Source: Roridomyces roridus
Lineage: Eukaryota; Basidiomycota; Agaricomycetes; Agaricales; Mycenaceae
Assembly (NCBI GenBank): GCA_029378245.1
Contig: JARKIF010000015.1
Span: 1,054,001-1,118,000, forward strand
Direction: 5' to 3'
DNA: 64,000 nucleotides
A program made the translations under genes and the position numbers. This document shows, piece after piece, positions 1-64,000 of the stretch (within the stretch, counting starts at the first letter, position 1; each line of letters starts with the position of its first letter). Below the pieces are notes generated by a model, which searched no databases, was not told where the DNA came from, and saw only the letters and a program-made list of their open reading frames with translations.

Positions 1-1808
1 CAAGGGCAGTGCATTCAGAACAGCGTTGATGATAGGCTCATGCTCTGAGCAAATCTGCGGAATGCAGACACTGTGCGTGGAGTCGTGCTTTACCAAATTC
101 CACATCAGTTTGCAGATAGGAGATCGCATTTCCTCGCGCTGTGAACCGAGCAAAGGCGGGACATTTTCGAGAACGGTTGTCGCCATAAGAGTGGACTCCC
201 CAGAGTGAGACTGTTGCGTCCTCCGATTCAAGGCATACACTGCCTTTATGACGATATCTTCGCTATCGTCCCTGTTTGAAGAAAGGAAGGGGGAAACGTA
301 AATTAGCGTAAATATTCGGACGCCATGTTGACTTGCTTCAAAAAGTTACACAGCATTTGGAGGATTGACTGTGAGGAGGTATTGTATACAGCTAAATTTC
401 CCACCAGCTGGCAAGTGCGATATCGAATGTGGTGAACCTTTGAGTAGACTAATACGGGTAGATGCTCCAATATGTTTGCCCGGAGGATGGCAGCTAGATC
501 TGCCCGATGTTCGGAAACTTGGGCCAGCGCAAGGACTGTTTTTTTAACCACAGCACCGTCCGTGTTCCTGGAGTGCAGTGTCAACGTTATCGCAAGAGAG
601 TACATCGCTGTGAACTTGCTGTATGTCGACCAGCAAATCTTTCATTGGGATTTCTGCCAGAACAGCTGACAGAGACGATGGGTCTCTTGGTGCCAGAGGT
701 TTGCAGAGATCCCTCAGATAATTGGCGGGTGTATCTAATGTGAAAATGGATGCTGCAAGTTGTCGACGCTGAGTTGCTTGATGCAGAGCGGAGGCGGCGT
801 GTTCCCTGACACCTTCGTCTTCGTCCCTGAATGTATTGTGGGTAGTTTTTAAGTCAGGTTGACAGAATTGAGAGCGGGCCACTCACCATAATAGCAAGTT
901 CAACAGCTTGGATACCGGAAATATTTGAAGAATGAGTTCCGTCGCAAACTCGAATTTGGTGAAGTGAGCTATAGACTGACACGTCCACCCTCTGATGGAT
1001 GGGCTGCGTGCCTGAAGCAAAGTGACCAAGGGTGAGTCTCTCTGGGGAGACAACACATAGCTAGATAAGGCAGCCACAATTTCTTGCACGAGATCTTCGG
1101 AGTCAGGAAACCCTAGATCGCTGAGAAGGTCTGAGTGGGTACACGAATGGAATGTGGATCAAAACATGCCTCGAAATGAACACCATACGCATTTTTCGGC
1201 GGGAGAGAGTCCATTTTAAATTTGGCATCAATACCAATGATAACCCGCAAGTATAGGCCAGCAGACTGTCGAGGAGCCACATCATTTTCCCCCGAAGATT
1301 CTCATCAGCCCATAGATGTGGAACCTGGTCCAACAAGGGAGAATACATTATCTGTTTTGCATCATCCGGGCTCCAACGAGCTCGTTCATTGAGATGCTGG
1401 AGGACCATTATTTGCGTCCGAAGGGATACATATTTGCATCTACCCGCGATTCAACGAACTCGTCGGGTCGGATGGGCATGAGGCTCACAACAGGTAGGAC
1501 AAGAGGTCCTCCATCACAGGTTGGGAGAGCCTTGCTGCACGATTCCACTCGATGAGTTGAACAGCCTGTCGGTGGTACATGAATCTCATCAAGGGCTTGG
1601 ACGCCGCATGAAGGTTGATCGTCGGGCCCGACTTGAGCAAGGGGTTACTGTCAGACCACCAGCTATAGATGCTGAGGCGGGAGACCTGACGCTCGAGGTG
1701 GCATAGAATGTGGTGAGAGGGGACTGGGCAGGGGACGCACAGCCGGCAGGAGCCTTCTTCTACTTCTGGAATATGCACAGCTCTCCGCAAGCTGTCCGAC
1801 AGCCTCAT
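1..1808 (-). CDS. ARM-repeat protein (paralogue A), partial at the left edge, start codon suspect
   Basis: Multi-exon armadillo-repeat gene of the family that also occupies 2237-4328, 4845-7363, 21407-23790 and 31363-32587. It begins with the family's N-terminal block (SIYSWWSDSNP, then GPTINLHAA, KPLMRFMYHRQA; about 1485-1700). Helical ARM modules follow near 1240-1435, 883-1089, 544-840, 303-605 and 1-270, each roughly one exon and often ending in LL(N/R) before the intron. The left-most module contains PICKLMWNLVKH, as in the paralogues, and runs off the window, so the C-terminus is missing. Oddity: the ATG at 1702-1704 that matches the start of paralogue B (MPPLERQ) is out of frame here because two bases are missing just after it; the open frame reaches an upstream ATG at 1808. 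ARM repeats usually form protein-binding superhelices; the partner is unknown. Family call firm, exon borders approximate. Confidence 0.75.
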
Positions 1809-2236
1809 GAGAAGAAGCCTTGCCGGCCTGACCCGAACCCCGACTTTTTGCCCGCCGATCTGATCTGATAAGCTTTACTCCTCATGCTCGGAAATGCAGC
1901 GGCCAGCATTACAGTAAGTACTAATTGCTTGCTCAAATAGTGGTCACTGCGCTGTGGCTCCGGCGTCTGCCTTCCTGTTGTCCACCTCTAAGAAGTAGGT
2001 GTTTGTTCAACGGGACGGTGTTTATGTAAGTACGTATCCGTCCGTCTCGTTAAGCGCCCAGAAAGCCTAGTCCGAAGGGCAGGGTCGAGCGTAGTTATCG
2101 GTTGCAACTGACCGTGGCATATGTAAGTGACCGACCGCAGAGTCACCGCGTTGGTGGAAGAAAAGCCGGATCGATCATTAGTCGCTGGCTGATTGAATTC
2201 TTGAAACCCCATGCATTTCCCAAATCTGGCCGACGA

Positions 2237-4328
2237 CTACTGGGATGGATGGACAGAGGAAGCGACATCAGCTCTTGCAAGGATATTCCTCTGGATGGCC
2301 GCAGTTTGATTCCGTGTCCAAGAATCTTTCAGACCCCGCAAAACCCCAAGGGCACGAAGTTCCACCGGAACGCCCTTGTAGGACCGGCTAATCCGACCGA
2401 GGGTGTAGATCGCTCTCATACATTCCGAGGTTTTCCATTATGGTGCAGGCGGACTGACGGAATTCGGGGTTCTTTGATGAAAGGAGCGCGGAGAGGTATC
2501 GACGCAAGTCACGAGAAGCGACAAGAGCCTCTGCGCCGGCTGGGCACCAGGAAAATCGAGCAATGGTTTGAGCTAGTGGCCTCACGATTGTGTCGTCCGT
2601 AGCTCTATCGAGAACTTGATTACTGCCAATTTTACCGCGAAGGAAAAAAAAAATGAACTGACGTGATAGGCTCCTCCACCTCGTCAGCCAATGCACTCAG
2701 AACTGCATTGATGACGGGTTGCGAGCCGACCTTCCCACGGAGGTCCCGCTGTTCACATTCATGCTTTACCAAATTCCAGATCAACTTGCAGATGGGATAT
2801 CCGAGCTCCGCCCGTTGTATACGGAGCAGCCGGGGAAGTTTGCCAAGAAAATTTGTGACTACAAGAGTCGCGACCCCGTCCTGCTGAAGGTGTTCGGATA
2901 TTCGATTGAGGACATACACTGCTCTTATGACAATGTCTTCATTGCTGTCCCTGGTTGTTCATGAAACCAACATTAGTGGCAGTGAGGACGTAGGGAAGGA
3001 ATGACTCGCCTCAAGAGCTCGCACAGCATTCTTTGAACTAGATTTTCTACCAGTTCGCATGTCCGAGATCTGATGTCCAATGATTTGAAAGAGAGCAACG
3101 CTGGAGCACTTTGCAGTACGCCTGATTCGACGATGGCAGCTGGGCCTTGGGTCTCTTGGCAAATTTGAACTAACTTGAGGACCGTTTGTCCGATGAGTGC
3201 CTTGTCCATGTGCCTGAAACGATTCAAATTTCCACTATACTATTGGGGGGGGGGAACATATAGAACTCACTCCACGTCGGCAAACCAGGTCCCCATCGGT
3301 ATCTCTTCCAGGAGCATTGATATCGAGTGGTGGCCTTCGAGTCTTGCCAGACCCTCGCATAGTTTCTTCACAGAATTGTAGAGCATAGCTGCTTCGACGA
3401 TGGATGCTGCAACTTCCCAACGCTCGAGCCCGAGTGCCAGAGCGTACACGGCCTGGTCAACAATACTCTTCGTCCCTGCTCATATAGAATTCGAAGTCAG
3501 GGGGACGGTAGCACACGCGAGAAGAAGACACTCGCCGTAGTAATTTAACCAGCTCAGCCGCCGGGAATATCCAATTTTCCGGAGCACCGGGATCGTCCTG
3601 GAAGAAATAGATGATAACATTACATACCCACCATCTCATTATGCCGATTGTTGGATGAAAGGAGTGTCACCAAGGGGTGTTGGCCGGGACCATCTTCTTG
3701 TGAGAGCCTGGCTTGGATGGACAACGCTGACGTGACTTGCAGAGACAGGTCTTCGGAGATGGGACTGAAACAGGTGAGTAGACGGAACCGAGTCTGGACT
3801 GCTGCTTGAACGCACTCTCCATGAAGGACTTGAGGGTGCTCATGGGCGTCGATGGCCCGGGTATCCCGCAACTATGAGCTAAGAGACTTTGGACCAACGA
3901 AACCGTTGGTATTCGGAGATCCTCCTCGGCCAGTAGCTCGGGAACTTGACCAGGAGGGGAGAATGCTGCATGTCTCGTGCGCCGTTCGAGTCCCAAAGTG
4001 CTCGATGGCACAGATGCTCGAGGACCATCGTTTGCGTGCGACGAGCTACATATTTGCATCTACACACATTAGAGAACTGATCGGTTATGTAGGAGGAACC
4101 AGAGACTCACAACAGATAGGAGGAGAAATCCTCCAAGACAGATGGGGAAAGACGTATTGAGCGATTCGACTCGATGAGCGTAAGCGCCTGCCGGTGGTAC
4201 ATGAGTCTCATCAACGGTTTCGCGGCCACATGAAGGTTGATCGTCGGGCCCGAGTGCACCAAGGGATTACTGTCAGACCACCAGCTGTAGATGCTGGGGC
4301 GGGTGTCCTGACGCTCGAGAGGTGGCAT
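2237..4328 (-). CDS. ARM-repeat protein (paralogue B)
   Basis: Complete-looking member of the ARM array. The start at 4326-4328 gives MPPLERQDTRPSIYSWWSDSNP in frame and is the best reference for the family's start. The N-terminal block (GPTINLHVAAKPLMR, MYHRQALTLIE) lies in 4107-4328. ARM modules follow: 3879-4067 (CKYVARRTQTMVLEHL), 3457-3640, 3267-3449 (EVAASIVEAAMLYN), 2973-3227 (GQTVLKLVQICQETQG), 2632-2919 (YPICKLIWNLVKH), 2388-2660 (SACTIMENLGMYE) and a last exon near 2237-2419 (AIYTLGRISRSYKG). Each module is separated from the next by a short GT-AG intron. It is transcribed in the same direction as its neighbours A and C, consistent with tandem duplication. ARM superhelices normally bind protein partners; no catalytic motif is seen. 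Exon ends were not fixed to the base. Confidence 0.8.
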
Positions 4329-4844
4329 GGTGTGGAGTGAGATTGGGAGTGCGCAGCAGATGCACAGCACTCTACAGCTCGCAGTGACAGGATCATGATA
4401 CATTTTCCGGTTTTCGAAATGGACAGATCGACAAGTAGGCGTTGCCTTAACAAGTAGGCCGTGGCAATCGAACGGAATAGAAGAGGCCAGTGAGCGCCGG
4501 AGGCGATAAGTTGACATTGCCAATGAAGAAAGGAGGTGCAGCCGTGCCAGACGAGAAATCGGTGCGGATGGGAACTATTCCAGTGGGCGGGATGATGAAA
4601 GAGCACAAAGTCAAATCCAAGGGGGGAGTTGTCGGGCACACGTTGGGCACACGTCGTGGTCGGAAAGAGAGATTCATTGATGGGCTGATTCTAGTGATGC
4701 TGTGCAACAGCAATCCGGCACGGCAGCCGATCTCCCACGGTGCCCAAAAGTGGGATTCAAAACGTTCAATGTTTCGATCTCGGCCAGTCAATCCATACAC
4801 ATTGTTTACACACACGAGACCGGCTCGACCAACATGGCATTATA

Positions 4845-7363
4845 TCATAAAGCAAAATAGATCCCAAACTCCTCCGTACCCGCAACATTCTTCCTGATAA
4901 TGGATATCTGCTCCTCCAATTCTCCGGCTGGTTGCTCCACCTTCTGAAGAACTGCAATCACATCCGTTGGGCCCAGAGCCAGGACTCCATCTGGCCAAGT
5001 ACTGATCTGCGCGAGAGCGACGATTGCGTGGGCTCTGGTTGTTTCATCCGGCTCGCTAATCGTAAAGTAAGGGCTGGGACTTGTTGGATTAATCTGAAGA
5101 CTCACTGTAAAATCAGAACGAGTTGAGTGCAGAATTCTAGAGCCAGATGAACGGTAGATTCCCGGGAAGCCAACGTCTCCAGCAGGCTACACGATGCTCG
5201 GCGCACTGGAGCCGCTGAAGATCCAAGGAGCTCTGGAATATACGTGTTCCAAGCGCAGTCCGCGGCTAGCACGGATGCACCTTCGGACGACCGAGCAAGT
5301 CGTGATAGTGCATAAACTGCTTCCTCGACAAGTTCTTGATCGTTTTGCCTGTTTATATATGTATCAGTAAATTTCAGGATCTGGGAAAGCGGAGGTCGTG
5401 TTCGGCGCACCTGAATAAAAATAAAAAACGGGAGATTGGAACTGCTCGGAGAATTGCCGCCACCGAGGTTCTGTACACCGCCAAGTCACCGACAAGAATA
5501 CAAGCTTGGAGAAAGACGCGCTCGTTCTTCGACTCGAGTAGATTCTGTATATTCGAAGGGAAGGCTGCTCGGCCGGATGGGAAGGCTGCCAGGCGAACAA
5601 GTGCGTTAATTGCTGTGGCGAGGATATCATCATCCGCTTCACTGATTTACATAAAGTGTTGAGTGCCATGTTGAAGATATATGATTTGAAACTCACGACA
5701 GGAGGAGCGATGAGAGTTTCTGGATCGCATTCAACGCCAAGAGAGCGTACACGAAGGCTTGGTGGTTGGCCAAATTGCGAATAAGTGTGCAAACTTGACT
5801 TCGAACCTGCACATCGACAGAGTCCAGCAAGTCCAAGGCTTTTGACAGCACGTTGGCGCCGACAACAACGGCGGCGGCTTCAGGATCAGGGTCAAAGTTG
5901 GCAAGGCTGGCGAGCGCGTGCGTAGCTTCAGAGACCACACGTTGATCTATGTGACTGTCGGAACATTAGTCCGCAGGCTCGCACAAGCGCGCAAGACTTA
6001 CTGCATGAGTTCAAACAGTCTTTCAACTTGAATTCCAGAGGGCTCATACATCGCCACAGTTGCAACTAATCTGCACGTCTCGTATTGGACATCGGCATAC
6101 CGGGAGTTCAACAGTTCTGGTACGATCGGCAGCACCATTGCGCTGGCAAGTGCCGCCGCATTCCGGGAAACAGAGTGATGGACAAATCGTTTGGTTAGCG
6201 CCCGAATGGCGGCCGTCTGCACTGGAGCCGGCGAATATTTATCTCTAGTGAAACGGTCAATAAGTTGAACAAGAAACGACGGGACGATACTCGCTGTTGC
6301 AGGAGGCTACACAACCGTTCCACTGATATCCCCATCGTAAGAATCTCCCAGGCGGAAGGTTCATATTTCGTTAGATTCTCCGCTAGAAGATGGATACAAG
6401 AGCGGATATCTGGCTCAGGCGCGTAAAGTGTCTGGCGAATATCTGGCAGGACATTCGCGGCGAAAATGGCGTCCGCTCCCTCTGGATGAGCCGCAACTCG
6501 CGCTAGAGTTTGTGCGCCTCTGTAAACGAGCTCGACGTTCCCATTCTGATCCCTGCCTTGGAATTTAGCAAAGTTTCGTCGTGACTTCAAGGACGCACCG
6601 CAACAGACCCGCCAATTTCTCCACAAGAATGACGGATGCAGCCACGGGCTCGGACACCCAGGAGGCCCATGAACGTGTGCCTCCGTTATCCGGCAGCTTC
6701 GACTTGTCTGACTGGACGAATTGGACCAGCAATTCGGCGGTTTGTTCAGCGACCGCTTGATCAGGGACCCTGGTCAAGTGTTAGTTCTTTCGCTTCACCG
6801 AGGATCTGTAAGGGACACACCGCAAGAGGTTCGTCAGCTTTTCCATAAGGACTGTAGTTCCCTCCGCCATATCGTCGTTTGAACCGAAAGTCGAGAGGAG
6901 GCCGCGGCGCAGCAGATTCTGAGTTAATCGGCTGGTCGATGTTCGGATTAGCGCATGTGGCGATTCAAGAAGTTGAAAGATTTGGTCTAGAACGGTGGAA
7001 TGGAATATCGTTCTGGCGTCTTCCACTGATTCAGCCCTCTCTGCCAGGTGGTCGAGAACAAGTCGTTGGGTGCCAAGGGAGACGTATTTGCATCTGGGGG
7101 GAATCACTCAGTCAAAAGGTTAGCTATAACAGGAGGTTCACGCACAATAGATACGAAGAGTAAATCTCCAGCAGGGGCCTCGATAGTGGCCCACTCCCAT
7201 CCTTGGCAATGAAGCTAAGGGCTTGCCGATGATACATGAGCCGCATCAGAGGCTTGGTCGCAGTATGCAAGTTGATAGTGGGACCGCGTAGCATTGGGTT
7301 ACTGTCGGACCACCAGCTATGCACGCTGGCTGGGGTCTGGGGGCGTTCGCTGCGGGGTGGCAT
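4845..7363 (-). CDS. ARM-repeat protein (paralogue C)
   Basis: Third ARM paralogue in tandem. The chosen start at 7361-7363 gives MPPRSERPQTPASVHSWWSD, in frame with the conserved block (GPTINLHTATKPLMRLMYHRQA). Further exons encode CKYVSLGTQRLVLDHLAERA (about 6890-7100), modules at 6565-6777, 6250-6545, 5998-6222, 5700-5938, 5400-5650 and 5102-5410 (VEEAVYALSRLARSSEG), and a last exon 4845-5060 (RAHAIVALAQISTWPDG) ending at a stop at 4845. It is longer by one or two modules than paralogue B. The copia element at 7507 sits only about 145 bp upstream of this start, inside what should be the promoter, so expression may be altered. No enzyme motif; a protein-binding scaffold is the usual role of such repeats. 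Exon junctions are approximate. Confidence 0.78.
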
Positions 7364-7506
7364 GAGTGGACGGGAAGAGAATGCCGCTCGATCACAGCCT
7401 CGATAGACATAGCCGTCGTGGGATTGACGCGACAGCTTTCTTCTGATATGATTCCTTGTCATGGCACCCACTCGCAAACGTCTTGACGGTTAGAACGGTG
7501 GACAGT

Positions 7507-7751
7507 TGTTGGAATTAGTGCCTCGGGCAATCCGCCAGTCTGAGTAAGCCTCTGAGTAAGCTTGATATTTATGAGTCGAACTGACTCCAATTATGACTCC
7601 GTACTGACTCACAAGGCTGTACACCCAGTAGTATAAATGAGCCTGTATTCTGTACGCTAGGCTAACCAACTTATTTGAACACAACTACTATCTGCGTGAA
7701 TTCGGACGTCTCACCACGTCCAGTTACTTCCTCAATACATCTGCGCCAACA
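7507..7751 (+). repeat. 5' LTR of copia copy 1
   Basis: Direct repeat of 245 bp matching 12728-12972 with one T/C difference. It holds a TATA-like box (TATAAAT, 7632-7638) that probably starts the genomic RNA. Confidence 0.95.
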
Positions 7752-7766
7752 GGTTATGGGCCCCGG
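7752..7766 (+). promoter_or_regulatory. Primer-binding site, half-tRNA type
   Basis: The sequence GGTTATGGGCCCCGG immediately follows the 5' LTR. It is complementary to the anticodon stem-loop (CAU) of an initiator tRNA-Met rather than to its 3' end, the arrangement known for Drosophila copia, which is primed by a tRNA half-molecule. The second copia element has the same site at 43950. Confidence 0.75.
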
Positions 7767-7887
7767 CCTTTAACTATATTCACGCAGACACACTTGAGAA
7801 CTCGAACTCAAATTTAAACACATACACCGGAGATCTCTCTACGCCCTCTACTAGTAGTTTATCTCTATCCATTTTGTTACTGAATCT

Positions 7888-9060
7888 ATGGCACCCGAAA
7901 CATCCTCGCATCGAATTGAACTACTGAACGACGACAACTACCTGGCTTGGAAACGTCGCATTCTTGCTATACTCCGAGACAGAGATCTGCTCGAGTACGC
8001 CGATGGCACTGAGTTTAAGCCCGTACCCACCAACCCCTCTGCGCCTACCGCCGACGAAACGAAGGCAATCAAGGCTTGGGTGAAAGCGGACGGAAAGGCA
8101 CAAAGCCAGATTGAGCTGGCTCTGGGGGATTCCCAGATGGTGCATATCTCAGGAGCGTCGACTGCCGCTGAAATGTGGAGTCAGATTCGGATGGTTAAGG
8201 AGTCCCAAGGAACCTTGGGTCGTATGTCTTACAGGCGGCGATTGTATCGAACGATTGCTGATGAGGGGACCGATATTACCGAACACATCAAAGAGATGCG
8301 TACTATAAAGGATCATCTTCTGGCTATGGGCGATGAGGTGAAGGACGAAGATTTTATCATGGCATTGATCACGTCCCTCCCAGAAACTTGGGATCAATTT
8401 ACCTCGTCTCATTTGGCAACCAAGAATTTGAACCAGAAGGCTGCTGCTGCTGCACAGTCAAGTACCGGTAGTCCCTTGCCTGTTTCTCCGCCGCTTATGA
8501 CTTCTCTTGAGTTGATTTCATTGATTCTTGATGAAGATCGCAGGCGCAAGGAGAAGGCCGCTGAATCTGGAGGATCATCGGCAATGTTCTCTCGTAAAGA
8601 CCAGAGTAGTTCGGAGGAGACTTGCTTCAACTGCCAAAAGCCCGGCCACCGCGCGAAGGATTGTTTTGCGAAAGGAGGTGGAAAGGGGGGCCAATATCCA
8701 GCTCACTGGAAGAAGAAGTCTGAGAAGGGAAAGAAAGGTAAGCACACCGCAAATGTTAGTGCAACTGAAACTCCCGATAGCAATCATTATGGACTCACGG
8801 GATACGCCCAGTCCGATTCGCGTCCAATGCAGGACACTTGGTTGGCTGATTCAGGATGCTCAACTCACATTGCCAACAATCTCGCCTTGTTCCAGAATTA
8901 TACGCCCGTTGATGGCGAGACGATTACTGGTCTAGCAAACAACAAAGTAAAGGCACTGGGCAAAGGCACAGTGATCCTCGAGTCTACGGATGGAAAGTCA
9001 AATATAATTACTCTCCATGACACTTTGTACGCACCGGACGCAGTCAACAACCTATTCTGA
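7888..9060 (+). CDS. Copia gag and start of protease, truncated by an insertion
   Basis: 390-residue open frame. Residues about 1-170 resemble the copia-type gag polypeptide domain (LLNDDNYLAWKRRILAILRD; later TSLPETWDQF). A CCHC zinc knuckle (CFNCQKPGHRAKDC) lies near residue 248. The aspartic protease active site (LADSGCSTHI) lies near residue 318. The frame stops at TGA 9058-9060, two codons after NNLF, because an inverted-repeat element was inserted there. The stop straddles the element junction and is not an original gag-pol stop. Codon for codon the frame resumes at 9553 beyond the insertion. As it stands the product would be Gag plus an incomplete protease. Confidence 0.92.
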   Translation: MAPETSSHRIELLNDDNYLAWKRRILAILRDRDLLEYADGTEFKPVPTNPSAPTADETKAIKAWVKADGKAQSQIELALGDSQMVHISGASTAAEMWSQIRMVKESQGTLGRMSYRRRLYRTIADEGTDITEHIKEMRTIKDHLLAMGDEVKDEDFIMALITSLPETWDQFTSSHLATKNLNQKAAAAAQSSTGSPLPVSPPLMTSLELISLILDEDRRRKEKAAESGGSSAMFSRKDQSSSEETCFNCQKPGHRAKDCFAKGGGKGGQYPAHWKKKSEKGKKGKHTANVSATETPDSNHYGLTGYAQSDSRPMQDTWLADSGCSTHIANNLALFQNYTPVDGETITGLANNKVKALGKGTVILESTDGKSNIITLHDTLYAPDAVNNLF

Positions 9061-9552
9061 ATTAAGGTTCACCAGGGGTAGAGGTCTACCTCCGAAGGTC
9101 AGAGGTAAGGTCGACAGAGGTAGAGGTGGAGGTACGAACTAGCTGAAACCTCCCGACCTTTGACAGACCTTTGGAGGTTCAGAGGTACAGCAAGGTTTGG
9201 TTCAAACTGTTCAGAAATAGACTCGGAGACACTTTTTGGACCAGAACAGTTTTTTCTTGATGGCGATCAAATTTTGATCTGTGTTGATGATGATCACATT
9301 TGTCAAGAAATCATGACTCTGGTGGTCAAATTGAGCTGGTATAACATTGTAGGGCCAAGAAGATGAGTTTGGGTTCACAATTTTCAAAGTTCTGACTGAT
9401 TTTATGTGCCATCATGTCTTTTATCAGAAATTGATGGCACATCAGAGGTCCAGAGGTAAGGTAGAGGTCAACCTCTGAAGGGTCAGAGGTTTCGGAGGTA
9501 AGGGTAGAGGTAGGGCCACTCGTACCTCTACCTCTACCCCTGGTGAACCTTA
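9059..9552. mobile_element. Short inverted-repeat element inserted in copia copy 1
   Basis: The insert has terminal inverted repeats (TAAGGTTCACCAGGGGTAG at 9063; its complement ends at 9552) and is flanked by direct repeats of 8-9 bp ((A)CCTATTCT at 9050-9058 and 9552-9560). Many AGAGGT/ACCTCT subterminal repeats lie at both ends. There is no transposase, so it is non-autonomous. The duplication length and subterminal repeats fit hAT; a 9-bp reading would also fit Mutator-like elements. Four extra bases (GAAT) precede the left inverted repeat. Confidence 0.85.
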
Positions 9553-12500
9553 CCTATTCTCGGTCTCCCGCGCTGATGACGCCGGAGGCAGTTCAAATTT
9601 CAAGAACGGAAAGGTTGAAATTCTGGATAAAACTGGAGCTGTTGCACTCCAGGGGCATAAGCGACACAGACTTTACTGGCTCGACGTGAAAGCGAAGCCC
9701 GTAAACCAGGCAAATGTTGCCGAGTCAAATGACTCGAATTCCTGGCAATCCTGGCACAAGCGCTATGGACATGTGTCTAACTCGACATTGGAGTTGCTTG
9801 TCAAGAAGGGAGGTGTGGATGGACTCACCATTGATCCCGACAGCACTCCACTTGGCCAGTGTGAAACTTGTATCAAGTCCAAGATGCATCGCAAACCTTT
9901 CCCCAAGAAATCCTCCAATCGGTCCGAACAGCGTGGTGATGGTACTCACAGCGACCTCTGGGGTCCGGCTCGTACAAAGTCAACTGAGGGGAATTATTAT
10001 TATATCTCCTTCACCGACGACAAGACTCACCGAATCACAATTCTGTTTTTGAAGTCAAAAGACGAAGCAAAGCAGAAGGTTATCAACCATATCGAGTGGT
10101 TGGAACGGCAGTTCAACTGCAAACCTAAATGGATTCGTGTGGACGAAGGCCGTGAGTTCGTGAATGCGGAATTAAAAGCAGTGCTTGCCAAGAAAGGCAT
10201 CGAGATTCAAACCACTGCTCCGTACTCACAGTCACAGAATGGCGTGGCAGAACGCCTGAATCGGACACTCGTGGAATTGGCAAGAGCCATGCTGGAGGAG
10301 AGGAATCTTCCAAAGAGCCTGTGGGAATTAGCAGTCGTCCACGCTGCATATATTCGGAATCGGTCACCAACGAAAGCGTTACCGGAAGGGTTGACGCCCC
10401 ACGAGGCTTTTACAGGCGAAAAACCCAACGTTGCTCACTTTCAAGAATTTGGAACGGACGTCTGGATCTATCAAGAGCTCAAGAAAAACGGGAAACTGTT
10501 CGGGCATGCCAACAAATTTATCTTCGTGGGATACGAAGACGGCCCTCACGCTGTTCGCTATTATGATACGAAAACTCACAGGGTCAAAATATCGCGAAAC
10601 TTCACGTTCACGGAGCCGGATAAACCGATTACAGAGTTGAAATACTTTGAAGTTGATTCGGACGAACGGCAGCTTGAGGGGGAGTCATCGGGGAAGGGCA
10701 AACTGCCATCTCCGCAAACTTCAAAGCAACCTGGCACGAAGACGAAACCGAAACCACCCAACCCGGCCACCATACCCCTTCCTGCATCATCAGAATCGGA
10801 ATCCGACAATGAAGACAATGCTAACTCACCTGTCCCACTGCAAACGGCAGCACCATCGACCCCCGCTCGCACAGTTAAACCGGCTCCATCCAATACCAAG
10901 CTCGAGACTGTCTATGATAGCAGTCCCAATCGTCTCAACAACATCCCGCTGCGTAGATTGACACGTACCGTTGTCGATCACAACTACCGGCAGCTGGGGA
11001 ATCCAGATTCGCGTATGGGAAAAGCCCCGCGCACAAGTCGAGACGATAATTCAGCTTCCGAAGCGGTCGCTGATGCTGAAGAGGAGTCAATTGAACACGG
11101 AGCGCACTATGCACATCAAGCATCAGTGGGGGAAGTTACAACTGGAATCGACATACCCCGAAGTGTGCGCGAAGCGCGAGAGTCGCCGAAATGGCCTGAA
11201 TGGGAAAGTGCGATCAACACCGAACTCGGCACGTTGAGTCGCATGGGTACCTGGGAGCTCGAAGATTGCCCCAAGGACCGCAAGCCCGTTGGATTTAAAT
11301 GGGTATTTGACTTGAAAACCGACCAGAAAGGTCAGATCGTCAAGTACAAGGCCAGACTCGTCGCGAAGGGATACTCACAGATCCCCGGCATGGATTACTT
11401 CGACACCTTTTCTCCCGTCGTACGCCTTGAGTCCCTCAGAGCGCTATTAGCCGTCGCCGCTATCGAAGATTTAGAGATGAAGCAACTTGATGTCAAAGGA
11501 GCTTACCTCAATGGCGATCTCTCCGAGGAAATATATATGGCTCAGCCGCCAGGCTACGAAGACGGATCTGGCCGCGTCTGCCGACTCAAAAAGACGCTAT
11601 ATGGCCTCAAGCAGTCAGGCCGCGAATGGAATCGCAAACTGCACACCCTACTCACCAACCTAGGCTTCGAACGAATTGAAGTCGACCACGGCGTCTATAT
11701 GCGACGATTCAAGGATAAATTCATCGTCATTACCGTATGGGTAGACGACTTGCTGCTCTTCAGCAATAACCCAACGATGCTCAGTGCCGTGGAGACCGCG
11801 TTGAAGCAGGAAGTAGAGATCAACGACATCGGGGAACCTAAGAAATTAATCGGCATCGAAATCTACCGTGACAGACAAGCACGCACCATCCAGATCTCCC
11901 AAGAACATTATATCGACGGGATTTTGAAGCGCTTCGGGTACGAGAACATGTCCCCAGTCACCACGCCGATGGACCCCAACGTCGTACTCGAGAAATTCGA
12001 GAAATCCGGACAGACGACGGATGAGCGAGGCCGCAGCTACGCCGAGCACATGGGATCGTTGATCTGGCCAGCCACGATAAGTCGCCCAGATATCGCATTC
12101 GCAGTTGCGAGACTTGGCGCGTATGCCGCTAACCCTGGCCCAGCACACTGGACGGCGATGAAGAGAGTCTTCCGCTACTTGAAAGGGACGCGTCACCTGC
12201 GAATCACTTACGGCCCGATCACCGGCACGGCCACACCTGTCATGACGACACACGGAGCGTTTAGCGACGCCGACTTTGCTTCCAACCCCGACGACCGAAA
12301 GTCAGTATCGGGACATGTTTACATGCTCGGAGGAGGACCCATCGCATGGCACTCCAAGAAACAACCGACCGTTGCACTCAGCACCGCCGAAGCAGAATAT
12401 TCGGCTCTCACCGCTGCAACTCGACAAGCAATCTGGCTTCGTTATTTGTTCCAAGAACTCGGAATCGGAGGAAACGACCAACCTACCCTCATATACTCCG

Positions 12501-12739
12501 ACAATCAATCCGCCATTACTATTGCGCACGATCCGCGACATCACGCTCGCTCGAAACACTTCGATATCGAGAATCATTTTATTCGCGAGAAGGTTGAACG
12601 CGGAATCGTATACATTGAATATTGCCCCACTGCAGATATGCTTGCAGATATTTTCACGAAGGCTTTTCCTCGTATCAAGCATGGAAGTTCACGCAGGAAA
12701 TGGGACTACTGGCGGCTTGAGGGGGAGTGTTGGAATTAG
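9553..12739 (+). CDS. Copia pol: integrase, reverse transcriptase, RNase H (5' end cut off by insertion)
   Basis: An open frame of over 1,000 residues continuous with gag once the insert at 9059-9552 is ignored; no ATG is near its 5' end. In order: GAG-pre-integrase zinc region (SWHKRYGH ... CETCIKSK, about 9745-9880); integrase core with the second Asp in RVDEGREF and the Glu in NGVAERLNRT (9950-10300); a proline/serine-rich linker; reverse transcriptase with QLDVKGAYLNG and VWVDDLLLF (11290-11760); RNase H with SDADFASN, STAEAEYSAL and YSDNQSA (12255-12560). All catalytic residues I can see are present, so only the nested insertion clearly breaks this copy. The reverse-transcriptase box reads VDD preceded by W, not the common YVDD. 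Confidence 0.93.
12719..12727 (+). promoter_or_regulatory. Polypurine tract of copia copy 1
   Basis: GAGGGGGAG abuts the 3' LTR, the expected position for priming of plus-strand DNA. Confidence 0.8.
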
Positions 12740-12972
12740 TGCCTCGGGCAATCCGCCAGTCTGAGTAAGCCTCTGAGTAAGCTTGATATTCATGAGTCGA
12801 ACTGACTCCAATTATGACTCCGTACTGACTCACAAGGCTGTACACCCAGTAGTATAAATGAGCCTGTATTCTGTACGCTAGGCTAACCAACTTATTTGAA
12901 CACAACTACTATCTGCGTGAATTCGGACGTCTCACCACGTCCAGTTACTTCCTCAATACATCTGCGCCAACA
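12728..12972 (+). repeat. 3' LTR of copia copy 1
   Basis: Partner of 7507-7751. It directly follows the purine tract GAGGGGGAG and is followed by the target duplication ACAGT. Confidence 0.95.
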
Positions 12973-12977
12973 ACAGT

Positions 12978-13334
12978 CACAGTGCACACCGGAGAGCGTG
13001 CACAGTGATCTGGCGGATTGTTCGAGAAGATGATGAAGCGGAGCCACATCGAGGAAGCTTGAAATCTAAAAGGCACAGGTCAGCTGAAGGACGACAGCCC
13101 AATCAAAACGGAGGTCATCGGGCGCGTAGCAGAGCTCAGTGGCTACGTCACCGTGGTGGTCAAGAGGAAGGAGATACGCGAAATCACGTGCCGGCCCGGC
13201 GTCATTCCGCGTGTTCACCTGGGAGTAGAACGACCAGTGACCACTCCAGTCTGGACAATTACTCAAACATTTTCTAGTCGTTCCTACATAGTGGCTGCCT
13301 GGCTCAGGATTCCCAGAAGTCTTCCCCTACGGAA
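12978..13334. other. Interval without a recognisable gene
   Basis: Flank of the copia element. Short open frames only, none with family resemblance. Confidence 0.5.
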
Positions 13335-13430
13335 ACACGCATAGTGAAACGGTATCATGCTTGCCATCCATCCATCGCCTTCTCTTTGCCTTTGAAGCAA
13401 GCGGCAGGGGTTCGACTCCCCTTGCGTGTA
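13335..13430 (+). tRNA. tRNA-like gene with an intron, probably tRNA-Gly(TCC); position 33 atypical
   Basis: A complete cloverleaf can be drawn. The acceptor stem is ACACGCA/TGCGTGT (13335-13341 with 13423-13429) with discriminator A. The D arm is GTGA/TCAT with GG in the loop. The anticodon stem is CTTGC/GCAAG (13360-13364 with 13397-13401). The T arm is AGGGG-TTCGACT-CCCCT (13406-13422). A 25-nt intron (13371-13395) placed after position 37 leaves the loop CATCCA plus A, anticodon TCC (Gly). The D arm also resembles glycine tRNAs. The oddity is A instead of U at position 33; a different splice choice (loop CTTTGAA) would read TTG (Gln). It may be functional or a recent pseudogene. Confidence 0.6.
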
Positions 13431-13630
13431 TTGCAATTTGTTCGCTGGCCGTGCTTTTGCTTCAAAGTCAAACCGACCGTGACTCGTGCTTTGACTTCGA
13501 AGATCGGGCACCACAGGTGCTTGGTCACGGTGGAGCCTGTGAACGATTTTGATTCTAGAAGTCCAATTCCACGAGGGCTTGGCGAGGGCTTCCCGGACGA
13601 CCGAATCATGCCCGACTACACTTGATGAAA

Positions 13631-14058
13631 TTATGTGCAAGCGGCCGACGATTGAGAAATTCGAGCCAGCGTCTGGGATGCTATTCGAACAACCTCCTCA
13701 TCCATATCCCTGATGACACAATTCTTCAGCACTTCTTAAAAAATACGGAAGTCGAAAACCCACCACTGCAACTGGGAGAGAGTTTTTGAATTGGTATCGC
13801 CTCCAATGCCGCAGCCAAGATGTCCGAGAAATCACGTTGAACCAAGTTGCAGACCGAATTGCAGGCGAAGTATCGAATGTTTGGGTGAGGCGAGCCAAGC
13901 AGAGGTGAAAGGCTTGTTGAAGTTGGAAAAGCATTCACCTCCAGGACCAGAGTTGCGATTCCGAGAGAGACAATTCGAGCGAGAGCGCAGGCGACGGGTA
14001 TGACAACGTCTTCAACACTCGGCAGGCCCCTGGTCGACAAAGCGTAAAAGCCCACCAT
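13631..14058 (-). pseudogene. ARM-repeat gene relic
   Basis: Two exon-sized pieces of the ARM family remain. About 13780-14058 reads LGIATLVLEVNAF, LLGSPHPNIRYFACNSVCNLVQRD and ALEAIPIQKL. About 13631-13709 reads RDMDEEVVRIASQTLARISQ and then hits a stop at 13631-13633. They align with two internal modules of the intact paralogues, but the N-terminal WWSDSN block and the other modules are absent. Confidence 0.7.
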
Positions 14059-14452
14059 TCAACGGTTACGGCAATTCATACGGCGCCAAATTCCCAATAG
14101 GCCGACACGTCCAACAGCGGATATCCGGCAAGTTCAAAGTCTGACAAGGAAATTCCCTCCAGTGCACCCGTTGAGCTCATAGCTGTCGCGCCTAATGAGC
14201 AGTAAGGAAGCCCGGACATATTTTTTGGAGATTTTCGTGGCCGAGTAACTTGCAAGGAGGGGCGGGTCGCTGAAGAAAGGAGACGGGGCCTGTCCCGGCC
14301 AGGGAATCCGCAGGTGGGAATTATTTGATCCTGGATCCTCCAGAGCTTGCCATCCCAGCCCGGGCCATCAACCATCAGCTATCGGCTCATCAAAGCGGTT
14401 TTCTTTTACCACCACGACCACTCAGGCCTTCCACGACACCCTTCTGAGGTCT
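14059..14452. other. Non-coding interval sharing sequence with the upstream region of the 21407 ARM gene
   Basis: No gene recognised. Positions about 14365-14425 (CATCAAAGCGGTTTTCTTTT then ACCACCACGACCACT) resemble 21295-21345 in the same orientation, so this may be a duplicated promoter segment. Confidence 0.45.
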
Positions 14453-14460
14453 CACCGCCC

Positions 14461-14660
14461 CACCTATAGATACCTCATATCCCCACTAACTAGAAGGGAC
14501 GGTGGGGGGTACCGTCCCTTCTAGTTAGAAGGGATAGAAGCCGGCGCCCCATGTCACAATAAATGTCGCAACAAAAGGCGCAATAAATTCGATAAATTTG
14601 GACTTAAACTACATAAACACCGAGTACACTGTACATGCTGCAATAAAACCCATAAAATGC
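14461..14660 (+). repeat. Left terminal inverted repeat of the 6.7-kb element
   Basis: Matches the reverse complement of about 20948-21147. It contains a perfect internal palindrome with 18-bp arms (14486-14503 and 14511-14528) around a 7-bp G-rich spacer. Confidence 0.88.
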
Positions 14661-16496
14661 AGTAGAAGTAAGACAGACTGGAGCTATTTGTCGAATTTCT
14701 AATAAAGGAAATTACATGGAATGCTATTGAAGTGGTTCTATTAGTATTAATGCCTCCTCCCAGGCCCACCCAGCTGGTATATCCTCTCCGACACCTCCTC
14801 GTCGTGGGCCTGGTCCCCCTCATCTCCCTATCTCACTCATCTCACATGACTCATGCTTCAGCATTTGCGGCACATTTTCTCTGTGTTTGGCCTGCCGCGG
14901 GCGACGGTTTGACTGCCGTTGGATGTGATCGGAGTCCGAAATAAATGATTGGAATTTTGATTTTATTCATGCTACAGCAACTCCCGGGGACATCAAATCT
15001 ACGAAAAATGCGGGGGGGAAGCGGCGCGGCTGCTCAAAAGCGCTCCGGCTGGCAGCTGCACACATCAACGAGATGTGGGGTGGAAGAGGGAAGGGGGGAA
15101 GAAGGCAGCGCGGTCGGGCCGCGAAAAACACGCCGGAAAAGCGTAAATCAGCGGATAGCTCCACGGAAAACGGGGCAGAACCCAGCACACCCGGATACAC
15201 ACGCGCCAGGAATCAATCCGCGGCAGGCAGCATCAGCGGGCAGCGCCAGCAATACTCGCGATAGGAGTGCGTCACCCAGCTATGTACGGGAACGCGATGG
15301 GCGCGTCACGGAGAGGGTGATGGTACATAGCGCTGCCATTCGGCGGCATGGGCAGGGCCTGGGCTCGGGCTCGGGCTTGGTGGCGGGATAGGCTGGGCAG
15401 CGATATGAGACGGAGGGGATGCGGTGAGAGGCTGGAAACTGATAGCGCGGCCTCAGTCGAGAGAGCAAGGGTGGTTGAGCAGAGAGACGAGAGATGAGAA
15501 AGAAATTAAAATGGTGCCATTACGGGTGCAATTCGGGTGCAATTCGGACTGCGGGACCGATACTTACGTGTGCTTCCCTGCTCTCTCCCTCGGCCCTCTC
15601 TTGTCTGGCCCTCCTCGTCAACTGCCTGCACTCCCTGGCACATCACTCTCTTCGCTCTATTCGTATCTTGGCTAGTCTGGTTCCTCTTCCTTGTCCTCGG
15701 TCCCTGGGTCTTCGAACCGCACCAGCAAGCTAGCCAGCTGGGTCTTTGCATCAGTGTGTGGGCTAAATCTCGGGGGAATTGTTGCTTGCATCCGACTGCG
15801 GAATATACAGGTGTGTCGAGGTGGTCTTCTGGGCTCGGTGACGGTGTTGTTGGTGCCCAAAGAATTACAAAAAATTCACCAAAAAAGGAAAGGGAAGGGA
15901 AAGAGAAAGAGAGAACTCACTAGGCTATTGTCCATCTGAGTCCTACAAAGCAGCACCACTGTTATCTACTCGGAATCAGTCAGACAGGTGCTGCAGATGA
16001 AGCGGTGCCGAGATGCCGCATCAATGATGTTGTCATGATTCAATGATCTTTCATGCTCAACACCCCTCCTTCTGATCGCCTTCCCTCGGCAACTTCAGGT
16101 GTGACACTCTAGTGCTATTCCACTCCTTTGATCCAATGGTAGATAATTTCCCTGTGGAAACTTGGCAGAGTTGCCCTTCCCAAGAAATTGATCTGGATCA
16201 GAGAGAGCTACTTTCAAGTCGCCAAGTGGCTTGCTGTGCGGGAAATGTGAGGCCATAGCAGATGTACTTCATTGACAAGTATCTGCCGTGTCGTTGATTT
16301 GTTGCCGTGCGTAGCATGGATGCCATGATGATATTTCCCGTAATGCTGGGATTCCATGTTCAAGAGCTGAGAAACAGTCTTCATGCACCAATAGTGTGAT
16401 ATACCTGGCCTTGAGAGGTCCTTCACTTGACCCGCCATTCATTTCCAGATTCCCAATAGTGTAGAAAGCTCCCCGACCGGTTTTCATATCACACAT

Positions 16497-16862
16497 GCGA
16501 TGCTGTCGGAAAAAGCTGTTTTTGATTATAATCCAATTATAATCAATTATACACCGATTATAAAAAAATAATATCATAATCAAAACAGCCTTTTATAATT
16601 GAATTATAATTGAGGAGAATCTACGAACAAGTGGGCTGGATTTCCCAATCTCAGTGGTAATCTGGTTCACTGAGGCTGCTGTGTGACCTGTGCACTTCCC
16701 GCACAGAACGTGACGTGACCAGCATGTCCCCAGCGCAGTTTGATTGATTGTTGGCTTTCTCGCATGTTGATCAAAATTGATCACAATCTATTACAATCGC
16801 TTATCATCTCATAATAACCACGTCCAATTATAATTCGGATCACATTTTTCCGACACTGCATC
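16497..16862. repeat. AT-rich inverted-repeat island
   Basis: TGTCGGAAAAA near 16504 recurs inverted near 16844-16854. Between them a hairpin (GCTGTTTTTGATTATAAT against ATCATAATCAAAACAGC) spans about 16513-16588. Probably a small inserted element; no clear target duplication seen. Confidence 0.5.
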
Positions 16863-19800
16863 AAGCTATCAATTTATAATACTTCTCCGAATCTACAAAC
16901 CTCACAAGATTGATAAATACATGACCATTCCACGTACCTTTGAGATGTGACTTATATCTCACAAAATGGTGCAGGATCGAGTGAGATCGATTGAAAGAGA
17001 CCCAAATCAGCGCGCGAGCACCAAGCGAGCACTCGTGGGAGAGTGCCAAGTTGCCGGTGTTCACGTGAAATATTTCCTTTTTAGTTTGCAAGTTTGTCCC
17101 ATTTGTTTTCAATTTGCAAGCAAATTGGGCTACACCGATTAGGGAATTTGATCCAACTAACACCGTAACCGCGCCGTCTTCTGTGCCAGGGAAAAGCTGA
17201 CGGCCAGGAAAACAGCTGACGATGACATGTTCATCATCCGCCAATTCGTCTCCCTCGCTCCGGCTGCCTTCTCGTCCCATTCTCGTCCCATTCCCCTCCT
17301 CTCCTCCACATCGTTGTCTGGCGGGCTCACGTATGCTGCCCGCCTGCTGCGTTCCCCACCTGTCGTGCTTCAGGACACGCCGTGATGAAGACTGGCTGAC
17401 TGCCTCGTCGACCACCTAGGTTTTGGGTGCGGGGATAGACAACGTGTGGGCTCAATCTCCGGGGGATTGTTTCTTGAATACGACTGCGGAGTGTACCGGT
17501 GCGTCGGAAAGCAACTGACGACGTTGATAGCGGCATATTCAATATCTGCCAATTCGTCTTCTTCGCCCCAGCTCCCTTCTCATCCCTTTCTCCTTCCCAC
17601 CACTGCTGTCCGCATGCTGCGTTACCTGCGTGGCTGGCAGCCTCGTCCACCGCAGAGGCGTTGGGTGCGGTGGTGTTGAGCGCGGGGACGCGGCCGTCGA
17701 GCAGCGTGGATACGATAAGCACGCAGCGGGAGTCATGAAGCATGGTTCTCTCAGTTGGCTGTGGAGCATACCGTTTCGCTTCGCATGCCAGCAGCAAAGA
17801 CGATGGGCACCGCAACGTTGCACGTGGCGACGCCAGGCATGCGCTGTGTCGACTATGCGAGTATGTGGGGTTCAGCATGGGTGTCGAAGTATGCGGACTT
17901 GAGGAGGAGTCGGATGTCGAGTTCGGCATACTGGGGAGATGAAGAGCACGGCGGCGTTGTGCGCAGGGATGTCAAGACTCGAGAACGCGATCGAGCACTC
18001 TCGTGCCTTCCACTTGTCCCTCTGTATGAACACGGCTCGTCTTGTACTAGTAATACATCTCAACTCATGTCTTTTACCTCCCATCTCGTCTGGGCAGTTG
18101 CTCGATGAATGCATCCCGAATCGGATATTCACATCATTTAATTCGGGAACATTCATCCGTCCCACCACTTCCACTTAACCAATCTTGCTCAACACTGGGG
18201 AGGTTAAATACACGGGTATTTGGCCTCGTTTGAACGATAATCGAGGCAAGTTGTGTTCAGCGGACTTTTGGATTTTTCAGCAATTTACTGGGGAAGCTGG
18301 TGAGCTGGGATTTTTTTTCTGAGTAGCTGGTGTATCCATACATACACTAAATAAAATATGGGACAAACGAAGGAGTGTTGAAGGTGGTAGGATTAAAATC
18401 ATCATTTAATTTCATTCGGGAACTGACATTGAGAGCCAGATCCATATTGGTATTTGCACTCGATCACCACTCTCTCCCTTTCACCTCCACGTCTCAACTA
18501 TGTACCACCTCAATAGAGCCACGAAGGTACCTTCCCATCGTCTCTTTCCATCCCTCAACTGCATTTTATCGAAACCTGCTCGGTGGCTTGCAGCACTCAT
18601 GAATCCTTCGCGCACAATTCACACTGAACAGTGAAGGATTCCACTGCAAGTACAGTCCCGCTGCTTTCCATTCCTTGTTATCGGTGACTCATTTCATACT
18701 ATGTTAAGTATTGTTGCCTCCGAGCGTATTCGCTCTGGTTCAGACGCCGAGAGGAACAGAGTTTAGCCTCAGTTTCCTAAAGACCGGGTTTCTCAAGCAC
18801 GCAACTTTAAGCCACAACTCTTGGCTCTCATTCATATTACAGTCCATTAGAGATACACAGTGCATACTTGAGATGTAAATACCGGCGTTGGCGTCACTGA
18901 TAGGATGTATAAGATCGCGTCGACGGAGAGATTGCGGAGAGAACACCGTTTGTGGATACAAATGAATTTCCTGCGTCTTCGGGCGTCTTATACTCAACAA
19001 GTTATTCATGAGACGGAAGCAAGATGAGCTCAGAGTGCAATTGTCAATGTAGGAGAGCCATAAAAAATCAGACTCCATAAAACGCGCACGCGACCATCGA
19101 CATCTTGCATTGCTGATGCATCATGTGACCATGTTTCTCTCTTCCGTACCTCGACCTCTGAATCTTCTTCTTGTATCCAGGACGTCCAACGCGGTCAAAT
19201 GACACCATTTACCACAGAGATCGACCCCCTCAAGCTCTGGGATGCCTTGGAGGGTGGAGGAGCACGCGGTGGATGACGTGGCATCCCGCAGGTGCGTCGC
19301 CGCCAAGTCGCCGCCGCATATGACCCAATTGTCCCTCTCAGACTGTGCTCGTTTGACTTCGACGCCTCTCCTCCCTCAGCCCTCGCTGCATCATCCACAC
19401 AACCCGCAACGTCCCGTCTCTCAATGATACCCATCGTGCGTACCATCTTCTCCCTCATCCCGACACCCCTACCCCATCCATGGCCCCGGTTCCACCACAG
19501 AGCACGGTATCCATGCTAGGCACTCTCTCCTTCCCTCCACAATTAATTCTGGCTGCTTGCTCATTCTTTTTAGGTGCCAGATCATTTTTTCCTTGCATCC
19601 AGCCGTCTTGAGACATTCATCGTGAGTACTATCTCAATTCTTTCCTCATTTGCCTCCTCTCTCGCGCTCTGTAAACCGCCGGCAAGAGACTCGCGCCCTG
19701 GGACTCCCAAGCCGCGTCTGCTCGCGCTTCCTTCGCCTAGACCTTTTCCGCTGGACCCAAATTCATCTTTTCTCTCACCATAGATGTCCAGTCTGCACTC

Positions 19801-20645
19801 CGAATCGGGCATCCCCTCCCTCCTCGCTCCTGCCCACCCCTCGCGACCTCCGCTCCTTCCCATCGCCCCGACGCGCCGTCGTCGCTCCTCTGCACACCAA
19901 TTTGAAAACCGGCTCCATGTCATTCTCCCGCGCACAACAGCTTTTCCGCACCACCATCTCCACGTCGACATCCCTGCATTGCTACGCTCGCAGGCCACGA
20001 AGCCTCCCGTATGTGCATACACACTCCCCCGCCGTTGTTCTCAGCGCACGGGTCATCCATACACGAGAGTTTGGTCTGTATGGAGCACGCCGCGGTGGCT
20101 GGCGTGTCCGCCTGCGAGTAGAGCGAGGGAGCGCGGTGGGTGGGAAGGAATGACGGCGTTTGCACATTAGAATCCTGGAGCCGTTTGGGCTGCCCTCCAT
20201 CTATCTCCAGCTCCAATTCCTCTCTTCTCTCCCCACTCCAGGCCTACCACTGCGACGCGACCAGTCTAAATATCGCTTTCATTGCGCATGTATTCTTTTT
20301 TTTTTTTTGCATATTCCACTCTCGTTCTAAAGACCTCACAGATACACGCCGATTAAACCCCAACTGGTACATGTCCATACGCAGCATCACGCTCACGCTC
20401 ATGCTCTGCTGCCCCTGATGCCCTACTGTCCCTGTGCAGCAGCAGCGTCCAATCCCGCCGAGTGCGATACCGAGAAACGTGATTGTGCTAACTCGCTCCC
20501 ATCGTCACGACTGCAGGCCAGCAGTAGGGCAATACCCACCCAATGACATTGCGACAGGGAGGGGAGCAGCCAGTACAAACGCGGCGACGCGGAAGCACAA
20601 AAGGAGGTGGTGGTGGGGAAGGAGCGAAGGTCGCGCGGTGGTGGG

Positions 20646-20706
20646 GGAAGCAGCGAGCGGGAAGGTGGGAAGCAGCGAGCGGGAAGGCGGGAAGCAGCGA
20701 GCGCGT
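20646..20706 (+). repeat. 22-bp tandem repeat
   Basis: About 2.7 copies of GGAAGCAGCGAGCGGGAAGG plus two bases. Purine-rich, inside the 6.7-kb element. Confidence 0.7.
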
Positions 20707-20947
20707 GTGCCCAGGAAGCGTGATGGCTGCAAGCGTAATCCACTACGCACCATCCTGTACATAATACGAATCCGTTGCATTTGATTGCAACCCAGCGCGT
20801 GATGAGAAGCGGCCAGAAGCAAGGTGATTTCATCAGACAACACCGTTTTGTTACATTGCCCAAGTTCTCGTTTTGGAAGAGTTTCTGCCACATTTGGAAG
20901 TATTACTTAACAGGGAGACAAAATGATCTCCGAGTCCGGCTTATACC

Positions 20948-21147
20948 ACATTTTATCAGTTTTATTGCAGCATGCACAGGGGACTTGGTGTTTATGTACA
21001 TTAAGTCCAGATTTATCGAATTTATTGCGCCTTTTGTTGCGACATTTATTGCGACATGGGGCGCCGGCTTCTATCCCTTCTAACTAGAAGGGACGGTACC
21101 CCCCACCGTCCCTTCTAGTTAGTGGGGATATAAGGGATCTATAGGTG
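20948..21147 (-). repeat. Right terminal inverted repeat of the 6.7-kb element
   Basis: Inverted copy of 14461-14660. It includes the same palindrome (TAACTAGAAGGGACGGT and its complement) and the AATTTATTGCG/TTGCGACA blocks. Confidence 0.88.
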
Positions 21148-21406
21148 CACCGCCCGACCCCACGGTGAACCTACTTATTCTCTAGTGACACAGCCGAATA
21201 CTGAACTCACACGGAATGATTTTGCCATGCGGAAGCAATGGCCTCAAAGCCATAGGTTGAGTAGAGGACATGGCCGTCGGGAGCCAGTTAGCAGTCAGCC
21301 ATCAACCCATCAAACCGGCTTTCTTTTTAACCACCACGACCACTGAGGGCACCAGAGATGTGCCAGCGCGGATACAGGTACCGGTACTGCTTCATAGCTC
21401 AAATGG

Positions 21407-23790
21407 ATGCTTCTTCGCGCGGTGCCTCGGTTCCATTCTCGCATTGCCCTGCTCGGATTGCCCGAGGGCCGATCCCATTGGCTGGCCAAATCGATACATC
21501 CTGTCACTGGAAGCTGTAAAGGCTGTGCGTCCCCCTCACTCCCGTCTCTGACTGCATCCCATGCCTCCTTCGAGCGCCAGGACTCTCGCCCTAGCATCTA
21601 CAGCTGGTGGTCTGATAGCAACCCGTTGCTCAACTCGGGCCCGACGATTAACCTTCATGCGGCCTCGAAGCCCCTGATGAGATTCATGTACCACCGACAG
21701 GCCGTGGGACTGATCAAGTCGAATCACGCACTAGGCCTTTCACAACCTGGGCTGGAGGATCTTTCGTCCTACCTGCTGTGAGTGGCAGTGGGCACCCTCG
21801 TCTGAGCTGCTCATACCATCGAATCGGACGGCAGATGCAAATATGTATCTCTTCGAACGCAAACCGCAGTCCTGGAACATCTGGCTGACCGAGCTCGTTG
21901 GGACCCTGACGACGCACAAGCGATACTACATTCGTCTTTTTTGAGCCGAGTTCATCAACTGCTGGCAGAGGAGAAACTATGTGGGTTGACCATCTCTCTG
22001 GTCCTGAGTCTACTTGCACATACCTGCGGGATATCGCTACCAAGGGTAACAAGCGTCACTGGCGCGCCAGGGTATGTCTGGAATCATGTCAGGTACTCTG
22101 TTGCACGCTCACGCCGCTTCAGATACATCGACGCCCCCGATGATTTTATTCTTGAAGCCACATCCGCAATGTCCAGCGGTGACGGAACGAACATTTTAGG
22201 GACGTTGCTTCAGTCTAGCGACCCATCCGTCAGATTGCAGACATGTCAGTTTATCGGTGACCTTGTACAAGACAAGGAATACAATGCGGAATTAGTTGTG
22301 CAGAAAATCCCACTGCTCAAGTTGTTGAACCTCCTACGGCAAGCATGATCAATCTATTTTTACTAATCTAATCGAATTGATTGTCTTTAACTAGAGATGA
22401 AGATCAGCGCGTCATTGCCCGGGCCACGGATGCTCTTGCTCGAGCGCTTCAGCGGCCGGACTTCGCAGCATCCATCGTCGTGGTAGCTACAGACCAAAAT
22501 AATGTCCTTCAACTATGCAACCGGCTGGCACAAGAACACCATTTGTCTTCTGTTTCAGCTCTTCTGGCAGCAATACCGATCGAGAATTGGCTGGCCGACC
22601 TGCGGTAAGTTCACGTTGTACCTCTTGTGACATCGTTGATACTAGGTCTCTCTTTGTCCAGGAGTATGCACCCAGCTTTAATGGATATCACAATCCTCGA
22701 GCTGCTTAAAGTTTCCGAGCACTCCAACGGTCCGGTTATCATTCTCGAAACAAACATACTGCGGCATATCCCGGATCTAATTTCGAGCTGTTCGTCCATG
22801 CGATATTCAATGTGTTCCCTGGTAGCAAACTTGGTTCGGTACCATACCTGCGCGCCGGAAATCATTCCGACATTGTGCGGGTTTTTGAGGCAAGTCGCAT
22901 ACGTCTCCACTTTCCCGGTTCAGAACTTAAACTGATGGCCAACCAGGGAAGACAAGGAAGACGTCGTCATGAGAGCGGCGTATGCCTTGAACAAGCTGGC
23001 AGAAGACCTGACTTCGGACGGTGCAGCTACTCTCTTGGCAGGAAATGTTCTCGAAACCATTCCTCGCTTGCTTTGCTCGGATTACGCGGAGATCCGATAT
23101 ATGGCGTCCTGTTTGATCTGGAATTTGGTCAAACACAAATCCACACATCGGGCATGCAGCACCGAGACTTGCGCTGCGCACGAGCCCGTTATCAATTCCG
23201 TTCTAGAGTGTTTGCCGATTGGAGTGTTATGGAATGCAACGAGGTGGATTCCCCGTTTCTTTTGCTGGGGAGCTACGAATAATTGAATTCTGATTAGGGA
23301 CGTTGACGAGCGCATTGTACAAACATCGGCGCAAACACTGGCTCGACTTTCCTGTTGGCCAGTCGGTGCGAAGGCTTTGGTTACTTTGGATCACTTGGAA
23401 ACACACCTTTCTGGGCTCATTGCATCACCCATCTCTCTAGTTCGTCAGGCAACCTGCATGATACTCGAAAATCTGGCACTGTACGAATTCGCGCTTCCGA
23501 AGATTCTAGAGGTATCCATCTGCGAGACGCTTCTCTCCCTTTTGTAGTGAGTTGGATTTCGCCTCGTCATTCAAATCTACTTGATTCGAACGCACAGTGA
23601 CGCCGATGTGATGACCCGCGCTGCGGCCATTTATGCTCTGGTTCAAATCAGTCGAGGGCCAAAAGGAGCCTCGGCTTTGGCCGAGCTTCGTGCTCTCGAA
23701 GTCCTGCACCAGTTGGAGGACCGGGATGATTCTTGGATGCGGAATGAAATCACGACTATTGAAAGAAATATCGCCGACGGTAGTCAGTAA
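21407..23790 (+). CDS. ARM-repeat protein (paralogue D), start frame altered
   Basis: Plus-strand member of the ARM family, facing away from the others. N-terminal block: SIYSWWSDSNPLLNSGPTIN then LHAASKPLMRFMYHRQA (21590-21710). Modules: CKYVSLRTQTAVLEHLADRA (21835-22040); YIDAPDDFILEATSAM to LLKLLNLLR (22120-22345); DEDQRVIARATDALARALQR (22393-22605); SMHPALMDITILELLKVSEH (22660-22895); VVMRAAYALNKLAEDLTSDG to LIWNLVKHK (22945-23215); DERIVQTSAQTLARLSCWPV (23297-23545); DVMTRAAAIYALVQISRGPK (23597-23790, stop TAA). GT-AG introns separate them. The ATG at 21567 equivalent to paralogue B's start is shifted out of frame by one missing base; the open frame reaches an upstream ATG at 21407, used here. 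Otherwise the repeats look intact. Function unknown beyond likely protein binding. Confidence 0.8.
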
Positions 23791-24789
23791 ATTGCTCCAG
23801 TTGAGTTTTGTATTACCGGTCATTCAGGACATGTATGTACTTGGTCTGCGGGAACGCGCTTCCCTTTCCAACGCCGACATCCGATCACAATGGATTGCCG
23901 ACATCAACCCGTCATTGGTGAGGCGGTGCGAGGTCTGGGTCGTCGTCTGGACGAATCTCGTCTGATAGTTGAACATAGTTCACGGTGTGGAGTGGCTGGC
24001 AGCTTCTCCCTGTCATTCGGGGGTATTCGGAGGTATCAGTGGTATTTAGGGCTTGTCATAGCTTAGTCAGCATATATTGGGTCTTTCTGCCTTCACCCCA
24101 CCGCTGCGAGTCCCTCCGACTCATCTCCCGACCCCTCCAACGGATTGCGTGATAAATTTCTTCTCGCCTTGTCTTGCCCAGCAACCAGCAATCGTTGACC
24201 GGCGACCGGAGGGCTTCAAGTTGAGAGAGCCATGATCCATACTTATTCAACGTTGTTGGTGTGCAAAAAAATCATCCAGTTACTAATCGGAGTAGCCCTT
24301 AAGGTGGTATATAGACCCTTTCCGTGGCAATGAATCTGAATCGTATATCTGTGGCATTGAGACATGACAAGTGACGTAGTCGGTAAAGTTCGGACCGATG
24401 ACGGGTGATGGAATTGATTCCGAATTGATGACGACTCTTCTTGCTCTCTACCACCACGAACCGCGATCGGCTCACGAAACGATCGCGGCCACTCTCATGG
24501 GTACCTGCTCCGCGACCTTCTGAGTCGCTATATCAAATGATTACTTTCAGGCAACCTCCAGGAATATCTCAGAACCGGGTGTTCCCGAATCATACGACAT
24601 CCAGGGCCTGGACCGCTGCGCCCAGACCAAGATGGAAGGAAGGAGAGGGCCTATTTAAACACGCCCTCTCGACTCCATCTTCTTCAATCGCTTCCCCCCG
24701 CGAACAAGCAATCCTAGCTCCACACTCTGACCTTGCTCTGACTGAGATATATGTGCGCATCCTACGCACCAGGCCCATCCTCCTTCAGC
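23791..24789. other. Intergenic region and SKN7 upstream region
   Basis: No gene recognised. A TATTTAAA stretch at 24651-24658, 130 bp before the SKN7 start, could be a core promoter. Confidence 0.4.
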
Positions 24790-26739
24790 ATGTCGGACCA
24801 TTCGACCACAGAATTCGTGAAGAAACTTTACACGTGCGTGGATGTGGTACCCTGTCTCAATCCTCCATTGATCGTTTGCTTTACATAGGATGCTCGAAGA
24901 CTCATCCATTGCCGATGTCATCTGTTGGGCTCCGCAAGGCGACCGTTTTGTGATCAAGGTACCGGTATTTGATGCGTCTCTCGTACAGCCTAATGACTGG
25001 ACTATTAGAACCCAACGGAGTTCACCGCCTCGGTATCACCGCGCATATTCAAGCACTCGAATTTCTCCAGTTTCGTACGCCAACTCAACAAGTACGCGTT
25101 CCATAAAGTGAGGGACGCAGATGAAGATCCTCTGAGCACCGAGCAGGTATGACGCTCCCCCCTTCAACTCCAAGCATTATTCACCCTCCAATCAGACTTG
25201 GATCTTCCAGCACCCTGATTTCCGGATGGGCCGCCGGGACTTGCTCGAACATATCAAGCGCCAAGTTCCTCAAAAACCCAGCGCAGACGCAGAAGCGCCG
25301 TGGAACCACACCATCTCGGACTTCCAGACGATTCAAATCGAATCCCTGCAGTCGCGCCTCAGCTCCCTCGACAGCGCCCACCAAAACACGATGTCAAGCT
25401 TACGAACGCTTGAACGGAACCAAGAGGCGCTCACCCTTCAGAACGCCGAGTTTCAGCGCAGTCTAGCGCAGCAGAACGGGCTTCTGCGTGCTTTGGTCCA
25501 GTTGTTGTGGCGTGAACGTCTTGGATCGAGTGCAGGTCAGTGCTGCTTTCCTTGTATCGTTTGCACGTCTGAGTATCATTCTCCAGACGAATTAAATCCA
25601 GATGCCGCTCTCAATTTTCCTGAGATGCCTGACATGGCGCTTCCAACATGGGGTGCCGACGATCTGCAGCGCGTCGTAGACGTCCCTACCCAACTAGTCA
25701 GTTCCTTGGAACCTGCGTGGACCTCATTGACGATTGATGCCAGATCACCCCTGAAACCTCTCCAAAAATCGCAGAACCTACCCTCTTCCCTCCATCTACG
25801 AGCTCACCGGCGGCCCGGCCGAGCCCAAACTCACGCTCCCACGGCCGTCCTCCGCTCCCGCACTGGATCATCCCTCCGCATATCCTCCTCGTCGACGACG
25901 ACGCGGTAACCCGCAAACTTAGCAGCAAATTTCTGCGAGTGCTCGGCTGCACGGCTGACGTCGCAGAGGACGGGGTGAGCGCCGTGGACAAGCTGCATCA
26001 CGACAAGTACGATTTGGTGTTGATGGTGTGTTCCACCAAGTCTCCTCTTTGCGCGTGGCTTACCCCGGGAGCAGGACATTTTTATGCCCCAATTGGACGG
26101 CGTCTCCGCTACCTCCGTGATACGCACCTTCGACCCGGAAACTCCTATTATCTCGATGACGGGCAGCTCGCGTCCGACTGAAATTATGACTTACTATTGC
26201 TCCGGTGCGTGCTTATCCTCTCCTTTCAGACAATCGTTCTTACATGTGTGCCCTTTACTTTGCAGGGATGAACGACATCCTACCCAAACCCTTTACGAAG
26301 AAAGGGCTCTCTGAAGTCCTTGAGGTGCGTTCGCCCGTGGTCCCTTGCTTGCTTGAACCTAAATTCGTCGCAGAAACATCTCGGTCACCTCGCTTTGAAC
26401 CTGCTATCATCAACTACGACTCCAGCTTCGCCCGAAGTTGGAAATACAGGATTCGAAGTCGAGAGCTCGTGGCAATCCAAGTTGTCGGCCATGACGAGCC
26501 CGGTGGTACCATCCGTCGAGGAGAAGATGCTGTGTGCCCCGGTGGAGTCCGCGTCAGCCGTGGACGATACACTGCTGGGAGCCGCGGGCGAGGACTGTTC
26601 CTTCGAACTCTTCTCTGATCTCTTGCGGGAAGGCGTGCATCCCTCCAAACGCCCCTTGGAGGACGGGTGTGAACTTGAGGAGCGTCAGGTGAAGCGTGCG
26701 AGGATTGACAATGATTCGGACTGGGAATCTGCGGTGTAG
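24790..26739 (+). CDS. SKN7: Skn7-type response regulator transcription factor
   Basis: Nine exons can be joined with conserved phases: 24790-24833, 24889-24958, 25009-25146, 25196-25535, 25587-25696, 25744-26025, 26075-26204, 26266-26324, 26374-26739; 512 residues. Domains: HSF-type DNA-binding domain at about 6-100 ([43 protein letters not shown]); coiled coil at about 120-180 ([10 protein letters not shown] ... [18 protein letters not shown]); receiver domain at about 285-400, with acidic pocket LLVDDD, phospho-acceptor Asp in MDIFMP, Thr in MTGS and Lys in PKPF; then a Ser/acidic tail. This order defines Skn7 (Prr1 in fission yeast), the nuclear output regulator of fungal two-component phosphorelays in oxidative, osmotic and wall stress. 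All phosphotransfer residues are present, so it looks functional. Splice sites are inferred from frame and family. Confidence 0.93.
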
Positions 26740-27237
26740 TTCAGTTCTGATCTGCGACGAGCGTCGGACTATTTCGACTTTTCCCTTGGGTTTCGGGGTG
26801 GATTGGTCGTATTCTATATTCTCGATTGCAACGAGCATGTGAACAATTGTTTCATTGGGTTACTGCTCAGGAAGGCGAGCTGTGGGGCGGACTAGCTCGG
26901 TTGTGAAGTAAAGGGCGAAACGTCGGTCGAATCTTTGCGGGGATGAAATGCCAGCCGCATCGTTGGCTGCCGGGCGAACTCCCCTCCACGGCCGGGAATT
27001 GACATCATTCTCCGACGGATCCGTGGTATTCAATCAGATGGCCTTCCCTCGGATCGCACACCAGTGTTTACGTCAAGGCGAAACAATCGCATACACCTCT
27101 TGCTTCTCACTCTCATCTTCAATCTCAACCGTCCTGAGCCCGCAATTCAATCGCACACCCATCGTCATTTCTTCTGCTCCCACCTTCTTGTCGTCTACCG
27201 TAACCCATCCATTGAAGCGGAATCTATCTGTCCTGTC
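26740..27237. other. Intergenic region
   Basis: 3' flank of SKN7 and 5' flank of the F-box gene; nothing else recognised. Confidence 0.4.
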
Positions 27238-29035
27238 ATGAGTAGTATGTGACGACGTCCCAAAAAATCTGCCCGATGGGCTAATCTGCCGTTTTTACAG
27301 ATCCCGGGACCATTCCTCTCCTCCAGTCGTTCTCTCCGATTCCGGAGTGGATGTGGACGGCTCCGATCCCGGTTTCATTTTGGACGACTCCAATCGAACT
27401 CCCTGCGCCTCGGTTCGTCTGGATCTCAGCCGCAGGAACCGAGCTCAGTGGAATCGATCGTCAACTCGATTCCCTCGAAGAACGCGAGGAGGAGCCTCAT
27501 CACCAAATTGTCGCATCTCACAACGGAGTAGCGATCAACGACATCCTGCCCACGGAGATTCTGCGTGAAATCTTCATCTCCTGTGGGTCTGCAGGATCGA
27601 CGGATGGGAGCCTTGCAGTCTATCTCAACCGTGTCTTAAGGGCCGGCTCTGAAGTCCGCATGACGCTTTGTCACGTCTATTTGCGCATCCGATTCGACTA
27701 CCGGCCAGAACCAAGTGAGGGGATTTTGGATTTCGACCGAGCGTTCGCGCTCCTCGACGTCTGGTTGTACCTCGGTGGTGACTGTCCTCTGGAACTGGCG
27801 CTGCTTTGGACGAATGAGCATCCTCGCATCCTTCAAACGCTCGTCAAAAGCTGCGCCACGCATTCGATCCTTAAAGTTCTCCTCTCCCCGGTCGCAATCC
27901 ATCCATTCTTTCTTTTATTTGCCTTCCGATTCTCTTGCGCAACTGGAAGAGATTTGGATCGACAATCTTGCGCGCGATCTCGCTTCATCCGCAAAGAACA
28001 CCACCGTCTTCCTCGCCGCTACCCGTCTTCGCTGCGTAACGCTGCGAGGATTTCCCAGTATGAAGCTCAACGCTCTCGCAATCAGGTGGCACCGGCTCAC
28101 CGAATTGTTCATCGAGGAGGGAAAAGTTCCCATGAAGGAGCTGTACTCCATTCTTCCCTTCTGCATCCGCCTCACACGCGCAGGATTGTTCGTGTCCAAC
28201 ACAGAATCTGCCCCTCTGCGTGTCATCATGCCTCAATTACTTTTTTTGAAACTCGATTCCAAAATATTGGATCACGCTGCCCAATTTCTCCATAAGGTCT
28301 CCTCTCCTTCTCTCGTCGAACTCGTAATCAATTGCGATGTTTTTTCCAATCGTCGACACCTTCAACGACTCCGCCGTTTCTTCCCACCGTCCGCCGGTTG
28401 TCTATCACTCGCTCCAGCCGCAAAGCCACAGATCCGTCATTTGGGCTTTCGCCCAGTGTGCCTTACCGAGCTCACAGGGATCCGGTTCCTTTTGTCTGGC
28501 TCGCTGCAAGCAATCTCGCAGAGGAGGTATTCCTCCCGCACTCTCCGCTCGGCGAGCAGCTGGTGACGATGATTTCCGAGGGCGCACTGTTGCCCTACCT
28601 CCGGCTCCTCGTCGTCCCTGCACAGGACTTTGGCCCGGCCATGCCGATGATTCGTGCGCGCTTGAGCAGCAGCCAGTCGTCGACCATCACAGAGTTTGGA
28701 ATCAGCGGTCGAGTCCGAGATTTGTGGAGGGTGGACATGAGCCCCAACAAAGTGGATGAATTAATGGCGGCTGGTGTGTTCATTTGTGACGAGATGGTGT
28801 CGGAGGGGTTTGGGGATCCGGTTACACCTTGTCGTGGAGAGGTAAAGTTGTTCCTACTCAACGCCGATGCCGACAGAAAATACTGACGCTTGAAAAATGC
28901 CTTGTACAGATCGAGAAACGCGCTCGTGATTGCTACAGAAAGGGTGTCGGTCTCTACGAGTATTCTGAAGAAGACAAGGAAGAGGATGGCTACAAAGGAG
29001 AGGACGATAGCTCAGACAAGGGCGCTGAGCATTAG
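27238..29035 (+). pseudogene. F-box protein gene with two frameshifts
   Basis: A tiny first exon (27238-27244) and an intron ending at 27300 are likely. The frame then gives a heptad-like stretch (IDRQLDSLEEREEE) and an F-box-like core (INDILPTEILREIFISCG), the N-terminal layout common in agaric F-box proteins, which recruit substrates to SCF ubiquitin ligases. A leucine-rich C-terminal half follows. The coding sequence changes frame near 27900-27910 (continuing as SLAQLEEIWIDNLARDL) and again near 28384 (continuing as VRRLSITRSS ... LPYLRLLVVPAQDFGP). Neither shift looks like an intron, so the gene seems decayed unless the assembly is wrong. A last intron (28840-28909) precedes the exon IEKRARDCYRKGVGLYEYSE, ending at TAG 29033-29035. 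Confidence 0.75.
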
Positions 29036-29234
29036 ATTGGGTCTCAAAAATACACGATTCGGTCCCGAAAATGAAATCCAAGAGATGTTGGATTGTACCG
29101 TCATGTAAAAATCCTCTTGTGTATGAATCGCTTGTCTATCCGTTGGCCAAGCACATCTTCAACGCTCATCGTCAGCACGCCGTAGGGTGCCCAATTCTAA
29201 GTACTACGTGTTGAGATGCCGAGCCGGTTCATTT

Positions 29235-30669
29235 GTATGGCACATATACTGTAAAATAATTATTCAAACTCATTTGGATCGCATGTGCATGGGATAGCCT
29301 GGTTTTGGATCGCAACTCCAGGTTGGTAGACGTTTGGGTTGCATAATAGGGTTGTTCAAGCTACTTGCTGTTTGAACTTCCTCCTCCAAGGTCAAATCTG
29401 GTGTGGTCATCTGGGAGTGAGTACGTCCGGAATCCCGGCTTGAGTGATCAAGTACAGTTCCAATCAGAATTGATGATTGCACAATAGTTCATCAGTGTGC
29501 GGTAGTGTACAAATTCTTGACAAATTCAATACTCCAGCTGTGCAGAAATTCTTCTCTTGAAGTTCTCAGTAGACACTTGAATGAATCAAATCTACTCCTG
29601 AAATGCCATTGTATGGCACATATACTGTGCAAAAATTCATGGCACATACATCTCACTTGGTTGCATAGTTTTCGGTTGCAACTGACATGTTGGATGCACA
29701 AAAGCTTACAACTTTGTGATGTGGGTTACATGTGTGATGAGCAAGCTTGCAACACCATCTAGGATTCTTTCACCGTGAATTGAACACATGTTTGGACTTG
29801 GTCGTGGAGAAATTGTCGAGGTTTGATGAAACTGATTTGAACATTGAAGATCCTTCGTTGCCGAGCTCCAGAAATGGAAGTTGACGATCATTCACTCAAA
29901 TCTGAACATTAGAATGCCTCTGGGGATACCTTCAAGGTCAAACAGCGAACAGAGCAGTAGTTCGAATGCTATGGGTCATGTTTGAGACTCTCTTCCATCT
30001 CCTGCTTCTGTGACCTCCATGGCGGGGTACATACAGAAAGTGGAACTCCCTGGGCAATCCTCGCGGTCCGGGTAGGTGAGTTGACTGTCGAAATTGACCA
30101 CAGAACGTACTGGGAGTGCCCGTACACTTCCGGTCATAATCCGGCTGTCCAACGACAATGTTCATAATTCTCCTAGCGGCGCCGAGTAGCCGGATTGATG
30201 CGGGATCATACGACATCTTTGATGCGCTTGGCAGAGATGCGAGCCAACCGTAACATGTGGCTGAAACATTGAGATGCGAGCACATCGAAACATGCAAACC
30301 AAACTCCCGAAACAGATGTAAGTTGCCTGCTAAAACCCTGTAAAATTGAGCTAATTTTTGCACAGTATATCGCCCATACCATTGCCCACCCATGAGGAGC
30401 AAGGCAGGCAAACGGGGCCTTTTCTCCCATCCAAGTGGGGTGATGGCCAATCAAGGTTGATTGCCCGTCGTATGCTCGGCAGAACGGCAGTCATTCACTA
30501 GAAATAGAAATACCTTGTTTGAAATGCATCAAATACTCCTCGGATGCTCTCCAAGAAACCAGCCTCAAGATGTTACCCAAAAGACTTGATTGCAATTGAG
30601 TTGTGCCCCAGAACTGTTCCTCCAAGCAGATGCTTCCGCAACAATTATTTTACAGTATATCGCCCATAC
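29235..30669. mobile_element. Outer inverted-repeat element (1,435 bp)
   Basis: The left end is GTATGGCACATATACTGT and the right end is the complement of GTATGGGCGATATACTGT. A 4-bp duplication ATTT flanks it (29231-29234 and 30670-30673). No transposase is seen. It sits inside the duplicated F-box tail and itself contains a second element of the same family. Confidence 0.8.
29611..30379. mobile_element. Inner element of the same family (769 bp), nested
   Basis: It carries the same two ends as the outer element (left GTATGGCACATATACTGT, right GTATGGGCGATATACTGT), in the same orientation, and is flanked by CATT (29607-29610 and 30380-30383). The interior is related to but diverged from the outer element. 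The consistent left/right asymmetry shows a defined family. Confidence 0.8.
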
Positions 30670-30934
30670 ATTTGCGATGAAGAAGAGGAGACGACTGGAG
30701 AGCTCTGGCCTGGCATATATCGCGGAAAGGTTCGCAACTGCTTTCATATGACCGCTCACCATATTCCAATTTTTACAGATCGAAGAACGTGCTCGAAAAT
30801 GGTCGGACAAGGGCGTGAGTCTCTTCCGCCATGTTGAAGAAAATGTGCATGAATCTGGGTTCAACTGGGGCGCATTGGAGTACGACGGGACCGACTTTGT
30901 CGAGGACAGTGACTCGGGCTCTGACTCTGACTAG

Positions 30935-31362
30935 GATTTGAGTCGTCGGTGGGTTGAGACTTGACTGCGACGGTCCATGGGTTCTCGTCAAGTACGCAGT
31001 TCGACTAGTAGTCTTAATACGTTTGCAATGGGACACAATCTGGAGCGAGCTTGAAGAGCAGGTTATCTAAGGGTGTGAGGTCTGACTCGGCAGCTGCGTG
31101 CCACGATAAACGGAATGGAGGAGGAGCAAATGAGAGTGTGTTATAACTATTTAAATACACGGCCTGCCTATTACACCCACCATCTCAATGTTTTAGAGAC
31201 TCCACTCCCACTCCAAACTTCGAGCGACCGGCCCCCATTGCTTCCAGCTCCAGGGTACGCGGAAGTCGGCCGGACACTGGCGGCTCTGTATGCCACTGAC
31301 GGTGGACGGTTAAAATACATTGCCCGGGTCGTTCACGTCGTGCCCAGAGTCCAGATTCCCCC
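30935..31362. other. Intergenic region
   Basis: No gene recognised between the F-box tail relic and the minus-strand ARM gene. Confidence 0.4.
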
Positions 31363-32587
31363 TCAGCCCTGGGGGAACATGGTCTTGAGAGTACGCATCG
31401 CCACGTAGATCGCACTATCGTCGTCCCCACTAATAAAGACTGTCAGAACATTACCGACGTACGAGTAGCTGAGAACATACCGCACGAGGACGAGCAGCTT
31501 CTCGGCGATGGCCGTTCGGAGGGCGTCGGATATATGGTTCTTCTGCTCGTCGCGATCGTATTTGACTAGAGCGTCGACGAGCGAGCAGGTCCGTAGTGCC
31601 ATGCGGTCGATCTTGGAATCAAAGAGTTTAATGACGGCGGGGAAGTTGGGAGCAGAGAGGATGGCCGCGGCGCCATCTGGGTGCTTGGCGATCAAGCTGA
31701 GGACGGTCATAGCTTCGTGTACGACTTCTTGGTTCACGTCCCTACTTGTTGTCAATGGAAGGATCGGATGAGGCGAGGAAGGCGACGCACTGCAATAGTT
31801 CCACCACCTTGTCCATGGGTATCGCGGGGAGGATACTCGCGATGGGCCGGCTCCGCACCAACTTCTCGATCATTCTGCACGTCCTGCGTTTGATCTCGAC
31901 GTCATCCGAATCGAGAAGCTCGGGGATACTGCTGAAGGCCGTCGTGAAGACCGCTTTGGCGCAGTCGGGATGGGAGGAGATTTCAGCCAACGCTTTGAGC
32001 ACAGCGGGATGACCTTCATCTCTGTTTATCGGTCTCAGTCAGTCATTCGCAGAGGAGGAACGAGAACGCACTTGAGCATAGGCACGATCTTGCCGACTAT
32101 GCCCGACATGAGTGTTGCACTGAACTTGTGCGCCAATAGCCCGCCTACGAGCAGCGAAGTTCGAGTGCGCAAGACTCTGTCAGGAGAACCCAGCAGTTGC
32201 GGGATTTGCTCGAGGACGGGAGATTGAAGGATCTCGCGCGCGTCGTTCTGCCGGTAGGCCCGCTCCGCGAGGTGCTTCAGGACCCTGCGCTGAGTCGAGA
32301 AGGATACATATTTGCACCTGGGTGAAAGTATAAGAAAACCGAGTTGAATGAAGCGGGTAGTAGACGCACAGGAGGTAGGAAGAGTAGACCTCCAACGACA
32401 ACGCGGAGAGAGGCTCATGCCGATTCTGGGCAATGAAACTGAGAGCTTGTTTGTGATACAACAGCCTCATCAATGGCTTTGTCGCGGCATGAAGGTTGAT
32501 TGTCGGGCCTCGACGAAGCATGGAGTTGCTGTCGGACCACCAGCTGTGCAAACTGCTGTAGGTGTCTGTGCGCTGCAAGGGAACCAT
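31363..32587 (-). CDS. Short ARM-repeat protein (paralogue E)
   Basis: Starts at 32585-32587 with MVPLQRTDTYSSLHSWWSDS, then GPTINLHAATKPLMRLLYHK, the family's N-terminal block. Exons then give CKYVSFSTQRRVLKHLAERA with LLGSPDRVLRTRTSLLVGGL (about 32060-32320); VLKALAEISSHPDCAKAVFT with RRTCRMIEKLVRS (31775-32020); VNQEVVHEAMTVLSLIAKHP to KLLVLVR (31490-31740); and a short last exon (DDDSAIYVAMRTLKTM) ending at the stop at 31363. The last intron is 51 nt with no stop, so retention would also stay in frame. With only about half the modules of paralogues B-D the protein is truncated or naturally short. It diverges from the carboxypeptidase gene at 33210. Confidence 0.75.
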
Positions 32588-33209
32588 TGAGCGAGCGAGC
32601 GGGAGAGCGGAGGAGAGCAGAGAACTGAATATGTTCTTCACCTTTATTCCAAGACACACGCGGTTGTAGCATGCTGGCGCAGCGAGCCTGGGAAAGCTCA
32701 GCGGCGTCCCCGTTTCCGCGGAAGAGATCGTTTCAAGCAAGCATCGGAGTTTCCTGATGAAGACGCCGCCATGCCTCGATTGGCTTTCTTTCCACGTCCC
32801 GCAGCGACGCGTAGAGCTTCAGAACGTGTAATCGATGGCAGGGTCTCCGAGCATTGGGACGGGCAGACGGCTCAGTCAGCTGCATGTCTGCAAAATGTCA
32901 GATGTGCGAATGCAGGATGTATGGCGCCGCACTGAGTCCTGAGTCCTCGGCCTTGCGCGTCGTACGTGGAGACCCTAGATTCCCCCGTGCCTTCCGTCTG
33001 ACAGAACACTCGATCTGGGAGCAAGAGCCCACATCCTGGATGCATGCTGGTGAGTCCGCCGTCGCTCTGAGAGTCTGGGGCGAGCGATTGGAAGAATGTG
33101 CGCGAGGCAGGAGGTGGTTGCTGGTCAACGTGTCTCGGCCGAAGAATGCCGATCACAGTGATGGGCACCCGTGTTTGGCTGCGGCACCCACGCTTGACTC
33201 GGAACCACC
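32588..33209. other. Divergent intergenic region
   Basis: Separates the minus-strand ARM gene from the plus-strand carboxypeptidase gene; should hold both promoters. No distinct site recognised. Confidence 0.4.
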
Positions 33210-35159
33210 ATGTCCTCAAAGTCCGAGCTTCTGGCGCTGCCGGTTTCATCTCGCCGCCGGCCACCACAATCCACCTTCGCCGGGATTACAGTCGTTCTTC
33301 TCTCATCCTTGGTTATCGTGTCTTGGCTGCGGTCTTTTTACCCACCGATCGCCATACATTCTCCGCGCTCTTTCTACCACCGAGTTCACAAACCAGAGGG
33401 TATATGCGGCAACTCTTCCGCCGTATCGTATGCTGGACACATAGGTCTCCATGGCGACACGGAGGAGAGCCCCAAGCGCTCGTTTTTCTGGTACGCGTAC
33501 AAGTGGCCTCTCCGCCCGTCTCATACGTTCCCAGGTATTTCGAGGCAGAGGAGAACCCAGAGGATGCACCCGTCATCTTGACTATCGGCGGTGGTCCCGG
33601 AACCAGCGGAATGATGAATGCTCTGCAGGGACAATCGCCTTGCTCTGCCAATGAGCACGGACTCGCTGCCAATCCGTACACTTGGACCAAGAGACACAAC
33701 CTCATTGCGTTGGATCATGTCCGTAGCACTTTCTCGCAAATAACCAAATCTCACGTTCCGCAGCCCATCGGCGTCGGCTTCTCCTACGGGACGCATGTTA
33801 ACAATAGCAGGAGTGCGGCATACGATGTCTATGATTTCTTGCAAAAGTTCTTTGTTCTCTTCCCGCATCTCGCGAGGTAGGTTTCATCTTCCCCCGAGGG
33901 CTTTCACTCAGCATCTAGAAACAAATTCATCATATCCGGCGGATCGTACGGAGGCGTGTACGTCCCCAATATCGCCACCGTCATCCACGAACAAAACCTG
34001 CTGCTCAAAGCCGGAAGAGGTCAGCCGGGTGCCATTCCTATCAACCTCGACGCGCTCATTATCAGCAATCCATTCACCGTGCGTCGCCTCCATCATTTAT
34101 TTGCGCCGAACTTTGAGTCGAGTCACAGAGTCCTGCATCGCACTTCCGCTGGCTGCTCCAATACCGCTGCATGGATCACCATATCCACAACGAAACGGAG
34201 TGCACACGATTGTATTCCGCGCTCCCGACGTGCCTCGATAGCATCGAGTTGGCGTTAGCGGTCCCGAGCGTGCCGAACCGCGTCAATGCCACACACCTTT
34301 GCTACGGCGGCCTTAACTCGGCTGATTTCCACGGAATTGTTCCTGAGGACATCCGACGCACGGTACAAGCACTTGTTAAAGACTGACCAATGCTAACAAA
34401 CCAACGCAGTGTGTCCCGGAAGACAAAAACGACCCGGTGGCGTGCCATCCTCGATTCCGTTGGTTCAGTGAAATATTCAGCGATCCGACCGTTCGCAACG
34501 AGCTCGGCGTCCCCGAAAATTTGAACTTTACCGGACTCAATATGGAGGTTAACCAAGAGTTTCAAGCCGCCGGCGATATGTGCGTCGTTATGTTGGCGAA
34601 TATGCAACAATTCTCATTGTTCGATAATAGGATCCAGGCCCACCATCTCATGTACCCGCCCCTGCTTTCTGCGGGGATTCGTCTCCTCCGTACGTCTCTT
34701 ATTCTCCAATGCTTGTCATATCTGACTTGCTTGCGTAGATTACATCGGGAAACAAGACGCCAATTGCCCGTGGCTCGGAACTCTCTCCTTCGTACGTCTC
34801 TCCTTTCTCCTTTCAAAATTCCCTGTCCGCCTCACAGAGGGCTCACAGCTGAAACTCCTCGAAACGCCCTTCCAACAAGCCTTCCTCGAAGCGCCCGATG
34901 TCGCGTGGCCGCCGAATTCGCGGGACGTCGGGACCGTGCGCGCAGTGGGCCCCGGGGCGGGTAACTTTACGTTGATTTTGTTGGAGGAGGCTGGGCATTT
35001 TGTGCCCTTTCGGTTGCAGTTTCAGTGTTTTGATCGTATTTTCCGTAGACTGTTGCGGATCAACCGGCTTTGGCGCAGAGGATTGTGGAGACGTGGATTC
35101 CTAACGAAACAGTATTCACAAGTTACAATAATAGTACTGAAGAATGTTCAATATGTTAG
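33210..35159 (+). CDS. Serine carboxypeptidase-like protein (peptidase family S10)
   Basis: Nine exons join in frame (33210-33490, 33535-33718, 33764-33876, 33919-34078, 34129-34362, 34410-34689, 34739-34791, 34849-35001, 35049-35159), 522 residues. A hydrophobic segment near residues 22-40 (FAGITVVLLSSLVIVSWL) follows a basic N-terminus: a signal anchor, so probably secretory-route or membrane-tethered. S10 landmarks: GGGPGTSG (oxyanion region), DHPIGVGFSYG, nucleophile Ser in ISGGSYGGVYVP, Asp in GKQDANCPWLG, His in EEAGHF. The triad is complete. Unusual: GGSYGG replaces GESYGG, and GGGPGTSG replaces NGGPGCSS. In yeast carboxypeptidase Y those Glu and Asn residues help bind the substrate's C-terminal carboxylate, so specificity may be altered. 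Its stop lies only 15 bp from that of the convergent gene at 35175. Confidence 0.88.
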
Positions 35160-35174
35160 AACATGAGCCCTGCG

Positions 35175-36409
35175 TCAAAATGACTGTGGCTCGCTGGCAT
35201 GTGAATGATTAGAGACCCCAGTCACTCCCATAGAGTTTGGGCCCTGGCTTGTGCTCTGCACACCGCGCATACGGAGAGTGGAAATTGGGCTCTGCCATGT
35301 CTCATCCGGACGAGCAAGACCATAACTGACACGTGCCACAATCAGGGTCGGTGCAATTCCCTGGTATTGTTGATCAATGCGCCAGGTAAGTACAAATGGG
35401 AAAGCGAGTTCACCGTGATCTGGGTCACAACTGCCTCGGCATAACCATCACTGAAGTCAGCAGTACTGACTAGCCATGCGAGGAATATGGCCATTGCCAC
35501 AGAGTACAATAGTGCTGATTCCACAACAATCTCGATTACCCGAGTGTACCCTCTGGCCTTCCTGGTGTTGCCATCACTCATTGTAATTATGCGGACCACA
35601 ATGAGGAGCGTGGCAAGGCATGTTGTCGCCAAGGAGAGGGAGAAATATGGGGTTGCAAAGTCAACGAAGGCATCATGGTCGAGATTAGGGTTAATGATGT
35701 ATGCTGCTTGTTCCTGGATGCTTTTGAATCCCAGGGCTAGAAGTTTTTGTGTCAGCCCTGTAATGTTGGATGCTCATAGGCAAATCACCTGCACCAGACA
35801 AAGTACACATAATGGGAAGTGCTACAACCACCCAGTTTTGATTCCATATGATCCAATAGCGCCAAATCTTTGAATATTCTCCAGTAAGCAAATCTCTTAT
35901 ATAAAAATCATCCTCACTCACCAGTACAAAATCCGCAAGTAGTGTATTCACTGTGAGTACTACTGCTGGCAGGACGGCCAGCCAGAGGGGTGGTTGCAAA
36001 AGGTAGACTGAGATAGTGACAGCAGTGGCGCCATTGTTAATGAATGCATTCCGGGTGACGATCCAACGACAGATCATATGCATGGTGGCAAGCATGTACA
36101 TCATCACCAACACAAAAAAGAGACCTGGGTTGCTGCGATGTATGCCTCTTCTGAACACTGAATACACATTTAATGTGATCAATATTGAGTGTGGAGTCCG
36201 TTATGAGGCTCACCCATCCCATGTAGTGTCACAAAGAACAGGCCGGTATAGAACCCTGGCGCATTCAGATGAGGCACTGAATGAACGAACATTCTAACAA
36301 TATTCATACCGTTCATGTACAGCTCGATAAAAGTTTCCTGGAGGTAGGGTGCACGGGTCTCAGTCAGAGTGAATTCCAACATTCCGACAGGCAGGTTGGA
36401 GGTAAGCAA
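35175..36409 (-). CDS. Multi-pass membrane protein of an agaric-type family, function unknown
   Basis: Five or so exons on the minus strand. Exon 1 from the ATG at 36409 includes FYTGLFFVTLHGMG. The next, after an intron from about 36196 to 36141, starts VFRRGIHRSNPGLFFVLVMM and contains two or three hydrophobic segments (MYMLATMHM, LLQPPLWLAVLPAVVLTV). Then IWRYWIIWNQNWVVVALPIM, an exon with FATPYFSLSLATTCLATLLI and VESALLYSVAMAIFLAWLV, and a last exon GIAPTLIVARVSYGLARPDE with a hydrophilic tail to the stop at 35175. Six to seven membrane helices are predicted by eye. The WRYWIIWNQNW and GIAPTLIVARV signatures recur in uncharacterised integral membrane proteins of Agaricomycetes. It diverges from the UstYa-like gene at 37228 across an 0.8-kb interval. 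Confidence 0.78.
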
Positions 36410-37227
36410 TAGGGATAGATGGATACAGTGGATGGAGCTGCCATGTCTTGAAAAGAGGATGACTGGTATGGATGGGAAGAGAATCGTCCACTTGCGGCTA
36501 TAGATGATACTAGATTCTGATTATCCCATGATTCCGGAAGTACTTATTTGCAGTCGCTGAAGGCCAGCATGGGTACCTCATCCAATCATTTACTATCTCA
36601 TCCCGCTGATTTTGTCCAATATAAAAAAAGGCTGTGGGGAAGGGCGGACAGCCCTTCTTTGCCTCAATGGGAGTTCTTCAAGCATGGCAACGACTCAGGT
36701 TACCACAGGAGTTCTTTTTGATATATACTGAATCAAAATAACTGTAAGGTGTGTCTGATTGCTAGGCATAAGCACGGGTAGCCAATACCCGCGCGGGTAC
36801 GGATAGCCACGCGGGTACGGGTAGCCACGCGGGTACGGGTAGCCACGCGGGTACGGGTAGCCATCACGGCTACCTGTGACAAACATTTCGGCTGTGGCAG
36901 CCTTTGCTAGTGCTCAAAGCTGTTCCAACAGATGAAAATGCTAAACCAAACTGGTATGAAAATTTTCTGACCATCGCCAGGCTGGGAAAGCCTACCAGCG
37001 GGTACACAGCCACCGCGGGTACGGGTACGGGTAGACTCCGGGATACCCATTTACCCGATCTGTCAGAAGTTTGAACGTAGATTCCGTGCCATACCATGGG
37101 AAGTTCATGATCATTCTTGTCTGTTGTTCCACAAAAGATATAAGATCCTGATGTGAGCCATTTAGATTTAGATAGGGTCGTAGGAGTATTAACCCCCCCC
37201 TCACTCTCTCTCTACTCAACCACAATC
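36410..37227. other. Divergent intergenic region with GTACCC-type repeats
   Basis: Shared 5' flank of the membrane-protein and UstYa-like genes. Contains the minisatellite at 36792 and a second cluster of GGGTACGGGTA motifs near 37012-37035. Otherwise nothing recognised. Confidence 0.5.
36792..36863 (+). repeat. 18-bp minisatellite, four copies
   Basis: Four head-to-tail copies of CGCGGGTACGGGTAGCCA; the first has one base changed. Confidence 0.92.
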
Positions 37228-38085
37228 ATGGCTCCAAAGGGAGACTCCCAGGCAAAGCTCTACCCGGGACGGCCACCCCGCCTTTTGTACGCCACTTGCA
37301 TGCTCTCAGTCATCATTAACTTGGCTGCGTTTTGGCTTTTGACTGGACCTCGGATTCAGCCCAATGATTTTGCAGAATTGGAAATGCCATACCTTTACTG
37401 TGAGCACAATGTGTTTCAAACCTATGAGATCTCCACTGAGAGGGTTCCCTGTAGCCCCAGCCCAACACGCTGTTCGTCAAATTGTAGTCAAGTTCACTCG
37501 TGGCTTAGCAGACGATATTCCAATCTATGAACGCCATCCATCCACAGAAGTCGATGAGGCCTGGCGCAGCCTGTATTCCGGTGAGATAAATCTTCCTGCA
37601 CCTCGTGCAACACTGTATCTGATGAAAATTCCCTAGTTGCTGAGAACAAAATCTCGGAAGCGGAGGCTGTCAAGATGCCCAATCATACCTGGCCGCTTTA
37701 CCGGATGCCAGGAAACTACATGATTGCACTTGATGTCTTTCATCAACTCCATTGCTTGGTAAGGTGCCACATCATTCGCACTTTGAAGTTGTTCTCACCT
37801 TCTCAGGACATGCTGCGTCAACGGATTCACCACAGCTCCAATTACAACTATACTTGGGTACCCATCAGCCATCTCAGACATTGCATTGGGGCCATCCGAC
37901 AAGCACTTATGTGTGCCTCAGATATCAGCACGGTGGTATTTCAGTGGTCGGAGCAGCAGCAGATAGCAGAGCAGAGGGATGATGTGCTGCACATGTGTCG
38001 AGATTTTGAACAAATTCGGGGATGGGCAGCCGAGCATCAGTTTGTGGCCCAGGAAGATGATTTCAACGCTGTGCACCGGCATTAG
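37228..38085 (+). CDS. UstYa-like (DUF3328) protein
   Basis: Four exons join in frame: 37228-37399, 37455-37580, 37637-37758, 37807-38085; 232 residues. An N-terminal membrane anchor (LLYATCMLSVIINLAAFWLL, about 22-41) is followed by a luminal domain with the two hallmark metal-binding motifs HQLHC (about residue 136) and HLRHC (about residue 164, in HLRHCIGAIRQALMC). Upstream the segment YSPAQHAV and the EVDEAWRSLY motif are also typical. Family members such as UstYa/UstYb of the ustiloxin pathway oxidatively cyclise or crosslink ribosomal peptides (dikaritins) or act on other fungal metabolites. It is followed 1.5 kb downstream, on the same strand, by a small secreted protein with a repeated module. 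Family assignment firm; the substrate is inference. Confidence 0.9.
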
Positions 38086-38859
38086 ATACAATATCAGAAG
38101 ACCTTTTGTCTATGTCAAGTCTGCATCTCTTAAACTTTCCCATCCAATCTATGTAGTAGCAGTGTAGCACAGACAACAGAATTGCAATGGAATAGTGTTT
38201 GCGGATAATCAGAACAGACAGAGAATCTGGAAGGAGGCTGAGGGCACCATCAGCCGGAAACGGAAAAGCATGTACCTTGAATGTACACGGAGATGTCTTT
38301 CCTGTACTGGGGATGCTGTTCTGGTCTATCCGACAACACCATCATGCGGCTATGGATCAAGATCATGATTTGATAGGAACACTTGGCAGGAGCTCATACA
38401 TTCAGCCCCATAGAACCAAGAGGCACCAGATCAATTGATCCTTGACACTGATTGATCTACTCCTCCCTTCCTTTTTTAGGTGTAGCTCCGTGTGAAGTCC
38501 GTTAATTCCGTCTCTTGCCAACAAGTGTTGTCCGTTGTCCCTGCCTACTTTGTGCTCCCCAACTGCTCTGAACCCATTGACTTTGAGCTAAGACTGGCTC
38601 TATTTGCCCATCTCCGCCTCCCGCTTACCTTTTGGTGTTTTTTTCCATGACATCACGACCAACCGGAGCTATCAACATCGTGTCACGGATCACTTGATCT
38701 GCTGCCTCTTGCATAGATCGGGGCCATTGCTCTGCATGGCAATCAGAGTCGCCGAGTTGGGAGCGGAGTGGAGAGATTGGAAGGGCCTGTTTACCCGCTC
38801 AAATGTCACGGTGATGCGGGAGTGGCCACTGAGAACCCCCGAACTTGGTCAATCTGCCA
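38086..38859. other. Intergenic region
   Basis: 3' flank of the UstYa-like gene; no gene recognised. Confidence 0.4.
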
Positions 38860-39575
38860 AAGACCATGTGCTTCTTGATATAACCCTGGCATGCACATTG
38901 AATTATGATGGTTACAAAGGATTCAGTGCCGCTACTTCTCCCGTATTTTTGAGCTGTACGAAGGACTCATGATTAGTCGGTGTCTGTGTGAGTGAACTGG
39001 GGCAATTGCCAAATATACCCTGTCTAGGGCTGGACGCCGTGCCCGTCGCGCCGGTTGTACGGTTCCCGTCGACGGGTATTCCGACCCGTTCCGTGGACAG
39101 TTCACTTCTAATTTTGACAGCCGTCTCTGTCAAAAACGGCCGGCGCCGGGTCGACGGGGATCTAAAACAACACATATCTCGCTCAGGTTGAATCAGATTC
39201 TCTGATGCAACTCCATATGTTGCCAATGGACACCAGGCGGACATTTTTCAACCCCGACTTCGAGTCTGCGGAAAACTTTTTGATCACGAGGCGACGGCCG
39301 TCGAGCGACGGTCCGTGCCCGTTGTATCACCGTCAAAACGACGGTCGTGCCCGTGCCGGGCACGGCGAACAGCCCTAACCCTGTCCAGGTATTTACAGCT
39401 GCATACAAAATTGCAAATCTGCCAAAAACCATCTGCTTCTTGATATATTGTGATGGTTAAAAATGGTTCAGTACCCTACTTCTCCCATCAAGGATGCAGA
39501 AGTGCATTACAAAGGACTCAGCCGGTGTCTGTGTGAGTGAAATCCTGGTTCAATTGCCAAATATACCCTGCGGTC
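38860..39575 (+). repeat. Tandemly duplicated upstream segment
   Basis: About 150 bp near 38862-39020 recurs near 39428-39575 in the same orientation. Both copies have TGCTTCTTGATATA, a GTGTCTGTGTGAGTGAA stretch and CAATTGCCAAATATACCCTG. They lie just upstream of the small secreted-protein gene. The first copy holds the inserted element 39025-39377. Confidence 0.75.
39025..39377. mobile_element. Non-autonomous hAT-like element (353 bp)
   Basis: Inverted ends TAGGGCTGGACGCCGTGCCC and the complement of TAGGGCTGTTCGCCGTGCCC, with a perfect 8-bp duplication ACCCTGTC (39017-39024 and 39378-39385). GC-rich, no coding potential. Confidence 0.9.
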
Positions 39576-39630
39576 CAGGTATTTAAGGAGTCTAACAAGC
39601 TGGTTACGGTAAACCACCAAGACTGCTCTC

Positions 39631-40108
39631 ATGTTCAATTTGTATTTCATCTTGGCACTTGTTGCATTGTGCAGAGGGATTGGTACGATTCAACATGAAT
39701 CTGGCTTTGTCATGTTCCTAACCACCTCTCCTTGTGCATGGTCGGGCAGGTCACCCTGTCGCCGGTCTGTCTGCTAGCTCAAATGAGGCTGCAACTGTAC
39801 ACCAGGCAAGGACTGGTATTTTCTTTGCAAATTACACCGACACCGAGGAGTATGCTACTCTGTGTTCATCCTGCAACTTGGCCATCTCATAGCTTTCAGG
39901 GATAAAGAAGAGGCATCTAGTGCTAACATGGGTTCCGCAGAAATATCTGGCTCCGCTGTCCAGCGAGGAAGAGAGGGTGATGTCATTTACTTCACGCATT
40001 ACAAAGAGACCGAGGAGTATGTTTCATGTTTTACCCGGTCCACCTTCATTCACGCTAATTGTTTACTGCAGGGACAAAGAGGAGGCAGGAGATGTTGACA
40101 AGGAATGA
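39631..40108 (+). CDS. Small secreted protein with a duplicated exon module
   Basis: Four exons join in frame (39631-39682, 39750-39849, 39900-40016, 40072-40108) to give 101 residues. A signal peptide is evident (MFNLYFILALVALCRGIG). The mature part has two related modules, one with GIFFANYTDTEEDKEEAS (about 40-57) and one with DVIYFTHYKETEEDKEEAG (about 78-96). Each module is interrupted by an intron at the same place (ACCGAGGA before GTATG), so an exon plus intron was duplicated. Single arginines precede the modules (QAR, VQR); no Lys-Arg pair flanks them. The neighbourhood (UstYa-like gene, S10 peptidase) makes a ribosomal-peptide precursor an attractive reading; a plain secreted effector-like protein is the alternative. 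No homologue recognised. Confidence 0.7.
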
Positions 40109-40449
40109 GCTTGTTGAGGAAGGGCAACTGCTCGTGTTCAAGCTAAAGAGCTACTACAAACAGGGAAGTATTCAAGAGAAACTGGAAGGCTATACAAGGC
40201 TGTATCAGGCTGTATCATCGGTCAATGCTGTACTGTACTAGATGGAAAGTGGAGTCAAGAACAGTCAACCGCATACAGGTACTATCTGGAACGGCGAGTG
40301 AGGATGAGTGAATAAATATCAAAATATCAAATCTCGGCTGTGTGGCACGGAATGGGCCATATTCCAACACTCCCACTGGCCCGTTGCGTGCCCAAAAATT
40401 GAAGGAGAAAGAAAACAATGCTCCCACTGGAATCAAGTGTAGTGATGTT

Positions 40450-41011
40450 CAGGGCCGGGCTGGGCCTGAAAGCCCGGGCTTGGGCTGGGCTTTGGCGGGC
40501 TTGGGCTCAACATTTCCCGAGCCCGAGCCCGAGCCCGCATCAAGCCCGGCCCAAGCCTGAAGCCCGGGCTTGGGCCCGGGCTTTCGTGCAAAGTTTATTT
40601 TGTACCGAGGAATGGCCTGAAAAGTGAGTGTGAATATATCTACACCATTTGTCTGTGGTCAAATCAACTTATCTTCAATCAAAGAGGCTCAATCAGTCGA
40701 AACCTGCACTCTTTCCGTAGACAGAGCCGTGCCGGACATTGCCTGCATCCAGCCGAAGCCTCGTATCAGAGCAAATCACAGCATATAGATGAGTCGACTG
40801 CCCTGATAGACGACAAATGATACTCGGTAAGTGATCCCTGCAAGTCAGAGAGCTTGCCGGCCGCCGGTCAGTCGGCCTGTCTGATACACAGCCAAGCCCG
40901 GGCCTGGCGGGCTTCGGCGGGCTCGAGATTCTCCAAGCCCGAGCCCTGGGCCCTGTCAAGCCTCAGGGCGGGCCGGGCTTGGTCAGGCTTTCGGGCTCAA
41001 GCCCGGCCCTG
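40450..41011. mobile_element. GC-rich inverted-repeat element (562 bp)
   Basis: CAGGGCCGGGCT at the left and its complement at the right bound subterminal arrays of GCCCGGGC/GAGCCC motifs; the middle (40620-40880) is ordinary sequence. No clear target duplication. Probably a non-autonomous hAT-like element. Confidence 0.7.
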
Positions 41012-43056
41012 AAGGACCATAGCCGCAAAAGCGCCGTTCCCCTACTCTGAGTCTGATGCAACTGATGATTCGGATCAGTTTACAATTTGACTTTACAGTT
41101 CGCCGATTTTATTCCAGATGCTGCACGTGGATTGTAATTTGGATTTGTGTGTAGCCTTTCATTTTTGTTCTTGTTTCATTCAACTGTGAATGACGAGGAG
41201 GAATGCGGATCCTGGCGGCAATCATCAGGGTTGACATAGGTGGGATGAGTCAGATGGACATATGTGGGAAATTGATGCAATGAGTTTTGCGGGAGATCAG
41301 AAAATTCAGCCCCACAGAACCCTCCTCTTGACAGAGTAGGGGAATCAAGTGGCATCCATCAAATGTAGATGATGTCATCCACAGAAGCCATGGCGGCGGT
41401 AACGGGGGTAGCACCGGGGTGTTGCGCACTGCGGGGCACCTAGGATACAATGGGGCCGGGCTCAGGGCACTCGCTCTGGAAATGGCCGAGTTTCTGGCAC
41501 TTGAAACAGGTGATGCGGGACCTGTCGCAGATCATACAGGTTGCCAGTGGAGGTGTAGCTGTACCATTACATAAACCAACCAGACAAGGAATGATGTTTT
41601 CCTTTAGGGCTGGAGGCACATGCGGTTTAAACCGTGGTTTAAACCGCAGCCAAGGTTGGCAACCTTGTGGTTACGAGAACTTACTTGCTAAGTTCTCGTT
41701 CTTTTAAAATTCAGTCAGGCCAGAATCCAGACAACTTTTTATACGGATTACAACTTTCGATGAGGGCGGCTGTGCTGTTTCCTTTTTGCGGCTACAATCA
41801 GTGATTTTGACAGCTGCCATCAGAGGTTTTTTCTTTTCTTTCCAGAGCATCCAATTTCCACTCAAATGACTTGGGATTCTGCGAGTACACTCTTGATAAC
41901 TGAACTTGAGTTTTGTTCCCCGGGGTGGAGGTCTCATGGCGAATATTGCTCATGATATCTCTGATCTACTTGTGCTTTGCGATCATTTCATTGTAAGTCA
42001 ACCAGAGCCCCTGGGTCCTTGAAATGTGGGCAGGCTTGAAGAAGTAGAGGTACCATTGCGTAGAACACCTTCGAGAAAACTTACAAAAAATATCTGCGGT
42101 CAATATAAGCCGAATTCTGTCATGGGTGTTTGCGCATCAACACTGGGTTCTTTGTCCTCACCGACTGGGGACTGAGATTCAATCCTGGGTATGCAGCTTT
42201 AGAGCACATTGAAACCCAAATCTCAGTCCAGAAGTGTCCATAGAGCTGGTAAAAACCCTGGATGCTGGAAAACATGGGTAATAGTACCGTGACGACCCCA
42301 CTTCCCAGAGTCACCAGGATTTCTGGCCTCTGAGTCCTTGGCTATTTTACCACATTGACATTCAAGATCTAGCTAGCTCTGGAATCCTGTTGACACAGAA
42401 AGTTCAACTCACGTCCCATGTTCAATGTTCTGATTCAAGCTGTGAGTTGAGGAGTAAGTAGGGCCTGGCCGTGTAAGGCGAAGTGATTACAGAAATGCAT
42501 CCACATACCCTTGCTTGAACTTGAGCTCCCAAGGGTAATGTTTGGTATTTTTGCTCAACTGCCGGTGGCATATCTGGTTTGAGAGAACATCAGTGTGATA
42601 TGTCACACCAGTCACATCACAGCGAGTCGGATTCTCTACACAGCCACAAATGTCACTGAATTCATGTGTCCACCTTCCACAACATTGTTCTTCATCCAAG
42701 TGCAATGCACACCAAATGCACACCCCAGTAAGTTCTCGTCCATGCCGTTGGAGAGGCTTGGAGCTCTCGAAAGGAAAGAACAGCCGGGGGAGGTGCGGCT
42801 GTGCAGAAAGAAGCTCGAGAAGCTCGAGAAGATGGAAATTGGGATCAAGATGGTTCGGATCAACTATGTACAAACATCCAAATGTGGCTACTGGCACAGC
42901 CACACCGTGCTTTGCAACGGCCCTTACCCCCAAGTTTAAACTTGAACCATGCTACAGTACCATCAATTGGGCCGTCCTGGACTTCCGGCCTCAAATCATC
43001 ACACAACCTTTGCTACCGCACCTGGCTCATTTACGACGGTCTCCTGGCATCTTCAA
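41012..43056. other. Two-kb interval without an intact gene
   Basis: Only a gag zinc-knuckle relic (41450-41530), a palindrome of GGTTTAAACC units near 41620-41650 and short unconvincing open frames were found. Confidence 0.45.
41450..41530 (-). pseudogene. Retroelement gag relic (CCHC zinc knuckle)
   Basis: The minus strand reads RITCFKCQKLGHFQSECPEP, a CX2CX4HX4C knuckle as in copia gag. It is followed by a stop and no pol is nearby, so it is a fragment. Confidence 0.65.
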
Positions 43057-43358
43057 TAGTGTTGTCAAAGTCCGGTTCGACCAAATGGTTCGAACTCGAA
43101 CTGAACCGAACTGAACGTGAAGTTCAGGTTTGAAGTACCGAAAATACCTGAACCTGAACCTGAAGTTCAGTTCAAGGTTCATCAAATCCCTGGACATGCC
43201 GAACGCGTTTGAACCGGGTATGATCTGGTATGATTTATGAACAGAAATGTGTCAAATATATTAGCACATCATCGGATTTCTCCGGATTTCTTCCCAAGTC
43301 CGAAACAGCGAGTCAAAATGGGCCATTTGTGATGGCCGCATCAAGGGCGGCTAACAGT
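43057..43358 (+). repeat. 302-bp repeat, truncated copy (forward)
   Basis: Begins TAGTGTTGTCAAAGTCCGGT, carries GTTCAGGTT-type subterminal repeats and ends at GCGGCTAACAGT. A nearly identical inverted copy lies at 56282-56583. The other end of the element is missing here. Confidence 0.9.
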
Positions 43359-43650
43359 GACGTACTTAATCAATCGTGTCTTGTCCCCTACCCTCTGCGA
43401 TTGAATCTGGGCAATGAGTTACTGGACCCTCTATGCTCTGCTCGTATTCAGGAGCTACTACTGGACTGCCTGGACAACGGGGTACGCTGGGACTTGCACG
43501 GCCGAGCACTGAGAAATGGCGCTGCTGAGCGGGGACTGCACCTGGGATCAGCAACTGTTCGACACTGTTCCTGCTTTCAGCGGCCGTAGTGCCCAAAATT
43601 GGGCGTTTTCAGACACGGTGAGTCCCTATCTCTGCCCGAATCCCTCCGAG

Positions 43651-43949
43651 TGTCAAGAAATGATGATCTTCCGCCCGGGCCTCCGTTGACAGTTCCCATC
43701 TCTTCTTAGATTCATACCACACTCTACGTATATATACTGCTCATGCTCGCATCTCACCCTCAGTCTTTTATCCCACATTGCGGGTGAACTGAGGGTGAGC
43801 ACAGCCTTTCACTTTATATATTTTATTTACTTACTTGTATCGTAGTACGCGCTATTCGCGCTATTACAGGTGATTAATATATCAGTCTTTTATCCCACAT
43901 TGCGGGTGAACTGAGGTACACGCTATTCGCGCTATTACAGATCTTGACA
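43651..43949 (+). repeat. 5' LTR of copia copy 2
   Basis: Direct repeat of 299 bp with 50026-50324; contains a TATATA box near 43730. Confidence 0.95.
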
Positions 43950-43964
43950 GGTTATGGGCCCCGG
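43950..43964 (+). promoter_or_regulatory. Primer-binding site of copia copy 2
   Basis: GGTTATGGGCCCCGG directly after the 5' LTR, identical to copy 1 and complementary to an initiator-tRNA anticodon arm. Confidence 0.75.
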
Positions 43965-44072
43965 AGCGCTACTGCTCTAAACAGACTCCCTGCAAGAAGA
44001 CTCACTCCTACGAGTATCGCCTCGTGCAACAATCAATCAACCCACGGCCATTGACAGATACAGATCACTATC

Positions 44073-46304
44073 ATGTCTTCTGAAACTCTTCAACTGTCTT
44101 CGGCTTCTGACTGGATGCCCTTCCGATTGGCTGTTCAAAATGAACTGCGCCGGGAAGGTGTTTTCACTATTCTGGAGAAAGTCATCACTGCTCCCTCTGG
44201 CGCAGATGCCTTGGTTTCTCTTGCAGCCTCCACTCCTATTCCTGGAACTCCTGGGTCTGTAGTTCCTCCCCATACAGGTCCTTTGCGTGATGCTCCAGAG
44301 GAACGCAACAGCCGGGCAGTTGGCATTATCAACAAATACCTAGCTCCAGAACTGCAGCTCGAATATATGGAGGAATCCTCTGCTGGTCTCCTCTGGGTCA
44401 CACTCCGCACACGTTTTGAGGAGGACAATCCCGCTGAAATGGCCATGTCCGTTCTTGCCCAGCTGTTTGGCACAAAATTTGTAGCTGAACAGGACAAGAC
44501 CCCAGAGAAGAAACAGATCGAGGATCATATCCGGATTGTCAAAGGCCACCTTGACCGGCTCCTCAGACTCAAATATCCCCTATCCCAGGATCTGCAGCCA
44601 CTTGTGTTGCTCAACACGTTCCCTGATCATATCTATTGGGCTGGCATCAGAGGAAACATTGTGTCCTCTCTGGGTACAGGAATCACTTGGGACAAAGTTC
44701 GCTCCCGGCTTATAGCCATTGGAGCTAATCCCACACCTGGTGAATCTGGGGATGAAGCTGCTCTGGCTTCAGCTGCCTCCAAGTCTGGCAAGGACAAAGT
44801 GGGCCGTGAGCGTAAAAAATTCTGTCTTCTCCATAAACAGAATGCTACACATACCACGGAGGAATGCCGGAGTATGATACAGATGGTACAGAATTCCAAG
44901 CAGAACCAAGCTCCATCTGCTAAAGGTCGCAAAGGTCGCAAAAATACTGCAAACCCAGCTGCATTGGACTCTGACTCTGAAGAGGAGGATCATGCTGATT
45001 TAGCTGTAGAATATTCTGTTTCTTCCAAATCCTATGCTGCTATGTCCGCTTATATCTCGTGGGACTCTGAGAAAGCTAAATATGTGATAATCATGGACTC
45101 TGGTGCATCCACCACTATGACACCTCACCTCGATTGGTTTGAAACTGGCACTTACAAGGTCTTGGATCCAACACGGCGCGTACGCTTGGGAGACAACTCA
45201 TTCTGTGACGCCATTGGCACTGGAATCATCAGATTATCTTGCAAAACCAAGGACGGAACCACTGATGTTTCGTTGAAAGCTTTGCATATTCCAACCTTTG
45301 GTTTAACTCTTGTCTCAGTCCCACGTATTGCCAGAAAAGGCTACAAGTGCATTTTTGAAGGTGATCAGTGCGTAGTTCGTGACACCAATCGCAGACGGAT
45401 GATTGAGGCTAAATATCAACGCGGCCTCTACCACATCTCGGCAGTAGCTCTGAGCTCAGACCCCAAAGCACTATTTGCCATGGACATCAACCATTTGCAT
45501 CGCATTACTGGACACACCAATTTCCAATACCTACAGAGGATGTACAGAAAGGGTCAACTGGGTGATATAACATCACTAACAGGATCACCCAAATTCTGTG
45601 AACCTTGTGCAGTTGGAAAAATGAAGAAATTGCCTTTCACAGATAGTAAATCCCAACCTCGTGGACCTCTTGACATTGTATCTTCAGATGTTGGTGGTCC
45701 AGTGACACCGGAAGGTCCTGGTGGTGCAAAATATTGGATAACAGTGACTGACCATTGGTCTCATTTTGTATGGGTCCTGTTTGCAAAGAAGAAATCTGGT
45801 GTCTACCGGCTGCTCAAGGAACTGCGAAAAGATCTTGAGAAGTTGTTCCATACTCACATTGGACACTGGGAGTTTTGCTCAGGTTGGACCAGATTTTTTC
45901 GCACTGATGGTGGTGGTGAATATACCTCTGGAGAAATGGAGCTTGAATTCAAGAAGCAAGGAATCATTCATGAGACAACTGCTCCATATACACCTGAGCA
46001 GGATGGTCTCGCTGAGCGGTTAAACTACACCATGGTGACCCGTGCAACTACCATGCTGATTGACTCTCACCTACCTCGCCGATTCTGGACATATGCTCTG
46101 AAGGCAGCTATCTATACTCTAAATAGAACACCAACTTCAGCGAGAGGTTACCGCATACCATATGAAATCCTATTTGATCGCCCAGCAGATATTCGCCACT
46201 TGCATGTTTTTGGGTGCAAAGCCTACCCCTGGATTCCAGAGGAAAAATGCCGGAAACAGAAATTTGGGGACAAAGCAAAGTACTGCATCTTCATTGGATA
46301 CTGA
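44073..46304 (+). pseudogene. Copia gag, protease and integrase (ends at an in-frame stop)
   Basis: 743-residue frame. Gag occupies about 1-280 and includes a CX2HX5HX4C knuckle (CLLHKQNATHTTEEC). The protease active site is MDSGASTTM near residue 345. The GAG-pre-integrase region has HRITGHTNF and CEPCAVGKMKK. The integrase core has SSDVGGP, RTDGGGEY and DGLAERLNYT. The frame stops at TGA after CIFIGY; a serine codon is expected in related elements, so this looks like a point mutation, followed at once by a deletion and shift into the frame of 46306-47723. Confidence 0.9.
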
Positions 46305-46305
46305 G

Positions 46306-47723
46306 AGCACAGCAAATCCTATGACTTACTCCAAGCATGTAAAGTTTGATGAGACTCCCTATGTGCCTCGGGAAATTCCTCAGGTCGAATCCCAAGTTAC
46401 ATCTCGAAAGGATTTCGAACAGGTTTCCCAAAACATCCGTAAAAGTGTCCGTCCTTACTACGATGAAGATGACGATGATGTGGTTCCTCAGACTACAGGA
46501 ACAACCCAGATTTCTGCAGGCATTCCAGGTTCAGTGGGGGGCAATTCAACGCCCACAGGCATACCAGATTCAGTGGGGGATCAAATTCCTACATCTGCAG
46601 CACCAGAAATATCCCATCCGTCAGACCATAATGTACCACCACTACGCAGGGTTGGAGGTGCTCGAACTGAGCCAACGCGCCGTTCAACACGCACTCATAC
46701 TCCTGCTGAACATCCAAATGCAGCTTATCAAAAGACTGCAACGGCTCAGCAAAGCCAAAGCAAGGCTCAAAGACAAGCTGAAATAGCTGATCGTAAAGCC
46801 AGGCAAGATGCACTCTCAGATGCAGAAAGCCAAACTCCCTCAGACGAAGATTCTCAAACCACTGAAGAAGCTATTCTACTGGCCAGTTGGGAAGATGTAA
46901 TCGCTGAAGCATATGCTACCCAGTCTGATCTTGATCCAAGCACCTGGCAAGAGGCAATGAATGGCCCAAATGCTGAACAGTGGATGGATGGACTCAGGGA
47001 AGAGTTAGCAGCTTTCGACGCAAATGATGTCTATGAAGTTGTACCCATTCCTGAAGGGGTCAAACCAATCAGATCCAAAGTTGTTCTAAAAGTCAAACCA
47101 GATGAAACTGGCAGCTACTCGCAACCACGCTACAAAGTTCGTATTGTTGCTAGAGGTGATACACAAAGAGAAGGAATTGACTACAAGGAAGTTTTCTCTC
47201 CAACCGCCAACCTTGAGTCAATCCGAATCATCTGTGCTCTTGCTGCCAAGTACAATCTTGAACTTGAACAAATGGATGTCTCCACTGCATATCTCAATGG
47301 TGAACTCAAAGAGGAAATCTTCATGCTACCTCCGAATTGTGTTGAAATTCCAGAAGGTCATTGCTGGCGCTTAAAACGGTCCCTCTATGGCTTGAGGCAA
47401 GCTAGGAGAACCTGGAACAGGACACTTGATGCAAAGCTCATGAAGTTGGGTTTCCACCGTCTCAACTCAGAGTCATGCCTCTATGTGTACAAGCATGGAA
47501 AACAGACATGCTTCCTGGTTGTCTATGTTGATGATTTATTACTCGCAACTACGTCTCCGCAGTTCTCCAAGAAAATCAAAGAAATGCTTGCTTCCAGCTT
47601 CAAGATGCGAGATCTTGGTCCTGCAAAATACCTTCTAGGAATTGAGATCATCCGTGACCGGAAAAAGCGAACCATATCCCTTAGCCAGCGTCAATACATT
47701 GACAAGGTCCTTGCCCGCTACGG
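46306..47723 (+). pseudogene. Copia linker and reverse transcriptase (5' part of RT-RH), in a shifted frame
   Basis: Continues pol in another frame from about 46306. A long acidic/serine-rich linker is followed by reverse transcriptase with EQMDVSTAYLNGELKEEIFM, SLYGLRQARRTWNRTL and VVYVDDLLLATTSP. Homology breaks off after YIDKVLARYG at 47723, where the insertion begins. Confidence 0.88.
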
Positions 47724-49214
47724 TGATGTATGTGCTCTAAACCTACTATAGAAATCAACCAACTCGAAACAACAAGACTAGATGAGTCTCGATACAGACG
47801 AATCTATATCTAAACAACCCAATCACGAAGCTCCGGGGCGAGTGACAACTATATTGACAGCAGGCAAAGGCGAGTATAAGTCCCTAGTACAGGGCCTTAT
47901 GAAAGGTTGTAGGGAATACTGTAATATTGTCTCGATATGAGTGGTCGAGTTTTGTATTGCGAATCAAGATCCTTGATATGAACCAAGAATGACAATTCTA
48001 AAGCGTTTTTGTAGATTTTAAGCTTCTCAGCTGAACACAAAAGATGTATAAAGGTTTGGCTAAAAGCCGGGTTGCACAAAGCAAGGTATTTGGGTCTCTC
48101 GATCCCTTTTACACTGGTATCCAAAGAACGCAGCGACCGATACTACATGGATTTCGTAGTCTCCAACAATTCCTGAACCAATTCCTGACACTGAACACAC
48201 AACCAGACCCTAACTGACACACAAACCGTACCAAGCCGTAGCAAGCCTTCCAAAGCTGCCACTGAGCTGAAACCCTAATCACAATCCAACTTGCACTCGA
48301 ACCAAACTATGCTTCAAACTCGATTCACACAACGGGAGCCAACAAAACAACAATTTAGATTTTCAAGGACGATTGCTTATTCTACGCAATGCACCTTCGA
48401 AAGCCTCGGACAAATCCCGTAGTCGCAGCTGGTAGCTTGCTAGTGGGGGAAGTATCCGCTGCCCTCTTGGGTAACACTCTATCTACTTTATACATGTCCG
48501 GGAATCATATGATAGTACAAACGAATGGCGCAATAATGATGAATCTCCCACGTATCCTGAATAGAAACGACCTGATTGGCTGATCTGGCACTGGTGCTCA
48601 GTCAGCCAGAGCGCCAAGCCATGATTCAGCATGTTATCTCGTGATTCCATCGCTGATCCATGACTCGCACAGTTTGGATATCTTGTATCCCTTCTTCCCC
48701 TCCAGAGTATGGCCTCAAAACGTACTCCCACGTGTTGTAGGTTTCGATCGATACCCATATCTCCCACTCTTGGTCTCGGATACCAGCAGATACTTGACCA
48801 AAAGTCCGTATCCAAGCCGGAATCCACTTGTTCCGACAGGTGATGGCTACTACGTCACTTCCATCGGACCCGTCTCGGCGGTCTGCTCATGTTTCAGGTC
48901 ATTCAGCCGAACCTCCGAATTGCACTTGCACCAAGGTTCGAACTGCTGACAATCGTACAACGGTTAAGAACTGTTTAATTGGTGTATCCCATTGGTAAGG
49001 CAGGTATCCACACCTCCTACATGTTTCGGAGTAAGTCCATCAGTCGTATCCAGGTAAATACCCTTCAACCTGTATAGTACTCTAAAGTATCCACCGTACT
49101 GACTGTCTCTGGGCTCGACATCAGCTCTCGTATTGAGATCATATAGTATGGAAACCACATCTGAAATCGTGCAAAATACGTGTTTTCAAGGGCAGTCAAA
49201 TTCCATGCTCATCA
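47724..49214. mobile_element. Insertion of about 1.5 kb inside copia copy 2
   Basis: The pol sequence is interrupted between LARYG and GMSDCKPVFTP. The insert starts TGATG and ends CATCA, a 5-bp inversion. It has no recognisable coding sequence and no exact target duplication (ACGG before, ATGG after). A degenerate solo LTR is possible; class unknown. Confidence 0.6.
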
Positions 49215-50038
49215 ATGGCATGTCTGATTGCAAACCAGTCTTTACTCCCATGGCAGTTGGATCCCACCTTACCACTGAAGACCCAGAGGATGACCAGGTC
49301 ATACCAGCGATGCAACTTGCAACTGGTGGACCAGAAGTCCAATATTCTGGTGTTGTTGGATCTACAATGTATGCCATGCGAGGGACAAGACCAGATATTG
49401 CACATACTGTTGGAGTACTTGGTCGTTACAGTGCAAATCCCAAGAAAAACCACTGGGCTGCAGCCAAACGACTGCTCCGATACTTGAAGGGCACTCGTGA
49501 CTGGGCCTTGCATTACAATGGTGCTGACATGGGCATGGATATGACTTTCTATGGATACAGTGATGCCGACTGGAATGGAGATAAAGATACCTCAAAATCA
49601 ACTTCAGGATATGTTTTCATCTCAAACAGTGGAGCAATTGGATGGTCAAGCCGCCGCCAGTCTGTGGTGGCTCTTTCCTCTACTGAGAGTGAATACATTG
49701 GGCTAGCAAATGCTGGACAACATCTAGCGTGGCTTCGTTCATTCTTTGAAGAGCTTGGTCAACCACAGAAAGACGCAACAGAGTTACGCTGTGACAACCG
49801 AGCCGCTATCATACTCTGCAATGAACCACAGTTCCGAGCACGGACTCAGCATATTCAGCGCAAATATCATTATGTGCGAGATGACCTGGTCCGACAAGGA
49901 GAGTGTGTAGTCTTATGGTATCCAACAGATGAGATGGTGGCAGATATATTCACAAAAGCTCTACCACATGAGAAACACATGAAGTTCTGTCTTGCTATGG
50001 GACTACGGCCTGGGTCGAGTGGGGGTGTCAATAAATGA
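49215..50038 (+). pseudogene. Copia RT tail and RNase H
   Basis: Resumes pol after the insertion: MSDCKPVFTPMAVGSHL, MRGTRPDIAHTVGVLGRYSA, then RNase H with YSDADWNGD, LSSTESEYIGL and LRCDNRAAI, and the terminal MVADIFTKALPHEKH. The frame is open to its natural stop just before the 3' LTR. Confidence 0.9.
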
Positions 50039-50324
50039 TGATCTTCCGCCCGGGCCTCCGTTGACAGTTCCCATCTCTTCTTAGATTCATACCACACTCT
50101 ACGTATATATACTGCTCATGCTCGCATCTCACCCTCAGTCTTTTATCCCACATTGCGGGTGAACTGAGGGTGAGCACAGCCTTTCACTTTATATATTTTA
50201 TTTACTTACTTGTATCGTAGTACGCGCTATTCACGCTATTACAGGTGATTAATATATCAGTCTTTTATCCCACATTGCGGGTGAACTGAGGTACGCGCTC
50301 TTCGCGCTATTACAGATCTTGACA
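50026..50324 (+). repeat. 3' LTR of copia copy 2
   Basis: Partner of 43651-43949; preceded by the purine-rich tract GAGTGGGGG at 50017-50025. Confidence 0.95.
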
Positions 50325-51639
50325 CCGAGCAGTGAGCACTGAACATAGACGAGGTCTGGGCACTTTGACGGCTCACCCACTCCGTTTTGAGTCGTATAGG
50401 ATGCCCAGGCCTCGCAGCAGGTATTTAAGACCCAGGAATCGTCTCCATTATCCATTGACTCGTCGACCCACATCTTTCTCTGCGCTCCCGATGTCTGCTT
50501 CCCCCGGGTGCGCCCAAAGCCCCGACGGCTCTCTGAAAGACGCCGCCGACATTCCGTGGTTCAACGACCGCGACGACGCCAATCCCCTCACGGCCTCTGG
50601 ATCATCCACTGCCGCTCCCTCGTCCCCCATTCCCATGCACCCCATCTTCACTGGACAGCCCCCGTTTCGCAAAATTGCTGGAGTCCGCCATACCTCTCCT
50701 CGCCGGCACTCCCTTCGCCGTAATCCTCGCCCCTCCGCTCGTGTCACCGACCCCGACAATGCTGAGGCATCGGCTTCTACTTCCAAGCGCAAGGCCCCCG
50801 CCAGCCGGACCGTTTGAATATGTCGACGCTGCGGGTGGGGACGGCGCCGAGACCTCGGACGCTCCGGAGGCTGCTGAGCCCGGCGACGATGATGCGATGA
50901 TGGATGGCCTGTCGGGTGATGAGGATGTTGAGGATGCCGCCGCAACCGCCAAGTACGAGGAACTCAAGGCGATGGGCGATGCTGATCATGCCCATTCTCA
51001 AGTACGTGTCTTCCTTTGCATGTTTATTATTACTGACAAGTGGTGTAGGCCAGCTCCGGGCGCAGTCGATCCGCCGCCACAAACGATCTCTGCACCGTCT
51101 TCAAGGGAGTCGACCAGGCGAAGAACACAGTCACCGGCAAGATTGGTAAGGGCTACAAGTGCCTCATTTGCAAGTGCGTCACTCTTTCCAATCCTATACT
51201 TGTGTCTAATCACATTACCGCCTTTCAGGTCTATCCTCGGCGGAAGTGTCACCACCTTGCGTCTCCACATTGCTCGGTAAGCTGATCTACTTGACTCCTC
51301 ACTCGCTTTGACACCCCTATAGCCAGGAAGGCCATTTTGAAGTCTATCAGTCCCGTTGCGCCGCACTGGGCATTGAGACGAACAGCCGAGCTGACCCCAA
51401 GTCCTCAAAGGATAAGAGGTCGGTCTCTGATCACACTCCATGTTGTTTTCGCTGACTATTACACCCAGCGTCCAAGGTACCTTATACGATGTTGTGGTCT
51501 CGACGCCTCGGCCACCTGCATTTACCACGGAGGGTTTGATGGACTACGTAGTGGAGATGATTGTTTCGAACGATTATGTGTGTCCCCAAGTCTCATTCAA
51601 ACATCATCTCACACTCCTCCTCAGCCTACATAGGCCTAC

Positions 51640-52005
51640 AGGTCATGACCTTCAGCGGTACTAGGCCCTACCTAGGCCCTATTGATACCATCAAACCGGA
51701 TCAAACGCCGCCGAAGCCTCTTCACCTCCTCCGATGGGGCCCCAGTGGGCACACGGACATGGTCTGCAAGCTCAGGGAGCCCATCCATGTCCATGGAAAG
51801 CTGAAAGATTGAAGAGTGCTGTGGAAATGAACCAACCAAGAACCAACCACTGGTGTTTGTGGTGTTCGGAGTATTTCCTTTTTGGGAAATAGGGCCTATG
51901 CTGGAGGCCCTATTATAGGGCCATAGGGCCTAATAGGGCCTAATAGGGCCCTATCGGTCGGCGGGGGTCGAAATAGGGCCCCTATGGCCATCACTGGTCA
52001 AAACG
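51640..52005. repeat. TAGGGCC-rich repeat segment within the hAT relic
   Basis: TAGGCCCTACCTAGGCCCTA near 51662 and a run of TAGGGCC units at 51888-51985 suggest an inserted short element with subterminal repeats. Ends and target duplication are not certain. Confidence 0.5.
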
Positions 52006-53253
52006 CTTTCTGCCAAGATTCGCTCATTGCTTCGCCAAGCAACTGACAACGGCGAGCTAGATGACGGCGAGGTTCAGTCCATCATCTCTGCGCTCGGTGG
52101 TGGTGAGGAAGATGATGATTCATCCACTTCAACTGAAGACTCTCCCTGGACTCCTGGTGATGCTGTCGGCAAATTACTTGCTCTCATTAAGCAGGTAAGA
52201 GTCCTTCTTGTCTGTTTCTCCGCTTTCTGACTATGTACATCATATAGATTTGTGCGTCTCCCCAGGCACGCGACTTCTTCATGGGCTGCTGCACCCGTTC
52301 CGGGGTCCCAGTTCTCCAGCTTCTACTCTGGGTGGTAACTCGGTGGGCCTCCCTGTACAAGTGCCTCAATTGTACTTTGGTTGTTCAGAAGGTACGTGTG
52401 GTACATTTGGCGCATCTCCCACTAAACATTTCTTTCATCTAGGCCATCAATCTATTCTGTCAACTCGCTGATGATAGTGACGAGGTGCCCGACCTCAGAA
52501 ATAAGTATTACCACGACTTTGCCTTGACAAAACTGGAGTGGGAGAAGATCAAACACATCCACGAGGCGCTACGTGTACGATGCCCTCTTCTGTGTGCTGC
52601 TTCATTTGACCCAGGCTTGTTCCTAGGAGCCCGCAAATGTGACCCAAAGTTTCTCCTCCGAACGCCGCCCGACCGTCGCTCGCATCATTCCGACACTCGA
52701 CTTTCTCATCCAGCGCTGGGAGTCCATGGCAACACAGGCGGCCTACGCCGAGATCAAGGATGCCCTTCTCGATGGTGTTGCAAGTCTGAACAAGTGGTAT
52801 CGTTGTGTCGACACCACGTCTTCCGCTTATTTCATCTGCCTCGGTGAGCGGTTCCAGGGTGTGTTGGTTCTTTTACTAACATTGGCTCAGTTCTCGATCC
52901 AAACGTCAAGAACATCTATTTCAGCTCCGTTTGGACTGCGAAAGATTACAAGAACGGTATGGATGCTCTCGGTAAAGTTGTACGTTGTCTCCCCAATGAC
53001 AGCCAGTTTTTTCTTTCTGATGCACACAAAGTTCGACGAGTATTACGCCAAAGGTCAGGAGGAACTCGACTCGGACGTTGAGATGGTACCTGCGACGTCC
53101 ACACCCGTGACCCAAGCCCCGCTTGGACGGTATGGCAGTACTTTCCTTCTTCAGACTGTCTTGGCCACTCAAAAGCAAGCACTCGCCTTGGCCGACCCAC
53201 GGGAGGAACTCAACAAATATCTTGGCTCTCCCCCTGAGCCCACTGACGATGTT

Positions 53254-55518
53254 CACTGCATTCCGAGGGCTGGTAGGCACAGGGTCTGCCTAGTAGTGTA
53301 GGCAGAGGTAGACACACTTGAGATAAACTCAGCTGAGTTGCATGAGTATACCTGTGCCTACGTAGTCGTGGCTCAGTTCTGTGGTTGTACGCGCCCCCCG
53401 ACGTGTAAGACGGGCTCCAGCAAGGCCATGGTGAGTTGACAGAACATTGACAGAATACAAGACGCTCCTTCGCTTCGCTCCGGAAATCTTGTTATGGCGA
53501 TCCGAATTTTGAAACAATGAATTCCGACTACGTGCACATGAGGACTCCTACGTTGGAACCAATAACAAATGATCCATCCGAGGGAATTCTGTAAGTACGT
53601 GGGTAAACAGCAAATGGATTCGAAATGCAGACAGACCTGATAAGTAGCATCTCATGAGTATAACCGATGGCAGCGGTGTGCGTTCATGAGATTCCTGAGC
53701 GATCGGAGTCAATTGTCTTCCCTAGAAAAGCATTGAAGCACGAGAATTTTTCTGAAATGAATGCTGGTAAGCCAGCCACTGCGGTGTTGAAGATCCAATG
53801 ACGTCGCACCGAGGAATACATCTCCCGCCGCACGAGAGAGCCTAGGCAGTGGTAAAGTTGAGAATCTGATGGTCGGGATGTCGACGGGCGGCAAAAGGTC
53901 TACAGGGAAAGGTGGGCGAGACGTGGGCCGGGCGGGGATGAACCCAGTATGAATCTCGAGCTGCTAGAGCAAGACCGTGACGGAGAGTCGTGGTTTTTCC
54001 CATTCATTCCAGGGACATTCGAGAAAGCAATTGAATGTTGAATGTTGAACTTTGAGGACCCATGCAAGCGTGATAAGTAGCAGCACTGAGCAGCAGATTG
54101 TGGGCAGAGGGCAGAACAGATTTGAGGGAGGCCTGGGGATTCAGGCTGGAGAGAAGAGTAATGTTTGGGACGCTGGGGCGGATGTCATGGCCAGGTGTGC
54201 CTTTAAAGAACTTGAACGGAGGCTGTGGAGCTCCAAGCAGTCCAGCAGCCCGAGGACGCGTGTCCCCGCCAAGTTCACTGTCAGTCTGATAAGAACGGAT
54301 CTGGTCCGTAGGCTGAGCAATAACACGAGAGACGTGGACGGTGGCTGGCGCAGAGGGGGCTGAATTTGGCATAAATGCCACAGCTATCGGCAAGCATACG
54401 TAGCCTTGAGCCGTTGGTGAATGACCCGAAAAGCTGTTGAACAGTGGTTTCGATCGGGGAATGGAAGGCGATCTCGATGGCACTCGTGGGAGAAAAAGCA
54501 TGAGAGAGCTGTAGAGAAGGGATTGGGTCGACGGCAAGATGAGGGAGGAGACAAAAGGGGAATGCACAAACGGGGAAGGAACCAAACAAAGTCCAAAGAA
54601 TCGAGAGACATCTCGTTAAAGAACGGATAATGAGAAATGCGTTTGATATGCATCTGACTTGCCATGGGACCCATCACGGCGACCTGAACTCGGCGACATC
54701 CGAGGCACGACCAAAACGGTAGCGTTAGGCGTTGATGGCGCCTATTGATCAGGCCAGATTGCCGTGATCGTTGCGACACCTATCCATGAATGCTCGGCAT
54801 CAAATGCCAAGACTCGGGTTCAGCAGTGAGTGGCGGTTAGAAAACGGGTTAGGTTGGGTTCGGTTAGGTTGGGTTAGGATAGGTTGGGTGGTTGAAGGTT
54901 AGGTTGGTTAAAGTTAGGACCCAAGGGATGGTGTAAAAAACACGGGGGAGGGACTTGTGAAATTTCAGGCAGCCAGGGATGATTGCCGAGCATTTATGGA
55001 TAGGTTTTGTCACGTGCAATAGGCGTCGGACACGCCTAACGCTACCATTTTGGTATAGACTCGCGACATCCCGCTTTCTTCAGCTCGTCGTCACCTCCTC
55101 GCCAGGCCCCACTAGTCCAACCCTGATGGCTGGGATACCTTCCGATACTCCGAACCTCAACAGCAAGAACATTTTCTGGCAGCGCGACGACGACGCCGAA
55201 GATCAGCTCGCACCGGCGCAAATCATGAATTAACTTTCAAGATTCACACAGGCGACATGTGTCAATTAAGTATGGCTCGGTGGTCGAGGCGCGGGCGGTT
55301 GGGGAGGTTGGATGAGGAAGCCAGAGGGAGACACAGCTGGCACTTGGGTGCCGACCGATGTAGGCACAGTGTAGGCAGAGGGTAGGCACAGCTAGGCAGA
55401 GTTTCGACGAACTCACCTAGGCACAGCCCAAAATGGTGTGCCTAATGGGGTAGGCACACGTAGGCACACGTGGGCACAGCTACACACAGCCTTGCCTACA
55501 CGGGTGCGGAATGCAGTG
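53254..55518. mobile_element. CACTA-like non-autonomous element (2,265 bp) splitting the hAT relic
   Basis: Ends are CACTGCATTCCG and its complement CGGAATGCAGTG. A 3-bp duplication GTT flanks it (53251-53253 and 55519-55521). Removing it and one GTT restores the reading DDVVRYWG. Subterminal TAGGCACAG/TAGGCAGAG repeats cluster at both ends (53270-53315 and 55360-55495). CACT(A/G) ends with 3-bp duplications and subterminal repeats are the marks of the CACTA (EnSpm) superfamily. No transposase inside. Confidence 0.87.
54690..55075. repeat. Nested inverted repeat with telomere-like TTAGG core
   Basis: About 54695-54810 recurs inverted at about 54970-55070 (GGTAGCGTTAGGCGT; CCTATCCATGAATGCTCGGC against GCCGAGCATTTATGGATAGG). 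The loop at 54840-54920 is a degenerate run of GGTTAGGTTGG units. Probably an element nested in the CACTA-like one. Confidence 0.7.
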
Positions 55519-55784
55519 GTTGTTCGCTACTGGGGCGTGAGTCACTTTTTTTATTTACTCATGTCCAGATTTATCATTTCTTAGCATTTCACTTCTTGCC
55601 TAACCCTTCGCCGAATGGCGCTCGACTATCTGCCCATCCAGGGTTTCTCCACCATCTCGGAGCGTGCGTTTTCCAGTGCGAGTCTGATTGGTACTAAACG
55701 CCGCAATCGGCTCAGCCCCAAGACCTTTGAGTGCATTCAACTTCTCAAGAGCGGGTATCGTTGTGGTCGCATCTAGTGATCGTC

Positions 55785-55930
55785 ACGGGTCACCCGTGGG
55801 TATTAGCGCGATGACCCGTACCCATACCCGCCAAAACCCGTACCCGCAATCGTGGGTACGGGTCTGGCGGCGGGTTGGCGGGTGTCCCGTGGCCTGTGGT
55901 ACCCGCGGAGGATTTTTGACCTGTTGGCAG
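55785..55930. repeat. GTACCC/GGGTAC-rich segment
   Basis: Follows the hAT transposase stop; dense ACCCGTACCC and GGGTACGGGT motifs in both orientations. Likely the right subterminal region of the hAT element. Confidence 0.55.
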
Positions 55931-56207
55931 GCTTAGGTGGTGAAATTGTCCATCAAGTACTGAAATATGCTTACAGGACGCATAAATTTGCATCGGAACT
56001 AACGGGAAGTGGGCACAATTGAATGCCGACTTTGATCAACTGCCCGTGATGTATCCTAGATCAAGTGGCAGCATGACGGCAGCTCACCGGCAGTGTCACC
56101 CATGTCGGTTTTTACCCTTCCAAACAGTCTTTGTCTTCCCTATGCTCGTGGACGGCATAAGACGGCATATGCGGCGGTATCTGGCCTGTTCCCACGGGTT
56201 GCGGCGA

Positions 56208-56583
56208 ACGCCGAACTGAACTTTTCGAACCTGAACTTCGGGTTCAGGTTCAAGGTTCGCAAGAATTCCGAACCGAACCTGACTGTTAGCCGCCCTTGAT
56301 GCGGCCATCACAAATGGCCCATTTTGACTCGCTGTTTCGGACTTGGGAAGAAATCCGGAGAAATCCGATGATGTGCTAATATATTTGACACATTTCTGTT
56401 CATAAATCATACCAGATCATACCCGGTTCAAACGCGTTCGGCATGTCCAGGGATTCGATGAACCTTGAACTGAACTTCAGGTTCAGGTTCAGGTATTTTC
56501 GGTACTTCGAACCTGAACTTCACGTTCAGTTCGGTTCAGTTCGAGTTCGAACCATTTGGTTGAACCGGACTTTGACAACACTA
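56208..56583 (-). mobile_element. Short element with GTTCAGGTT repeats, inverted copy of 43057-43358
   Basis: 56282-56583 is the reverse complement of the 43057-43358 repeat. On its other side this copy continues to a second block of GAACCTGAAC repeats (56208-56281), so it is the more complete copy. Likely a non-autonomous hAT-type element; target duplication not established. Confidence 0.8.
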
Positions 56584-58139
56584 GCTGGGCGCACCAGCCC
56601 GCCCGGCGCCCTCGAGGATGTGATGCCCCGGGAGACCGGCGGTAGGCTTTTGAGACTCATGCCGGTGGTGTCCACTTTCTTGGCACGGCGGGTTCTTTCG
56701 TCCCACTCCTCATACAACGGGACCCACGCATTCGGGGTGGCACCAACTGGTCGCCGAGCACCAATAAGACCAGTGACAAAGCATACATAGTTGATCAAAC
56801 AAAAGCAAGTCTCGGAACAGGAATGGAACAAGATCTACAATCATATCACTGCCAAGATCAACAAAAAAAATGTTGCACAATCGATTGTGTCCCTCGGCCG
56901 AGGCGGCATCATCATTTGGTGGAAAGTCCGATGTTCTCGGAGTATGCCGCAGCTGCTGAGGGGACTTATTTTCAGTTTAGGTGAGCAATAAGTGCAGCTA
57001 TGGAGTTATTTGACAGTGCTGTGCAACACCTGCGGGATAATGCATTACACTACTAAACTACCGGCGGTAACAGGTCGGTAATAATGCATCATGGATTCCA
57101 TGGATTACTGGAATGATGCATTATTGACACATCCAAGGGTGAATCTCTGAGGACAACAAGGCCTCCCGACGCAGCCGCGCGGACGGAGTAAGTGCGGTAA
57201 TTCAGGTGTCTCCCTGACTTTCCAAGTTTCCATGATCATGATGTCTCAAGTCATTCAATGCTTGAAGACCGCTTTTCCCGCGTCGCTCGCACTTGGAAAT
57301 TGTAAAGATGGATAATAGAATGATAGATGACGGGATTCACTACCTGAATCAGCAAAGCATCCACAGGCGCGTGGCATCTTGCGCTACTTAGGTCGGGTCA
57401 CGTGACCGTTCACCCACTTGTTGTAAATGGGCCCGTTGCGTGTCTGCTGGGCTGTTCAGATGTTGAGACGAAGACCCGGCAAACTTTGTATTTCCTATCT
57501 TTTTCCTATCGCTTCTTTCTGATACTTCTTATTACTTTCTATTGTTCTTCAAGACTCGTACCGTATGTATTCCATGAGGATAAGACCCCATGGTCCTGCT
57601 TCTGATATGCTACATAGATAAGAGACTTGTATAAATACGGCCTTACCTCTTTGAATATATTCAGTCTGTCTTCTCCGAACATAAATCTAAGCGGGGGGTT
57701 CCCGGGTCCGATTACCAAGAATGTGAGCCACATCTCATTGACAAGCTTGACTGTCCGGCCTTCCATAATGATCCGTGTTCGATTTTCCGACCTGCATGTA
57801 CTCCGTGCACTCTCCAACTGATTGGTTACAAGAGCTATCTGCCCGCTGTCACGCTCCACGTGCCGTTACTAGTGCGCCTTTCTTGCGGGCGCTGTGCATA
57901 GAAATGTTTCCGTGCACTATGCATGAGTCGACAATGCGCAGCAAGGCCAACGAAGGCAAAACCGCTGTTTAAGTTCAACACTTCATTCTGTGACGCCGGA
58001 GTACGAGTTGGATACGAGTAAAGACACGGTCGAGCGGCACCTAATTCATGTACTTACATAATAGTGACTAATCTTACTTTTGCCTACATCGTCGACTATG
58101 CATCCGACAACTGGGCCTCTCGGCGAACACTACATACAG
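56584..58139. other. Interval without a recognisable gene
   Basis: Scattered short frames only (for example a 106-residue minus-strand frame at 57539-57859) with no family resemblance. Confidence 0.4.
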
Positions 58140-59262
58140 TACATCTTTTGCAAAAGATACATTACAGCAGTTCCTGCAAATAATGTCAATCACCATTTTT
58201 TTTTCGCGTGTTACCAAAAAAGGCAATTTAGCCTTCTTGCTTGTCGTCTCGAGTCTTCTCTGTCTCCCACCACTCAAATCGGCGCACAGGAGCCTCTGTG
58301 AGGCCTTCGGGTGTCTTAGAGGCATGTCGCCGCCGTTCTACCGCTGAGACGGGTGCCACGGGCCTCAATTACACCGTAATCGTACCTCGCTTTTGCACCG
58401 GTATCCTGGCCCCACACCCACCATCGGCCTCATCCAAGACTATGTGAAGACCCAGAGAAGCCGTAGGACAATGGGAGATGGAAATTATCCAGGGATCGTG
58501 TCGAATCGAGCATTGACCGTCAGGTGTGTATCCTACGCGCCTGGTCCTCGGCCGCAGCTCAATGTCCTATCGGCCATTCCCATTCTGCACAAGCCCGTGC
58601 CGCTCTCAACCACGGACTACTCCATACTATGATACTATGCATACTCAAGGCTCGGCGGGCTTCGACGAATCAGACGACATCGGACAGCAGGCTGGCGCGC
58701 AGTCTTGCGTGCGCACGGACCTGGGATTCTCAGCATCCCTGACGCCCTGCCTCCTGCCGCCGGGCGCGTTACCATCCTGCAACCCGCGGGCCACGCTGCG
58801 AGAGGCGAGCGCAAGGCGGGGTTTGCTTGGCCTGCACCTCACCTTCCGACTCCTTCGTCCCTCACTGCCTCACTTCGACCCATGTGACGATGTCTTTTGT
58901 GCAGTGGCCGGTGGCGTCGTCCTTTCAGGGTTCCTGCTCAGCGCTTGTGAGAGCCCAACGCTGCAGGGATTGCGGGAGTGGACTTGCAGGGGAGTAGTCG
59001 GGGACGCGAGGGCGGCCGATCTTTGCACAATAATTCCACTGTAGATGACTCTTTCATACGCATTGAATCTACTCTATATAACTCATATTCACTTGAAATG
59101 ACCTCCTTTTGAGTACCGCGAGCCTTGCGAGGGCAGGAGACACGAGACAAAGGGGAGTTACACAAAATTTCCATTTTGGGAAGACGCGAAAAAAAAAATG
59201 GTGATTGACATTATTTACAGGAACTGCTGTAAGTATCAGACCGTGGTTTTGCAAAAGTTACC
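58140..59262. mobile_element. Inverted-repeat element of about 1.1 kb
   Basis: ACAGCAGTTCCTG then AATAATGTCAATCACCATTTT at 58163-58215 recurs inverted at 59185-59238. Outer parts (CTTTTGCAAAA) are also shared. Boundaries approximate; the inside (58500-59040) is GC-rich and has no recognised gene. Confidence 0.72.
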
Positions 59263-59429
59263 AGTAAATTTTATCTATACCCAAAAGGCACCGAATCTCT
59301 TATCTCTGACTGTATCCATCACAGGGATCAGGGCGGCATCCTGGGGCAGTATCGGGTATACTGGACAACCAGATTAACTCTCGGTTAAGCTCTATTTAAT
59401 GGGTAATTGATATTAATATCTTAAAGTGC

Positions 59430-61647
59430 CATCAATGGCTCCGGAGATGACTGATACCACTGCATCAATTGACTACACACCCTCGGCATGGATCAGAAAT
59501 GATCGGGGATCAAAAAATCAAAGTTGTAGAGCTGATTTGCAGCTACAGAATCACCCTATACAATACTGGCTCAAAATGCCTGGCTGGCTCACAAAATGCA
59601 AAATACTTTCCAAACCCCGGCTTCAGAAAAATGAAATGCCTGTATTACATGAGTCAAAATGTATGGCCTATTGCTCAGGGTGTTTTGATGGTGATTTTTC
59701 AAGGCACAGCGGCATGGTAGGTATGGTGGGCTAGCAAAGCAGGTGAGCCTGGTAGATGAGGTGAGTCTCCAGTGCTTCAAGATATTGGTTGTATAGTCTA
59801 GTGGTTCCTTCTCTCTTTAATACTGATGCCTTATTAATCCTTTTTGCAAAGGTCACAAGTTCAAATCCTGGTACCCTCATCCCATTTTTGTTGCCTTCAT
59901 ACCTTTACCACCATTGCCTCAATTCTTTTGAATCTTCATAGAACTATTGCAACACTCCCTCCCATCCACTTCATGTATTTACAACCCCCATTTACACTGA
60001 CTGAGAGGCACAATTGCTGTATGATTGAAAACACTGATTTCCTGGTACTGAATGATTCTGGTGCCCAGATGTGTGATCTGTAGCCTGTAAGTCTGATCCT
60101 GGCTCATATTAATTCTAATCTGAAGAAGGTTCAACCCAGGCCCCTGATTCCAGAGAGATTTCAACTCAATTCTGTCAAATGCCAGTGTGCACCAGTTCTC
60201 AATACCTGTGGCTAATGCATTGGTTCCAACACCACAGTGAGCATTTCACTTGCCAGTAGACCCCATTAGAGCAAAGAAACTGGCTAGAACATGAGGAGAA
60301 ACCTGAGTTATGAGTGTGATCATTTTGAGCTGATCCCCCTTGTTGTGCACCTACAGGGCCATATACATGTATTGGGAGTCTAAGAACTAGATGGAACATC
60401 TTAGAATTGCTCCACCCATCCATATTTGCAAGAGTATTTGCAAGATTCCACTGGTTGTGTTTGGGTCTTGCAGGATTGTAGGGTAAGAATTTGGTCAAAT
60501 GTCCGGTGGAGCTCTTGAACAGAACTCCATGGATTCTCCACCAACCTTCATGATCAAGGACACTTTCTGGACCCCCTGAGCTCCCTTTCCTCATTGGTGA
60601 CTTCAAATATCCCAGATTCCATTCCCTTTGTCTTCTATCAACAGAATGATCCAAAATGATCACAAAATCCCTATGCATATAACTTTACTTTCTATGCAGG
60701 TATTCAGCTGATCTTGGTTGTGCTGGCTTCCTATACTCTAGGGTACTTGTCCCATTTGCTTCAACCACAGAGGAAAAATCAAGAGCCTGAGCAATACAGT
60801 GAAAATGGGATTTGATGACTTTTCCCACTTTCACCTGGCCTATTATGCACCTTATGGTAAGAGACTTCAAAAGTCATTAATAATACTCATTGAAGTCTTG
60901 GGGTGCTAAGGATCAGGTTATCAACTGCCAATATCAATAGCTGCACCTAGATCTACCTTTTATCTCATTCACTTATAACACTCTCCCATGGCTCAGATCT
61001 GGACTGATATTTGAGATCTAGCATCCTAAGTGGTACATAAACATGCTAAGCTCACAGATCACAAAAGTATGAAACCACATGGAAATGATATCAAAGGTGC
61101 AAAAATGCACAGACCATTTCCACTCTTACAGCTGGTATATACACAAAGTGGTAACACACTTGTTGCCAAAACATGTGGAAGGATTGAAAGAAGAATTGTT
61201 GTCAGTAAAGTTTGTTAAGGATCCCAGAGGCAGATCCAATGGGAGTGCAAAAGCTGAAAATTGCCTTTTTGGGAGGAAAGCATAGTGGCCCAATCAGGAA
61301 TAGCATCCGAAATGTCAAACACTTTTTGAATTCAGAGTTGATGATACCACTCTGAGGTTAGAAAACATAATGGTTCCTTTGGTATGAAGCCTTGGGACAC
61401 ACTCAGCTCTCAAAACCTGGTGGTTGGTTTGCAAAGACTCGGCTCTGAAAAAGTATTTTGCATTTTGCGGGCCAGCCAATCAGTTTGATGTAAAACAATG
61501 TTAGCAACTCCTGTAGCTCTCAAGCGGCTCTACAACTTTGATTTTTTTTTTTTTTGATCCCCCATCTTTTTTTGATGCATGCCGCTGGTCCAAATGTGCC
61601 GGCTACTCTTTCAGGATTGTTATCACATCTGGAAGGAGCCATCAATG
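59430..61647. mobile_element. AT-rich inverted-repeat element of about 2.2 kb
   Basis: The left end (CATCAATGGCTCC, then GGGATCAAAAAATCAAAGTT at 59505) is repeated inverted at the right (AACTTTGATTTTTT near 61535, GGAGCCATCAATG at 61635-61647), with the GCAAAATGCAAAATACTT block also matched. Repeats are imperfect over about 200 bp. The base composition is clearly more AT-rich than the neighbours. No transposase seen. Confidence 0.72.
59796..59880 (+). other. tRNA-like A and B boxes (possible SINE head)
   Basis: TATAGTCTAGTGGTT resembles a tRNA A box and AAGTTCAAATCC a B box about 50 bp later, the spacing of a Pol III internal promoter. A full cloverleaf with paired stems does not form, so this is not called a tRNA gene. 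Confidence 0.4.
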
Positions 61648-62455
61648 TTCTCTTCCTATTGGGGATTCTCCGAGAAGGCCGGAGTGGACCCTGTGATTGA
61701 TTGAAAATTTCAGACCTGATTTTCTGGCTATTTCTCATATATTTTAAATATGTGCAGTGGAAATGCCTGAAAATCAATTTTAATAGCATATATAGCCTGT
61801 GCCGGATGTGCCGTGCCAGCCGGTCAACTAGTTGCGGCTGGCCACAACCATATATAGGCTCCAGGTGGCTGTACACCCACTAGCGACTTCCTTTTGCAAA
61901 ACCATGGTCTGCCACCTAGCACCATCTTTTGCAAAGTATGTACTGTACCAGCTGCGGCGAACCACCGCACGGTTAGAACCCAACACATGCCTGAGCATGT
62001 GTACAACTGCTCTCCGCGTCCGAGATTCCCGAAGGTCTCGTACGCGGGTTACTTACTACTTCGTACTAGTGACCAGCTGCGCGCGCCTGCAAAGGCGCCT
62101 GGCTTGTCCATTCCTCCGCTCCTTCGTCTATCTACGACTGCGCTACGAAATACACGTCGCCTTCAACCCATTGAAGCCTCCGAATCCGTGCAACATCACA
62201 CATTCTCTCCTCTTCCTATTTTTTTGGTCCTTGATCCCCTCTTGTTTGTATTTCTCTGCCTTCCGCCTACGAATAAGTAAGTAGGTTCACTGTGTGGTAT
62301 TATGTAACATGAAATTAGAGCACAATATTGATGTTCAAGTATGATACTGGATGTGTAAATACGTGAATTGGAATTCCATGAATTTTCTGCCTCTCAGTTC
62401 CACATTCCAATTGAGCACTCAAGACAGACTGTGGCATTCGGACTGTTGACTCCAT
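61648..62455. other. Interval without a recognisable gene
   Basis: Contains at 61893-61950 a short stretch resembling both ends of the 58140-59262 element (CTTTTGCAAAACCATGGTCT and TCTTTTGCAAA..ATGTACTGT). Nothing else recognised. Confidence 0.45.
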
Positions 62456-62943
62456 TAGGGTGTGGTTTTTAATTCCTGGAGCATTAAAAACTGGTTTACA
62501 AACCTGGTTTGCAACCGGGCTGTTTATAAACCGGTTAATAAACCAGGCCTCAAAAGGCCTAAAAAAGGCCCCAGAGAGGAATTTTTCGCCCCCACCCCCT
62601 CCTACCCCCTCCTGCATTTCCCTGTGTACATTCAAACCTTATCCTGTATGCAATCAACCCTCGGTGGGCACTGTGCACATCAACGAGCACATCAGACGGT
62701 GATCAGGCCTGGATCAAACCTCGTTTGACCCACAATATGATGCACACATAAGGTTGGTGGCAATGTTCATCCAATTTCATCATTTACTTGGTCTGAATGG
62801 ACTGCGAAAAGATGCACTTCGCGCCGACTGTATTATGTAATTGCATTTATAAACCGGCCTTTTCCTCCGAACATTTATAAACCACGTTTATAAACACCTG
62901 TTAATAAACCGGTTAATAAACCAGAGTTAAAAACCACACCCTA
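62456..62943. mobile_element. Non-autonomous hAT-like element (488 bp)
   Basis: Ends TAGGGTGTGGTTTTTAA and its complement, with a perfect 8-bp duplication GACTCCAT (62448-62455 and 62944-62951). Subterminal ATAAACCGGTTAATAAACC repeats occur at both ends. No coding potential. Confidence 0.92.
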
Positions 62944-63224
62944 GACTCCATACCCTGAGTGTCGCCGACATCAACGGAGCGATCCTTATCACGCACGCGG
63001 GTCCATATAAGGGTGTAGGGCCGACAAGCGGCAAGGTCCGCTACCGGATTTCAGCTGATGATCATTATGATCTCATCAGCTGCCGGCTGGTAATCCGACT
63101 CTCAGAAACAGCTCAGAAATCCCACTTGCAATCTTTATTTTGGCTTTGCATCCGTCAATCTATACTACTGATGCTCCACTCAACAGTAGTTCATCTGTAG
63201 AGGGTGACAAAACAGGTTTTAAAA

Positions 63225-63445
63225 AATCGACCAAAGCCGCCGGCTAAGCCGGAGCCGGGCCCAAGCCAGAGCCGGGCCCAAGCCGGAGCCGGGCCCAAGC
63301 CGGAGCAGGGCCCAAGCCGGAGCCGGGCCCAAGCCGGCCGGCATATCCGGCTCCGGCTTGGGCTTGGGAATTTCAAAAGCCGGAGCCGGGTCAAGCCAAG
63401 CCCAAGCCGGCGGCTTCAAGCCAAGCCGGAGCCGGGAAAACACTA
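63225..63445. repeat. AGCCGGAGCCGGGCCCA tandem array
   Basis: About five direct copies of a 17-18 bp unit (AAGCCGGAGCCGGGCCC) at 63245-63330, followed by inverted versions. Resembles the GC-rich subterminal arrays of the 40450 element. Confidence 0.75.
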
Positions 63446-63636
63446 CCCCATCTGCTTCGGTCACGAGCCAAACGGCTGCGTCTTCGTCACACAACATAAA
63501 TGCCCCGCCAGCTCGTCAAGCTCCTTTCGGCCAAGACGGACCTCGAATACCGTCTTCACTCCCTACAGGACGACCGGGTCGGACCGCGACGGATTCCACG
63601 GTCGTGCCAGACGGAGATAATTGACTGAGAGCTCAG

Positions 63637-64000
63637 ATGAGCGCGGCGAACGCCGCGACCTCTGGGCTCGAGGAAGAAGGAACGTCCGCACATCCGGGCA
63701 CGGAACTTGATGACGAGGTGGTGGACACCGAACAAGAGCTTGATCCCACGTCCTCTGCTTCTTCTCCCCTCACACAATTATCCGGCGAACAAGACAATTT
63801 CGTATCCGTGGAAGAAACATCCATCAACCCAGGCTTTGGACAATGGGGTTTTGGAGGAGGGACTCCCTCCAACGACAGCGTAACGGCAGCCCTTAGTCGT
63901 CAGGGCTCAATAGCCGGCTACGAACCCTTCTTCCGGGCTGGGGGGCGGTCTATTGATTTGTTCTGCAATGAACCACTGGCAGTGTCAGTTGAACGCCTCC
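63637..64000 (+). CDS. Unidentified protein, N-terminal part, cut by the window edge
   Basis: An ATG at 63637 opens a frame with no stop through 64000 (121 codons). The sequence is acidic and Ser/Thr-rich at first (LEEEGTSAHPGTELDDEVVD), then FGQWGFGGGTPSNDSVTAAL and FFRAGGRSIDLFCNE. No family recognised. It follows a GC-rich repeat by about 190 bp; an upstream frame (63358-63624) ends in TGA just before it and may be unrelated. Whether this is a host gene or a transposon protein cannot be told from this fragment. Confidence 0.45.
   Translation, partial: MSAANAATSGLEEEGTSAHPGTELDDEVVDTEQELDPTSSASSPLTQLSGEQDNFVSVEETSINPGFGQWGFGGGTPSNDSVTAALSRQGSIAGYEPFFRAGGRSIDLFCNEPLAVSVERL

Follow-up and report, generated by a model that had tools for sequence, protein, structure and literature searches.

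The window, a 64,000-nucleotide stretch of contig C57 of Roridomyces roridus whose second haplotype is C162, holds the four adjacent genes that the original prediction placed there, encoding an S10 serine carboxypeptidase-like protein, a multi-pass membrane protein, a DUF3328 (UstYa) protein, and a small secreted protein. The UstYa gene (37228..38085, plus strand; exons 37228-37399, 37461-37580, 37637-37758, and 37807-38085), also recovered as an exon match in the whole-genome search, encodes 230 residues with an N-terminal anchor and scores 125 bits against PF11807, for which the curated cut-off is 25, placing it in this family. The two HxxHC motifs that had been predicted for it, HQLHC and HLRHC, are intact, and neither varies across the 50 sequences aligned. 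In an AlphaFold2 model with a mean pLDDT of 84.9, the anchor helix and the helices bearing both motifs are modelled; searching solved structures gave nothing useful by sequence and no fold match at E ≤ 0.001. A public R. roridus protein is 99% identical to it, and close relatives occur in Mycena venus, M. maculata, M. epipterygia, M. latifolia, and M. capillaripes. UstYa-type oxidases are the kind of enzyme that cross-links fungal toxin peptides, and the 3' end of this gene lies 1.5 kb upstream of the small gene, on the same strand.

The small gene (39631..40108, plus strand) is the candidate precursor. Its four exons (39631-39682, 39750-39849, 39900-40016, and 40072-40108), separated by GT-AG introns, give a spliced translation of 101 residues open from ATG to stop, in which the two related Tyr-containing modules that had been described can indeed be read. 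The start is hydrophobic and devoid of early acidic residues, which by a simple hydropathy rule predicts an ER signal peptide. Module 1 (IFFANYTDTEE/DKEEA, the slash marking a phase-2 intron; 39818..39915, plus strand) is split by intron 39850-39899, and module 2 (IYFTHYKETEE/DKEEA; 39985..40087, plus strand) by intron 40017-40071, at the same codon position and again in phase 2. The modules are equal at 11 of 16 residues, with eight identical codons, three silent changes, and five residue changes, and they contain Tyr 46 (module 1) and Tyr 81 and 85 (module 2). The introns that follow them resemble each other at the level of shuffled sequence (198 of 500 shuffles were as good); judged by these comparisons, the modules are the part that was kept while the introns drifted. 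Modules can be gained by exon duplication, since each ends an exon at a phase-2 intron, an architecture seen in this genome. The two weak points conceded at the outset both stand: repeated core units are present but number only two, and the 101 residues contain no dibasic pair (KK, KR, RK, or RR), hence no Kex2 site between the repeats. The protein matches no Pfam family, and relatives were found in the protein collection neither by a single query (35 candidates) nor by an alignment of five small proteins (679 candidates).

The small gene has an identical coding sequence on the second haplotype, and the UstYa gene likewise shows no coding difference; since the whole interval at 34.5-39.5 kb differs by only two mismatches, we draw no inference on selection. 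Upstream of the small gene, the same comparison revealed some 500 bp (39022..39520) that are absent on the other haplotype and that include a second, diverged version of the promoter region, the within-window likeness lying 565 bp apart.

Relatives of this gene pair recur elsewhere in the genome. The UstYa groups closest to that of the window, C179/C201/C62 and C334:831k, both adjoin arrays of small secreted genes, and two small genes of the former share the module and the intron position with the window gene; small secreted genes with this combination lie upstream of related UstYa genes. The modules are more than a chance pattern: when they were compared with 348,563 open 10-mers from ten regions, the top match other than to themselves lay in a small secreted gene that adjoins a different UstYa gene and has its splice donor at the corresponding codon position. 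Nine of these regions were picked for holding UstYa, and therefore the ranking supports homology of the modules, whereas their linkage to UstYa rests on whole-genome searches. In those searches gene A was found only beside UstYa, and small-protein relatives away from UstYa, which had been named as the observation that would speak against the idea, were seen nowhere in the genome; the proposed co-occurrence of small protein and UstYa is thus supported within R. roridus. A DNA pattern combining module and donor matches, when no mismatch is allowed, only the genes from which it had been drawn. Gene B, which without the donor condition falls outside the 25 best module matches, gave no clean second-intron model by eye on C179 (an A/B mix on C201 reads better) and is used here as a module relative only.

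The pairing takes several forms. At C334:831k, the genes beside UstYa encode aromatic modules with phase-2 introns, some of them after Lys-Arg. Three further UstYa places adjoin secreted repeat proteins, two of which carry Lys-Arg sites; at C101 and C334:2439k the neighbours of UstYa are Lys-Arg repeat precursors. At C334:2439k another start, considered as a possible precursor, was dropped because it reads as a putative aspartic protease. In all, a secreted precursor-like gene lies beside UstYa at seven of the ten places examined in this one genome, and the 5-7 kb read at the other three contained no such gene. A crude control scan of ten regions for a secreted start plus a repeat, leaving out allelic copies, found the combination near UstYa (up to 4 kb away, 80 kb in total) in 14 rows representing 10 places, but also farther off, in five rows representing four places over 121 kb; at a repeat score of at least 60, three near and no far ones were left; several of the near places are repeats in tandem-gene flanks or Pro-rich frames, and C334:831k was missed.

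Because relatives of the UstYa/small-protein pair recur in the same genome, a small modified peptide, of a sort that standard searches would miss, is the probable product of the locus. On balance we favour the view that the small protein is a ribosomal-peptide precursor modified by the adjoining UstYa protein, and the best reading of the pair is that it is dikaritin-like yet non-canonical, with each core ending an exon and without dibasic sites. The precursor, as its start predicts, would enter the secretory pathway, where the membrane-anchored UstYa protein, by analogy with its family, may oxidise or cross-link side chains of the aromatic or Tyr modules; a protease needing no dibasic site would excise or trim the modules, and the product would be secreted. 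Weighing against this view are the two-module build without a dibasic site, the failure to find relatives in the protein collection, the C179/C201 small genes that have no Tyr module, the three UstYa places where no precursor-like gene was read, the control-scan hits away from UstYa, and the low rank of gene B once the donor condition is dropped. The analogous basidiomycete pathway proposed in the original prediction survives in part. The pairing of a small modular gene with UstYa recurs, but this is not a strict dikaritin locus, because there is no dibasic site, there are only two modules, and no tyrosinase match lies close to the UstYa places (all 11 exon matches of the genome are away from C57 and from every UstYa place).

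The membrane-protein gene and the S10 gene, both previously counted in the unit, fared differently. The S10 gene (33210..35159, plus strand; last exons read by eye) encodes the expected N-terminal hydrophobic stretch, which would anchor the protein, followed by an S10 domain (PF00450, E 2e-29, first 192 residues) with altered substrate-binding motifs, IGGGPGTS and GGSYGGVYVP. The Ser (GGSYGG), Asp (KQDANCPWLG), and His (EAGHFVPF) of its catalytic triad are in place. Scoring of 100 of 103 candidates gave 82 S10 exon matches genome-wide, of which only the window's own and its allele's are near UstYa; since any other is separated from the closest UstYa match by roughly 300 kb or more, the gene seems to be outside the unit and is probably a bystander; its candidacy as the processing peptidase was set aside. 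The membrane protein (35175..36382, minus strand; 337 residues in our own gene model) has the predicted multi-pass character, with six hydrophobic segments in a simple hydropathy window, and matches no Pfam family and no PDB entry. Of the 10 locus groups that its family forms genome-wide, 4 have UstYa no more than 10 kb away, one of them a weak match; family members thus stand near three UstYa places besides the window's. Under random placement the chance of this is about 1e-7, or 1e-5 without the window and 7e-4 without both the window and the weak match. The protein is probably a member of the UstYa unit, and this linkage makes it a likely partner in the proposed pathway.

That same linkage fits a different account, which we consider unlikely, in which the locus serves peptide signalling, the secreted peptide, modified or not, being a ligand and the membrane protein its receptor or exporter. 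Some UstYa-linked precursors do resemble alpha-factor-type repeats. However, the membrane protein has neither a recognised family nor a solved relative, its topology comes from a hydropathy count only, and no UstYa match accompanies the cluster that its family forms on C2/C489. At a similarly low probability we place a broader proposal, that mycenoid mushrooms have a recurrent three-gene unit—UstYa, a fast-changing secreted peptide with each of its cores at an exon end, and the membrane protein—that would, without any Kex2 site, make and sense or export a peptide signal bearing oxidative modifications. If it held, basidiomycete UstYa peptides would have been undercounted because gene callers and repeat screens miss such precursors.

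We regard as rather improbable a role for the small protein as secreted effector, adhesin, or defence peptide that UstYa leaves unmodified, with the two genes merely sharing a fast-changing region. In the C179/C201 arrays, several small genes linked to UstYa lack a Tyr module and end after CPPCC; they, and the one N-glycosylation sequon in module 1, would suit such a role. Related UstYa genes, however, again have the module with its intron position beside them, and gene A was found nowhere else in the genome. Quite improbable is a UstYa protein that acts on some different product, a nonribosomal peptide for example, with the small gene incidental: public names of its relatives do mention cyclochlorotine biosynthesis, but all five condensation-domain exon matches in the genome lie off C57 and away from every UstYa place. 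That open frames were spliced together by chance into the small gene, as its missing record in the protein collection might suggest, is very improbable given four exons bounded by proper splice sites, a start of secretory type, and relatives of the modules that share this splice position elsewhere in the genome.

Our preferred reading of a modified-peptide locus has close counterparts among known systems. Like the dikaritin pathways of ustiloxin, phomopsin, and asperipin-2a, described in the parts of PMC9233826 and PMC7329392 that deal with them, it pairs a secreted precursor of repeated Tyr units with an adjoining UstYa/DUF3328 gene; unlike them, it lies in a basidiomycete, has no Kex2 site, and has only two modules, each ending an exon, and it differs from the ustiloxin/phomopsin subtype in having no tyrosinase match nearby. 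A repeat precursor beside DUF3328 is, as a general kind, already known, Basidiomycota included; the variant in the window did not turn up in searches of an open-licence library for papers on UstYa/DUF3328. According to the relevant passages of a 2020 survey (PMC7329392), DUF3328 genes peak beside repeat-precursor genes across fungi, and 103 of 1680 basidiomycete Kex2-processed repeat proteins (KEPs) have a DUF3328 neighbour, a low count for which the survey suggests either a near absence of cyclisation in this group or a different core motif. The window gene shares with the KEPs described there a secretion-type start, repeats, and a DUF3328 neighbour, but not the Kex2 sites that define them, and for this reason it would be absent from a KEP-type screen; two genes of the same genome, those of C101 and C334:2439k, do fit the KEP description. 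The precursor-like genes of the window's UstYa clade are small, intron-split, and partly without dibasic sites, and would thus tend to escape such screening. Another Agaricomycete with this family is Pleurotus ostreatus, in which 16 UstYa-like genes, six of them developmentally expressed, are reported in passages of PMC8893723 that name no precursor for them. Precursor-like genes adjoining UstYa provide a direct route to asking what basidiomycete UstYa enzymes act on.

One finding of this analysis is that a small secreted gene carrying a Tyr-containing module is paired with a UstYa gene more than once in the Roridomyces roridus genome. The four adjacent genes of the original prediction are all real by sequence and lie where they were read: an S10 protein (33210-35159, plus strand), a multi-pass membrane protein (36382-35175, minus), a UstYa protein of the DUF3328 family (37228-38085, plus), whose nearest public protein is R. 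roridus FB45DRAFT_838509 at 99% identity, and a small secreted protein (39631-40108, plus). In the last, a hydrophobic start is followed by two modules, IFFANYTDTEE/DKEEA and IYFTHYKETEE/DKEEA (the slash marks an intron), with 11 of 16 residues equal. The weak points conceded at the outset, no Lys-Arg sites and only two modules, hold: there is no dibasic pair in the protein. Codon by codon, the two modules show 8 identities, 3 silent differences and 5 residue changes. The introns after them show no likeness beyond that of shuffled sequence, which did as well in 198 of 500 trials. The module exon was probably duplicated long ago, and its protein sequence would have been kept since.

The window corresponds to C57:1054001-1118000. 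Many places are present twice in the assembly (90.8 Mb, 501 contigs), as expected with two haplotypes. The UstYa and small-protein copies on C162, the contig carrying the second haplotype of this locus, show zero coding differences from the window, which is uninformative on selection because only 2 mismatches occur across 34.5-39.5 kb. About 500 bp located 5' of the small gene (39022-39520), missing on C162, contain a diverged second copy of the promoter region and, judged by eye, an apparent short inverted-repeat element. C162 carries an additional ~5.1 kb at 41576-41584, and the window an additional ~765 bp at 29611-30376; both joints show a 9-base overlap, the kind left by insertions that duplicate their target. 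Long open frames at 7858-12736 and 44055-50035 look, by eye, like copia-type retrotransposons.

A profile search with PF11807 gave 28 exon-level matches; sorted by score and by how the contigs pair, they amount to ~11 places per haploid genome. In tblastn, those nearest to the window UstYa are at C179:785k, C62, C201:552k, C201:532k and C179:760k (contig and kilobase), 45-53% identical over larger pieces with introns read through, and C334:831k (53-62% in three pieces); the remaining places compared, C101, C334:2126k and C334:2439k, reach 23-29%. Arrays of small genes sit upstream of the C179, C62 and C201 UstYa genes on the same strand; MALKIMFPVLLVLVLLSGTQ and MVTKIVFPTIILVLLALGGVKG are examples of their leaders. 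Two of these genes, A and B, end in FNADYEETDE/D and FAQDYGQSDE/D, with the intron positioned as in the window modules. Others in the arrays stop after CPPCC and lack a Tyr module, which counts against a simple Tyr-core reading. One C62 copy is frame-shifted, and at C201:552k the copy begins as A and finishes as B. In stretches of this genome read separately, such arrays (L015+L016, 11400-12918, minus; L033+L034, 5910-7800 and 13335-13560, plus) show a leader, an NGGEI stretch and CPPCC, some genes being broken and one haplotype holding an A/B mix.

In all, 348,563 open 10-mers from both strands of ten regions were scored for likeness to the two window modules. Gene A led the non-self matches with a score of 26, ahead of unrelated ones at 22.5 and less; gene B was outside the best 25. 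When the comparison was confined to the 2,592 10-mers that share the codon position of the splice donor, the top five non-self matches were A, B and their copies. This ranking speaks for homology and not for linkage, because nine of these ten regions had been picked for their UstYa content. Linkage rests on whole-genome searches, in which gene A turned up at C179:788k, C201:555k and C62:6.8k and nowhere else, each time beside UstYa (9 matches, the weaker ones being gene B within the same arrays), and the window small protein only on C57, the window's contig, and C162 (6 matches). Inside this genome, the predicted co-occurrence of small modular gene and UstYa is supported. A DNA pattern of module plus donor, with up to 2 mismatches allowed, hit 28 sites versus 12 for the pattern reversed as a control. 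Of the 28, 9 fit exactly, all of them in window-, A- or B-type genes, 2 had one mismatch, both on C357, and 17 had two. Since the pattern was drawn from these same genes, the count tells us that the search met no additional close copies and nothing beyond that.

Precursor-like genes also occur at other UstYa places. At C334:831k, a gene divergent from UstYa reads MKFLTALSILLSASMILAHPVGGTPK, DSLVSRGERDRGSFYWNHTDRGEHG, GVSKRDSRWPWHSPFWWNQ and PPGSDDSASNAVAKRAEHGTFWWHSEDAE, the parts being separated by GT-AG introns, and contains two Lys-Arg sites; related starts at C334:824k and C334:828k make up an array. Directly upstream of the UstYa gene at C101:902k (C101 ~901.1-902.1k; L029 8072-9082), a leader, MFIKHTFLVLSAVLSVLAA, precedes Lys-Arg repeats, KR-CFWNGG/GWYWC, with an intron inside each core and some repeats decayed, with stops. 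On the minus strand of C334, an alpha-factor-like precursor with six AEEVDQGNNKWCSEEDGVDGVNCDWKR units (~2437.4-2438.1k; L031 ~7077-6450) lies near two UstYa exon matches (C334:2439k), and a secretion-type start with ~12 units of the FAIAEEEPRLEGRE type, with no Lys-Arg between them (~2124.7-2125.3k; L025 ~7341-6700), near two UstYa genes (C334:2126k). The place at C179:760k/C201:532k has CPPCC-type small genes only, and no precursor-like gene was seen in the 5-7 kb read at C1:2513k, C57:1497k and C491:986k. Hence 7 of 10 examined places, excluding C334:364k (a broken match) and a second gene near C57:1507k, have a secreted precursor-like gene beside UstYa; counting the two C179/C201 places, ~25 kb apart, as one makes this 6 of 9. 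A blunt scan for a secreted start plus repeat picked out 10 places in 80 kb near UstYa and 4 in 121 kb at greater distance. This enrichment is moderate, and the shared module and the Lys-Arg arrays weigh more.

Another finding concerns the neighbours. The membrane-protein family, with no Pfam or PDB match, has 49 exon-level matches in 10 haploid places. For 4 of these places a UstYa match lies less than 10 kb away on one haplotype or both: the window (0.8 kb), C334:832k (0.4 kb), C57:1500k (2.1 kb, a weak match) and C179:752k (7.3 kb; ~20 kb in the C201 counterpart). Under random placement of 11 UstYa places in ~45.4 Mb, the chance of this is ~1e-7, 1e-5 with the window left out and 7e-4 when the weak match is dropped as well. 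Because such genes may cluster for other reasons, the place proposed for this protein in the unit is read as linkage, whatever its cause. Several family members are clustered at C2:1964-1988k and C489:68-84k, contigs with no UstYa match. The S10 peptidase, also proposed for the pathway, we leave out, because none of its relatives (C57:1147k, C57:1197k, C460) is beside UstYa. No NRPS condensation or tyrosinase match was found near any UstYa place of the genome.

Beyond this genome, 80 proteins among 157 candidates resemble the window UstYa at E <= 0.001. They are plentiful in Mycena, at 45-70% identity across the region covered, and also present in Armillaria, Moniliophthora, Cyathus and elsewhere. 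In an alignment of 50 sequences picked from the 80, most partial and short-contig records omitted, neither HxxHC motif varies. The protein collection yielded no relatives of the small proteins.

DUF3328 proteins are described as indispensable for core cyclisation in ustiloxin, asperipin-2a and phomopsin (PMC7329392). Of the original analogy, the weaker form, that the locus works like a dikaritin-type pair, is supported. The sequences show the gene structures, the UstYa membership, the recurrent pairing of module and UstYa within this genome and the closeness of the membrane-protein family to UstYa; from these we infer that UstYa may act on the module, as we do the mode of module cutting and the module's role. 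The stronger form, that it is a dikaritin cluster, is unsupported because the Kex2 feature is missing. The general kind is already known: Kex2-processed repeat proteins (KEPs) with a DUF3328 gene alongside number 1758 of 7878 overall, 1647 of 5372 in Ascomycota and 103 of 1680 in Basidiomycota, where that author raises the question of a different motif or of cyclisation being nearly absent (PMC7329392); alpha-pheromone-like KEPs are reported in Basidiomycota (PMC6339444), and Pleurotus has 16 UstYa-like genes, 6 developmentally expressed (PMC8893723). Dikaritin clusters have the Kex2 feature, whereas the small protein here has no dibasic pair. What is new, going by the open-licence papers searched, is this variant, with two cores that each end an exon, no Kex2 site and a recurrent membrane-protein neighbour, some members of which would tend to escape a KEP screen.
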